Position numbers and translations under genes: made by a program. From assembly GCA_021521415.1 (NCBI GenBank), contig JAIQDT010003865.1, forward strand, positions 124,001 through 188,000: 64,000 nt of DNA, read 5' to 3'. The notes below the pieces were generated by a model, which did not search any database, was not told the DNA's origin, and saw only the letters and a program-made list of their open reading frames with translations. This DNA comes from Bidens hawaiensis. Its lineage: Eukaryota > Streptophyta > Magnoliopsida > Asterales > Asteraceae. Within the stretch, counting starts at the first letter, position 1. Each line of letters begins with the position of its first letter. Below are positions 1-64,000 of this stretch, piece after piece.

Positions 1-629
1 GTTTGACAAACCCAAACGAAATCGGCCTGGTTGCCGTGTCACATAACGCCGTTTGCACATGACCATACTTATACAAACAGGCTATGTAGTGTTAGACATA
101 GCTACCAGGGCATGTTGTTGGCGGAAGGAGAGCCACAATGGTTGATTTGGCGTGGGAAATGGATGCTCGCAGCACAGACAGTCAAGGCTTTACTGTAGCT
201 TAGTATAATTACATTATAAACATATAAACAAAGTTATTTGTGAACGTACATACATACGTACTTGGGTATTTATAAACTGTGATTGTTGTATGCACAACTG
301 ATTTCTTGAAACTCGTGAAACTCACCAACTATTTGTAGTTGGATGGTTTTAACATGTTTTTCAGGTACTAGATTGGATTAGAAAGTCAATGTGCTACGTG
401 TTTGACTTGCAATCAATGTTGGTTGAATTGATGCAAGTGTGCTAATAGGAAGTAAAGCCGCTTAACGGGCTGGATTTAGTTTGTATCACCTAATTGTAAT
501 TGAAGTTAGATCAATGTAAAATATTGTAAAGTAGTTTGTATTGTTATTTATAAACAATATGGTTGATATCAGAGGTGTCTGTCTCATTTCCGTTTTACGC
601 TTCCACAAATCGCTTAACGGGGTGTGACA
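1..629 (+). repeat. 5' LTR, right-hand part, of outer Ty3/gypsy element
   Basis: This is the downstream end of a long terminal repeat whose left part lies before the window. It matches 18748-19374 nearly base for base, and both copies end in the same TGTGACA. A tRNA-Met-type primer binding site follows within six bases, which marks this as the 5' LTR. By eye there are roughly twenty differences in the first 300 bases against the other copy, so the insertion is not recent. The first bases of the window coincide with the point where the partner LTR was later split by another element. Confidence 0.85.
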
Positions 630-634
630 GAAGT

Positions 635-646
635 TCGTATCAGAGC
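635..646 (+). other. Primer binding site, initiator tRNA-Met type
   Basis: The sequence TCGTATCAGAGC differs by one base from TGGTATCAGAGC, the complement of the plant initiator tRNA-Met 3' end used by most Ty3/gypsy and Ty1/copia elements. It lies five bases after the end of the LTR, as expected for the minus-strand priming site. Confidence 0.8.
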
Positions 647-3600
647 CATTGGTTATAAAGGATTAGGTTATCCATTAGGATACCTAAAATATAACCGTAG
701 GCTCGATTAACAGTGAGAAAATAAATAATAATTTAATATTATATACTGATGGATGCCGGGATGAACTTGTAGGGCAAGTGGGTTATTGTGGTCCGGAACA
801 TAATAACATACTTGCTTGTACGAGGGAATTCGGGGAGAAGTCGCAGAACGTACGGATAGGAAAAAATGGCAACACATGTGTATAAAAGGTAATGCTGAGG
901 ATGTATGTGTGTGTGTGTGTATAACACGCATACGTGCTGATCTGGAACAAGGTGTACGAATACATGTACGTACTGTACTGTCGATAATACTAAGCTTCCG
1001 TGTAACGAATATTTTATTCAGTTATAATCAATATTAATTTAAAATTATATTTTATTAAAAATAATATTATATTTATCATAATTAATATTTTGCCTGACCA
1101 TAACAAATAAAATATTTTATTTGGCCTTAAGTAATAATATTCTCTACTCTGATTCATACTATTGAAAAATATTATTTTTTATGACAAATTGTGAAAACGA
1201 AAGATGTTGAAATCGGTAGTCTCATATCGGATGAAGAACCGGTGTTACCTATAAGCGAGAATTTTGATAAAGCTTTATTGAGTCTGAATTGAATCTTGTT
1301 GTATGATCAAACCACAGACCGAGCATAAATTCAAGCTCTAAAAAGGAACTGTGGAAGGTAAGATATAATTACGTCCATCCCAAGGGAACACGACACTTCT
1401 AACTTACCAGTTTCTAATAGCAAATTGAACTGTTTTCTAGCCATCTCTTCACTTCCATTGTTTGAAAATAAACATTACTCCCAAGAAAATACTTAAGAAA
1501 GAGTATGGTTTATCAAATTATAAATATAAAAGCTATCCTATTAAATTATTAATAATATAACAAACCGTGACCACCTATATATATCATACACCAACTATTA
1601 AAATGATATTTCCTTATACCTCACCAGTACCACCGACTTTGATAAAGCCTCCTCAATTAATAAATTCATCAAATTATCTATAGTATCTCTAACCACTCCC
1701 ATATTGTGGCCACTCCGATCAGTTTATCATAAAGGAGAACCTTCACACTTGCAGACTGATGATGTGTCTTGGCTAAGAACATACTTACTCCCAATTAATA
1801 AGTTATCACTTTTACTAGACCCCGCATGCTTACGTATACTGAATGAGCTGATGAAAGAATATTCTGTAATTATACTAAATAACACCCAAAGGTCAAGGGG
1901 AGTATACAAATGCCTCCCGATTATAGCATATTGTTTAAACTCTTAACGAACAAATGTCTACTTACGGGAGAGACAGGATAAAACAGTTACCCGATAGTGG
2001 GATTACATTTGAATAATTGTTGTAGAAGTTGTGAACTATTCGTGATTGTTATAATGTGTGCTCGGGTAAACAAGGATAGTATGACAATGTTGTGTATAGT
2101 CTTGATACTCCATGCAAGCATTTGGGAGTGTGCTATGCTGATATGGGAGATGATTTGGATCTATTAGTACAAACATTGACCCTTACTGGGTTAAAATTAC
2201 TTGTCACGGGATGACAATTTTCGATACATACATGCAAACCATGGCCTTATTAGGCTAAATCTATGTACTATCCTGGGTATATGGATACATGATTCGGTGT
2301 GTGTAATACGTATCTGCTATTTGAATTACCTAACTGTTAGCTAATGTGATTCCCTGCGCAATGAGTTATAGGGAAATTACTATCATGTGAAGTTTAGTTG
2401 TTTATCATTATAGAATAGCCCCGAATAAAACAAACACGTGATTTGAGGCAGTTGTGGCTGAAAGGATTGTTCAGCGACTGCAGATAGTAACTCTGACAAT
2501 CGCAGCACGATTCGCTGCCAGAATTAATGCAACAATGAATTCAAATCAAAGGCCAAGCACTGATATGGCCGCGAATATTATTCCGTCGCCCCATACTAAC
2601 ACCCCTACCAATTTTATTTTCTCGATAAATACAAACATTGTTACGAATAATATTCTTCCACTGAACACTGATGACTACCAATAACAATAATTTCTCCCAC
2701 TAAATGCCATTGGCAACAAAAATCTTTTACCGAACAGGAATATTAGTCGTAACAACCGTGATCCTTCATGACAGGAATACTCGTTTAAACTATCTAAGTC
2801 GTGCAAACATGTAAATTTTATTGTTACTAAAGAATTAAAGGAATTAGTAAAATGGATCAAGACGATAAAGTCTGTTATCCATACCAGTAGCTCCCAGCAA
2901 ATTGTATTGTTAATTATGTTACTATTACACTACTTAGCCTCGCCCTTGTGTGGTAGAAAACGATTGTACGAATTCGGGAACAAAAGGCAATCATCCGCAT
3001 GACTTAGGCAAAACTTAAAATCAATTATATTGAAACATTCTCGTCCAAGGAAGGAAATCTAGAAATTAAAAACACGAACCCGAAAAATCCAAAACGAAAG
3101 GGTGGGTCAACTGAAATGCACAAACCGTTCTAACAATTTGATTCGACTAATGCTATGGTTAGTATTCCAGAAGAAGAGACCTTAGTTAATCTAGTTAGCC
3201 ACTTAACTTTTGAGAATACCGTGACGCAAGCCGGGGTGGTAACTTTGAATTCGGTCAGTAAAGGTGTGTTGAGAGTACCGGGAAATCATCTAGTACAAAA
3301 CGAGCTATCACGAAACAGGAGTATAAGAGCTACAACAATTTAAACGTGCGTACCCTACAACTCAAAATAATACGACAATTAACTCTAGTTCATAATTAAA
3401 CATATACAATGAACGTTCGCTAAAGGGTATGTTGAATAAAGGCATATCATAAAAGTGGGAAGATAGGATACTATGCCTATAGCTGTGAAACCCTCATGAA
3501 CACTATAAACCGACTATTCTAAACTCATCACTTACAGTTATCCCAATCACTACCAATTCGATCACAAACTATGACAAAATCTCATGTTTACTATGAATAT

Positions 3601-4079
3601 GGAAGTATGAAACACTTCAAAAAGAACTGTCCCTGGTTAAACCAAGAACAAGCATCGACGTCTAACTCGGATGGAGGCCGCGTTTAGTGATTGGAGTAGA
3701 TAAAATATGACAAGACTTAATCAGGGTGAAAGGATACATTTGTAAACTCTGACTAATATGCTCCAGTTTCGTTTAATATAGATACCGATAGAAGCCTTAT
3801 TCCCATTAACTTCTTAGCCATGGAAAATATACCGGTTGGTGAACTAATAGATTCATAAGCTCTATACTTCACTAACGATAAATCTATAACCGTTAACCAA
3901 ATATTCCAAAACTGTCATATTATCTTAAACGACCAACCGATTCTTATTGATCTACTCCCGGTAAAGTTAGAAAGTTTAGATGTAAATGCTCATATGAGAG
4001 AGTTATTTGAGTATAAAGCACATATCGGTTATAAAAAAAATAATAATAAAAAACACTAATATTCCCTCCCATGAATAAA

Positions 4080-4760
4080 CAATTTATTTAATCAATGCGA
4101 AGGACGAATTACTTTTCGAAAATCAACCTTCGATCTGACTATCATCAAGTTGAAATCCAAGAGGAAGATGTCTCTAAAGCAGTGTTTCGAACCTGGTATG
4201 GTGACTATAAATTCTTAGTCATGCCTTTCGGTCTGACTAATGCCTCCACATTTTCATGGATCACCTAAACCGAGTTTGTAATCCATACCGCGACAAATTC
4301 ATTTTAACGTTTTTGGAATTCACATACACCCGAGCAAAACTGGTGAGCACCAGGGTCGCCAGGAGAAATTTCCAAATTTTGGGATTAGCTGGGTATTACC
4401 GGTGCCATATTGAAAATTTTCCAGTATAACCCAATCCTTAACCCTCTTAGCCCAAAAAAGGGGGGGTTCAATTGCTTAAACAGAAACTATGTTCAAACCC
4501 GATACTAAATCTCCCGGAAGGGACTGATGATCTTGTAATTTATTGGGATACATTCTGAAAAGGTTTAGAGTGCGTACTAATGTAGAAAGGCAAGGTTATG
4601 ATATACGCTTCCCAACGAGCAAAGTGCACGAGAAGAATTATACTATCTTTGGCCCGGAGTATCGGACGATTGCCTTTACACCTAAGGCATGGGAATACTA
4701 CTTATATGCCATTAAATGCACAATTTACAGGAATCACAAAAGCCTATGACCTGCATTTAA
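4080..4760 (+). pseudogene. Reverse transcriptase / RNase H remnant of outer gypsy element
   Basis: Translated in shifting frames this gives [12 protein letters not shown] and [11 protein letters not shown], the RT block around the first catalytic Asp and the MPFGLxNAP motif. It continues with ILGLAGYYRCHIENF (the RT-RNase H connection) and GLECVLM, QGYDIRFPT and YLYAIKCTIYRNHKSL (RNase H, normally ending TDHKSL). Several stops and frameshifts separate these pieces and the xxDD active-site block is lost, so the protein cannot be made. Confidence 0.75.
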
Positions 4761-5099
4761 CGGGCAAAACTAGATATGGGGTAAGGAAGACGAGTAGAGT
4801 TGTGGAACAATTTGAAATTGTGAAAACCGATGCCTCAAGATGAAGGGATAAAGTTAAACATTGTAAAGAGTGGGTATTTGAAATGATTGTTTAGACAAAC
4901 ATTATCGGGCATATTCATATCGCCCAAAAGAAAGCCCTGAGAGCATAACATTTAGAAAACAAAATTTTGTACGGGGACGATAAGAACTTTGGAAAGGACA
5001 ACCGATGAAATCCTATACCTCCAACAAACCGAGTCTAGATTCCAACTTTTGTTAAACTAAGTGACCTGATCATAGACGAAGCATATAAGTCCAAAGATT

Positions 5100-5480
5100 C
5101 TATTCCTCTAGGTGCCGATAAGATGCACAAACATTTAAATAAATATTATTGGTGATCCGAATGTCTGACTCGTGCTAGAATTAAAGAAGATTATCAAAAC
5201 CCTCAGTAATGTTATAATAACAGGAAACTCCCAGTAGAAGTGGGAACAGATTATACTGATCTTCACAACACACTTTCGTAAATCATTCCGAGAACATAGT
5301 ATGGCCCGGGTACTAATAGGCCGGCTAACTTAAATTGCATATTTTCTCCCAACCCATAACAACTACACAACTGAAAAGCGCGCCTACCATTATGTCAACA
5401 AAGTCATATCTCATCATGGTATGTCTAATTCGATTACTTCAAAATGAGATAGTCATTTCGCTTCTTATTTCCTAACAAAC
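5100..5480 (+). pseudogene. Integrase remnant of outer gypsy element
   Basis: The piece KMHKHLNKYYW followed by CLTRARIKEDYQNP matches the HHCC zinc-binding N-terminus of gypsy integrases, with the second Cys of CLTC changed to Arg. About 200 bases further on, HHGMSNSITSK then DSHFASYF matches the block around the second catalytic Asp (SDRDxRF). Stops lie between the pieces. The sequence runs on without a clear boundary to the polypurine tract near 6266. Confidence 0.65.
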
Positions 5481-6264
5481 TTAAGAAACCGAATCGGCTT
5501 AAGCATGACCTATTATTCCCAAATAAAAGATCGATCTGGGCGAACTATACAAACATTGGAATAATTACATTGCAATTGCATATTAAATCTTGAAGGAAAT
5601 TAAGGCCAGCATTTTCCACTAGTCTAATCTTCGTATACTAATAGTTACCATAATATTATACGAGTGACACTATAACTGGTACGATACAGGCAAGAATATA
5701 AATCGCTACATTAATAGGCTAAAGGTTAGCAACACTCAAAATGCCAATTTGATTTCAAAAGCCGCAGATAAAACTCATAGAATTCAAAAACAAACTAAAA
5801 GCCGCATAAGACTAATGAAAGAATATATCGATGTACATTATGAATTGTTGACCTTTGAAAAGGTTATTTGAGTTGAGGAAACTGATAAGTTGACATCAAC
5901 ATATCGGAACCGTACAATGTCATCCTGAAATTTAATCTCATAGCAAATTGACTAAAACCATATTTAATGTCAAGTTTTCGTCTTACTAATAATTTCCTAT
6001 GTACCGAAACAAACAAGTGCCTTATTGACAAGGTGGAGATAATACCACTTGAAAACTTACTTATAACTAAAATTGGTAAAGATCCCGTATGAATAATGGA
6101 CGGGAAACTGAAACAGTTATGACTCGTCAAAAATTTCATTGATCAAATTTCGGTAAAATCCACAGTGGGGAACCAAATATATTTGAAAACAAAAACAAAT
6201 ACTCCTGTTGGTCCCTAAGGAACGTATAACTAGCATATTGAATTTCGGTGATGAAATTTCTTAA

Positions 6265-6276
6265 CGGGGGGGAGAA
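6265..6276 (+). other. Polypurine tract of outer gypsy element
   Basis: A run of seven G residues followed by AGAA sits immediately before the TGTGACA that opens the 3' LTR. This is the expected site of plus-strand priming. Confidence 0.75.
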
Positions 6277-8332
6277 TGTGACAATTGAGACAAAACCAGG
6301 TACACCCTAATATACAGTTACTGATTTAACAATTAAACGCTTAATATGTGATGAACGAATGATTAACCGAACGGGTATGGTTATGACCCAGATATCCTGG
6401 GGGCATCTATAAGTGATATACGTTTAATATAAACCAACATATTTATGTTATGGCCTTAGTATGATAGCAAACAAGTTAAACGAAAAGATGCTCGTTTAAC
6501 CACCCACTATGGATTTAAACGCGAAAGATTGTTACAAAACAAGCATTGTATCATCCATTAAGCCGAAAAAGATTTACAAAACACTTAGTGGGAATGTTTT
6601 AAGCTATTCGTGAAAATATTTTAAATTTTTACAAACGTATAGTATGTTTTTATAAATTTATACAAAAATAGCCGAAAAACACTCGTTTTGGCGCTATTTG
6701 TCGTACCTGATATGTTTTTCGCATCAAAAACCGAAACCAAAATAAATTTGGACTTGCATTTTTACATGTGGGCTTGCATATTCAATATGTTGGGCCAAAA
6801 TGGGCCAAGGGGGGGCCATGAAGAATTCCGGCCGCAATGGAAACCCCCCCTTTAATCACCTTTTGTTATTTAATGAAGTTTTGACATTTTGGTCATAACT
6901 TGTGAGAAAAACCTAGAATACTCTCGATCTCCAGCCAAACCATCAAAAAAATTAAGGTAACTTCATTAATTAATTAATTTTTATACATGTTTAATCTTGT
7001 TAATATCTATAAACACAGTTTGGTTATCAAAAATCATTACTAACCATGTAAAAATCCTAAAATGGTCCAAAAACGTGTTTTGATCATACGCATGGTTAGA
7101 AATCAGAATCATACTCTTTTTTGGCCATAAACACGGCGCCGTTTTTAAGGCTCAAAAGTTCGGTTTAATACCCTAGCCGAAACCCTAAGTTAAGAGGCTT
7201 CCATGTTGATGAAACTTGCTTTTTTGTGACATAGGACATGTAAGCTTGCATAGAAGCACAAGAACCCGAAAACTTGATAAGAAGGGCGAAAACAAACCAA
7301 AACCGCTAAGGTAATACCGAATCACTCGATACGGGCTGTTCAGGATTCGATTGTGATGTGCATATTGTTAGGTCATGAAAATTTGCAGAGACATCAGGGA
7401 ACATGTCATTGAGTCCCTGTTCAAATTTGGTTATTTTTCGACCATCCGAGAATATTTGGCGAATTTATTACCGAATTGGGGCGTTTATTTGGGAAAATAG
7501 TTAAAATGCTTGAAAGAATATGAAATTTTGTGGGGGACTCAGATTTGTTATATTATGATCATATAAGAAATTTAGGTTCATTTTGAAAACCCAAAGTATG
7601 GTTTGTGCAATTACGTTTATTTGAATTTTTCATAGTCGTTTTTTGCTATAAAAGGATAATTGGCAGGATTGTTAAGAGTTTGGAATTTTTCCAGGTTGGT
7701 TTGGGATATATTTTGGTCACTCAGAAATTTTGGTGGATTTTTTGGAAATCGTTTGGTATAAACGGATGCTTTTCGGGCTAAATATATCAGATAAAAGGAT
7801 TTTTTTTTTATAACTTAATCATTTTATCGAACAACACATTTACCCAAGCTTACATCCCCATAACTGTTTTCTAAACGCATAAACGAACAACTTGGCCCAG
7901 CTATGAAAATGGGAAAACTGATCCAAGTTCGGTTTTAAGGATTAGACATTGAATAACATCACAATCTAAGCCTATTGACACTTTCTGGGTGTACCAGCTA
8001 TACCCAGATTAGATATACAGCCCAGTTTAGTATTGAGATTATAATAATATTAAAATTTTAATATTATTATAATATTAATTATAGGGTCCAATGATTTTGA
8101 GTCAAGCAAAACCTGAACTGTCGTGCTACTGAATCCTGATTAAACTGTGAGTTTCATGACCCCACTTTAAACTGTTTTTACGAACTTTTGGGGTGAAAAA
8201 CATTTTGATACAAATCTATATACTATGAATTGTTTAATGATGGGAATTATCTAAGTGCTAACACACAAAAGTCCCCACGAATACAGTGTTTAGCTTCGAG
8301 CAGGTGGCTTGTGAATAGTACTATTGGTTTGA
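6277..8332 (+). repeat. 3' LTR of outer gypsy element, first part
   Basis: The LTR opens with TGTGACAATT right after the polypurine tract and is interrupted at 8332 by the Athila-like element. Its remainder is 18753-19374. Joined without the insertion and one TSD copy, the LTR is about 2.68 kb. No ORF of note lies in this stretch. Confidence 0.85.
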
Positions 8333-10121
8333 TGATGTGGTCTAAAATATACGTATCATTATATAAATATTCCCTATACTTTAAAGTCATTTTGAGCCAG
8401 TTTTTATTAAATATTATTAATATTTGGTTCATATGTGAATTTAATGATTTCGAGAGACTATGAGCTAAAATGGTGCACTTTTACTAAACTTGAAACCGAC
8501 GAATGAAGGGTCGAGCATATGCTATATATTATTAATATTTATTAATATAATTAACTATTTATATACATATATAGTATCTTAAAAAAAGAGAAAATATAAA
8601 AGAAAAGAAAAAAAACGTATTAAATAATAATAATAATAATAATACATAATAATAATTTCTATACATAATAAATCAAAAGATGTGTGGTTTGAGAATTCAC
8701 GTGACACCCATGTTATATATTAAAATATTAATTGTGTTTCAATGTCAATTGAGTGGGCCAGTTCATGGGTTTTGTTTTGGTGATTAGGAACTAATTGGCA
8801 ACAATACGTAACTTGGAGAAAAAGTGAAGTCACAATATAAAAACAGAAAGGAGCCGCCATATGTTGGGTAGTGGGGTTAAAAACCTAGGAGTCAGAGAGG
8901 GAGAGACGCAAGAAAGGAGTCAGAAGGCGGAGTTGGACAAGGGTTTCGACAGAAGGCAAAGCAAGAAAAAGAGAGAGAAAGTCATTGTTTCAACCAAATA
9001 ACGTCCGGATTCAACACCTACTCATCCAAGAATCGTTATTATTTGGTTTGAATTTATTATTTTCGTCATGAATTTATTGTTTGAACTTATTTATTTTCTT
9101 TTGCTCTTGAGTATGGTTGTTGGCTAAACCCATAGACTGCCTAGGTTATGATGAACCTACTTTGATGTCTTGATTTGACTTGGGATTTATTTAACATTAT
9201 GGTTTTTATGATTTAGTAAAGGTTTAACTATATTAAATTGATGCATATGGATGCCTAGGATTGTATGATGAGTTTTATTCCATAGTTTTCCTTGATTATT
9301 GTTTGTCATATGATAGGTTGCTATTAGATCAATTACTTTGTGTTCTTGATTATTTTATGGTTGATTTTATGATAAGATCATAGGAATAATATTGTCAAAT
9401 AAACCTAAGTGTGCTGCTAACCTAAAATCTATAAAGTGCTAGGTTATTGATAGATCTTTACTATTTAATCTTGCAAAATTTAGTTCCTCATAAGGAGTCC
9501 GTCTAGGGTTGATTATTTATTATTGTCTATCAAATCAATTAAATATAATAAATTAACTTTGATTTCCATGCTGTAAGGTAGGATTTCGTATAAAGAAACT
9601 AAATTATAATTAATTAGGTGACCGTAAGAGAACTTGATTTTCAATACTGGTGTGCGATAAAACTTGTTAGAAATCCATAGGTGTCTCTTGAGAAGGGTCA
9701 GGGGTCCTGTTCGGGTTTTCATTTAAGTGTCTATTTTACGATCCCTGTCCATAACTAAATATTTTCTCAGGTTAATTCATTACTAAAATTTAGGGGATTC
9801 TAGCCTAGCTAGTTTCCATATTATTATCTTATTTTAATAATAAACTTTTGCTTTTGTTTAAGTTAAATTATTATTTTAAATAAAAGCCCCCCAAACAAAT
9901 ATAAATTAATAAGTCGTGTTTGTAGTCGAGTCTAATTAGCTAATAAACGTAATTTAAAGAGTCTCGTGGGTTCGATATCTGGACTTACTTAGCGTTAGTA
10001 GATTCGATCGGTTCCCTTGCCGGTTAGAAGTTTAGTCGAGTTTTAGAGAGTCTAGAGTATTACTTAGTGTTTATTTTTAGTTAATTTAGTTAATAAATAT
10101 TAAACTACTTTTAGCACATCA
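8333..10121 (+). repeat. Athila-like LTR, copy 1
   Basis: The 1,789-bp repeat runs from TGATGTGGTC to TAGCACATCA and carries the terminal inverted repeat TGATGT/ACATCA. It matches 15983-17817 with few substitutions; copy 2 is about 46 bp longer, mainly from an extra T-rich segment near 17520-17560. Small ORFs inside are antisense or chance frames. Confidence 0.92.
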
Positions 10122-10127
10122 GGTTTT

Positions 10128-10144
10128 TGGCACCGTTGCCGGGG
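10128..10144 (+). other. Primer binding site, tRNA-Asp type
   Basis: TGGCACCGTTGCCGGGG differs at one base from TGGCGCCGTTGCCGGGG, the complement of the 3' end of plant tRNA-Asp. This PBS type is usual for Athila/Tat-group elements. A second copy lies at 17824-17840 after LTR copy 2, also with one mismatch. Confidence 0.85.
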
Positions 10145-10335
10145 ACTCTTGGCGATTGCGATATTAGATTTGATTAGACTTGCTTGCTATATACGTGCTA
10201 TTTGCTTTATTTATTGCTTTGAGTCGTAGGAGTCTAATTTTAAGTGTTAGATATTTTATTCTATTTTCAATTTTTTTTTATTTTCGAGTTTTTTATTAGA
10301 GTTTACCAATTTTGTTTTGTGTGATTTTCAGGTCC

Positions 10336-11758
10336 ATGCCACATCTTCGTTCGCAAGGACCGCCGTTGAATTGTTTTGGACCTACTCCGTTGAAGTCCGA
10401 GGCAAATTCGTCTGAAAAGCAACCGGTCACCAAAGATACTTCACCAAAGTCATCACCCACCAATTCACCACCACCAAGTCCTAGACCCGTTCCAATGGCC
10501 GAGAATAACCGCACCTTGTACCAGCAAGCTTTTGAAGGGTTCCATGGAGATCACTCACCCATTGTCGCTCCCGACATTAATAACCCTAACTCGTGGCAGA
10601 TCCCATCCTATGTCATGAACAACATCACCCAACACCACCAATTCCATGGCCGTGAAGATGAAGATGCACCGGCACACATCATCCGTCTGACTCGTGTGTT
10701 CAAAATGTTCAATTTGCACGGTGCTACTGAGGATGCGAACTTCCTTCACTTGTTCCCGTTTACACTTTCGGGTCGTGCCGCCACTTGGCTCGACTCACAA
10801 CCAGCTGGAGCATTCACCACATAGGAGGCGCTTCGCAATGCATTTATCAAAAAGTATTTTCCACCTGCTAAGGCCTCTCGCCTCCGTGATCAGATCCACT
10901 CCTTTCACATGTAGCCAGACTAGGCGTATTACCAAGCTTGGGAGCGTTTCCACAATCTGCTTTCCCGTTGTTCAGAACATGGGCTCACACCTTGGGCCCT
11001 TGTTGAGAAGTTTTACAATGGGCTTACTTATTAGGCTCAAGCGAGGTTTGACAAAGCTGCTGGGGGTAAATTGATGGACAAGAAGAATGTGACCGAGTGT
11101 AACGAGCTGTTTGAAAGTTTCGCGTAGTATGAGTACGCGAAGAAGCCACGAGGCGAGAATTCCAATCCCGTCACCAGTATACCCTCATCTGCTCGAGGTG
11201 TGCACCAGGTTAATCTGGATACTGGTATGGCTGTTGCTTTGGAGAATCTCACCTGAGAGATAAAAGAGTTAAAAGCTAAGGTGGATAAGTGTCAGATGTG
11301 TAGGGGTGGTCATTGTACGCTGGATTGTCCGTTGATGAATAATCAAGATGTTGATTTTGTGGCTAGTCAGAACAGGTTCCCTAATGCTTACAACAACAAC
11401 AATCAGAACTGGAACAGCTACAAGAATCAGAATCAGAATCAAGGTCAAAGTAACTCGAGTTGGCGTCCGGCCGGTGGACCACCTGGTTTCCAAGCCCCCC
11501 ATAATCGAAATCAAGGACAGTATAACATGATGGTTCCAATGGTCAAAGTTCGAATAATGTGCCGGATCTGAGTAAGAAGTTAGACGAGATGATGCAGCAA
11601 ATCGTCACTAGAGATCAAGTCACTCAAAAGACCATTGCCGAGCATGATCTGCTTTTCAATAATCAACAATCAGCTATGCTCGACATGCAACAAACCATTG
11701 GTGATATTGCCCGACAATTGAATGAAAGACCCCCGGGACAGTTTTCACGTTCTACTCG
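10336..11758 (+). pseudogene. Athila-like gag (capsid and zinc finger), broken
   Basis: The frame starts MPHLRSQGP and contains a proline/serine-rich N-terminus and a capsid-like stretch (FKMFNLHGATEDANF, AATWLDSQPAGAF). TAG at 10822-10824 stops it; the partner copy at 18033 has TTG there. Further stops follow, for example in FHM*PD and FA*YEY, and a zinc finger CQMCRGGHCTLDC (Cx2Cx3Hx4C) appears near 11293. A frameshift near 11530 leads into the coiled-coil-like tail (LLFNNQQSAMLDMQQT). Gag packages the element RNA and forms the particle; this copy cannot make it intact. Confidence 0.85.
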
Positions 11759-12687
11759 ATGCTGGCCGCTCAAATAAAGGCAATCACTACTCGTAGCGGC
11801 AAGGTTTTAGGTCCCGAGGTGCGAAGGAATGACGTTGAAGTAGAAGAAGAGGAGGTGATGGATGAAGAGATCGATATGGAAATACAGGGAAAAGTACAGA
11901 ACACCGCACCAGTTGCACCGCCAGTAGAGAAGAAGCCGGTTGAAATCCGGCCATCACCTTTGGTTGATCACTCTCGTATCCCATATCTCGCTCGCGCAAA
12001 ACACCAAAAATATACACGGGAGTATGGGCACTTTCTTGGAATGTTCCGACAGTTGAAGATTAATCTCCCGTTCATTGAAGCCCTCCAACACATGCCGAAA
12101 TACGCGAAGTTCTTGAAAGACCTATTGAAGAAGAACGATAGGTTGGGGGAGGTGTCATCGATTCCACTCATGGGAGATTGTTCGACGGTAGTGTTGAACC
12201 GCGTGCCCGAGAAATTGTCGGATCCGGGTGTGTTTACGATTCCGTGTTTGTTTGGTAGTGATGCGATGAGCCATGCATTGGCGGATTTGGGTGCAAGTAT
12301 AAATTTGATGCTGTATACCTTGTACGAGAAGTTGGAGTTGGGCGAGCTTACACCGACTCGCATGTCCTTGTCGTTGGCCGATCATTCGGTCAAGTATTCG
12401 CGAGGTATTATCAAGAAGTTGTTAGTAAAGGTGGATAAGTTTGTGTTTCCAGTTGATTTTGTGGTACTGGATATGGAGGCCGACGTGAAGGTTCCCATTA
12501 TTCTTGGTCGTCTGTTTTTACGAACCGCGAAGGCGCTTAACGATGTGTACGATGGGAAGATCACGCTTCGGGTTGGTGATGAGAATGTTACTTATGATGT
12601 CGCGAGGTCGATGAAGCATTCGAGTGATAAGATGATTTCAGTGGTCCATGCCACTCGGTTTATTTTATTAACTCGTTTATTGCAGGT
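11759..12687 (+). pseudogene. Athila-like pol: aspartic protease region
   Basis: The open frame (343 codons in all) encodes an acidic, proline-containing linker and then the protease. ADLGASINLM holds the DLGASIN form of the D(S/T)G active site, and VPIILGRLFLRTA is the ILGR flap-region block. The frame ends just after RT-linker sequence at 12790, while the RT frame opens at 12688, so a frameshift separates protease from RT. The enzyme would process the polyprotein inside the particle. Confidence 0.85.
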
Positions 12688-14400
12688 ATGGATAGATGCT
12701 TTGATTTTATTTGTGATACGGATCTTTTGGGAAGTAATGGTTTGGTTGATTGTGATGAGTTGGTTGAGATTTCGGGTTTGCCCGAGATGATTGAGGTAAA
12801 CAAGATTACTTGTGAACGTGAGACGGATTCCGTGGAAAAACCCACTCCGTTGGAGTTGAAAGAACTCCCGTCACACTTAGAGTATGCGTATCTTGATGAG
12901 GGCTCAAACTTGCCTGTTATTGTGTCGTCCAAGCTGACGGAAGAACAAAAGATGAAGCTGATTGACGTATTGAAGCTACACAAGGGGTCGATTGCATGGA
13001 GATTGTCCGATATTAAAGGTAATAGCCCCGCTTATTGCACGCATCGGATTCTAATGGAGGATGAGTACAAACCGGTGGTGCAACCGCAAAGATGTCTCAA
13101 TCCGAATATGCAAGAGGTGGTGAAGAAGGAGGTATTGAAGTTGATGGACGCAGGGATGATTTACCCGATTTCTGATTCTCCATGGGTGACCCTGACCAAA
13201 GTTGTTCCGAAAAAGGGAGGTATGACTGTGGTGATGAATGAGAAGAATGAGCTTATCCCTTCAAGTATGGTTACCGGTTGGCGTGTGTGTATTGATTATC
13301 GGCGATTGAATGATGCCACCCGGAAGGACCACTTCCTGTTGCCGTTTATTGATCAGATTTTGGAGCGTTTAGCAGGTCAGCAATTTTATTGTTTTCTTGA
13401 CGGTTTTTCGGGTTATTTTCATATTCCCATTGCACCGGAGGACCAAGAGAAGACGACTTTTACATGTCCGTATGGCACTTTTGCGTACCGTCGCATGCTG
13501 TTTGGACTATGTAACACTCCGGCCACTTTTCAGCGTTGTATGGTGGCCATATTTCAGGAGATGATCGAGACGTCCATGGAGGTGTTTATGGACGATTTTT
13601 CGGTTTACGGTAATTCCTTCGATCAATGTTTGTCCAATCTTGAAAAGATGTTGAAGAGGTGTATCGAAACAAAGCTGATGTTGAATTGGGAAAAGTGTCA
13701 TTTTATGGTGACGGAAGGGATCGTGTTGGGTCATAAGATCTCGAGAGATGGTATTGAGGTGGATCGGGCAAAGATTGATACTATAAGTAGACTTCCTCCA
13801 CCGATGAATATGAAGGCAATTAGGAGTTTCTTGAGTCATGCAGGATTTTATCGGTGATTTATCAAAGATTTTTCTAAATTACTCGCCTGATGACCCGACT
13901 CCTTGAGAAAGACGTACCTTTTGTTTTTTATGATGAATGTGTGAAGGCGTTCACGTTTTTGAAAGAGAAGCTTGTAAGTGCTCCCATCCTTTATTCTCTC
14001 GATTGGAGTTTGCCGTTCGAGCTCATGTGTGATGCTAGTGATTATGCGGTTGGAGAGATTTTGGGGAAAAGGCGAGATAAACATTTTCACCCAATTTATT
14101 ATACCAGTAAGACGTTGAATGATGCCCAAGAGAACTACACCACCACCGAGACACCACCGAGACGGAGCTCTTAGCCGTTGTTTTTGCCTTTGACAAGTTC
14201 TGCTCGTATCTCGTGCTTTCAAAGACCACCGTTTTTACCGATCATGCAGCCTTGTGTTTTATTTTTCATAAGAAAGACGCGAAGCCTCGTCTCATACGGT
14301 GGATTCTTCTACTTTCCGAGTTTGACATCGAGATTAAATATAAAAGGGGTGCGGAAAACGTAGCGGCCGATCATCTATCCCGCTTAGAGGACCCGAGGAG
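12688..14400 (+). pseudogene. Athila-like pol: reverse transcriptase and RNase H, broken; integrase missing
   Basis: An open frame of 389 codons carries RT blocks: RVCIDYRRLNDATRKDHF, FLDGFSGYFHIPIAPEDQ, FGLCNTPATFQRCM and the active site VFMDDFSVYGNSF. It is stopped at 13855-13857 (TGA after HAGFYR). RNase H continues at 13890 (CDASDYAVGEILG) but an 11-bp tandem duplication (14142-14152 and 14153-14163) shifts the frame. The rest reads DHAALCFIF and [11 protein letters not shown] from 14213. Directly after HLSRLE, where integrase should begin, the sequence jumps to the 3' region. The whole integrase is therefore gone and the copy cannot integrate on its own. Confidence 0.88.
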
Positions 14401-14620
14401 AGAAAGGAGCTACTGGTTGTGGAGCACGTTCGGAGATGGAGGGCATTTATGGAAGAAGACTTTAGCGTCATATTTCATGCGCATACTACCAGCTATGTCT
14501 TTTCCTTTTTACTTTGTTTTTATATTTTAAGTTTTTATTTTTTTAGCTTTGTTTTATTCTTATTTATTTTTGTTCTTTTTGGTTTTGTTTTAAATTTTTT
14601 TGAGTCGTGTTTCCGCCCCT

Positions 14621-14636
14621 GCATTGAGGACAATGC
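14621..14636 (+). other. Conserved 6-bp stem hairpin before a PPT-like motif
   Basis: GCATTG and CAATGC pair around the loop AGGA, followed by TTTTAAGTGTGGGG. The same hairpin and motif occur at 62220-62235 in the other Athila-family element. Conservation in two copies is visible; a role in RNA packaging or plus-strand priming is inference. Confidence 0.55.
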
Positions 14637-15728
14637 AAATTTTAAGTGTGGGGATAGGAGCATATGTCTTTAACTTGTTTTGTCATCTTTATTTAAAAAA
14701 AAGTTTTGAAAAATATCCCTTGATTTTGTTTCTTTTTGCGTATAAATGGGAGATGAGGATACTTATCGGGAATCGGTTTTTCAAACTACTAATAATAAGA
14801 TATAATTAAAGAACACACACTTAACTTGGGATGTGTCGGTAGGCTCAACCTTTAGAATGAAATGGCAGTTTGATAGTTGGTTTTTAACGATATAATATGA
14901 TTTTTAGTGGTAAACATGTTGAGTCTGTGTAAAATATGAGATGAAAGGTCTGCCATACTCAAGCCTCATTTTTAGTTAGATTGTAGAAAATTATGAATTT
15001 TAAAGAAATCTGAATGCGCTATCATACGATGCTTGGGTAGGTTTAAACGTTAAAGTATACCGTGTAGCCGGTGATATAAACTTAAAACTTACACTTCTAG
15101 TTTTAGTGTTTAACACTTCATAGGCGTATGGTTTTATAGCCTTAAATCCTGTATTTATGGGATGCCTCGGGTTCGGAAACCATGGGTCTTTTTACAGTTG
15201 TTCATCTAGGTATCTTCGGATATTTATAAAAATCATAAAAGCTTTTAAGCATAAACCCGCAGTTTACTGCCATTACACTCACTTACATCAATTACAGTGA
15301 AGAAAAATCTTGATGATCCAGTGATCATCCCGCTGTTAGTCATACGTGGTCCTCTTACTTGCGTCCCATACCATTAAGAATAGGATCAACTAGAGACACG
15401 ACGTATGTAAACCGACAGATGGAAACTTGTAAAATCACGTGTGGTAATGGGTCTAAGGTGTTGCTTGATAACGGGGGTTTGTCATGTAGTGGGGAACACT
15501 TGCTAGTTAGTTGAATAATTGAACCTTAATCGTATCTAATGGCTGCTTGGTATACTTTGATGTTTAAATTTAGGTGGATAAACAATATCCTTGATCGTCT
15601 TAGCTGTTCATAATAAATGTGCAACAATGTTTTAATCTGCTATTATGAGGTTTAAGTCAATTAGGGTGGTTTGATCCGGTAAAATCTAAAATAAAACGGG
15701 TCTTGACTGTAGGTTCCACTAGATTATA

Positions 15729-15731
15729 TAC

Positions 15732-15790
<59 letters not shown>
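15729..15790. repeat. (AAT)n microsatellite
   Basis: About twenty uninterrupted AAT repeats lie in the 3' interior of the Athila-like element. The related element has a shorter run at the equivalent place (about 63345-63386), so the repeat existed in their ancestor and has changed length since. Confidence 0.95.
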
Positions 15791-15791
<1 letters not shown>

Positions 15792-15982
15792 GTTGGATCT
15801 TACTTGTCCCGGTAAAGACAAAGGCATGGGTTTAAGTGAACAACAATATCGGTAATCGCAGTTTTTGCGTTGTTCTAAATTTTAAGATAACCTATATGTT
15901 TTTAAGACTGTATTTCTCCGATTCTGATCCCGTTGCAAATGGCTTTTTCAGGGAGGAAAACAGTTTTAAGTGTGGGGATATT

Positions 15983-16273
15983 TGATGTGGTCTAAAATAT
16001 ACGTATTATTACATAAATATTCCCTATACTTTAAAGTCATTTTGAGCCAGTTTTTATTAAATATTATTAATATTTAGTTCATATGTGAGTTTAATGATTT
16101 CGAGAGACTATGAGCTAAAATGGTGCACTTTTACTAAACTTGAAACCGACGAATGAAGGGTCGAGCATATGCTATATATTATTAATTTTTATTATTATAA
16201 TTAACTATTTATATATAAATATATATTATCTTAAAAAAAGAGAAAATATAAAAGAAAAGAAAAAAACGTATTA

Positions 16274-16305
<32 letters not shown>

Positions 16306-17817
16306 ATAATAATAATTTCTATACATAATAAATCAAAAGATGTGTGGTTTGAGAATTCACGTGACACCCATTTTATATAATAAAATATTAATTGTGTTTC
16401 AATGTCAATTGAGTGGGCCGGTTCATGGATTTTGTTTTGGTGATTAGGAACTAATTGGCAACATTACGTAACTTGGATAAAAAGTGAAGTCACAATATAA
16501 AAATAGAAAGGAGCCGCCGTATGTTGGGTAGTGGGGTTAAAAACCTTGGAGTCAGAGAGGGAGAGACGCAAGAAAGGAGGCAGAAGGCGGAGTTGGACAA
16601 GGGTTTCAACATAAGGCAAAGCAAGAAAAAGAGAGAGAAAGTCATTGTTTCAACCATAAAACGTCCGGGTTCAACACCTACTCATCCAAGAATCGTTATT
16701 GTTTGGTTTGAATTTATTATTTTCGTCATGAATTTATTGTTTGAACCTATTTATTTTCTTTTGTTCTTGAGTATGGTTGTTGGCTAAACCCATAGACTGC
16801 CTAGGTTATGATAAACCTACTTTGATGTCTTGATTTGACTTGGGATTTATTTTACATTATGGTGTTTATGATTTAGTAAAAGGTTTAACTATATTAAATT
16901 GATGCATATGGATGCCTAGGATTGTTTGATGAGTTTTATTCCATAGTTTTCCTTGATTATTGTTTGTCATATGATAGGTTGCTATTAGATCAATTACTTT
17001 GTGTTCTTGATTATTTTATGGTTGATTTTATGATAAGATCATAGGAATAATATTGTCAAATAAACCTAAGTGTGCTGCTAACCTAAAATCTATAAAGTGC
17101 TAGGTTATTGATAGATCTTTACTATTTAATCTTGCTAAATTTAGTTCCTCATAAGGAGTTCGTCTAGGGTTGATTATTTATTATTGTCTATCAAATCAAT
17201 TAAATATAATAAATTACCTTTGATTTCCGTGCTGTAAGGTAGGATTTCGTATAAAGAAACTAAATTATAATTAATTAGGTGACCGTAAGGGAACTTGATT
17301 TTCAATACTGGTGTGCGTTAAAACTTGTTAGAAATCCATAGGTGTCTCTTGAGAAGGGTCAGGGGTCATGTTCGGGTTTTCTTTTAAGTGTCTATTTTAC
17401 GATCCCTGTCCATAACTAAATATTTTTCCGGGTTAATTCATTACTGAAATTTAGGGGATTCTAGCCTAGCTAGTTTCCTTATTATCATCTTATTTTAATA
17501 ATAAACTTTTGGTTTTGTTTAATTTACTTGTTTTCTTATTTAGTTTTAATTATAGTGTTAAATTAGTATTTTAAATAAAAGCCCCCCCAAACAAATATAA
17601 ATTAATAAGTCGTGTTTGTAGTCGAGTCTAGTTATCTAATAAACGTAATTTAAAGAGTCTCGTGGATTCGATATCCGGACTTACTTAGCTTTACTAGAGT
17701 CGATCGGTTCACTTGCCGGTTAGTAGTTTAGTCGAGTTTTAGAGAGTCTAGTGTATTACTTAGGGTTTATTTTTAGTTAATTTAGTTAATAAATATTAAA
17801 CTACTTTTAGCACATCA
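15983..17817 (+). repeat. Athila-like LTR, copy 2
   Basis: This 1,835-bp repeat again runs TGATGTGGTC to TAGCACATCA. It is followed not by flanking DNA but by another PBS (17824-17840) and a second gag start, showing that it serves as the middle LTR of a tandem element. An 88-codon ORF at 16521 lies wholly inside the LTR and has no recognisable product. Confidence 0.92.
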
Positions 17818-18032
17818 GGTTTTTGGCGCCATTGCCGGGGACTCTTGGCGATTGCGATATTAGATTTGATTAGACTTGCTTGCTATATACGTGCTATTGG
17901 CTTTATTTATTGCTTTGAGTCGTAGGAGTCAAATTTTAAATGTTAGTTATTTTATTCTATTTTCAGTTTTTTTTTTATTTTCGATTTTTTTATTAGAGTC
18001 TACCAATTTTGTTTTGTGTGATTTTCAGGTAC

Positions 18033-18569
18033 ATGCCACATCTTCGTTCGCAAGGACCCGCCGTTGAATTGTTTTGGACCTACTCCGTGAAGTCCGAGGC
18101 AAATTCGTCTGAAAAGCAACCGGTCACCATAGATACTTCACCAAAGTCATCACCCGCCAATTCACCACCACCAAGTCCTAGACCCGTTTCAATGGCCGAG
18201 AATAACTGCACCGTGTACCAGCAAGCTTTTGAAGGGTTCCATGGAGATCACTCACCCATTGTCGCTCCCGACATTAATAACCCTAACTCGTGGCAGATCC
18301 CATCCTATGTCATGAACAACATCACCCAACACCACCAATTCCATGGCCGTGAAGATGAAGATGCACCGGCACACATCAACCGTCTGACTCGTGTGTTCAA
18401 AACGTTCAATTTGCAAGGTGCTACTGAGGATGCGATCTTCCTTCACTTGTTCCCGTTTACACTTTTGGGTCGTGCCGCCACTTGGCTCGACTCGCATCCA
18501 GCTAGAGCATTCACCACATTGGAGACGCTTCGCAATGCATTCATCAAAAAGTACTTTCCACCTGCTAAA
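18033..18569 (+). pseudogene. Second, truncated Athila-like gag
   Basis: The frame begins MPHLRSQGPAVELF and follows the first gag copy (10336) closely, with two compensating one-base indels near its start. It lacks the TAG stop of the first copy, reading AFTTLETLRNAFIKK through that site. At AKES the sequence switches abruptly into LTR sequence, so all later gag and pol has been deleted. The junction shares only a few bases (about 18566-18571) with the LTR, typical of illegitimate recombination. Confidence 0.85.
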
Positions 18570-18747
18570 GAGTCTAATTAGCTAATAAACGAAATTTAAA
18601 GAGTCTCGTGGATTCGATATCCGAACTTACTTAGCTTTACTAGAGTCGATCTTTTCACTTGTCGAGTTTTAGAGAGTCTAGAGTATTACTTAGTGTTTAT
18701 TTTTAGTTAATTTAGTTAATAAATGTTAAACTACTTTTAGCACATCA
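18570..18747 (+). repeat. Athila-like LTR, copy 3 (right-hand 178 bp only)
   Basis: From AGTCTAATTAGC to ACATCA this matches the last part of LTR copies 1 and 2, with a short internal deletion near 18650. It is followed directly by the TSD TTTGA and the interrupted outer LTR. Confidence 0.9.
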
Positions 18748-18752
18748 TTTGA

Positions 18753-19374
18753 CAAACCCAAACGAAATCGGCCTGGTGTCCATGTCACATAGCGCCGTTT
18801 GCACATGACCATACTTATACAAACAGGCTATGTAGTGTTAGACATAGTTACCGGGGCATCTTGTGGGCGGAAGGGGAGCCACATTGGTTGATTTGGCATG
18901 GGAAATGGATGCACGCAACACAGACAGTCAAGGCTTCACTGTAGCTTAGTATAATTACATCATAAACATACAAACAAACGTACTTGTGAACATACAACAT
19001 ATGTACTTGCGTATTTACAAACTGTGATTGTTGTACGCACAACTGATTTCTTGAAACTCGTGAAACTCACCAACTATTTGTAGTTGACCCGTTTTAACAT
19101 GTTTTTCAGGTACTGGATTGGACTAGAAAGCCAATGTGCTACGTGTTTGACTTGCGATCAATGTTGGGTGAATTGATGCAAGTGTGCTAATAGGAAGTAA
19201 AGCCGCTTAACGGGTTGGATTTAGTTTGTACCACCTAGTTGTAAATGAAGTTAGATCAATGTAAAATATTGTAAAATAGTTTGTATTGTTCTTTATAAAC
19301 AATGTGTTTGATATCAGAGGTGTCTGTTACATTTTCGTTTTACGCTTCAGCAAATCGCTTAATGGGGTGTGACA
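18753..19374 (+). repeat. 3' LTR of outer gypsy element, second part
   Basis: After the TSD (18748-18752) this continues the LTR interrupted at 8332 and ends in GGGGTGTGACA like the 5' LTR at 629. The outer element's own TSD cannot be checked because its left flank is outside the window; the right-hand copy would start AGGAG at 19375. Confidence 0.87.
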
Positions 19375-19961
19375 AGGAGTCTGCGTGAGAGTGGCATACC
19401 ACTCTTGACCCTCCACATCGGCAACCGGGAGGTGGGAGAATTTCTGGACAAGAGAGCGGCGGACCATGATGTTTGGAATAACGTCCGCATTAATCCAAAA
19501 AAACTTATTATTCCACTCATGAGCGCTCCGCAGGGGCTCGGTTCCTATTGCCTTTTTATGAATGGCAAAATTGAACCAACTCCCACGGACTTGGATCTTG
19601 TAGATCGCAAGAAAGCAGTCCACAGAAGGCTCCACCTCCAAAGCCCGGCAGCAGAACTCAAAATGACGAAGTTTCATGAGCCCAAATGGATGCATCTGGG
19701 ATATATGGATCCCAGTGACATCAAGGAAGTCGCCCAGAAACTTCATAATAGGCAACCATCAGTTGCCAGTGGTGAAGAACTGGCTGGAGGTTTATCGACC
19801 GTAGAACCCGGAGACGAAATCACTGGTTCCCACTCCGGCGCTAACCCATAAAGATGGGTGATATCCTGGAAATCAGCCATCTTCCAGTTGATGTGAATGT
19901 TCTCCACAACCCCTTTCGAACCATCTTTACTCTTCGACCCTTCATTTTTACCACCAGCCAT
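19375..19961 (-). pseudogene. Antisense ORF of Tat-like element, 'putative gypsy type transposon' (Transposase_28-like), truncated
   Basis: Read on the - strand the protein starts MAGGKNEGSK (start codon 19961-19959), followed by INWKMADFQDITHLYGL. After a frameshift near 19755 it continues FLGDFLDVTGIHISQMHPFG and LRHFEFCCRALEVEPSV. This is the conserved core of the plant family annotated as putative gypsy type transposon (Pfam Transposase_28). It is known as an extra antisense ORF in Tat/Retand-type elements; its function is unknown. The C-terminus is cut off where the outer gypsy element inserted (19374/19375). Confidence 0.75.
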
Positions 19962-21128
19962 GATAATCAGAAAACAGAAGGAAGGTCTTTGCAGAAAATA
20001 ACAAGCGAAGAAAATGAAAAGTTTTAGAAAAAATTTTCCAAGTAAATTGGAAAAGGGAAATGCCCCATCCTTTATATACACATCGCAATTAATGCGAGGA
20101 AGAGGGGTACAACTCACTTTTATCAATCACCTAATCAGAAGGTGACACGTTAGGCGGGAACTGACAAACAAAATGATTTTGAGTCAACTGCCTAAAAATA
20201 CGTTCAAATACCTCGGGCACCACTCCCTGACATGACTCAGACTTAAGACGTCACGTCTCAGCCGACAAAACAGTACCCCTAGTTCAAAAAGCAACAGGAA
20301 TTCTGCGGACTACCAAGTTCAACCCGCGACAAAGGGTTAGAGCAATGAGTCCGTAATTCCACCCGTGACATTGCATCGCGAAAGCAACAATGGACTAGGG
20401 GGACTTATAGAGGTATGGTAGTAAATCTACCCGCGGATCCATAATTCGATCTGTGGATTGTCAATAAACATCTGTAAGAGGAACAGGTGGACAAGAACAC
20501 TTGTAGTCGTAACAAGACCAGCAAAGCCACACGAGGTTCCGAAGACACGCTTCGCGGGCCTCCATCGCAACCCGCGGATTACCAATGAGCATCCGCGGGA
20601 GGAGCCCGCAAGTAACATAAGGGACTCATCATGCACATGATCCCACGTGATATGGAAGAGCAATTGTAACAAACTATTTCTAGAAGATTCCCCCAATACC
20701 CCCTGATAGCGATATCGACCAATGGAAAGATGACACCTGGACATGTAATGGCCATCCCACGACGTGCACAGATAATGGCCTTCCCATAAATGCGTCCATG
20801 TTGTCGCATCCAGTAAAGGCTCGACACGTGTCATTCAGGTGAAGGAGGAATATTACAATAGTGACATCTCCACCAATCACCTTCCCCCACCTTCGGCTAT
20901 AAATACCAAGATCATCCACTTTAGGTATTCATTCAATCCCACACGCGCTATGCAATTACTTGTATTCGTATCGATTATTCCAATCAGTACAGTAACTTAT
21001 TCTCACGCCTAAGGGTGGTTATGGGAAGACCTCCCATCGTGTTCTTCCCGTGACGAGACTCACGGTGTTCTGTTTTGCAGGCATATAGCTTGGATTTGAC
21101 TTCATTGTTATTTAGTAGACTCACATCT
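19962..21128 (+). repeat. Probable 3' interior and LTR (U3-R) of Tat-like gypsy element
   Basis: The stretch is GC-richer than its neighbours and has no ORF of note on the + strand. A PPT-like GGACTAGGGGGACTTA lies at about 20393-20407 and a TATA box (CTATAAATACC, 20897-20907) sits in a promoter-like context. This fits an LTR read on the + strand behind an antisense ORF. The LTR start is uncertain, and its right end is interrupted at 21128 by a solo LTR, resuming at 23470 for an unknown distance. Confidence 0.5.
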
Positions 21129-21496
21129 TGTAAGGCCCCGTTCCCGAAAGCCCTACTTTGGCGTTGGATTTACTCATAAACATAGTTCTAAAATCAGAGT
21201 TAATTAAAAATTTTCGCGGAATATTTATAACTTCATGCATTTCGTCACAAAACATCAAATCTTGTCTAACAAAGTTAACTTGTCTTATTGCATAACATAT
21301 AATTTAAAATAATTTCTATCTAGAGATGCCAGTCTTCCTGTCCCTGCCACGTGCCATCCTCAAGCCAGCTCCTTCAATCTATTTACCTGCATGCATACTA
21401 AAAGTCAGCTACGCTGAGTGAGTTCTAGTTTAACAGTTTACATAATTATTCTTACACATTCTTACAACATACAATTATACATACATTGTTGCACAG

Positions 21497-21776
21497 ATAT
21501 TATAAGGGTCTGCCACCCGACTTCTTACACAAATATTATAAGGGTCTGCCACCCGACTTCTTGCACCGATATTGTAGAGTCGGCCACTCTATTCTTGCCC
21601 AAGTATTAGAAGGGCCTGCCACCCTGACTCTTACTATTCTTGCCCAGGTATTAGAATGGCCTGCCACCCTGACTCTTACTATTCTTGCCCGGGTATTAGA
21701 AGGGCCTACCACCCTAACTCTTACTATTCTTGCCCAGGTATTAGAAGGGCCTGCCACCCTGACTCTTACTATTCTT
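21497..21776. repeat. Minisatellite in solo LTR, 36- to 45-bp units
   Basis: Units of about 36 bp (around GGGTCTGCCACCCGACTTC) are followed by four copies of a 45-bp unit containing GGGCCTGCCACCCTGACTC. The ORFs spanning this array on both strands are products of the repetition, not genes. Confidence 0.85.
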
Positions 21777-21924
21777 TCACGTATAAATGTATGTATGTAT
21801 ATATATACGTCCGAAGACACATAATACATTCGTTCTTACTTTCATACTTTTACTTACCTTTGTCATATTTATACATACATAACTGTTCTACGTTTTAAAG
21901 AGCCTTTCGCCGTATAATCTTCAC

Positions 21925-22210
21925 AAATATTATTAGGGTATGCAACCCTTCATTCTTCGCATATATTATTAGGGTATGCAACCCTTCATTCTTTGCCTAT
22001 ATTATTAGGGTAGGCAACCCTTAATTCTTCGCCTATATTATCAGGGTAGGCAACCCTTTATTCTTCGCATATATTATTAGGGTAGGCAACCCTTTATTCT
22101 TCGCCTATATTATTAGGGCAGGCAACCCTTTATTCTTCGCCTATGTTATTAGGGCAGGCAACCCTTTATTCTTTGCCTATATTATTAGGGTAGGCAACCC
22201 TTTATTCTTC
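21925..22210. repeat. Minisatellite in solo LTR, 36-bp unit, about 8 copies
   Basis: The unit contains ATATTATTAGGGTAGGCAAC and CCTTTATTCTTCGCC and repeats about eight times with few substitutions. Its core GGGTAGGCAACCC resembles that of the preceding array, so both may descend from one motif. Confidence 0.88.
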
Positions 22211-22624
22211 ATTAAACTATACATGTCAGGCATACCATTCATACATTATACCCTCATACATACCATTCTTTCAGTAGTTATGTCTATTCTCATATACCTC
22301 TTCACACATACATTTAACTCTTTCTAAATCAAGTATATTTATAAACATTCATATGGTATACATTTCCCACTTAAGGTAAGTGTATAAACTAATCATATTG
22401 AGTATGCACACAGCCCCGAAAACATAACACAGGAATGGGGCTAGAACTCACCTGAAGACGATTCCTCTCGCCGTTAATGGTAATGCCCTTCCTTAGCTGT
22501 GCACGGCTAACTGTACAACACATTACACGTGTCAATTATTCACTACCACTACTCCTTACATCTAATCTACTGAAATCCTTGACCAAAAATGCATTTGAAT
22601 ATCGCTTAATCAACTGTATCAGAA

Positions 22625-22842
22625 TTTCGCTTCGCATGGGAGCGTTTCGCTTCGCATGGGAAGGTTTCGCTTCGCATGGGAGCGTTTCGCTTCACATGGG
22701 GGCGTTTCGCTTCACATGGGAAGGTTTCGCTTCGCATGGGGGCGTTTCGCTTCGCATGGGAGCGTTTCGCTTCGCATGGGAAGGTTTCGCTTTGCATGGG
22801 GGCATTTCGCTTCGCATGGATTATTTCGCTTCGCATGGCTGT
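22625..22842. repeat. GC-rich 20-bp tandem repeat, about 11 copies
   Basis: The unit GCGTTTCGCTTCGCATGGGA recurs about eleven times with point variants. Since 20 is not a multiple of three, all frames stay open and produce repetitive peptides; these are artefacts. The array is CpG-rich in an otherwise AT-rich LTR. Confidence 0.9.
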
Positions 22843-25177
22843 GCGATGCAAAATTCCTGCCTTTCGTCGTTTTTACCATTTTAAAACCATTTTCTCCTTG
22901 TTTCCTCCTTAGGACCCGGTTCTACTCTTCTTATGGGTTTTTGGGTTGTACCAACTTTGTATATCCGTGCTTATGAGGTCCGAACATCACCTTTTTGTCA
23001 TGCAACACACCCGTGAGGTTATAACTCACCAACTTTATGTTTTTCTTACATCTTACAACCCGATCTACTAAGATATCAGTTTACATGTCGGAACTGACCA
23101 TAAGCTTAACTCTTTGGCCGAAGCTTACCTTTTGTTCTCGGGTTCGGTTCAGATTTGAAACAACTCGAGGATCTGGACGTGATTCTTGTTGTTTGAAGAC
23201 ACTTGAACACCAAGATCTTCCTTACTTTAGCCCGGATTCGGATTCGGGTCTTGAGAGAGTATGTGTGTGTGTGTTTGTTATGTTTTTGGAAGAAAAAGAA
23301 AGTGTGGGGAAGTGGTGGATATTTATAGGAGGCTATGGGCCCCACCACCCACTCTCAATTCCAAATCCAATATTATCCAAACACTAACACACAATTAAAT
23401 AAACGACACACGATTAATAACAAATCCTTCTGTTATTTAATATTCTGAAAATACGGATGTTACACATCTGGGGTAAACGTAGGTTCGGACTACCCAATTC
23501 GGACTTGTGTTTCTTCAAATAGGTTTAGGGAATTCATATAGAGTTATAAGAGTTAGTGGGCTTGAGGGGGATGATGGTCTTAGAGGTCTATGGGTATAAT
23601 TACCTTATAACCCTATATCTCATTTCATCCATCTTTCACAAGCACACACTCCATCATCTCCTTTTCTTTATAATTAGGTCTAGCAATCCAAGATTAAAGC
23701 TTGTTGTACCTTTTAACATCAAGTAACAAGGAATTGTCAAGAATATGGCTCATTCAAGATTCAAGATCGTAAAACCAGTTCCATTTTAAGGTATGTATTG
23801 TTTAAAAAGATTGATCAATTGTTATTAATTGAGCCTAATAGTTGGTAGGATTATGGATTGGGTCTCGTAATAAAATAAAGTCTCAAACTTGGTAATAAAT
23901 GAAGATTTAAATAAATCTTTTGATTGTATCTAGCTTTTACGAGCCAGTTTAATTTGTATCAGGCAAGATGTTTGGTGTTGGATCTAGCCGGGAAATAGCA
24001 AGTATCTTAAGAGGTTTATAATTAAAAATGAAATTGATCTTAGTTTAAAACATGACCATGTTGAAGCTCAAACATGATCTGGTTAGCATTAAAGAGAAGG
24101 GAGCCCAAACAGCAAGCTAGCGAACACCTCGGCAAGCCCTTAGCCCGAACAGCAAGCTAGCGAACACTGATCAGATCAGCGAGCCAAGAAATTAAGACAT
24201 GATCATATTTGCATTTGAACATGATCATGCTAGTGTTCAAAACATGATCACGTAAGAATCCAAGCATGATCATGTTAGTGTTAATTGTTTGATCGAACAA
24301 CGAGCTTACTCATTTTTAATAGCGACATCGAGCTTACATCATTTTTATTAGCAAACAACCCAAACCAATTAAGCGAGCAAGTAGGTCGGGGTCTAGCAAG
24401 CAGGTCTATGTAAACTCTAGGCTCTCTAGCATGATCATGTAGGAGTGAAAACATGATCATGTTGATGTTTGACGAACTGCTGCTCAGGACCAAATAAGCC
24501 AACCACGAAAACCTTGGGCTAGCGAGCAGGCCCTAGGCAGAGCAGCAAGTCACCAGATTAAGCGAACCCCGAGCACCCTAAGCCTATGATTTGCTAACAG
24601 ATTGAAAGAATAAGAGTTGGTACAGATTCAAGTATCATGCCTTGGGCTTGGTCCAAGGTTTGTTTAAACTTTATCCAAGTTTTATTAAAATAAACTAATA
24701 AACCCCGTTAGTCCAGTTAGAGAATCCTGTTAGATATAAGGAAATTAAATAAAGTTAGCTAAGCTAGAAACTAAAGTAGATCGTAATTAACGTGGTCGGC
24801 TAATTTAACTAATTTAGTTAACCTCGTTAACTTGGTTAAACTTAGCTAACTAACCATGCTAGTTAAGACGGTTTCGTTACATCAGTTAACTAATACTTGT
24901 ACGATATGACAGTTAGTCGTGCTCAGTCAAGGAAGAGAATTACTAATTCATAATGCTTAAGGATCTAGGTGAGTTCTAGACCCTTTTTACCTTTAAGCGT
25001 TTTGGGGTTGTACGCATGCTCCTAAAGGAAGATAAAAGAGGAATGTGACATATTTTATATGAGAAAATAAACAGGTAAACTAGTAATAGATGTACGTAAC
25101 TCTTTTATGTTAAAGTTGTATGAAGAATGTGAGTAAGTCATGACATAGACATCAGGGAGGTCGTAATACCTTATACT

Positions 25178-26696
25178 CAGGGGCGGATCTACAGCTTTGT
25201 TAGGGTGGGCATCAGCTGCCGGAATGTCACGTTTGTATGTATGTGTTAGTATATTATGACTCAATAATTAGTATGTGCCCACCATCCGTTGCTAGTTCGT
25301 GCCCATCGCCGGTCACCGTCATCAGTGGCGGAACCATACCACCGGACCCTCTGGCCAGTAAAACTTTTGAAAGGAGTTTTTAACATCGTGGCCTATTTTT
25401 AAAGTTTTGACCCTCACAAGCAGGTATAATACTTGAAAAGAAGAGAGAAAAAGAGTTAAGAAAGTGTTGGTCCACATTTATTCCGGCCACCGGCGAGGAT
25501 GAGAAGGGTGCTGATGGAGTAAATTAGAAAAATGTGTATGGGATGGAAATGAAAACGTTGATGGGCTGGGTAATGTTAATATTTTATTCACTTGTTCTTT
25601 TTGAATTGTTTATTGATTATATTCAAAGGATATTGAGTTACTTTTACGTCTTTATTTTTATTTTTATTTTTTTTCTTTTAACTTAATATTTTGCATTTGG
25701 ATTAATTCATTCAATAGCTATATGTGCATTTATAAGTTTATTTTTGGACTTTAATTGTTAACTGTTTTTTAATTACCTTTTTTTCATATTTGTATATGTC
25801 TTTTGAAAAAGTATACGGACATTCTCATGTTTGTATTAGGTTGATCAAAAGAAATAATTGCATATTACTGAGTATAAAGTTTAGTTTTTCTAGTTATAAA
25901 ATTCTGCTTCCGCCACTGATGGCGGAACCATCGGTGACCCACCGGCCGGCCAAACCATCTTAACAGAAGTATTGACATGCGGAGGTTGTTTTGTAGTTTT
26001 GACCCCCATTTCAGTAGCTATAGTGGTTAAATAAAGAAAGAAGCGTTAAGAAATGTTCATCGATGTTATTTTTGGCCCGTGAAGGATAGTCAAGAATACA
26101 GTAAAAGAAACTTTGAGAAGAAGATGATAGGGTTGTTTATGTAATTACCGTCTCACTGGTCTGATGGTTTGCAGTTAAAGCCTAGCTATACCTATAACTT
26201 TAATCACTAACATTTTTATTTAACTTTTAATTTTTTTGTGTCTTTTACGTAACAATAAATATTCCAGTCAAAGTTTTTAGGTATATATTTATATATGTAC
26301 TTAGTTGATTTTTCAAATTAAACAGTTTTAATTTACTTAACTAATAGTTATATTTATTTATTATTTATATAATATAAGGTTTATTGTGTATTAATTTTTT
26401 TTTATTGAAAAGTAACATCGTTAAGTTGTTATTGTGTTTATAGTTATGCTAGTTGGTTTAAAAGAGTAACTATAAGAATGTGTGTAGTGTTTCCACCCCC
26501 CTATTCTTCTCCATTGCCTTCAAAGTTCTGATCCCACCACCGTGTAAAAGGACCGATTTACCCTCTTATGAGTTTTGAAAGTTCATTCTGCTCTAGGCCT
26601 CCAAAACTTTTGGTCGGTCCTGTTCTCTTTGACCCAACTCATTTTAGGCGATTCATTTTGTGCCCCCCGTAACAAAAATTTCTGGATCCGCCTCTG
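25178..26696. mobile_element. hAT-like non-autonomous DNA transposon, with nested relative
   Basis: The element starts CAGGGGCGGAT and ends ATCCGCCTCTG, imperfect terminal inverted repeats. It is flanked by identical 8-bp TSDs CTTATACT (25170-25177 and 26697-26704), the hAT signature. Inside, 25325-25920 has its own perfect 11-bp inverted ends CAGTGGCGGAA/TTCCGCCACTG, and another copy of the motif follows at once, so related elements are nested or tandem. No transposase ORF is present. Confidence 0.8.
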
Positions 26697-26892
26697 CTTA
26701 TACTTGTCCACATCATGAATTCTCGTGGCAGTATGTGTGTGCTTATAGATAAACGTACGCTCCTTTCATGTATATGAATAGATATTCCTTTTATGGAAAT
26801 GCTAGTGTGTGATTATGGAAAGGAAAGCGCGGGCACAAAAATAATAAAGGACTTTAAGCATATACTGTTTTTAGGGCACGTGTTTTTATGGT

Positions 26893-27225
26893 AATGTGGT
26901 CTAATTACAGTTACAAGGTACTAAACCTGGACATAATATGTGTGTATGTGGTCTAGTTATAGATACAAGGTATTAACTAATAGAATAATATATGTGTAAT
27001 ATGGTCCAGTTATGGATACTACGGTAAGGTCGTCCACTTATAGATACTATGGTAAGGAGGTCTATTTGTGGATACTATGGTAAGGCAGTCCAGTTATGGA
27101 TACAAAGGATAATGTGGTCCAGATATGGATACAAAGGATAATGTGATCCAATTATGGATACAAAGGATCATGTGGTCCAATTATGGATGCGATGGTGAGG
27201 TGGTCCAGTTATGAATACAATGAAT
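26893..27225. repeat. Minisatellite, about 29-bp unit
   Basis: Units resembling GTGGTCCAGTTATGGATACA plus AAGGATAAT recur roughly ten times with decay towards the left. The array lies in the composite LTR, in the same relative place as the 25-bp array at 56893-57195 of the related LTR. Confidence 0.8.
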
Positions 27226-27473
27226 TGATATATGTGTTTTTAATTAGTAATGTACATCTTCTAAGAAAATGTTTATATATTATATTGATTAATATATATT
27301 CGTATGCATGGTTAAAGAACCAAAAGAGTTAGGGAGCAACCCTATTAATACTTGTGTAGAATGTTTTTATGAATGTAATATATAGAAAAACGGGTACGTG
27401 TTCATGTGTAGAGCCTTCAGGCCTCATGCATGCATAACAAGTTAGGATGACAAATACCTCTAACTTTAAATGG

Positions 27474-27712
27474 CTTGGTTAAGAGCGAGGAAAGATGGCT
27501 CGATTATGAGCAAGGATAGGTGGCTAGGTTATGAGCACGAAAAGATAGCTCGATTATTACCAGGAATAGTAGGCTTGGGTATGAGCAAGAATAGATGGGT
27601 CGGCTATGAATAAGAACAGACGACTCAGTTATGAGCAAGAATAGATGGCTTGGTTATGAGCAAACGTAGAAGGCTCGGTTATGAGCAAGCATATATGAAT
27701 CTAGTTATAGAT
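27474..27712. repeat. Minisatellite, 25-bp unit, about 9 copies
   Basis: The unit GCTCGGTTATGAGCAAGAAT plus AGATG repeats about nine times. The same unit with about five copies is at 57315-57440, so the array is a shared feature of this LTR family. Confidence 0.85.
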
Positions 27713-28065
27713 TGATTGATAAGCAGACATAGAGCGAGTAAATAAAGAAAGAATGAGAAATTATAAGTTATGTATGAATGTTTGAAAGATGTGAATTATT
27801 TATAAATTGAATTTTATGAAAAGAAAGAAACGTTAGAACTTACTCAGCATGTAGTTGACTTTTAATATGCATGCAAGTATTGTTGATGGCGTGGCGAGCT
27901 AGAAGTGCGTACAAGGCTATCCATATAGAAGATTTAGTTATAGATAGAAGTCTTAATGTAAAAGTATTAGTTTCTGCTGCAAATTGTATGTGTTTCTGCT
28001 GTATTAAACCGAGTTCATATGTAAATCCAATGCTAAAGTAGGGCGCCCGAGTCCGGGGCCTTACA

Positions 28066-28550
28066 AAATGGGAGTGAGAGTATGATGGGATCTTGTTATC
28101 ATTGGTCTAGTGTCCTATTTATAGCAGAGATGTAGAGAAGACTTGGTCAGGCTGTCATTATCAGTAGAACATTCTATTCCTTGTGGATGAGCACATATGT
28201 TGTCCCTGATTGGTCATAACAGCTTGTGGGTAAGGACGGTTGTCACCATGAGGTACAATGCTGGCATCTTTTGATAGGCTCGCCATGCGTTTATTGTCCT
28301 TTTTGTACCGTCTTCCTTCTAGAAGGATCCTCACATTATGATTGGCCTCAGGACTAGCCGTTGTGTACTGTTTTCTCCCTCCACGGGTGACTATCCTTCG
28401 GATTGTGTCGTCATCTTGGAGATTGGTTTGTGGGGGTGAGAAGAGACCGCAAATAGCTATAGTTTTTTCTACGGGTGGGTTTAGGACCCTATCTCTATAG
28501 ATCTCAGCTCGCCTCTTCAAGAGCTCGTCAACAACCTGCACCCACAAATT
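28066..28550 (-). repeat. Possible LTR fragment (U3-R) on - strand
   Basis: On the - strand a TATA box CTATAAATAG (28124-28115) is followed by a short promoter-like stretch that ends where the neighbouring LTR begins. Upstream, a 128-codon frame (28547-28161, MWVQVVDELLKRRAE...) is open, but I recognise no family and it overlaps the presumed U3. A truncated LTR is the simplest reading; a decayed gene fragment is possible. Confidence 0.35.
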
Positions 28551-29483
28551 TCCATTAAAAGACGGTCTATGACAGCCAAAAAAAAATTCATACCATAATG
28601 TTCTATAACTTTATAATATTTATAAAACTATCAACAACCAATATATCATACCATAATGTTCTATAACTTGATTGAGTTGATTCTTGAAAATCAAAACAAA
28701 GATTTGTCAGTGCATAAACAATTTCATAAATCGTGTTTTTTTAAATAATAACTTTAATTTTGGTGGTTTTGGTTTGTTTACTCTTGTATGGCATGTCATA
28801 CATGAGAACTAATATGGCACTCTGTCATATTACTTGTACTTTTTGATTGTGTGGAATGCATTTAACCGGGTGAATCCCTTTACCCAAAAAAAAACTTTAA
28901 TTATATTTATGTATTGCTTAGCAAATATCGAAAGTTGTCTAAACCTGTAGATAATTTAAAGCCTAAACAAATCGGATACTTAACTCTAAACCCAAGAACA
29001 TAAAAGTAAAACAAAACATTAATTGTATGCTACAAAGAGGGCTCTTTTGTTGCACACATGCGGAGAGAGATGCATTTTCAAGACGCCACACTACTTTTAA
29101 AAAATCATATTCTGCCATTTTTATTAGCTTTCTTATCTCTGAACCTGTTCTAATAACTACAACCCTAATTGTCCCTCGAATACATAATTCCAAAGAAGGT
29201 GAACACAGTTGGACAACTGGAAACTAGAAAAGAAAAACTACAATCAATCGACAATCATCAATACAATAAAACATATAAAATACAAACTGAGATTAGAGAA
29301 GAGGCCAAGTTATAACAATCTGGGTTAGACCCGAGATGTGGTTTTGATTTAGAATAAGGGATTGTGAATTTTGAGATGCAATGTGGACAAATTTGACCCA
29401 TAGAATGACACGCAGCATAATGAAACACTCTCATTCATCGTAGAAAAATAATTTGTCTTAAAATCATACTCAATTATAAGATA
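28551..29483. other. Unassigned AT-rich stretch
   Basis: I see no gene or element boundary here. A short sequence around CATACCATAATGTTCTATAA is repeated (about 28590 and 28650). Near 28865-28893 GGGTGAATCCCTTTACCC is followed by an A-run, which resembles the 3' end of a LINE, but no LINE coding sequence is visible. Confidence 0.4.
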
Positions 29484-29488
29484 GGTAG

Positions 29489-32400
29489 TGTAACACCCCG
29501 TAACCGCAACGGAAACGTAAACGGGATGCAACAGACACATCTGATATCAACAGCATTGCTTATAAAGAAAACACCACTACATTAATTCACACCACATTAC
29601 ATCGTTCTGAGTTTAGTTACCGTCTAGGCGTTAACACATAAGTTTTACCAACATTACATTAACATATTTAATAAAAAAAGATCGCTAAGCTTCCACAAAA
29701 AGCACGCATCGTCAAGCATGTAGCAATTATTCCAGTTTGGGAATACCTAAAAAGCATGTAAAGAAAACGGGTCAACTACGAATAGTTGGTGAGTTTCACT
29801 AATTTAGATAAACATTGACAAATCATTATAATAATCATATATTAGCGATGTAATTACGCTGAGCCCACAAGTGAAACCTCTGACTATCACACACAACCCC
29901 GTGGCATACTCCGCCCACGAACCTGTCACGAACCGCTATGCCTAACATTACATAGCAAAGTATATATAACACCCAAAATAGACATGTGCAACTGGCTGGG
30001 AAACATCAGCAAATCCATGCCGGACCAGTTGGGTTTGTCAGACCAATAGTACTATCCACACTCTACCGGCTTTCAGTTAATCACTCGTGTTCCGGGGCCT
30101 TAGATTGTTAGAAACTCAGACAATTACCATCTTAGTACATTTCCGTACGATTCCCGTACAATAAAATATATGTAAATACACGCAAATCCATGCGTTCAGT
30201 ATGTACTTAAACATTTCAGTAGTAACATGCTTCCGCCCCGGGTAAATATTTAAAAACAATTCAGAAAAAGAGGCTCGTGAAACTCACCTTATCGTAAGCA
30301 ATTAAGTAACACAGTATGCCAGCTACTAGTCCGGATCTGTAATACGATCCCTAAGTTCGTTACTATACAATCACTATTAATATAACTTTAACCGTGTTAA
30401 CCGGTGCGTCTGGGAACATTGTTAACCCCCTACGTTACTCGTTCCGAGGGTAATGTTAACCCAGAAACACTTCTCCGGACTCAGATTGTGATATCGTTTA
30501 GAGTTCACTAATCAAAATTACTATTAGTCGTTTTTCCCGTTTTGCGTGCCTAGCACGGTTATCCGTTTTTACGTTTCAAAAATGAGTTTGGTCACACACG
30601 ACCCGAAAATAGTTGATGACTGATAATTTAATTAATGTTGTGAAATTAGAGCTCGGTTTAGACGCCCCGATTGGCCGCGGGACCCGTTTCCGTCTTTAGT
30701 GCACCGGAAACTGTTAAATCGTTTAAAATTACCCAAATCATCCGAATTATTTTCGGATGATTCGTTTTTACTTGTTTAACTCAATTATATGAAAATAGTT
30801 CATTTTTAGGGTTTTTATACACCAGTCAGCTCGCTTAGGCGAACTTTACCGGTTTACGCGTTTTAAGCTTTAAAAGTTTGTTTTTATCTTCTTTTTAGCA
30901 CAAATAATCATCCGTTTAATCTCGGATCTTGAAATTTTGTACAAATCACTTTTTGACAGTGGAGAATTTTATAAAAATATTTCCAGAATTAATTTTTATA
31001 TTTAAAATTTATTTATCTATTTTTAAACACCATTTAAACACTAAATATGTCGTAAATACCAAACGAACTTAGAAAAATCCCAAATTTTTCCTGGATGTCC
31101 CCTGCCACTCACATAGTCCCCTGTAATTTTTCCAGAACCAAAATCTCTTTTTACATGCCATTTTCACTAAAACCGAGCTAGAAAACCCTAGAACTCGTTT
31201 AACCGAAAAGCCTACTTAGACTTCTCCAACTGACCTAAAATTTTGTGTGTGACTTATTTATGTTATAAAAAGCTTATTTGGAATTTTTCAGAATTTTTCA
31301 TGATATTTAACTATTTTTCACCATTTTTAGCCAAAATCGAGCATTAAATTCGCCAAATATTCATCCTTTGTCCAAAAATTACCAAAAATTCACAAAACTC
31401 ATATTTTCATGTGTAGATCATCCCTGTAAAATTTCATGACCTAACTCTAAACAAATCACAATCTGTCCAAATCACAAGCATTACACAAAAACCGAACTAC
31501 CTTGTGTTTCTAGCTTCAAATCGCAAGGATCTCGCTTTCTAGCCCTTGCTATCAACTAGATACAACACCTACAAGCACAATAACACCGCACCAAGCAAGT
31601 TACACCCACAATCAAGCCATTTCTTTCATGGTTTCGGTTATGCTTTAAAAACAAAGATTTAACCGTAAAAATTAGTTTTTGGTTCGTTTAACTCCTTTCT
31701 TGGACCAAGATCCCTTGTATAACCCGTATACATCACTTGATCATGCAAGAATCGGTTTCATCTCGGGTTTTCACCCTTTTTCACTTGAAACCTCATTTTC
31801 TTGTAATTAAACTCGTGAAAGGAAGATAAACACGTACATAACACGATCTTTACCTCGGTTTTTCTTGCTAGAATCCTCGGTTTTTAGCTCAAGGGGTTGA
31901 GAGGAAATGAAGATTGTTGAAAGGGTTGGATGAAAAAAGAAATGAAAGGATAGGGGAAGCATCCCCATCCGATCGGACTACATGGAGGGGTGAGGTGGGA
32001 CCCACCTCTTCAATCTTGGCCACTCATTTGGATACCTGTAATCTGGAAAATGTTTTGGATAATCTGGTTCAGTTCGTTTTTCGGTTAAACGTTTAATTCG
32101 GCTTAAAACGAGGTTAAAACGGTAGTTTTTCGGCTAAAAAATGAAATTTATATAAAACCGATTTAAAAACTTTAAAAACTTAAACCATGACTTTCATTAA
32201 CTTAAAACATCATATTATTAATAATTGCGCATCTTTTTCGGCTTGATCGATCGTCTCTTGCTTGGTTTGGTATTAAAGGTTTCGTTTAACGTACCGACGT
32301 ACCATTAAATCGAAATTCTTTTTCTGTGCTTTAATTCACTTATCCCGAAGCTTTAACACATCATAAACATCACTAAATATCATATATCTCGTCTATAATG

Positions 32401-32602
32401 AAATCCTCGATTCATTCGAGCTTCAATAACCGTTAATCGGTTAATCGTATTTCCAATACGATTAGCTGTATAATCGAGTATAATCCGTAATGTGAATCAT
32501 ACATACTCGTATAAACGCATTATAATTCATATATTCATTATCAAATACACATAAATAGTATATACCGGCTAGGGTATACCTGAATTTGCCGGAATCGTTA
32601 CA
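29489..32602 (-). repeat. Solo LTR of the outer-gypsy-like family, - strand
   Basis: On the - strand it starts TGTAACGATTCC (32602) and ends CGGGGTGTTACA (29489). Five-base TSDs GGTAG flank it exactly (29484-29488 and 32603-32607). The sequence near 29489-29570, reverse-complemented, matches the end of the outer gypsy LTR (about 540-629), including TGATATCAGATGTGTCTGTT-like sequence, so it is a diverged member of that family. No interior or partner is present. Small ORFs inside it have no recognisable product. Confidence 0.85.
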
Positions 32603-32835
32603 GGTAGATAGTTTTTCGTGAGTCATTTATTTGTAATGAATGCCTTTATTTGTCTCAACCTACTCATTTAACTCATTCATTCAACTTCAACCACCCGTGA
32701 GTAAAGAGAAATGATTGGTGTGATAGTTGCTTTTTTAGAAATTGCCATTATTAATGATGTCAGAAATCTCCATTGCTAACGGGAACTTGTCAGAAGTTTC
32801 CATTGTTAATCGCAGCTTTTCAAAAATTTCTATTA

Positions 32836-33201
32836 GAGTAAAGCGTCATTTTTGTCTTTGTGGTTTGACAAATAATACGAATTTAGTCCAAAAACTTTAT
32901 TTTTTGCATATAGACCATCCATGTTTTCCAATTCTTGCTAATTACATTCAAATCACTAACCTTGTTAAATTTAATCGTTAAGTCAGGAGTAGACATGTCT
33001 TTTCACTATTTTCTATTATATGAGTAAAGTGCCAAAATCTTCCCTAAGGTTTGGTCACATTTGCGAATTTCGTTCAAAATATTTTTTTCGCAATTAGACC
33101 CTCGATTTTTCCCAACCGTTGTCAATTTCATCCAAATTGTTAACTCGGTCTAAATTTAACGTTAACTCAGGGGTGCTACTGTCCTTTTATATGTTTGTTT
33201 A

Positions 33202-33246
<45 letters not shown>

Positions 33247-33738
33247 GTGTTTGTTCGATGGCATATATAACATCTCACGATTTCTATGTTTGAATCAAAT
33301 ATAGTGTTTGTTTGTTTATTCTTTTTTATTTTTAGTCATATAAAGGGTTTAGCTTAGTGTAGTAATAATAATAATAATGTAAACAAACATGTAAAAGGAT
33401 AGTAACACCCCTAAGTTAACGTTGAATTTAGACCGAGTTAGCAATTTGGACGAAATTGGCAACGGTTGGGAATCTAATTGCGAAAAAACATATTTTTGGA
33501 CGGAAATTCGCAAATGTGATCAAAATTCAGGGACGATTTTGGCACTGTACTCATATAATAAAGAGAGTAAAAATACATGTCTACCCCTGAATTCATGATT
33601 CAATTTAACGGAGTTAGTGATTTGGATGTAATTGGCAAACATTGGTAAACGTGGATGGTCCATATGCAAAAAAATAAACTTTTGGGACTAAATTTGCATT
33701 ATTTGCCAAACAACAAAGACGAAAATGGCACTTTACTC
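32836..33738. mobile_element. Mutator-like element with long terminal inverted repeats
   Basis: The two halves (about 32836-33200 and 33375-33738) are inverted copies of each other; the ends read GAGTAAAGCGTCATTTT and AAAATGGCACTTTACTC. Identical 9-bp TSDs TTTCTATTA flank it (32827-32835 and 33739-33747), the length typical of Mutator-like elements. The loop holds an (ATT)n run (33203-33245) and its partial inverted partner. It encodes no protein. It ends about 670 bp before the SEC16 start codon. Confidence 0.85.
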
Positions 33739-34091
33739 TTTCTATTACTAATGACAACTTGACAAAAACACGACAGAAGTCGTCGTTAATTTGGATCTTA
33801 CGTTCCCTTAATTTGGTTCTTACGTTCCGTGACCAACCCTACCCTATGAGGTTCCTTCAATTTACTATTATGAAAGAAGATTGCATTATTTTTGAAAACT
33901 TTACCCACCTTGTCTTAGTTGGGAAAAGGGTTTCTCTATCAGCCCGAACACTTTCCGGAGGTGTCCATAAATAGGTAGTCCGGATCCTACACCCGAGAAT
34001 TTTTATGTAAGTTTCTAAAAAGAAACATAAATCTAATGCAGTCGTGGAGGATTGATTTCATTGTTGACTGTGTTTGAGTAATCCCCACACC

Positions 34092-34128
34092 CCCTTCTCT
34101 CTCTCTCTCTCTATATATATATATACAA
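34092..34128 (+). promoter_or_regulatory. Putative SEC16 core promoter: CT run and TATA-like run
   Basis: A (CT)n stretch is followed directly by TATATATATATATAC at about 34113-34126, some 280 bp before the SEC16 start codon. Pyrimidine-rich patches next to TATA-like sequence are common in plant core promoters. The 5' leader may contain an intron: CCAAAGGTAACA at about 34255 looks like a donor and GATTAGG near 34398 could be an acceptor. Transcription start and leader splicing are inference. Confidence 0.4.
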
Positions 34129-34408
34129 TATCCATACATACGTATACGTATACATATCTGATCTTCAGTTAACTCTCAAGTTGTTTGGTTTGATTGCGTA
34201 ATGTGCAATCGTTAAGGTGATCAATCATCTTCCAATTGCTGCATCTCACTCTCCAAAGGTAACATTTTCAATTCCAATTTATTCATTACTACCAGATCTT
34301 ATATTATCTCCGTCCGATTCAACTCAATTCAGCAGTTTAACTCAACTTTTGTAAGTTCTCGTTCCGGATCTAGAACCTAATTAGGTTCAATTTTGATTAG
34401 GTTTTGTG

Positions 34409-37400
34409 ATGGCTCAGTTTGTTGAGGATACCGATGAAGATTTTTTCGATAAGTTAGTCATTGATGATAATGATAATGATTTAGATGATGTTAATGATAA
34501 GGCATTGGCTAATTTGAGTGTTAGTGACTTGGGGAAATTAGGTATTAAAGATGATCTAGAGAATAAACATAATGGAATTGAAGGTACTGATGCTGAGCCA
34601 TTGGCTACTTTTAGTGTTAGCGATTTAGGAACTGAATCGGGGAAATTAGGTACCAAAGATTTGAGTATTAGTGATTTAGGATCTGGAATTGAAGATTCTG
34701 GGAAATTTGGTACCGGAGATGATCCTACCGAAAATGAGAATCAGAATAATGGAATTGGAGGTACTAAACCTCCTACATTATCATCAAAAGAGGATATTCA
34801 TTCTCATGATGGCGAGCTATTGGCTAATTTGAGTGTTAGTGATTTAGGAACCAGTATTGAAGGTTTAGGGAAATCAGGTACAAAAGATTATACTACGGAA
34901 ATTGAGAATCTGAATAATGGAATTGGAGGTACTGCTGCTGCTGGTGTTAAACAGGTGCAATGGAGTGATTTTGGTTCTGGATCATATCCTGATTTCTTTA
35001 ATGAATTTGGAGATGATTCGGTTGACCACATAGGGAACGAGGATAATTTTGTTAGCAGTGAGTCAAAAGGTATAGCTGATGATTCATTGCAGGTGAACAA
35101 TGTTGATGATTACTCACAACAGGTGGGTCAGTCAGATCTTGGAACAGATTCTGCGGATCCTAAGAGTAGTCAATACTGGGAGAATCTTTATCCTGGATGG
35201 AGGTATGATGCAAACACTTGCCAGTGGTATCAAGTAGATGAAAGTTATAACGAAACATCGTATGCACAAGTGGTTGATAACGTTAACGCAGATGCTACTT
35301 CTGATTGGACTGCTTCAAATCCGAAACCCGAGGTTTCGTACGTGCATCAATCTTTTGTGGAAAGTGTAGCAGAGACGGTTAAGACTAAAGATGCTACAAA
35401 TTGGAATTCGGTTACTCAATCCATCCGAAACCCGAGGTTTCGTACGTGCATCAATCTTTTGTGGAAAGTGTAGCAGAGACGGTTAAGACTAAAGATGCTA
35501 CAAATTGGAATTCGGTTACTCAATCCAATCACAATACTGATAGTTTATCAAACTGGAGTTCACAAGATATTAGTAAGGAGTATCCTGCACATATGGTTTT
35601 TGATCCTCAATACCCTGGTTGGTATTATGATATGAATGTTCAAGAATGGTGTTCGTTGGATGATTATAATTCGAAGTCAACTGTTGTAGCTCAGGATCCG
35701 GTCAATCAAAACGAGTTTGGTCAAAGCAATACTCATTATAAACATGATCAGAAAACATATAATGGACAGGAACAAGATTACAACTGGAATGGTTCTTCAA
35801 CTACATGGCAACCTAATGCTGTTGTCAATGATCATTCAAAGTCAACTGTTGTAGCTCAGGATCTGGTCAATCAAAACGAGTTTGGTCAATGTAATACTTA
35901 TTATAAACATGATCATAAAACATATAATGCGCAGGAACATTATTACTGGAATGGTTCTTCAACTACATGGCAACCTAATGTTGTCAATAATAATTCAAAG
36001 TCAACTGTTGTAGCTCAGGATCCGGTCAATCAAAACGAGTTTGGACAACGTAATACTCATTATAAGCATGAACAGAAAGCATATAATGGGCAGGAACAAC
36101 ATTATAACTGGAATGGTTCTTCAACTACATGGCAACCTAATATCGTTGACAATAATGCCCCTATTGAAGACTTTAAAAACAGTCAACATGTAGCTAACCA
36201 TGTTAACCAACAGCAGTTTAATAATGGATTTGCTGCATTTTCCGGATCTCAATCGTTTGTTCCATACAATCAACCATTGGAGCAAAGTGAGACCATGAAT
36301 GGGCAAACGGCGTATGATAATCAGAACCAGTTAAGCTATTTGCCGCAGCCAGTTCAAAGCGGTCAACATATGTCACATGGTTCTAGTGCAGGAAGGTCGT
36401 CTGCTGGTTGCCCGCCTCATGCATTGGTTGCTTTTGGTTTTGGTGGGAAACTTATTGTGATGAAAGATAGTAGCGATTTCATGAATGCATCCTATGGAGG
36501 CCAGGTACCCGTATATTTGAATTCCTTTTCACTAAAATCTTTTGAATTCGCAAGTAAGTATGCTTAGAGGTCGCATTATTGGCCTGTTAACTTATGTATG
36601 ATTTAACAAGTTTTATCCCTGTGGGTACAAAACAGCTTAAATGGAGACGGGTCAAATGGATTGAAAGTAGGGGTGTGCATGGTCGGTTTTGGATTCAGAC
36701 TGAACCAAAAACCAAAAATTCGGTTTTTGATTTTTTGAAAACCATTCGGTTTCGGTTTTACCGTTTGGGCTTGAAGTTTTTGGCCGAAAAGAAATGAGCC
36801 CAAAATGATGAATTTGGGCCTAAATCTATTTGACAATTATTAAGTAATTGATTTTATACATTTGGGCTAAAATATATGGGTTACGCTCTTTGTTAAATTC
36901 TTATGATGTACTTACATAACATTCACAATAGAACACGAGAATCCGGAAATTCTGTTTTTTTTTAATGATTGTGCAAAACCAAAACCGAACCAAAAATTCA
37001 GATTTTACGAAAACATAAAACCAAACCGTTGGTTTTTGTTTGGGTTTGGTATGTTTTTTTTTTTTTTTTTGGTTTTACCATTGGTGCTTGAAACTTTTGG
37101 GATGAAAAAAATCAGCCCGGAATAATGAATTTGGGCCCTAAATCTTTTTGTTAATTAATGATTAATTAATTATTATACATTTGGGCTAAAATATTTGGGT
37201 TACACTATTTGTTAAATTCTTATATTTTGCTTACATTCAAAATTAAAAATGAAAATCCATAAAATCGGTTCGTTTTTTTGGATTTAATTACACACGAAAT
37301 CGAAACCGAACCGGAAATTCGTTTTTTACTAAAACATAAAACCAAACCGTTGGTTTATGCATAGGTCAGTAATCAATTATTTTGGTTCGGTTTTTCAGTT

Positions 37401-40400
37401 TCATGCACACTTTTAGTTGATAGTAAAGTAGCTTGAATTTTTGATGTATAAAATTTTTAATCGTTTCCTTAAAAAAGTTGATTATCATTGTTAGTTAGTT
37501 CATATCGGGTTTTAGCCCGTATATAGTTAGATAGTTAGACAAAGCCCATGGGCCGATTATTGGATGTCATTAGGGTTTATTCCTTGTATATATAGGAGTG
37601 TTCACCATTGTATTATTCAAAAAAAAGTCAATAAACATCCTACCTTTTTCATGGTATCAGAGCTACGACTCTCGATCCAAACCCTAGCCGCCACCTGATC
37701 AGAATCCAGATCTGAAAACGAAGTCCGTCTCGCTGCACAAACCCTAGCTGCCGCCACCTCCTGCTCAGTCACAAAATCCTTTTTTTTTCGACACATCCCC
37801 TACCATCACCGCCACCATCGTCACAGGAAAGCCTTGATTTACATTTCCTGAAAAGCAGCCGCCAAACCACCACCGCACGCGCCCCCACGCGCCACCACCG
37901 CTCCGCCATTGCCACCTACGCGCCGGCGAGTGACGGCGCGTGGCCACTTTTCCGGCCACCGGACTTTTTCCAGACGTCTTGTTTTTCACCTCCGAACCTC
38001 CCTGTGGTGATAGTTTTCCGATTCGGACACTTTTATTTTAATGCCCCGGCTCGTGTATTAGTTCTTGCTCGGTGTTCAAATCTTCAGCTTCTATGGCCAA
38101 CAAGACTTCAGAAACTCAGATTGCTCCAGGAATCATCAACTACTCTGCTGTTCTACGCATTCCCATCAAGCTTGACTCCAAAAATTGGAGTTCGTGGAGT
38201 CTCTTTGTCCAACAAGGCCTTACTAGTGTGGACAAAGACGACCATCTCACTAAGCTACCTCCAGATCCGATTACCCGAGAGTGGCGTATCGATGACAGTG
38301 GAATACAAATGGCACTATGGAATGCCATGGAACCACAAATTCTCACTATTGCCCAAAACTTTTCCACTGTGAAGAAGATGTGGGATCACCTTTCTTCATC
38401 CTTTTCGGCTCAAGAGTCTCTATCTCATGCATATTCTGTGGTCCAGGCCTATGGCAAAGCCGAACAAGGCGATTCTACATTCACCGATTACTTTACACGA
38501 TTTTCTAAACTCCGGGTTGAACTTCGTGCTGCATATCCACCCATTACTGATTTACAGGTCCAGGAGGAGCGAAACACCAAGATGGATGTCATGACTTTCA
38601 TTGCCGGTTTATCACCCAAGTATTCGAGCGCTCGACCCTTACTGCTGAGTAACCCTTCGGCTACATCCTCTGTTGAATCAACTTATCATATGTTACGGGA
38701 GATGTATGGTCACGATGCAAATCCTACAGACACATCAGCTATGTATACCTCTACTGGTAAAGGTGTTGGTCGAGGCTCTCATACGACCCACAAAAAGGGT
38801 ATTGGACGAGGTAATGGTCTTGTCTGTCACTATTGCAAGGAACCTGGTCACACTAAATGGGATTCCCCAAATCGTCCCACAGGAAGCCAGCCACCTCCTC
38901 GTCCCAAAGCTCGCATGGCTGCCACCGGTGAGGCTTCAGATCCGGTTGCTACTCCGGCCTACATGTTTAGTGAAGAAGACTATTGTCGACTGCAGCATCT
39001 TCTAAATTCTCAGACACCCGCCCCCGCTCCACGCGCAAATACGGCCAATTCAGGTACATTTCCTGGTCTCACTTCATCTTGGGTTATTGATTCAGGTGCT
39101 ACTCATCACATGACTGGGAACCCCGATATCCTTTCTAGCCTACACAAAGTTTCCCACCAGCCAGTTCGACTTGCTGATGGATCTACTTGCCCCGTCCTTG
39201 GCATTGGATCCGTCACCAATTCGTCAAACCTAAACCTCTCTTCTATTTTGTTTGTTCCTAAATTTTCCGATAGCCTTTGTTCCGTGAGCCAACTTGCTAA
39301 ACAAAATAATTGCTTTGCTAAGTTTTATCCTACTCATTGTATCTTTAAGGAGCTGGGGATGAACCGGCTGATTGGCACAGGTTTTGAATCAGGAGGCCTC
39401 TACTGCTTAACCTTCCCGCCACGTCCTACAGCAAACACTTGCGTTTCAAAAGTCAAAGAGGACCACTGCCGGTTAGGTCATCCCTCTACAGCGGTTATGA
39501 GGCAAATGAGACCAGATTTACCACTTTCGTCTTTTAATTTTCATTGCGAGTCATTTCTGCTTGGTAAACACACCAGGCGTCCCTATCCCCCTAGAGTGTC
39601 TAGTCAAGTCAGTGGTTGTTTTGAACTTTTGCATTCTGATGTATGGGACCCTTGCCCTACTAAATCTACATTGGGTTTTGAATATTTTGTTACCTTTATT
39701 GATGATTATTCTCGTGCTACTTGGGTTTATTTATTGAAATCTTGTAGTGAGGTGTTTTCCACCTTTCGTGAATTTAATGCTTATGTTCAAAACCAATTTA
39801 ACACAACAATAAAAACTCTACGATCTGATAATGCAAAAGAATATTTTTCCACCGACTTCACATCATACTTAAACACCCATGGGATTGTTCATGAATCCTC
39901 GTGTGCATATACATCCCAACAAAATGGTGCCTCTGAACGCAAAAATCGTCACCTGTTGGATGTTGCTCGCACACTCATATTTCAATCTCATGTTTCACAT
40001 CGCTTCTGGGGGGAAGCCGTTCTCATTGCCACATATCTAATAAATCGCATGCCCATACCCGTTCTTCATGGTAAAACACCATTTTCTATCCTTTTTCCTA
40101 CAGGCACTCAATTTCCTCTAGCACCTAAAGTTTTTGGTTGTGTGGCTTATGTTCATGATCATCGTCCGACGGTCACTAAACTTGACCCCCGAGCTATCCG
40201 TTGTGTCTTTCTTGGTTACTCCCGAGTTCAAAAGGGGTATCGGTGCTATAGCCCCTCTTCACCGATACTTTACTAGTGCCGATGTCACCTTTCATGAGTC
40301 ATGTCCCTACTTTCTAGCCTACCACTTCTGTGTCTGACCCTTTCCCCGACCTTGATCTACCCACCTCTATCCTCATCCCCACATTTCCCATGCCAGTATA

Positions 40401-43400
40401 CCAGATTCCCCAGTATTAACTACTTCTGATCCTGCTCCTACGGGTCCACCGACAGACCCTTCACCTCTACTCTTCCCATATAGTCGTCAACGTCGTAATC
40501 ACTCGTCACAGCCTCCTGATTCCCAATCGGACCATGATTTGTCCTCAGTTCCACCTCCCGCTTCTGAGACCAACCTCCCCCCACCCACTCCCGAACCTAT
40601 TCCTACCTCCACTACACCATATGATCCTCCAGGTGCCCCTTTTCCTGATATACCTATTGCCTTTCGCAAAGAGCCTCGATGTTGCACCCGTTACCCGATT
40701 CACGATTATGTTGCCTATTCTCATCTGTCTCCTGAATCTCATGCCTACACTACTACCCTTGATTCCTACCCGATTCCCAGGAATGTGATGACAGCTCTTG
40801 CCCATCCAGGATGGAGGCGGGCTATGGAGGAGGAAATTGGGGGCTCTTAGATCCAATCATACATGGGATCTTGAAACGCTTCCTGTAGGGAAGCGTGTTG
40901 TTGGTTGTCGTTGGGTATTCACGGTCAAACTGCACCCGGATGGCTCTTTACATCGCTTAAAGGCGCGATTGGTCGTCAAGGGTTATTCTCAGGCATATGG
41001 CATTGATTATGATGAAACTTTCTCGCCGGTTGCTAAAATGCCATCCGTCCGTATTTGCATTGCTCTTGCTGCCATTAATCATTGGCCGCTCCACCAGCTT
41101 GATGTCAAGAACGCCTTCCTTAATAGTGTTCTTGAGGAGGAGGTGTATATGGAGCAGCCACCAGGGTTTATTGTTGAGGAGGAGGCCTCGAAAGTTTGCA
41201 GACTACGTCGTTCTCTTTATGGTCTTAAACAGTCTCCCAGGGCATGGTTTGGTCGATTCTCGAGTGTTATGGGACAGTTCGGGATGACTCGTAGTGCATA
41301 CGATCACTCTGTTTTTTTTAGACACCACAAAGGGAAAAGGATTATTGTAATTGTTTATGTGGATGACATCATAATCACAGGTGACGATACCACTGGGATC
41401 ACTGAACTCAAACAGTTCCTTCAGACTCAGTTTCAGGTTAGCGACTTAGGTCCGGTACTTCCTCGGCATAGAGGTATCTCGCTCTCCACAAGGAATACTT
41501 CTCTCTCAACGGAAGTATGTCCTTGATATGTTGACTGAATGCGGCTTGTTGGGTTGCAAACCAGTTGATACCCCAATGCTTCCTACAAAGAAGCTCCTCC
41601 CAAAAGAAGGGGATCCGATGAAGGATCCCGAGCGATACAGACGGTTGGTTGGTAAACTTAATTATTTAACTGTCACGCGACCGGATATTTCTTTTTCTGT
41701 CAGTGTTTTGAGCCAATTCATGGCTGAACCATGCACCAGTCACTGGGATGCTGCTCTTTGTGTCTTAAGATATCTCAAGGCCACACTAGGCCTTGGCATC
41801 CTATATTCTGATCAGGGTCATTGTCGAGTGGGAGCTTTCACAGAAGAGGGAGATGGTCGGATATCAGGTTTCTCAGACGCAGACTGGGCAGGTTGTCCGA
41901 TTTCACGACGATCTACTACTGGGTATTGTGTGTTTGTCGGAGGAAATCTTGTGTCATGGAAAAGTAAGAAACGACACACGGTTTCTAGATCGAGCGCTGA
42001 ATCGGAGTATAGAGCTATAGCAGATGTAACATCGGAGATGACATGGATTCGTCGTCTTCTAATAGAACTTGGAGTTGTTTCTAAAGACTTGATGCGGCTA
42101 TACTGTGATAATCAATCAGCCATTTATATAGCCAAGAATCAAGTTTTTCACGAGAGGACGAAACACATTGAGGTTGATTGCCATCTTACCAGAGACCGGG
42201 TAGTAGGCACACAAACAGATCCTCCATCCATTCAACCGATTCATATTAAGACAAACTTTCAGCTTGCGGATATTCTCACTAAGCCTCTTCGGAAATCTCA
42301 AATAGATTTTATTTGTAACAAGTTGGGCATGATTAACATATATGCTCCAACTTGAGGAGGAATGTTAGTTAGTTCATATCGGGTTTTAGCCCGCATATAG
42401 TTAGATAGTTAGACAAAGCCCATGGGCCGATTATTGGATGTCATTAGGGTTTATTCCTTGTATATATAGGAGTGTTCACCATTGTATTATTAAAAAAAAA
42501 GTCAATAAACATCCTACCTTTTTCAATCATTAAAGTTACATAGTTCTTGTAACCGTTTTTGACACTATAGAAAGGGTAAAAATACTGAACGAAAAGTGTT
42601 TCAGTCAATCCACCTCTACTAGTTTTGTTGGATCCACCTTTATTATTTAGTATGCTATTATTATTATTATTATTGTTGTTGTTATTATTAAATATCTTTA
42701 TTCACTCTCTAGTCTTTATTTTGTTGAAGGAATCAAATTCTGGGTCAATTTCAGTTCTTAACTTAGCAGAAGTGGTAACCAGAGGAACAGATGTACATGA
42801 CTATTTTCACACTCTCAGCCAGCACCAGTTTCCGGGCCCACTGTCCGGTGGAAATGTTGGCAGCAAAGAGTTGAACAAGTGGATTGATGACAGGATCACA
42901 CACTCTGAAACATCTGATATGGATCATAACAAAGGTGGAGTTCAAAGATTGCTTCTTTCTCTGCTGAAAATAGCGTCACAACATTATGGAAAATTTAGAT
43001 CTCCTTTTGGCTCAGATGCTGGCTTAAAGGTAAAATGGACATATCAGTTTCTTTCTGTTTCTATCAGTAACCATAATTGGCATTGTAGTTTATGATGTTA
43101 TCATGTTTGATATTGTTATATTCTGTTTTGGTGGTCTGTTTTCATGTAGCACTTTTCTCTAGTCTTTTTATGGAATAGTTCGATTATACTTGTTATGTCA
43201 ATGGTTAATTCTTGTTCGGTTTGAAAATGAAACAACCGAACCAAATAACCAGTTTGGCTTTTAGTTATGAAAATTTTGAATTTGGTTATAACTGAATATC
43301 CCGTATCAACCGAATAATCGAGTATCGGAAATATTTTATTAAGAAAATGTCACATATCTATTCAATCAATCAATCATACCCAGTAAAATCCCACCGACAG

Positions 43401-43513
43401 CAGAGCTATAGGTAGGGTCTGGGGAGGGTGGGATGTAGGCACACCGTACCTCTATCCAAAGGAATAAAGAGGTGGCTTCCAGAGAGACCCTCGGCTCTAA
43501 GAACATGTGTATG

Positions 43514-43553
<40 letters not shown>

Positions 43554-44266
43554 AACAGTTATATAAAAAAACTACTACTAATTATAATAATATTAATAAT
43601 AAGGTCGCAGTTTAACCGCAATATAAAAGCTAATAAAATGTCACATATCTATATAAGAATTAATTAAACTACTTGATAAAAAAATTATACCAAATTAACT
43701 TGACTTTATATGTTACTAGTGGATAACAAAAACTAAAGAAGTTAATACAAAACTATTTGACAAAATATTTTTAGCTAAAAAATCGATTCGGTTTATTCGG
43801 CTTTGAACCGAAGGTGAACAAAATTCTTATTCAGTTACATGCTTATTTTCTGTGGTTCGGTTTGGTTTTCAATTACGTTCGAATAAATTACTAAACCGAA
43901 TAAACTGAAAACCCGAACAGAAGAACACCCCTAACAAAACAGGCATGTCAGGCAGTTTGGAAACATTTTTTTTATTAAGAATTGGCTGGGTTGGGTTGGC
44001 CTGGAGCACTTTTTGGTCCAAATATTTTGATTATATATAGATAGGTATCTGTTTTTCAGTAACTAAATATCTAATTTTGATTAAAATGATTTAGGATGTT
44101 TTTTAGCAATGCAACATTGCAACTATATTTTTGTCAACCTTTGATCCTTTTAACTAATTCTTTTACTTTAGACCACAAGAGCTATTTAAACCAAATCAAT
44201 CCATTCTTTAGTGGTTTAAAATTGCCACTCCTACTTACACTGATCAGGTCAATTTAAATTAGGTCA

Positions 44267-44313
<47 letters not shown>

Positions 44314-47300
44314 TGCGTTCTACATAAACGAGTCGACAAATTTTTTGCTACCAGTGTAAAGTGATAACTGATTATTGATGCTTCAAATAGGAAAGTGATG
44401 CTCCTGAAGTAGCTGTTGCTAGACTGTTTGCATCCGTGAAAAACACTGCAGAATACAACAATCATGGTGCTTTTGGCCATTGCTTGCAACAAGTACCTTC
44501 AGAAGTACAAACTCAGGTATTTATTTCGCTTCCCCCCCCCCTTTCTGCTACTTAGAAAAGCATCATACCCTAGGCTTGTAAACGAACCAAACAAACACGA
44601 AATGAGCAGGTTAGTGTTTATCCAGTTAAGTTATATGTTTAACTTTAACCGAACGAACGTGGTTTTGCCGCTCATTAAGAAAATGAACATGTTTGTTTGC
44701 TAACAGTATGAATGAGCGATTCACAAACATACATGGCCTATAACTGAGTTAAAACTAGTTAAAAGTAATGTGAAAAACAATGTGTTGGGCCTGAAAAGTT
44801 ATTAAAACTATACTAAGCTGTAACAGGACAAAAAAATGTAAATGAATATGTTAACGAACTAAGTTAAACAAACGTAAACTAATAAACATGTATAATGTGT
44901 GTATTATAATTTAGGAAACCGCTGCTGAAGTCCAAACTCTGCTTGTTTCTGGTAAAAAGAAAGAGGCTCTTATGCGTGCACAAGAAGGCCACTTGTGGGG
45001 GCCCGCACTTGTTCTTGCAGCCCAACTTGGTGATCAGGTCTCTCTTTACACACACATGAAGTCACGAATACACTTTGTAAACATAAATATATTTTTTTTT
45101 GTAGTGAATCTTATTTATTTTCTTTCTTTGTGTGATTGGTTGGAATTGTTATTGCAGTTTTATGTAGACACGGCTAAGAAAATGGCTCTTGCCCAGTTTG
45201 TATCGGGATCACCTTTGCGGACGTTATGCCTACTTATTGCTGGTCAACCAGCAGATGTGTTCGCAACTGATGCTATGACAGATGGTGCTGTAAATATGTT
45301 CCAACAACCTACACGGGTAATGAATGACATTAATCATTTGTGTTTTGTTCAGTTAATTTAGTCATGTTTCTTTATTACCACTTTATACCATAACTTAGTT
45401 TATGAAGAGTATATATTCATTGACTTATGAACGGGTCAATTTGGGCTATGATTGTCTAAGCCCTAAGGTGAGTCAAATTGTGGAAACATTCAAAGGGTTT
45501 GAAAAAGGGTTGCTTGTTCATATTCGCTCGTCAAGAAAATGAATGTGTTTGTGTTCATTATGTTTATTCATTAATCGTGTAAATAAACGAACGGTTCACG
45601 AACGAACATTACTGGACATAGATGAAAGAACATGACTGAGCAAACAACAATCAAAGCAAGCATTTACATTAATTCGTTGAGCCTAAAAATTTATTAAACT
45701 AAACTACATTGTATTCATGTAATGCGTTTAAAAATTTTAACTTGATCAAACATAAACCGACGAATGAACATAAACGAACGAGAACAGGGTATGTGTTCAT
45801 TTTCGTTTGGTTAACTAAACAACCAATTTTTTTGTTCATTTTGTAAATAAACGAATTTTCTGTCAAATGGTTCACAAATAGTTCACTAAATGTTTAGTTT
45901 GTTTGCCAGCCTAGGTTGAAAGTCACCCAAAGTCTATTTTCTTAATAATAATGCTCTTTGTAATACATCATTTCGTGTTTCACTTACATAACATCAGTTG
46001 TTATTTTGCAACAGGCTCAATCTAGTGTTAATAGTATGCTTGATGACTGGAAGGATAATTTGGCAGTAATAACTGCCAACAGAACAGATGATGAATTAGT
46101 TCTTATTCATCTCGGAGATTGTTTGTGGAAAGAAAGGAGTGACGTAAGTAATATTTTTAAGGGTTGTTTCATCATTTATTATATGTTGTTTTCTCATTAT
46201 ATATATGAAAATTGGTTTTTACACTTATGTAATTTTTTTATTACGCATATATGTAACTTTGTTATTACACATATGTGAACTTGTCATTACATATATGTAA
46301 TCACAAAATATAATAAATTATAAAGGAGTGACGTAAGTAATATTATTTAAAGGTTGTTTTGTCATTTATTATATGTAGTTTTCTCATTGTATATAGTAAA
46401 TTGGTTTTTTCACTTATTTAAATTGTTTATTACACATATATGTAACTTTGTTATAACACATATGTAAACTGGTCATTACATATATGTAGTCACAAAAGTT
46501 ACGTATAATAAATTATATAACTACCTAAAACAACCCTCAAATAATATCAAATATAAAAAATAAATAAAATAAAATGATTGGTTGTAAGGAGTTCTTAAAG
46601 TAAATTTTTGGAGTTCTGTAGAGAACCTAACCCTAAAATGATTGGTTGTAAAGAGTTCTTTAAGCTCTTAACTTTTTGGAGTTCTGTAGAGAACCTAAGC
46701 CTACATATTTGTTTTTATAACTGTAAAAAATGATGCAGATTATTGCGGCCCACATTTGCTACTTAGTTGCAGAAACAAACTTTGAACCATATTCAGACAG
46801 TGCCAGGATGTGTCTCATTGGTGTAGATCACTGGAACCATCCTCGTACATACGCGTCCCCTGAGGCTATTCAGGTGCCGCCTCATCTTGCTACAATTTAT
46901 ATTTTCAGTATTCTGAAGTTTTACTTCTATACCCTTTATTGGTTTGTTGAAATAATAATATTTTGTGTTTTGAATGCAAACAGAGGACAGAGGTGTATGA
47001 ATATTCAAAGGTGCTTGGAAACTCTCAATTCATGTTACTACCATTCCAACCGTATAAACTTATTTACGCTCACATGTTGGCTGAAGTTGGAAGAGTGGCG
47101 GACTCGTTAAAGTATGTTTAATCTTTTTCTATTTCACATGTTTACAAGGTTTTTGTTTGTTCGTATAAATTTAACCAAACAAACGATCGAGCATGAATGG
47201 TTAAATGAACAGGGGTTTCTTGTTCGTGCTTGTTCGTGAAGAAAATGAACATGCTTGTGTTCGTTTATGTTCATCCGTTAACAGTATGGTTCGCGAACGA

Positions 47301-50300
47301 ACATTACTAAACAAAGATGAACGAACATGAAAGAGCTAAAACTCGTTAAAAGTAGTGCGAAGAACAATGTGTTGAGCCTAAAAAGTTACTAAAACTAAAC
47401 TAAGTTGTAATGGGTCAAAAAATTTCAAATGAATATATTAACGACCAAACTTAAACAAACTTAAACTAACGAACACAAACAATCTCAATGAACTAATACT
47501 CACGAGCATAACTGAACAAACAAGACATATGTTCATGTTCATTCTTTTAATAAATAACCTAACTTCTTGCCAAAAGATTCACGATCTCACACGATATCAT
47601 CTTAATTCAGATACTGTCAAGCCATAACGAAATCCTTAAAAACCGGACGAATTCCTGAAGTGGAAACATGGAGACAATTGGTTATATCCTTAGAAGATAG
47701 AATAAAAATTCACCAACAGGTATGATGTTCTATTTTGTTAAACTCCCCTAAACTAAAAAACAAATAATTAAATTTTATTTATTTATTTTTTATTTTTTGC
47801 AGGGTGGGTTTTCTACAAACTTAGCTCCTGGTAAAATAGTTGGGAAATTGCTCAATCTTTTTGACAGCAGTGCACATCGTGTTGTTGGCGGCACAACGCC
47901 ACCTGTCACATCAACGTCTAGCAGCACCATGCAAAACAACCATCAACAACCACCACAAAAGGGTCTTAGGTTTTTTACCAGCCAATCAACAATGGCGATG
48001 TCATCATTAGTGACATCACCATCTATGGAGCAAATCAATCAAGCTGATGGAAACCGAAGGATGATGCATAGCCGCAGCGCTTCAGAACCTGATTTTAGTC
48101 GATCTACCAACCAGGTTGTGATAATATTCGTGTCAATATTATTGTTTCTCATCCCATTATTATAATTAATTTTTGTTTTAGTTATATTTGTTGTAAAAAA
48201 ATGATGTAGGATCAGGATGACTTATTAAAGGAAAATTCAACTGATTCACAAAGAAAAGGTTCTGGGAATACTTCACGATTTGGTCGGTTCGCTTTTGGCT
48301 CTGGGATTTTACAAAAGACGGTTAGCATGGTATTAAAGCCTCGCAACGACAAACAGGTAGCGCTTATTATGCATAGAGGCGGGAAAACGGGTGGGTTGGG
48401 CCTTTAGGTAAAACGTCAAAATTAGGGGTGTAAACGAGCCAAGCCACTCGTGAGCTACTCGAGATCGGCTCGATGATAGCTCAAATCGATTCTAGCTTAA
48501 AGGAGCAGGAAATTACTCAAAATAAGTTGTTTAATAAACGAGCCGAGCTGCATTTATCGAGCTGACTCATGAGCCTAAACAAGGCTATTATGTTTACAAT
48601 TTTTGTTTAATATATCTTCATATAATAATAATGATAATAATAATAATTATTATTATTATTTTTATATATAAAGTTATGTTACAAATAACTAACAAATATA
48701 TATTATGTTATACATAAATTTTTTAATTATAAAAATATACAAAGTAAATTTGAATATAAATAAATCAATATATAAACACACCAACCTCAAGCTTGAAAAA
48801 ACTACTTATGAGCCGGGCTCAAGCTTTAGAAATAAAGCTGAAAACTGCCCGAGCTCGAGTTTGGGCTTGGCTCGGCTCGTGCACACCCTAGTCAAAATAG
48901 GTAATTTGAAGTATGCATCCAAGAGGGTTTGGTCGGATGTTTGGGTTAGGTTGAGTTGCAAAAAATAGTTTTATACATCTTGTTTACTTTTATGAATAAA
49001 GAATACTCAAAATATGATCACAAAAACCATATTTTTACAAAAAAAAAGCGTTCTCTATCATGAAAAAGCGATTAGGAGGTTTTATGCATTTAAATATGCT
49101 TAAGATAGCTTTCAACAAGTTGTATGTGATGTGTTTCCTTTTTTGTTAAATTAAATCATATTACTGAATATCGTGACCGTTAGATATAGAACATTACCAA
49201 AAGGTCCCATTTATAGGTACATGGGTTGTAAATGACCCTCTAGTTGTATATCATGATTAAATTTACTAAATAATTACAATGGAGGAACCCTTATACGGGA
49301 AAGAACCCTAGAAAAGCCGTATCTCGGCCCGTGGGACATATACAAATAAACACTTCTAGTAATAATACTATAACTATAATAACACTTGTCTTGAAGTCAA
49401 CTTTCATAGATGTTAATCATGCACAACTTGTTACAAATAAAATCTATAGAATTGTGTCTTGACATGAATCGGCTGAATAGAGGTAGGATTTGTTTGAATT
49501 CTCACCCCACGATTAGGGGTGTAAATGAGCCAAGCCGTTCGTGAGCTACTCAAGATCGGCTCGCTAACAACTTGAATTGAGTCAAGCTTAAACGAGCTTG
49601 ATCTTGAGCTCGAGCTTGAGCCTAGAAGTAAGCTTGTTTAACAAACGAGTCTGACTCCAACTTGCAAGCCTTAACGACCATATTGTTCCATATAATTTGT
49701 ATTTATATCTTAAATATATAAATTTATAATAATATTATTATACATAAAATTATGATAAAAGTAACTAAAAAAATATATATTATATTATTCATATAAACTA
49801 TAATTCAAATATATATATCAAGTATCAACCAATTATAATGTGTATAAATTAATTAATAAATTGTCAATGTGCCGAGCTGAGCTTTAGCGGAGCTTAAGCT
49901 TGAAAAACAACTCACGAGCCGAGCTTGAGCTTTAGAAATAGAAGTCGAAACAAGCCTGCTTAATCTCGACCTCTCATACATTAAGCGAACTGAGCTTGAC
50001 TCTAGGTGAACTCTGGCTCGGCTCAGCTCGATTCGGCTCGTTAGCACCCCTATACACGATCCCTCATATTATGACAGCTGACTCAAACTCTAGAAAACCC
50101 TATCTCAGGCTCATGGGCCATATTCAAATAACCCTATTAATAATAACAATACAGTAACTATAATTACCAGTTCACATTTATGTTTGTAGGCAAAATTGGG
50201 CGACACAAATAAATTCTATTATGACGAGAAACTAAAAAGGTGGGTAGAAGAAGGCGTTGACTCACCAGCAGAGGAATCGACCCTTGCTCCACCACCGACA

Positions 50301-50495
50301 ATGGCGACTTTCCAAAACGGTTCACCAGATTATAGCTTAAAAACTGCTTTACGAACTGAATCTATGACCAACGGGAACTCTGAATTTGCAAGCCCAAGTC
50401 CTGCTAGTCATACATCAGGCATTCCACTTATTCCACCCACCACAAACCAGTTTTCTGCACGTGGAAGGACTGGGGTTCGAGCTAGGTAACTCAAC

Positions 50496-50540
<45 letters not shown>

Positions 50541-53500
50541 GTTATGCATAATTGCATAGTTTTAAACACTGTGATGGTGCTTGGGCTTGCACTTTGAATG
50601 TGACTATATGTTTAGATAATCAGATGTTGTTTGACAAGTTTTGATTATTTTAAGGAATTAATAGGTATAATGGCATTTCTGTGTAAATTTTGAAACGAGA
50701 CTTTATCGTGAGTTAAGTTACAAGAAAGGGTAGTTTGGTATTTCTTTTATACGACTAACAATGAGCTATATAATTAAGACAGTGTTTTAGAAAATACTGT
50801 TTTTATGTGGTTATGCTGTTTAAACTTCTAAAATCTATGCTGTGTCCCAAATTCTAAGTTAAAATGACCTAAAAGGACATACATATATGTGTAAAAAAGA
50901 TGTTTAAAAATTCACTTAAATAGGTTAAAAGAATTGGTAAATACATCCCACACCTAATAAATAAGTAACTGGTTGTGTCACATGTCACAATTCTGTGAGC
51001 CCAGGATTCATTTTCTCGCTTTTCTTATTTCACCCTTTCACATTTATAGTAATAAAACGTAGTATGTTAAATATTAGATCAAATATACTAACTTATGTGA
51101 GGTATTTGATTTGAATCATGTCTTATTCCAAAATATCGTTTTATAATTTCTAAATCTTCATTACTAACCATTTAATATTTTCTTTATTCAACCCGTGAAT
51201 TGAAATACACGGGTTTCTAACCTAGTTTATGTTGGTTATGAGGCTAGATTTGCATATTGAACACAAAACAAAACAAAACAAAACAAAACACCGGTTTGGT
51301 CAAACAATCTGATCGACTCTTTTCATTGACGGAAACTGAAATACAATTAAGCAAAGAACAAATGAATAAAACAACCCTAAACAAGCGAGAAAATAGCCCA
51401 TACACAAGTAGCATAAACGTGTAGTAGCCGGCTCCTAAAAGATAGAAAACATGGCCCATAATCTAACCCACTACTTTTACCCTTAACCCTAATTAAAAAC
51501 TAATAATAAACGTGCTGAATTAAAAGTTTCTTCTGCAACACTAAATAAACCGAATCTAACCTGTTTTTGACCCGTTGACCCATTAACCCGCTACTTGACC
51601 GGTGAACAAACGATTAACCCAGCAATCACTCCCTTAATCGTTTATTCACTGCACTCATTTGTTGTTAACCTACTAGCACTGGTTCGTCTTCTATTAAATT
51701 TGCTTCTTGGCTTTCCCATCTTGGACACTCGGATATATATTGCCTCTATTCATTGCATTTGTAGCACTTCAACGTTGCTCTTGTTCTGGTGTACTCGACC
51801 ATCTCCTCGTTTCACGATTCAGGCCCCCACAACCACAATGCTCACACCTTTGCTCCTGTTCTTTTGCCTTTTCATCAGAATTTGCAAATAGAAGTTGATT
51901 TTGCTTGGCTTGGATCTCCTCATCCTTGATCCAATCTTCAGAAGCTTTAAACTGGCCCACAACGTTAACATAAGCGATTGTCTTCAAGTCTACAACCTGT
52001 TATATAGAAGCCACCATATGAATGAAATGTTTAGGCAACCCGTTAAGAAACCTCTTAACCAGTTTTGTTTCTTCACTCAGACTACTTGTCAGCAAACTCA
52101 TCAATGATGCCTTGGTCCTTCATCTTGAGATTTTCAAACTCTCCCATTAGAGTTTGAAGTCTTGCCTCACGGGTCCAACCCGCTCCCAAATGACGGGTTC
52201 TAAGAGAACCCCGCATCTCCTTTGCGGTTTCAAGATTCCCTATTTGCAAAACTTGTTCTTTGGGTATAGCTTGGAACAAGAGAGCTTTGCCAAATTATTC
52301 TTCTTGGCATTCAAATTTGTTCCTGGTTCAATCATGTTCAACATCCCATGAACGTTGAAAATAATCGCATCTTCTGGCCCATACCATGTAATTTGTGGAC
52401 GACAACACCGGGCATCGAAGATCCACAGTGTTGTTCTCCTTAACGGTGACCAAAGCTTGATTCTCCGGTTGAACCATACTCGCAAATCCCTGCTCTGTCA
52501 AAGATGAATAATCAATTAAAACACTGTTGAAATTATTACCTGCAAACACCTTTTGCCACCTTCCTCCTGCTGTTTTAAACCGCCGTTCACTGCAGACCAG
52601 ACACCTCAGATTGCTGCAGCCTTGCAACTTTCTGATCAGTCGCCAGTAATCAGAATACAACCGAATCGATCTCCGCTTTAATACCAATTGTTGGTTATCA
52701 GTCTAGATTTGCAGATTGATAAATGATAACAAAGCAAAATACTGGTTTGATCAAACAATTTGATCGACTCTTTTCATCGATAGAAACCGGACTACAATTA
52801 AGCAAGAACAACTGAATAAAATAACCCTAAACAAGCGACTAAGTAGCCCGTACACACGTAGCATAAACATGAAGTGGCCCACTCCTAAAAGATAGAAAAC
52901 ATGATCCATTATCTGACTACTTTTACCCTTAACCCTAATTAAAAACAAATTATAAACTTGCTGAACTGAAAACCCTGCAGAAAGAAATAAACTGGATCTG
53001 ACCCGTTACTGACCCATGACCCATTAACCGGCTACTGACCCGTTGGCCCGTGAACAAACAATTAACCCAACAGGTATGAATGTCATATTTAAAAAATGGG
53101 TATATTTGTTATTATGATTTTTGGTTGGGTAAATATGATATTATACCACGTTTTGAGTGGATTTTCTTTTTTTATACTTTAGTACTTAGTTTTGTTCCAG
53201 ATGGTATGAAACCGGCTATCTAAAACTGAATTTTGACTCCTAAACAATCATATATATAAACAAAAAGCAATCCTTTTATATAAGCATTAAAACTTAAATC
53301 TGGCACATGTTTTGACAGGTATGTTGATACTTTCAATAAAGGAGGTGGAAACGCTACCAACTTATTCCAACCACCTTCCGTTCCACCTATCAAACCGAAA
53401 ATGGGTCCCACCCCGAACCCAAACTTCTTTGTTCCCACAGCTGCCCCTGCATCCGAACAAACAGCAGCCGATATCATTCCTGATAACCAAACTCCAATGG

Positions 53501-53790
53501 TTTCTTCTGGAACCAACCAATCAGCAATGGGCCTGCAGAAATTTGCGTCAATGGATGACATATCAAAAGGAGGATTATTATCATCATCAACATCCACGTC
53601 ATCATTTTCTTATGATCACATGTCACGAAGAACATCTTCATGGAGTGGAGGTTTGAATCAAGATCTTTCGGTTTCTGGTACCGGTAGTGAACAGAAGGCG
53701 GTTGGAGGTATGAATCAGCATATGTTTATGCTGCGCGGGACTGGGTTTACACACTCCTCTAATGATGATCTCCTTGAAGTTGAATTTTAA
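34409..53790 (+). CDS. SEC16: SEC16 homologue, COPII coat scaffold at ER exit sites (13 coding exons; frame depends on a duplication in exon 1)
   Basis: SEC16 organises ER exit sites and COPII vesicle budding. Exons I place: 34409-36504, 42730-43029, 44391-44516, 44915-45037, 45158-45316, 46015-46143, 46739-46873, 46984-47111, 47611-47719, 47803-48114, 48210-48356, 50190-50485, 53319-53790. All have GT..AG borders and join in phase to about 1,475 residues if one 104-bp copy in exon 1 is left out. Diagnostic sequence: DTDEDFFDKLV at the N-terminus; WENLYPGWRYD (about 257); central conserved domain from HALVAFGFGGKL (about 636) through ISVLNLAEVV and GPLSGGNVG; helical ACE1/Sec16_C region about 765-1067 (AQEGHLWGPALVLAAQLGDQ, GSPLRTLCLL, AHICYLVAE); C-terminal NKFYYDEKLKRWVEEG. 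The start codon follows TTTTGTG. Length is somewhat above the Arabidopsis proteins (about 1,350). Read through without splicing the duplication, the frame stops at 35471-35473. Confidence 0.9.
35319..35526 (+). repeat. Perfect 104-bp tandem duplication in SEC16 exon 1
   Basis: 35319-35422 and 35423-35526 are identical. 104 is not a multiple of three, so translation straight through leaves the frame and meets TAG at 35471-35473 after about 354 residues. Each copy contains CCCGAGGTTTCG, so AG|GT occurs at 35331-35334 and again 104 bp on. Removing 35333-35436 as a GT..AG intron would exactly restore the single-copy reading frame (phase 0). The unit codes for PKPEVSYVHQSF... in frame. An assembly or sequencing artefact is also possible. 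Confidence 0.95.
35671..36159 (+). repeat. Three in-frame ~53-residue repeats in SEC16 exon 1
   Basis: Units at 35671-35835, 35836-35994 and 35995 to about 36159 each begin SKSTVVAQD and end WNGSSTTWQPN. They are Asn/Gln-rich and differ by in-frame indels of whole codons. They lie between the WENLYPGW-like blocks and the central conserved domain, in the disordered, fast-evolving part of the protein. The N-terminal part (about 34500-34960) has a second set of repeats built on LANLSVSDLG and NNGIGGT. Confidence 0.88.
36505..37483. repeat. SEC16 intron 1, left part, with an internally duplicated repeat
   Basis: After the exon 1 donor, 36668-37415 is a repeat with GTGTGCATGGTCGG near the left and ATGCACACTTT near the right, imperfect inverted ends. 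It contains two related halves (about 36720-36960 and 37030-37260) that share GAATTTGGGCC and CATTTGGGCTAAAATAT. A non-autonomous DNA transposon is likely, but I could not fix its TSD. No coding sequence. Confidence 0.45.
37489..37651 (+). repeat. Copia 5' LTR (163 bp)
   Basis: It runs TGTTAGTTAG to CCTTTTTCA. Against the 3' LTR I count two substitutions in 163 bases and no indel. A TATA-like TTGTATATATAGG lies near 37593-37605. Confidence 0.95.
38093..42355 (+). pseudogene. Copia gag-pol polyprotein, frameshifted
   Basis: Starting MANKTSETQ, the first frame reaches 40276 and holds gag, a knuckle CHYCKEPGHTKWDS whose last Cys is Ser, the protease WVIDSGATHHM and the integrase. The integrase has CRLGH, a CESF in place of CxxC, and the catalytic triad in HSDVWDP, RSDNAKEY and NGASERKN. 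The frame breaks near 40250 and between 40340 and 40540. RT runs in 40798-41526 (WVFTVKLHPDGSLHRLKARL, FLNSVLEEEVYMEQPPGF, YVDDIIITGDD), breaks again near 41455, and RNase H ends it (HTVSRSSAESEYRA, DILTKPL). The copy cannot make a full polyprotein. Confidence 0.92.
42363..42525 (+). repeat. Copia 3' LTR (163 bp)
   Basis: Same length and ends as the 5' LTR. It is followed by the TSD ATCAT and about 200 bp of remaining intron 1 before SEC16 exon 2 at 42730. Confidence 0.95.
43372..43503 (-). mobile_element. SINE-like fragment in SEC16 intron 2
   Basis: On the - strand it reads GAGCCGAGGGTCTCTCTGG, then a central CCACCCTCCCCAGACCC and GGGATTTTACTGGGT before a short ATTG repeat tail. This matches the widespread plant Au-type SINE body as I remember it. 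The tRNA-like 5' part is missing; a poly(A) run (on +, about 43517-43549) adjoins it instead. The surrounding intron 2 (43030-44390) also has GGTTCGGTTT-rich repeats and a (TTA)n run at about 44268-44311. Confidence 0.6.
44268..44311. repeat. (TTA)n microsatellite in SEC16 intron 2
   Basis: About fourteen uninterrupted TTA units lie some 80 bp before the exon 3 acceptor. Confidence 0.95.
44572..44892. mobile_element. MITE-like copy in SEC16 intron 3
   Basis: Begins CCTAGGCTTGTAAACGAAC and contains GAACATGTTTGTTTGCTAACAG and an AACAATGTGTTGGGCCTG block shared with introns 5 and 8. The inverted end CCTAGGCT is also seen at the right end of the intron 5 copy. No coding capacity. Confidence 0.6.
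45500..45914. mobile_element. MITE-like copy in SEC16 intron 5
   Basis: Shares GAACGAACATTACTGGACA and TTGAGCCTAAAAA blocks with the copies in introns 3 and 8, and ends GTTTGCCAGCCTAGG, the inverted form of the intron 3 copy's start. No coding capacity. Confidence 0.55.
46133..46510 (+). repeat. 189-bp tandem duplication copying the exon 6 end and splice donor into intron 6
   Basis: AAAGGAGTGACGTAAGTAAT at 46133 (last 11 exon bases plus the donor) recurs at 46322, and the following AT-rich intron sequence is also repeated with some divergence. A second intact-looking donor therefore lies 189 bp into intron 6. A shorter duplicated unit (GATTGGTTGTAA, about 46575-46705) follows before exon 7. 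Confidence 0.85.
47150..47540. mobile_element. MITE-like copy in SEC16 intron 8
   Basis: Carries GCGAACGAACATTACTAAAC, AACAATGTGTTGAGCCTA and related blocks of the same family as in introns 3 and 5. No clear TSD and no coding capacity. Confidence 0.55.
48423..48890. mobile_element. hAT-type MITE in SEC16 intron 11, copy 1
   Basis: The 468-bp element starts TAGGGGTGTAAACGAGCC and ends GGCTCGTGCACACCCTA, imperfect inverted ends. Identical 8-bp TSDs GTCAAAAT flank it (48415-48422 and 48891-48898), as in hAT elements. No transposase. Confidence 0.87.
49514..50052. mobile_element. hAT-type MITE in SEC16 intron 11, copy 2
   Basis: Starts TAGGGGTGTAAATGAGCC and ends GGCTCGTTAGCACCCCTA. The flanking octamers CCCACGAT and TACACGAT agree at six of eight bases, a decayed TSD. 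It is the same family as copy 1 about 620 bp upstream, and older by that measure. Confidence 0.75.
50499..50538. repeat. (CT)n microsatellite after exon 12 donor
   Basis: About twenty CT units begin some 13 bases after the SEC16 exon 12 donor (GCTAG|GTAACT). Confidence 0.95.
50946..51225 (+). mobile_element. Small Helitron candidate in SEC16 intron 12
   Basis: The right end has an inverted ACCCGTG...CACGGGT (51191-51214) eight bases before CTAG, followed by T, the Helitron 3' signature. The left end TCCCACACCTAATAAA after an A is proposed by likeness to the candidate at 54573 and is less sure. No Rep/helicase coding, so it would be non-autonomous. Confidence 0.45.
51230..53072 (-). mobile_element. 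Gag-only, non-autonomous Ty1/copia element in SEC16 intron 12
   Basis: Two similar LTRs (51230-51624 and 52689-53072) bound an interior of only about 1.06 kb. On the - strand each LTR starts TG(T/C)TGGGTTAAT and ends AACCAACA. The PBS ATTGGTATTAAAGC follows the 5' LTR (at 52688 downwards) and a purine-rich AAGGGAGTGAT precedes the 3' LTR. The interior carries gag but no pol, so it resembles the terminal-repeat elements with GAG (TR-GAG). A TSD is not evident. Confidence 0.85.
51770..52477 (-). pseudogene. Copia-type gag (DUF4219/UBN2-like), frameshifted
   Basis: From the - strand start at 52477 it reads MVQPENQAL, then LSSTNYMVWARRCDYFQ (copia gag N-terminus). After frame changes it continues LGAGWTREARLQTLMGEF, MKDQGIIDEFADKL and CEHCGCGG near the end, a partial zinc knuckle. 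At least three frame breaks prevent one protein. Such gag could only move with pol supplied by another element. Confidence 0.75.
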
Positions 53791-54572
53791 CGTGGATAAG
53801 TTTTTTGTAAACTAAAAAGCACCATGATTGTGTGGAGAGTAGTAGTGGTTATGAAGAAGAAAGAGCTACCGCTGTATAGTTCATTTTTGCAAGGATGAAG
53901 TTATTTCCTCCTTTGAAAGAATCTCAAAAGTTTATTGTTTTGGTAAAACAGGTGAGATGGTGATTGCAACTTATATTTCTTTAAATATATATACAGATGT
54001 ACCTTATTTTAACAACCAGAACCAATAATACGTTGAAAATCGCAAGAACCACATGATGTATTCGTACCTGTTGTTTTAAATTTAATACACAAAACGGTTA
54101 TGAAACTATCACTATTTCTCTCACTACTTTTGATTATCTTTTATGCAGAATGTCTGTATTATGTAGTTCTCAACATACTATTGCGTTTGAAATCAACGGG
54201 ACTCATGAGGGGTGTTTATTTCTGATAAACTGCGCTTTAAAGGTATTATGCATTCGCGTGGTTTAAATATGCACAATGGCAACAAATTTCATACCAATAT
54301 TTGATGATACTAGAATAGGAACGGGATTCTTTAGAACCAACTCCGTTCCAACCAGACCGGACCATGAACCAGAGTCGAGCTTTTGAGTTATGAAAGTCCA
54401 AGCCTAATTCATTTATTAAATGATGTTTCATGCAATATTGGTTTTGAACTTGACCCAAAAACGAGCTCAGTCAATCACAAAGCCTCATTTTCACATGTAG
54501 CAATCTAGAAATTATTTGCTAAACAACATGGAGCCGTCCCTATAGTTTGATAAATAATAAATAAAAGTTTTA
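53791..54572. other. SEC16 3' UTR and flank
   Basis: The sequence after the stop is transcribed for an unknown distance; no perfect AATAAA lies in the first 200 bases and several AT-rich near-matches follow (for example AATAATA near 54026). The rest holds no gene or element that I can delimit. Confidence 0.35.
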
Positions 54573-55871
54573 TCTACCTATTCTAATAAAGTAAAATAAA
54601 TGTGGACACTTGTCATGTTTTGGTTAATTCTCATAATTTTTTCCCTCCAAAAAATATACCCTAATATATGTAATAAATCAAGAAATATTCACTTTTCTTT
54701 TACACTTTATTTATATAATATCTATATATTTTTATAAATATAAATATTAACATGTTATTTTGCTATATATTTCAAAATACTTGGTGAATTCCAAAAATCA
54801 ACAACAATTCATGTTTCTCAAATAAAAATTGTTTCGGGTTTTTTGTGAAAGTTAAAGTTGATTTTATGGGTCAAAATTCGGTAAATAGATTGTTTGGTAC
54901 AAGTTAACTACATTTTGGTCAAAATTTGTTAGGGTCAAAATGAAGATTTTGAGTATTTTTAAAAGTTTGAGAATGCAAAATAGATTTATCGTCAAATTTG
55001 TTATAGGTTCAAAGTATTGACTTTAAAATGTCAAAAGTATGAAAATTGAAATTTTAAACATGATTCGGGTTTCAAATTTATTTTTAATGGCATTTTTTGA
55101 AATAATCAAAAGGTTTGGGATTTGGCAAACTGACTATTTTCCCCTCAACTATTAAAATTTAAGAAAACATTGCGAACACTTTCGACATGCCACCGCCATG
55201 CCTATCAATGCTTAACTTTTATCAAATTTGAAATATTTATGTCAACATTAATTTTTCTTTCAATGGTGATTAGAACATTGTATGGGAAGCATGACATGCT
55301 AAACTATGCTCAAATGAAACAAAATATTCACAAAGTTGAATGGGTTAACATGTTTTTTAAGTTGTCATTATGACAAAGTCGAGAAGCCCTCTGAAACTTA
55401 TCAAAATATTTTTCATGGTGTAGCTCAGAAAAACATAGTTCTTGAAGAACATCCATTGTTACAATTTAATGTTTTGCTTTCCTTTGATGGGTGGTAAATT
55501 GATAAATATATCAATAAACGTAACGCTAATATTGTATTTAGGCTGAGTGATTAGAACTACTATCGTATGAGAAGTCTTATTTCCGAAATTAGTTCATAAC
55601 CAAATTCTTTCAATTATACATATATGACACCGAGAATGAATTTTTTAATAGAGAGAATCATTCTCGGGTACGTTTTTGCATGGACATTTTTTTATTAAGT
55701 TCATTTAAAAAAATCATTTTATGATATAAATAAAATCAATTTATGTACACATTGTATAGATACAAGCATAGATGTAATACATTTTTTTTTCATATACGCT
55801 ATGTAATTATTTGTTTTACTTATAATTTATAATTTGAATTATCCCGTGTGTGATACGAGCTCTAAAACTAG
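54573..55871 (+). mobile_element. Helitron candidate downstream of SEC16
   Basis: It starts TCTACCTATTCTAATAAAG after an A and ends AAAACTAG before T, with an imperfect CCCGTGT...ATACGAG inverted pair about eleven bases before the end. The end resembles that at 51191-51225, so both may be one family. The interior is AT-rich with fragments of coding-like sequence (EKPSETYQNIFHGV-like near 55380) but no Rep/helicase; it may carry a captured fragment. Confidence 0.45.
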
Positions 55872-56892
55872 TTATTTAATATTATGGAATTCCTATTTAT
55901 TTGAATAAGAGTGAAAAACATGAACTTGGTATGAATTTATTAAAGTTGAAAGTGATCTTTAATAATTATGGACTTGTAATAAATATGGACTTAGAGAAAA
56001 AATGGGCTTATCCCATAAGCGAAGGAGTGTATAAACCCCTTTCATAAATCTTAGATCTCATTTCATCCATCTTTCACCCACACCTCAAGAAAACGCACAC
56101 ACTCCTCCATTCTAACCCCAAATCCCGATTTTAGTGAGCAATCCACAAAGACCCGATGATTCCCGGAGATCTAACTGTCGAATCGGTCTCAAATTTTAAT
56201 AGAGTGTTCTTAGCATATAAACGAAGATTTCCACTATTCGGATCTTCGATTAGCTATCGGGAAGTCCAGTTTTTATCAAGAGAACTGTAACAATAAAAAA
56301 GGAAGTTTTCTGGCGACTGTTCAGGCTTTCGGCAACTGTATCGGCGGTTTCTGGCGACAAGGAGCATAGTTGTTCGTAGATATTGGTGAGACGGTTCCGT
56401 GGCCGCTTGAATCACCTAAATCAGAGTTCGTTTGATATGGTTTTGGGCTATTCGAGTGATTTCGAACATAAACCTTAAATTTAGCCGTGCATAGTTAATG
56501 AAAGGAAGTACTATTCAAGGTGAACGTAACGAAAACCAGGTGAGTTATAGCCCCGTTTTTAGCTTTAATGTTTTAAGGGCTGTATGCATACACATGAAGA
56601 TAAAATATGAATTTGACATGTACGTTTTTTATGAGAAAGTAAATGGGTAAATTAATAAAAAGGGAGGTCATTGTACCTTATACCTGTCCACATCATGAAT
56701 GCTCGTGAGCAGTATACGAGTGCTTATACGATAGGCATGTGTTCCTTCTACAGATAGTAAGAATGATAATTGATGCATTGTTACTTCGGTAATAATAATG
56801 TATGTTTCTTATATGGTTATTTAATAAGTGATCCTTAAATGGTTATGTGTTTACTGTTCTTTCTATAGATACGAGCTAGCGTTACGTGATTA

Positions 56893-57195
56893 GACAGTAA
56901 GGTCACTTTTATAGATATGAGTAGACTTTCCTTTCATGGATATGGATATAGATGTTCCTTTTAATGATATGAATAAATGTTCCTTTTATGGATATGTATA
57001 AATGTTCCTTCTATGGATATGAATAAAGATGTTCCTTTTATGGATATAAGTAAACGTTCCTTTTATGAATATGAATAGACGTTCCGTTTATAGATATGAG
57101 TAGACGTTCCTTTTATGGATATGAGTAGACGTTTCTTTTATGGATATGAGTAGATGTTCCTTTCATGGATACAAATAGATGTTTCTTTTATGGAC
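56893..57195. repeat. Minisatellite, 25-bp unit, about 11 copies
   Basis: The unit CGTTCCTTTTATGGATATGA plus GTAGA repeats with point changes. It occupies the place of the 29-bp array of the related LTR at 26893-27225. Confidence 0.87.
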
Positions 57196-57314
57196 ATGTT
57201 AGTGTATGTGAAAGAATTGATATACATGATTTTAATTAAATAATGTATCTCTTGTAAGAACGTGTTTATATATTATCTTATTAATATATATTCGTATGTT
57301 AGTTAAAAGAATAG

Positions 57315-57440
57315 GAGGCTCGGTTATGAGTAAGAATAGACGAATCTGTTATGAGCAATAATAGATGGCTTGTTATGAGCAAGAATAGATGGCTCGGTTA
57401 TGAGCAAGTGTAGACGGCTCGATCATGAGCAAGCGTGTAT
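57315..57440. repeat. Minisatellite, 25-bp unit, about 5 copies
   Basis: The unit GCTCGGTTATGAGCAAGAAT plus AGATG is the same as in the array at 27474-27712. Confidence 0.85.
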
Positions 57441-57806
57441 GAACATAGTTAGGGAATGATTGATAGACAGACATAGAAAATGTAAATAATAAATGATAAA
57501 AGTTATGTTATGTATGAATGATTGAAAGATGCGATTTATTTATAAATCGTATTTTATGAAAAGAAAGAAATGTTAGAACTCACTCAGCGTGTAGCTAACT
57601 TTTAGTATGCATGCAGGTATTGTTGATGACATGACAAGCTTCAGGTGCGTGCGAGGCTATCCATATTGAAGATCTAGCTAGAGATAGAAATTATTATGTT
57701 AAAAGGTTTAGTTTCCGCTGCAAATTGTATGTGCTTCAGCTGTAGTGAACTGTGTTTATGAGTAAATCTAACGCCAAAGTAGGGCTGCCGGGTCCGGGGC
57801 CTTACA

Positions 57807-58597
57807 AGTTGGTATAAGAGCGAAAGTTTGAGTGATTTAAGTATCCTTACATGCTTAGACTCAAATAGAGAATGTGACCGAAGAAGAAAGTTAGTATGGA
57901 TAGCCGTAGGCCACTCAAGCAAGCTCGTGAGAAGCAAAGAGTATGATTGATTTGAATTGCATGATTAGAGTATGAATTAAAGTATGTGTTAAAACATATG
58001 AAGTATGTGATAGAATGTGTGTCATAGTATGTGTGGAAGTACATGATTAAGTTCATGTGTTGGAATGCATGTTTTGATATAAATTGTTGTGAATGCTAGC
58101 TTAATTGCTAGAGATAAGGTTTTTATGAATGTTTATAGTATGATTGTATGGTTAATGCAAGTAAGTTTTAGAATCTAGCTCAAGTGTGATCACAAAGGAA
58201 AGTATGTAGGATAAGGGGAGTAATGTGATTAGTTAATTACAGCTGGCCACTGTCATTAAATACTTACCTTAAAAGTCTTGTACTAAGTAATTCTTGGAGT
58301 GATAGCGTTTGTGTTTCTTTTAAGAAGTGCATTATTGGATGGTGCAAAAGGGCATGGACAAGGAGGTCATACTAAATGCCATGGTGAACCTTATGCCAAC
58401 CAGATATCTTCTGTGGAAGTATGTGATGGATGAGAATGTTCAAGAGTGTTGGCTAACTAAGAAGGGTAGCTGCAGCTAGCAATGGATACATAGGGCAAGA
58501 CGAGACTTGATTAGTCAGGGAAGAGGAAAATGTAGGAGCATGAACTTCATGATCAAGCTACCTTGGGCAGCTATAACTAATGCTTGACTGTCGCTAT
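57807..58597 (+). pseudogene. Start of gypsy interior, cut off by the next element
   Basis: This is leader and early gag region of the element whose 5' LTR precedes it. No long frame is open and I recognise no domain. It ends at 58597 where the Athila-family element begins; its continuation would lie beyond the window. Confidence 0.5.
57810..57821 (+). other. Primer binding site, tRNA-Met type
   Basis: TGGTATAAGAGC has one mismatch to the initiator tRNA-Met complement and lies three bases after the LTR end. Confidence 0.78.
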
Positions 58598-60224
58598 TGA
58601 TATAAGGCTAAATATATATATAAATCTCTTGTATATTTTATTTAATATTTTATTAGTTTATGTTCGGTTTTTATTAGGATTTGTATACTACTAACATAAT
58701 TGAATAATGTAGGTTCCGGGACTTGTTCATGGTTAAAAAGGGCGAAAAAAGAGCTAAAACAAGCAAAACCGGTGAACTGGAGCATCAGAATTGAACCGGA
58801 CCGCATCAGAATTGAACCGGACCGCATCAGGAAACGAACCGGACCGGTCAGCCCCCTTCATCCGAAGCGCCGCGCGACCGGGAGGCAAAATCCCGCCGCG
58901 GCACGACGGGGACCCGGATTCTCGAATTTTCTTCGTTTTTTATCAGTTTTGGGCCCAGGAAACCTATATAAACACCCCTAAACTTAAACATGAATACCCA
59001 GCGAACCAGAGCCGAATTTGGAGTTTCCTGTAGCTTAGGATTGCAATATTTGACGGGTTTGAAGGCAAGGAATCAGCCGGTGAAGTGCCAATCGATCAAG
59101 AATGAAGACTACGGGTTTTATCACCTGTTTTCTATTTTCTTCCGTTTATATAATTTTTCACCATGATTTCCTTTAAGTTTGTTTTGTTTTACTTTAAGAT
59201 GTTAGGCTAAACATTATAGACTACCTAGGCTTATGATGAACCTATTTTGACGTGGTGTTTTGATTTGGGATTTATTTATTGTTATGGTTTCATGATTTAG
59301 TAAAAGGTTTAATCATATTAAATTGATGCATATGGATATTTAGGATTGTTTGATTAAATTGTTATTATTTCATAGTTGCCTTGATTATTGTTTGTCATTA
59401 TGATAGGTTGCTATTAGGTCAATTACTTTGTGTTCTTGATTATTTTATGATTGATTTGCAATTAGATCATAGGAATAATAATTATTAATTAAATAAACCT
59501 AAGTGTACTGCTAACCTAAATCTGTAAAGTGCTAGGTTATTGATAGATCTTTATTATTTGATCTTGCTAGATTTAGTTTTTTGTAAGGAGCCCGTCTAGG
59601 TTTGATTATTTAATTATTGTCTATTGAATCAATTAAATATATTAAACTGCCTTTGATTTCCGCGCTGTAAGGTATGATTTCGTATAAAGGAACAAAGTCA
59701 TAAATAATTAGGTGACCGTAAGGAAACTTGATTTTTAATACTGGTGTGCGTTAAAACTTATTAGAAACTCATAGGTGTCTCTTGAGAAGGGTCAGGGGTC
59801 CTGTTCGGGTTTTCTCTTAAGTTCAATTTTACGATCCCATTCCATAACTTAATATTTTCCCGGTTAATTCATAACTGAAATTTAGGGAATTCTAGCCTAG
59901 GTAGTTATCTTATCATCATCTTATTTACCCAAACTTGTGTTTTCGTTTATTTTACTTGTTTTCTTTAATTAGTTTTAATTTAGTATTTTAAACAAAATCC
60001 CCCCTTTAAACAAACAAATAGTTGTGTCAGTATTAGTTGAGTCTAATTAGCTATAGTTGTCGTAATTTAAAGAGTCCTGTGGGTTCGAGATCCGGACTTA
60101 TTTAGCTGTACTAGAGTCGATCGGTTCACTTGCCGGTTAGTAGTTTTAGTTAAGTTAAGAGTCTAGAATTTATTACTTAGTGTTTAGATTAGCGTGTTTT
60201 TATATAACTACTTTTAGCACATCA
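58598..60224 (+). repeat. 5' LTR of non-autonomous Athila-family element (1,627 bp)
   Basis: It runs TGATATAAGG to TAGCACATCA. From about 59210 it is homologous to the LTR at 8333 (from about 9120), but the first 600 bp (U3 to R) are unrelated and contain ACCGGACCGCATCAG repeats and a TATA box CTATATAAACACC at about 58964-58976. A weak tRNA-Asp PBS (three mismatches) follows at about 60231-60247. Confidence 0.9.
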
Positions 60225-60470
60225 AATTTTTTCCGCCGTTGCTGGGGACTCTTGGCAATTGCGTTATTAGCTTTGATTAGACTTACTTGCTATATAAGTG
60301 CTATTTGTATTTAGTTTTGTTTTTGAGTCGTCGAAGTTAGGTTAATATAGTTTAGTTAATTATTAGTTTTATTTAGGAGTCTTTTAGTAGGAGTTTACTT
60401 CGTTTTCTTTTATTTTGAGTCGTAGGAGTCTAATTGTCCGTGTCTCTTTTTTCTTTTGAGTTTCATAAAT

Positions 60471-60897
60471 ATGTGTGCGATTTGTGGTGGACCCCATTTT
60501 ACGCTTATATGTCCTCAATATGTGGGGTGTTTGGCACATTATTATTCTCCCTCCCGTGCAACCGCAACAGAATTTTCTACAGGAGCCTCCTTCGTATTAT
60601 TACGTTGATCTATATCAGCAGCCTTAGCATTATCAGGGTCAATTTGATGATCAATATTTTAGAAACAACCCAATTGAGAGTAGTGTGTTCGAGAAGGTGA
60701 AGAAATTAGAGAACATGTCAGCTCAATATTTAGCCTCAGATTCCCAACAAAAGTTAGTTGAGCAGGACATCATCTTGAAAAATCAACAGAGCGTGATTAC
60801 AGATCTCCAACGTACATTAGAGAGCATTACTAGGAGATTGAATGAAGAAAAGGAGGAAGAAAGAGATATAAGTTATTGGAGTATGTTGACGAGTTAG
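60471..60897 (+). pseudogene. Reduced gag remnant: zinc finger and coiled coil
   Basis: CAICGGPHFTLIC (60474-60512) is a Cx2Cx3Hx4C finger like that of the larger Athila gag, but it sits near the start of the interior, so the capsid region is gone. Frame changes follow. From 60685 a 70-codon frame (VEQDIILKNQQSVITDLQRT) matches the coiled-coil tail of the larger gag (about 11640-11720). Confidence 0.75.
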
Positions 60898-61640
60898 ATG
60901 AAGGGATCACTCGAGTAACGGAGATGAAAATGGATGATAAAGTCCCACCTCCGGTTCCACAGGTTACTATTGCTAATTACTGGAGTGACTCTGATGATGA
61001 GATCAACGAAGAAGAGTGGGCTGCTTATCAGAGGTCTTTAGTGAAGAAAGAGGAGATAGAGGAAGAAGTGGATTTGGGAGATTCACTTGAGTTGTTTGGT
61101 GTTGAAGAGGAGATAGAGGAAGAAGTGGATTTGGGAGATTCACTTGATTTGACGTTCGGTGTTGAGGAAGAGGTTGGGAATAAGTTATGTGAGGAGGATG
61201 AGTTTTTGGATTTGGAGTTAGAAGGGTTGCCTGAGTATGATGAGATAGGTGAGTTCGATTCGGAGGGTGACTTAGCATTTTTTGAATTCCTGCTAGAAGA
61301 TATGGAAGTGGTGGTAGTGGAAGACCTCCACAGCTGGCTCGTGGCACTTATAATAAATGTTGCTCATAAATCAAAACCACGGGAGAAGGTGAAGAGAAGA
61401 GCATCTACGAATCGAAATAATTTGCAAGTCAGAAGATGGTCTACAATAAAGAAGAAGCCATTGAAGTTCAAGCATGACCAGTCTTCTCGATACATGTCAT
61501 GCATCCGGTTCTTGCCAGGTAAGTTTAAATTTTGGTGGTCTGACCCGTTAAGGATTTTTAAATCATTTTGCAATTCCACCGAGAAAATTTCAATGTGTAA
61601 TAAGTATCGGGTGGAACTGAACGGTTTAGATAGGGTCTAG
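60876..61640 (+). CDS. Acidic ORF with integrase-tail-like C-terminus, non-autonomous element
   Basis: The 254-codon open frame overlaps the end of the gag remnant by a frame change. Residues 1-150 are strongly acidic (SDSDDEINEEEW) and hold a near-perfect 57-bp internal duplication coding twice for EEIEEEVDLGDSL. Residues 175-205 are basic (KPREKVKRRAS, KKKPLKFKH). The end, FLPGKFKFWWSDPLRIF to VELNGL, resembles the C-terminal module of Athila integrases (LFPGKLxSRWSGPF ... VNGQR). No ATG opens the frame at 60876. It may be a deletion relic that stays open, or a short element protein. Confidence 0.6.
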   Translation: MEYVDELDEGITRVTEMKMDDKVPPPVPQVTIANYWSDSDDEINEEEWAAYQRSLVKKEEIEEEVDLGDSLELFGVEEEIEEEVDLGDSLDLTFGVEEEVGNKLCEEDEFLDLELEGLPEYDEIGEFDSEGDLAFFEFLLEDMEVVVVEDLHSWLVALIINVAHKSKPREKVKRRASTNRNNLQVRRWSTIKKKPLKFKHDQSSRYMSCIRFLPGKFKFWWSDPLRIFKSFCNSTEKISMCNKYRVELNGLDRV

Positions 61641-63345
61641 GTGAAAGAGAACCCTCCTGATTAAGTTCAAGTGTGGGGAGGTTCCGTGGAGTTTGTATAA
61701 TTGTCGAGTCACTAACGTAGTCTTTTGTAGTTTTTCTTTGTTTTTGTGTTTTTAAGTTTTTGTAGGATTTTAGCTAGCAGAGCATCCCCATGAAGTTTAA
61801 TGCAAAAATTCAAGTGTGGGAATGGAGCAGCTGGAGCCGTATACTTTTCTGATTATTTATTTGCTGCCTTTATTCATGTTTATTACTTTGATTGGTTGAT
61901 CCGGTTCCATACTTTGAAAGATTAATATCTATCAGGTTGATAAGATGAATTTTTAGATATTGTTTGTATTGTTGCCATTTCCATTCATGTACTTGAGAAA
62001 GGAAATCTTGGTTGTTGAGCACGTTCAGAGATGGAGGGCATTTATGGAAGAAGACTTTAGCTTTATACTTCACTCGCATATTACTAGGTAAGTCTTTTCC
62101 TTTTTACTTTGTTTTTATATTTTTCGTTTTTAATTTTTAGCTTTGTTTTGCATTTTATTATTTTTGTATTTTTTTAGGTTTTGTTTTGTTTTAAAATTTT
62201 GAGTCGTGTGTTCGTTCCTGCATTGAGGACAATGCAAATTTTAAGTGTGGGGATGGGAATACATATGTTTTTTTTCGTTTTAGTTTTTTCGTTTAAGATT
62301 TTATTTAAAAAAAAAGTTTTGAAAAATGTCCTTTGATTTTGTTTCTTTTTGCGTTTAAATGGGAGATGAGGATACTTATCGGGAATCGGTTTTTCAAACT
62401 ACTAATAATAAGATATAATTAAAGAACACGCACTTAACTTGGGATGTGTCGGTAGGCTCAGCCTTTAGAATGAAAGAGCTGTTTGATAGTTGGTTTTTAG
62501 TGATAAATATGATTTTTAGTGGGAAACATGTTAAGTCTGTATAAAATACTAGATGAAAGGTCGGCCATTCTCAAGCCTCATTTTTAGTTTGATTGTAGAA
62601 AATTATAAATTTTAAAGAAATCTGAATACGCTATCATATGATGCTTGGGTAGGTTTAAACGTTAAAGTATACAGTGTAGCCGGTGATATAAACTTAAAAC
62701 TTGCACTTCTAGTTTTAGTGTTTAACACTTCATAGGCATATGGTTTTATAGCCTTAAATCCTGTATTGATGGGATGCCTCGGGTTCGGAGACCATGGGTC
62801 TTTTTACGGTTGTTCATCTGGGTATCTTCGGATTTTAAATAAATAAAAGCTTTTAAGCATAAACCCGCAGTTTACTGCAATCATTACACTCACTTACATC
62901 AATTATAGTGAAGTAAAATCTTGATGATCCAGTGATCATCCCGCTGTTAGTCATACGTGATCCTCTTACTTGCGTCCGATACCATTAAGAACAGGATCAA
63001 CTAGAGACACGACGTATGTAAACCGACAGATGGAAACTTATAAAATCACGTGTGGTAATGGGTCCGAGGTATTGCTTGATAACGGGGTTATGTCATGTAG
63101 TGGGGAACACTAGCTAGATAGTTGAATAATTGAACCTTAATCGTATCTAATGGCTGCTTGGTAGACTTTGATGCTTAAACTTAGGTGGATAAACAATATC
63201 CTTGATCGTCTTAGCTATTCATGAAAGATGTGCAACAATGTTTTAATCTGCTATTTATGAGGTTTAAGTCAAGTTGGGGTGGTTTGATACAGTAAAATCT
63301 AAAATAAAACGGGTCTTGACTGTGGGTTCCACTAGATTATATACA

Positions 63346-63385
<40 letters not shown>

Positions 63386-63575
63386 GTCAGATCTTACTTG
63401 TCCCGTTAAAGACAAATGCATGGGTTTAGGTGGACAACAATATCAGTGATCGCAGTTTTTGCGTTGTTCTAAATTTAAGATAACCTACATGTTTTTAAGA
63501 TCGCATTTCTCCGATTCTGATCCCATTGCAATGAGACTTTTTCAGGGACGAAAAAGAAATAAGTGTGGGGATATT
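61641..63575 (+). repeat. 3' interior of non-autonomous Athila-family element
   Basis: From 62017 this matches 14410-15982. It contains four AAGTGTGGG motifs (about 61669, 61811, 62244 and 63561), the GCATTG/CAATGC hairpin at 62220-62235, an (AAT)n run at about 63345-63386, and ends with AAGTGTGGGGATATT before the 3' LTR. No gene. Confidence 0.8.
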
Positions 63576-64000
63576 TGATATAAGGCTAAATATATATAAA
63601 TCCCTTGTATATTTTATTAGTTTATGTTCGGTTTTTATTAGGATTTGTATACTACTAACATAATTGAATAATGTAGGTTCTGGGACTTGTTCATGGTTAA
63701 AAAGGGCGAAAAAAGAGCTAAAACAAGCCAAACCGGTGAACCGGAGCATCAGAATTGAACCGGACCGCATCAGAATTGAACTGGACCGCATCAGGAAACG
63801 AACCGGACCGGTCAGCCCCCTTCATCCGGAGCGCCGTGCGACCGGGAGGCAAAATCCCGCCGCGTGGCACGATGGTGACCCGGATTCTCGAATTTTCTTC
63901 GTTTTTTATCAGTTTTGGGCTCAGGAAGTCTATATAAACACCCCTAAACTTAAACCTCAATACCCTGCAAACTAGAGCTGAATTTGGAGTTTCCTTCAGC
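63576..64000 (+). repeat. 3' LTR of non-autonomous Athila-family element, cut by window end
   Basis: It starts TGATATAAGG after the PPT and matches 58598-59036 with small indels, for example a missing TATTTAATAT-type duplication near 63620. The right end lies outside the window. Confidence 0.9.

Follow-up and report, generated by a model that had tools for sequence, protein, structure and literature searches.

Results and Discussion

The SEC16 gene and the duplication in its first exon

The window analysed here, a stretch of 64,000 nucleotides of Bidens hawaiensis DNA on contig C3865, carries on the forward strand a SEC16 gene (34409..53790) coding for the COPII coat assembly scaffold. A spliced alignment to a Cynara SEC16B protein, with the ends checked by hand, returned 13 coding exons, all on the forward strand: 34409-36504, 42730-43029, 44391-44516, 44915-45037 and 45158-45316 (exons 1-5), 46015-46143, 46739-46873, 46984-47111 and 47611-47719 (exons 6-9), 47803-48114, 48210-48356, 50190-50485 and 53319-53790 (exons 10-13). 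The open reading frame at 44915-45358 matched Pfam PF12931 (TPR_Sec16, Sec16 Sec23-binding domain) with 25.2 bits against a cut-off of 22.

Exon 1 contains two directly adjoining copies of a 104-nt unit on the forward strand, copy 1 at 35319..35422 and copy 2 at 35423..35526, with 0/104 differences between them, as reported by the first-pass annotation. The junction between the copies reads CTCAATCC|ATCCGAAACC and shows 1 nt of microhomology. Since the exact repeat extends by one extra matching base to 35527, the boundary of the unit is ambiguous by 1 nt. The length of 104 nt cannot be divided by 3, and an mRNA keeping both copies reaches an in-frame TAG at 35471..35473 (+), 16 codons into copy 2; the frameshift and the stop that had been described for the straight translation were thus reproduced. 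When one duplicate is left out, the frame runs for 1475 codons and is free of further stops and frameshifts, so that the locus has the features of a frameshift allele, namely a duplication that is not a multiple of three, an early stop and an otherwise intact frame. The possibility that the gene was already a pseudogene was rejected, as it shows no lesion besides the 104-nt repeat.

A Tandem Repeats Finder (TRF) scan was carried out on 254,000 bases, consisting of the window and 19 ten-kb loci picked for SEC16 and hence a non-random sample. The 104-nt repeat gave the sole row with a period of at least 40 and at least 95% matches, and together with the perfect identity of the copies this uniqueness ruled out a chance or low-complexity origin. 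The genome searched in this work comprised 15,902 contigs and 3,474,515,312 bases. According to the available part of the assembly report (PMC9113482), the published haploid consensus of B. hawaiensis, a hexaploid, has 15,904 contigs and 3,475,153,191 bases, was built from PacBio HiFi reads with HiCanu, and had its alternate haplotigs largely, though not fully, removed and archived separately.

An assembly or read artefact, with a single 104-nt copy in the true genome, would account for the perfect identity of the duplicates and for the single unit found in the remaining SEC16 copies and in the homologs examined (see below). We regard it as very unlikely, because the use of HiFi reads and HiCanu stated in the same part of that report makes a misassembly of a 104-nt repeat improbable, some 116 kb separate the repeat from the closer end of the contig, and its being the only such repeat in the 254 kb, within the limits of a non-random sample, speaks against a general artefact pattern.

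Sister copies and age of the duplication

Two close SEC16 copies, located on contigs C324 and C604, match the window gene at about 90% of DNA positions and carry the 104-nt unit once; the best ungapped match to the unit shows 9/104 differences in C324 (8.7%) and 11/104 in C604. The frames of both copies are open across the 13 coding exons and their translations are free of stops, and the frames of two more distant copies, C3779 and C13893b, are open as well. A further copy, C13893a (C13893:154000-163999), is a degenerate SEC16 in which nine frameshifts and one stop were called; it forms a tandem pair with an intact SEC16 located about 23 kb downstream. No second allele of the window gene was detected among the 13 candidates scored in the assembly searched, the next best DNA match being at 90%.

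The window protein, the database protein P0051 and the C324 protein were aligned with 23 database proteins, picked among the 120 matches listed of 319 and including P0001. The duplicated segment was found in none of the 24 others aligned, i.e. the 23 database proteins and C324. The 23 include four entries with the label Bidens hawaiensis; P0052 is probably C604 again, and P0069 spans the region only partly. A duplication common to the paralogs was rejected for those examined, each having a single unit, and its absence from C324, C604 and the 23 sampled database proteins makes the 104-nt duplication a derived state.

The absence of differences between the duplicates had been taken as the mark of a very recent event or of an artefact. 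The identity itself is beyond question, but it bounds the age only loosely, the 95% upper limit being 2.8% divergence. At equal rates, this would make the duplication younger than about one third of the C324 split, that is recent, although not necessarily brand new.

Comparison of the window gene with C324 returned dN 0.063 and dS 0.150 over 1382 codons. For exons 2-13 the values were dN 0.037 and dS 0.127, with dN/dS 0.295 (810 codons), and for the part of exon 1 upstream of the repeat dN 0.156 and dS 0.223, with dN/dS 0.70 (266 codons). When the distant C3779 copy was used as reference, dN across exons 2-13 was 0.127 for both the window copy and C604, and 0.128 for C324. This equality and the low exon 2-13 ratio indicate that most of SEC16 was constrained until recently. 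Upstream of the repeat in exon 1, dN to C3779 was 0.488 for the window copy versus 0.338 and 0.347 for the sister copies, pointing to a possible dN excess in the N-terminal part of the window gene. The high exon 1 ratio reflects either relaxed constraint or misaligned internal repeats.

Evaluation of the putative precise intron

Each 104-nt copy carries an AGGT (at 35331 and 35435). The first-pass annotation had read these as an AG|GT donor and acceptor, 104 nt apart and in phase 0, which the duplication itself had supplied for a new intron. The coordinates proved correct: the coding stretch between the ATG at 34409 and 35332 holds complete codons only, which places the GT...AG segment 35333..35436 (+; GAG|GTTTCG ... 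CCCGAG|GTT) in phase 0, and by arithmetic its removal returns the open frame and restores the 1475-aa protein.

The 79 introns used to build donor and acceptor matrices come from seven SEC16 copies, which are related and hence non-independent and include the degenerate one. Real sites were scored with the same intron position left out in all copies, and the resulting values are matrix scores rather than a splicing assay. The donor at 35333 scored 5.3, above 16/79 real donors, with 92% of 239 exonic GTs scoring lower. The acceptor at 35436, CAATCCATCCGAAACCCGAG|G, scored -13.7, with none of the 79 real acceptors below it (lowest -4.4), and was the second lowest of the 248 AGs within SEC16 exons, itself included. 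It has a G at -3, which occurs in 0/79 SEC16 introns, and two T residues in the -20..-4 tract, where the real minimum is four (n=79); its total of 10 pyrimidines is ordinary, 46/79 real introns being at or below this figure. A CTCAA of the yUnAn type is located at -22. The AT content of the segment is 57.7%, the lowest values being 63% among the 38 introns of up to 150 nt and 57.3% among all 79. The donor and acceptor sum exceeded none of the 79 real pairs. The low acceptor score was robust: training genes and pseudocounts were varied in 18 combinations, and in each of them no held-out real acceptor came out at or below 35436. Moreover, among 14 AGGT sites scored in exon 1, the duplicated one was the worst acceptor (-13.1 in single-copy context).

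The significance of the AGGT pair was evaluated by simulating a 104-nt duplication at each of 1828 positions in the single-copy form of SEC16 exon 1. An exact reversing AGGT pair was generated in 930 simulated duplications (51%), with a median score of 8.5, and in 40% of the simulated duplications a reversing pair outscored the bottom twentieth of the real introns; the observed duplication fell in the lowest 0.9% of the 930. The perfect reversibility, singled out earlier as worthy of note, is true, but it adds no coincidence of its own: any tandem duplication that contains AGGT reverts to the original once a unit is removed, and about half of the simulated duplications share this property.

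Precise intron birth, with 35332 joined to 35437 as in the AGGT model of Rogers, is very unlikely and the least probable of the readings discussed here. In its favour stand the duplicated AGGT in phase 0 with exact restoration of the protein, a donor in the range of real donors, the yUnAn-type motif, and the finding that dual-specific AGGT sites in human tandem repeats can be functional in spite of a weak consensus (PMC10809524, in the portion available). On the other side are an acceptor scoring under every real one and worst among the AGGT sites, its G at -3, T-poor tract and exon-like AT content, and a database protein that implies a different acceptor. Thus, gene, coordinates, frame arithmetic and derived duplication stand, while the intron proposed on their basis is poorly supported. 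The RNA test suggested in the first-pass annotation, a search for the 35332/35437 junction, is confounded, because the spliced product would have the same sequence as a transcript of a single-copy allele.

Candidate alternative frame-restoring introns and the database protein

The database protein implying a different acceptor is P0051, an NCBI entry named 'SEC16A homolog [Bidens hawaiensis]', with 100% listed identity and 1474 residues, bearing both PF12931 and PF12932. It differs from the 1475-residue reading solely at the repeat junction, where IRNP replaces NHNTD. The intron that it implies (35437..35543, +, 107 nt) uses the AGGT of copy 2 as donor and TGATAG|T as acceptor, the latter lying in unique sequence just outside the repeat. 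It reproduces P0051 exactly and, among the single deletions tried, is the sole GT-AG choice to do so. Its acceptor scored -6.3, above 0/79 real acceptors, and its pair sum of -1.0 lies below all 79 real sums.

A second candidate, 35364..35476 (+, 113 nt), has the form AAA|GTGTAG ... TGTAGCAG|A and causes a net loss of three codons. Its donor scored above 4/79 and its acceptor above 55/79 real sites, with a sum of 8.4 above 18/79. Among the 78 frame-restoring pairs listed, 35437-35543 ranked 18th and 35333-35436 ranked 59th; among the 23 pairs of 80-130 nt, 35364-35476 came first, 35437-35543 5th and 35333-35436 17th. A GTACGT donor at 35338 that appeared strong by eye was discarded, as it scored -2.3, above 1/79 real donors, the low value being due to its exon side.

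The P0051 intron is either a workaround of the annotation or a duplication-born gain of the imprecise kind. Given its standing below all real pairs and its rank, it would not be picked on splice scores alone, and predictors and spliced aligners may insert short introns to bypass frameshifts. Our own first spliced alignment put an intron across the repeat, together with two exon 1 introns that the later model did not need. Among transcript-like entries, the fragment search returned four matches, none labelled Bidens and one nameless, and the accessible part of PMC11170221 mentions no B. hawaiensis RNA data. The 35436/35544 and 35363/35477 junctions are free of the ambiguity with single-copy transcripts.

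The main rival to a disabled copy is a nascent, imprecise intron, which we consider unlikely, if a good deal less so than precise intron birth. Here the frameshift caused by a zero-divergence duplication would be repaired by splicing at latent sites in or beside the repeat, such as 35437-35543 or 35364-35476, yielding a near-normal protein; nonsense-mediated decay (NMD) would remove transcripts retaining the segment, and the sister copies would shelter the gene while the sites improve. The exact match of 35437-35543 to P0051 and the scores of 35364-35476, above all its acceptor, are consistent with this, as are the many imprecise cases among duplication-born introns and a plant precedent in potato RdRp (PMC3443670 and PMC4974935, respectively, as far as their available text goes). 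It is opposed by the low score and rank of 35437-35543, by the tendency of prediction tools, seen with our aligner at this very repeat, to bypass frameshifts through short introns, and by the weak donor at 35364. The mere availability of a frame-restoring pair is not evidence, because some local pair was found at 1818/1828 simulated positions (99.5%), and at 37% it scored at least 8.4, equalling 35364-35476.

Interpretation and comparison with known systems

Since the splice signals are poor, a disabled copy with intact sisters is more likely than a new intron. We thus favour a recent frameshift by tandem duplication, probably tolerated since intact sister copies exist, with loss of function as the likeliest consequence. 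The remaining probability, beyond the readings discussed, is assigned to something else, and all these weights are judgements. A null allele and an assembly error had been named as the alternatives to intron birth, and the choice was right.

According to the favoured reading, the 104-bp duplication would have arisen, presumably by break repair, in exon 1 of one of three close SEC16 copies of the hexaploid B. hawaiensis, after the split from C324 and C604. Most transcripts would retain both copies, stop at 35471-35473 and yield no full-length SEC16, a loss that would be tolerated because the sister copies are functional; in addition, some splicing may take place, at a low level or imprecisely. 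The HiFi reads, HiCanu assembly and hexaploidy given in the available part of PMC9113482 fit a real repeat and redundant copies. An earlier in-frame change in copy number of a unit of about 160 nt in exon 1 (35663..36156, +; three copies in the window, two in C324 and C604) also supports a disabled copy. Against it stand exons 2-13, which show no decay (dN/dS 0.295), although a young lesion would also lead one to expect this, the intron across the repeat region implied by P0051, and the score of 35364-35476, within the range of real introns. Furthermore, new introns have been reported with weak sites, stops and NMD as backup (PMC2809761, in its accessible portion), so weak sites do not exclude splicing.

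Tandem AGGT duplication was correctly cited as a described mechanism of intron birth: the model is established, and the available text of a review (PMC3443670) counts 188 events by tandem genomic duplication, many of them imprecise. The vertebrate ATP2A1 case (Hellsten et al. 2011, via the parts available of PMC4974935 and PMC3443670) resembles the SEC16 one in the exonic duplication of an AGGT and in the exact restoration of the protein by removal of one unit. However, a polypyrimidine tract and a branch point are described for ATP2A1, and an experiment in ATP2A2 reproduced the event, whereas the SEC16 tract is poor in T and belongs to a putative intron. Potato RdRp, according to the available part of PMC4974935, shares with SEC16 a plant gene, a lineage-specific tandem duplication and a new junction at latent sites. 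In potato, where transcriptome support is listed, the repeat extends across the boundary of a pre-existing intron, from which it takes over acceptor, tract and branch site. The SEC16 repeat is wholly exonic and cannot inherit 3' signals in this way.

In human UBC and VCX3A (PMC10809524, portion available), as would hold for SEC16, one and the same AGGT acts as donor as well as acceptor and a single unit makes up the intron, but the human repeats are multi-copy arrays, in contrast to two copies in a plant. In the same source VCX3A is an insertion polymorphism, and AGGT dual-specific sites work with a weaker consensus. The novel Drosophila introns in the accessible text of PMC2809761 are similar in the insertion that is not a multiple of three, the stop upon retention and the weak sites, splicing of SEC16 being putative. 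Finally, the small, direct and adjacent copy is reminiscent of the small tandem duplications formed by break repair (PMC8355091, part available), with 1 nt of junction microhomology in the one SEC16 allele. Our literature search, in which SEC16 and Bidens were never queried jointly, retrieved no report on the duplication locus.

Introns born by duplication are rarely observed before their source has decayed, and the authors of the 2024 human study considered the VCX3A polymorphism, to their knowledge, the sole evolutionary intermediate of its kind (PMC10809524, portion available). If spliced, the SEC16 allele would provide a plant intermediate open to testing, its sister copies serving as controls. 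If unspliced, it would be a common frameshift and a warning that an AGGT combined with frame arithmetic has little predictive value.

Other repeats and mobile elements in the window

SEC16 exon 1 repeatedly gains or loses tandem units, the in-frame one of about 160 nt having been kept. Degenerate in-frame repeats, with spacings such as 168 and 219, occur at 34500-34940 in the N-terminal coding part, where dN/dS versus C324 is highest. Intron 1 contains a young Copia-type LTR retrotransposon (37489-42525) with 163-bp LTRs showing two differing sites; the target-site repeat ATCAT is present on both sides, and the element is absent from this position in C324 and C604. Upstream of SEC16, open frames at 10300-14530 and 17997-18581 resemble, by eye, gag and reverse-transcriptase pieces of LTR elements.
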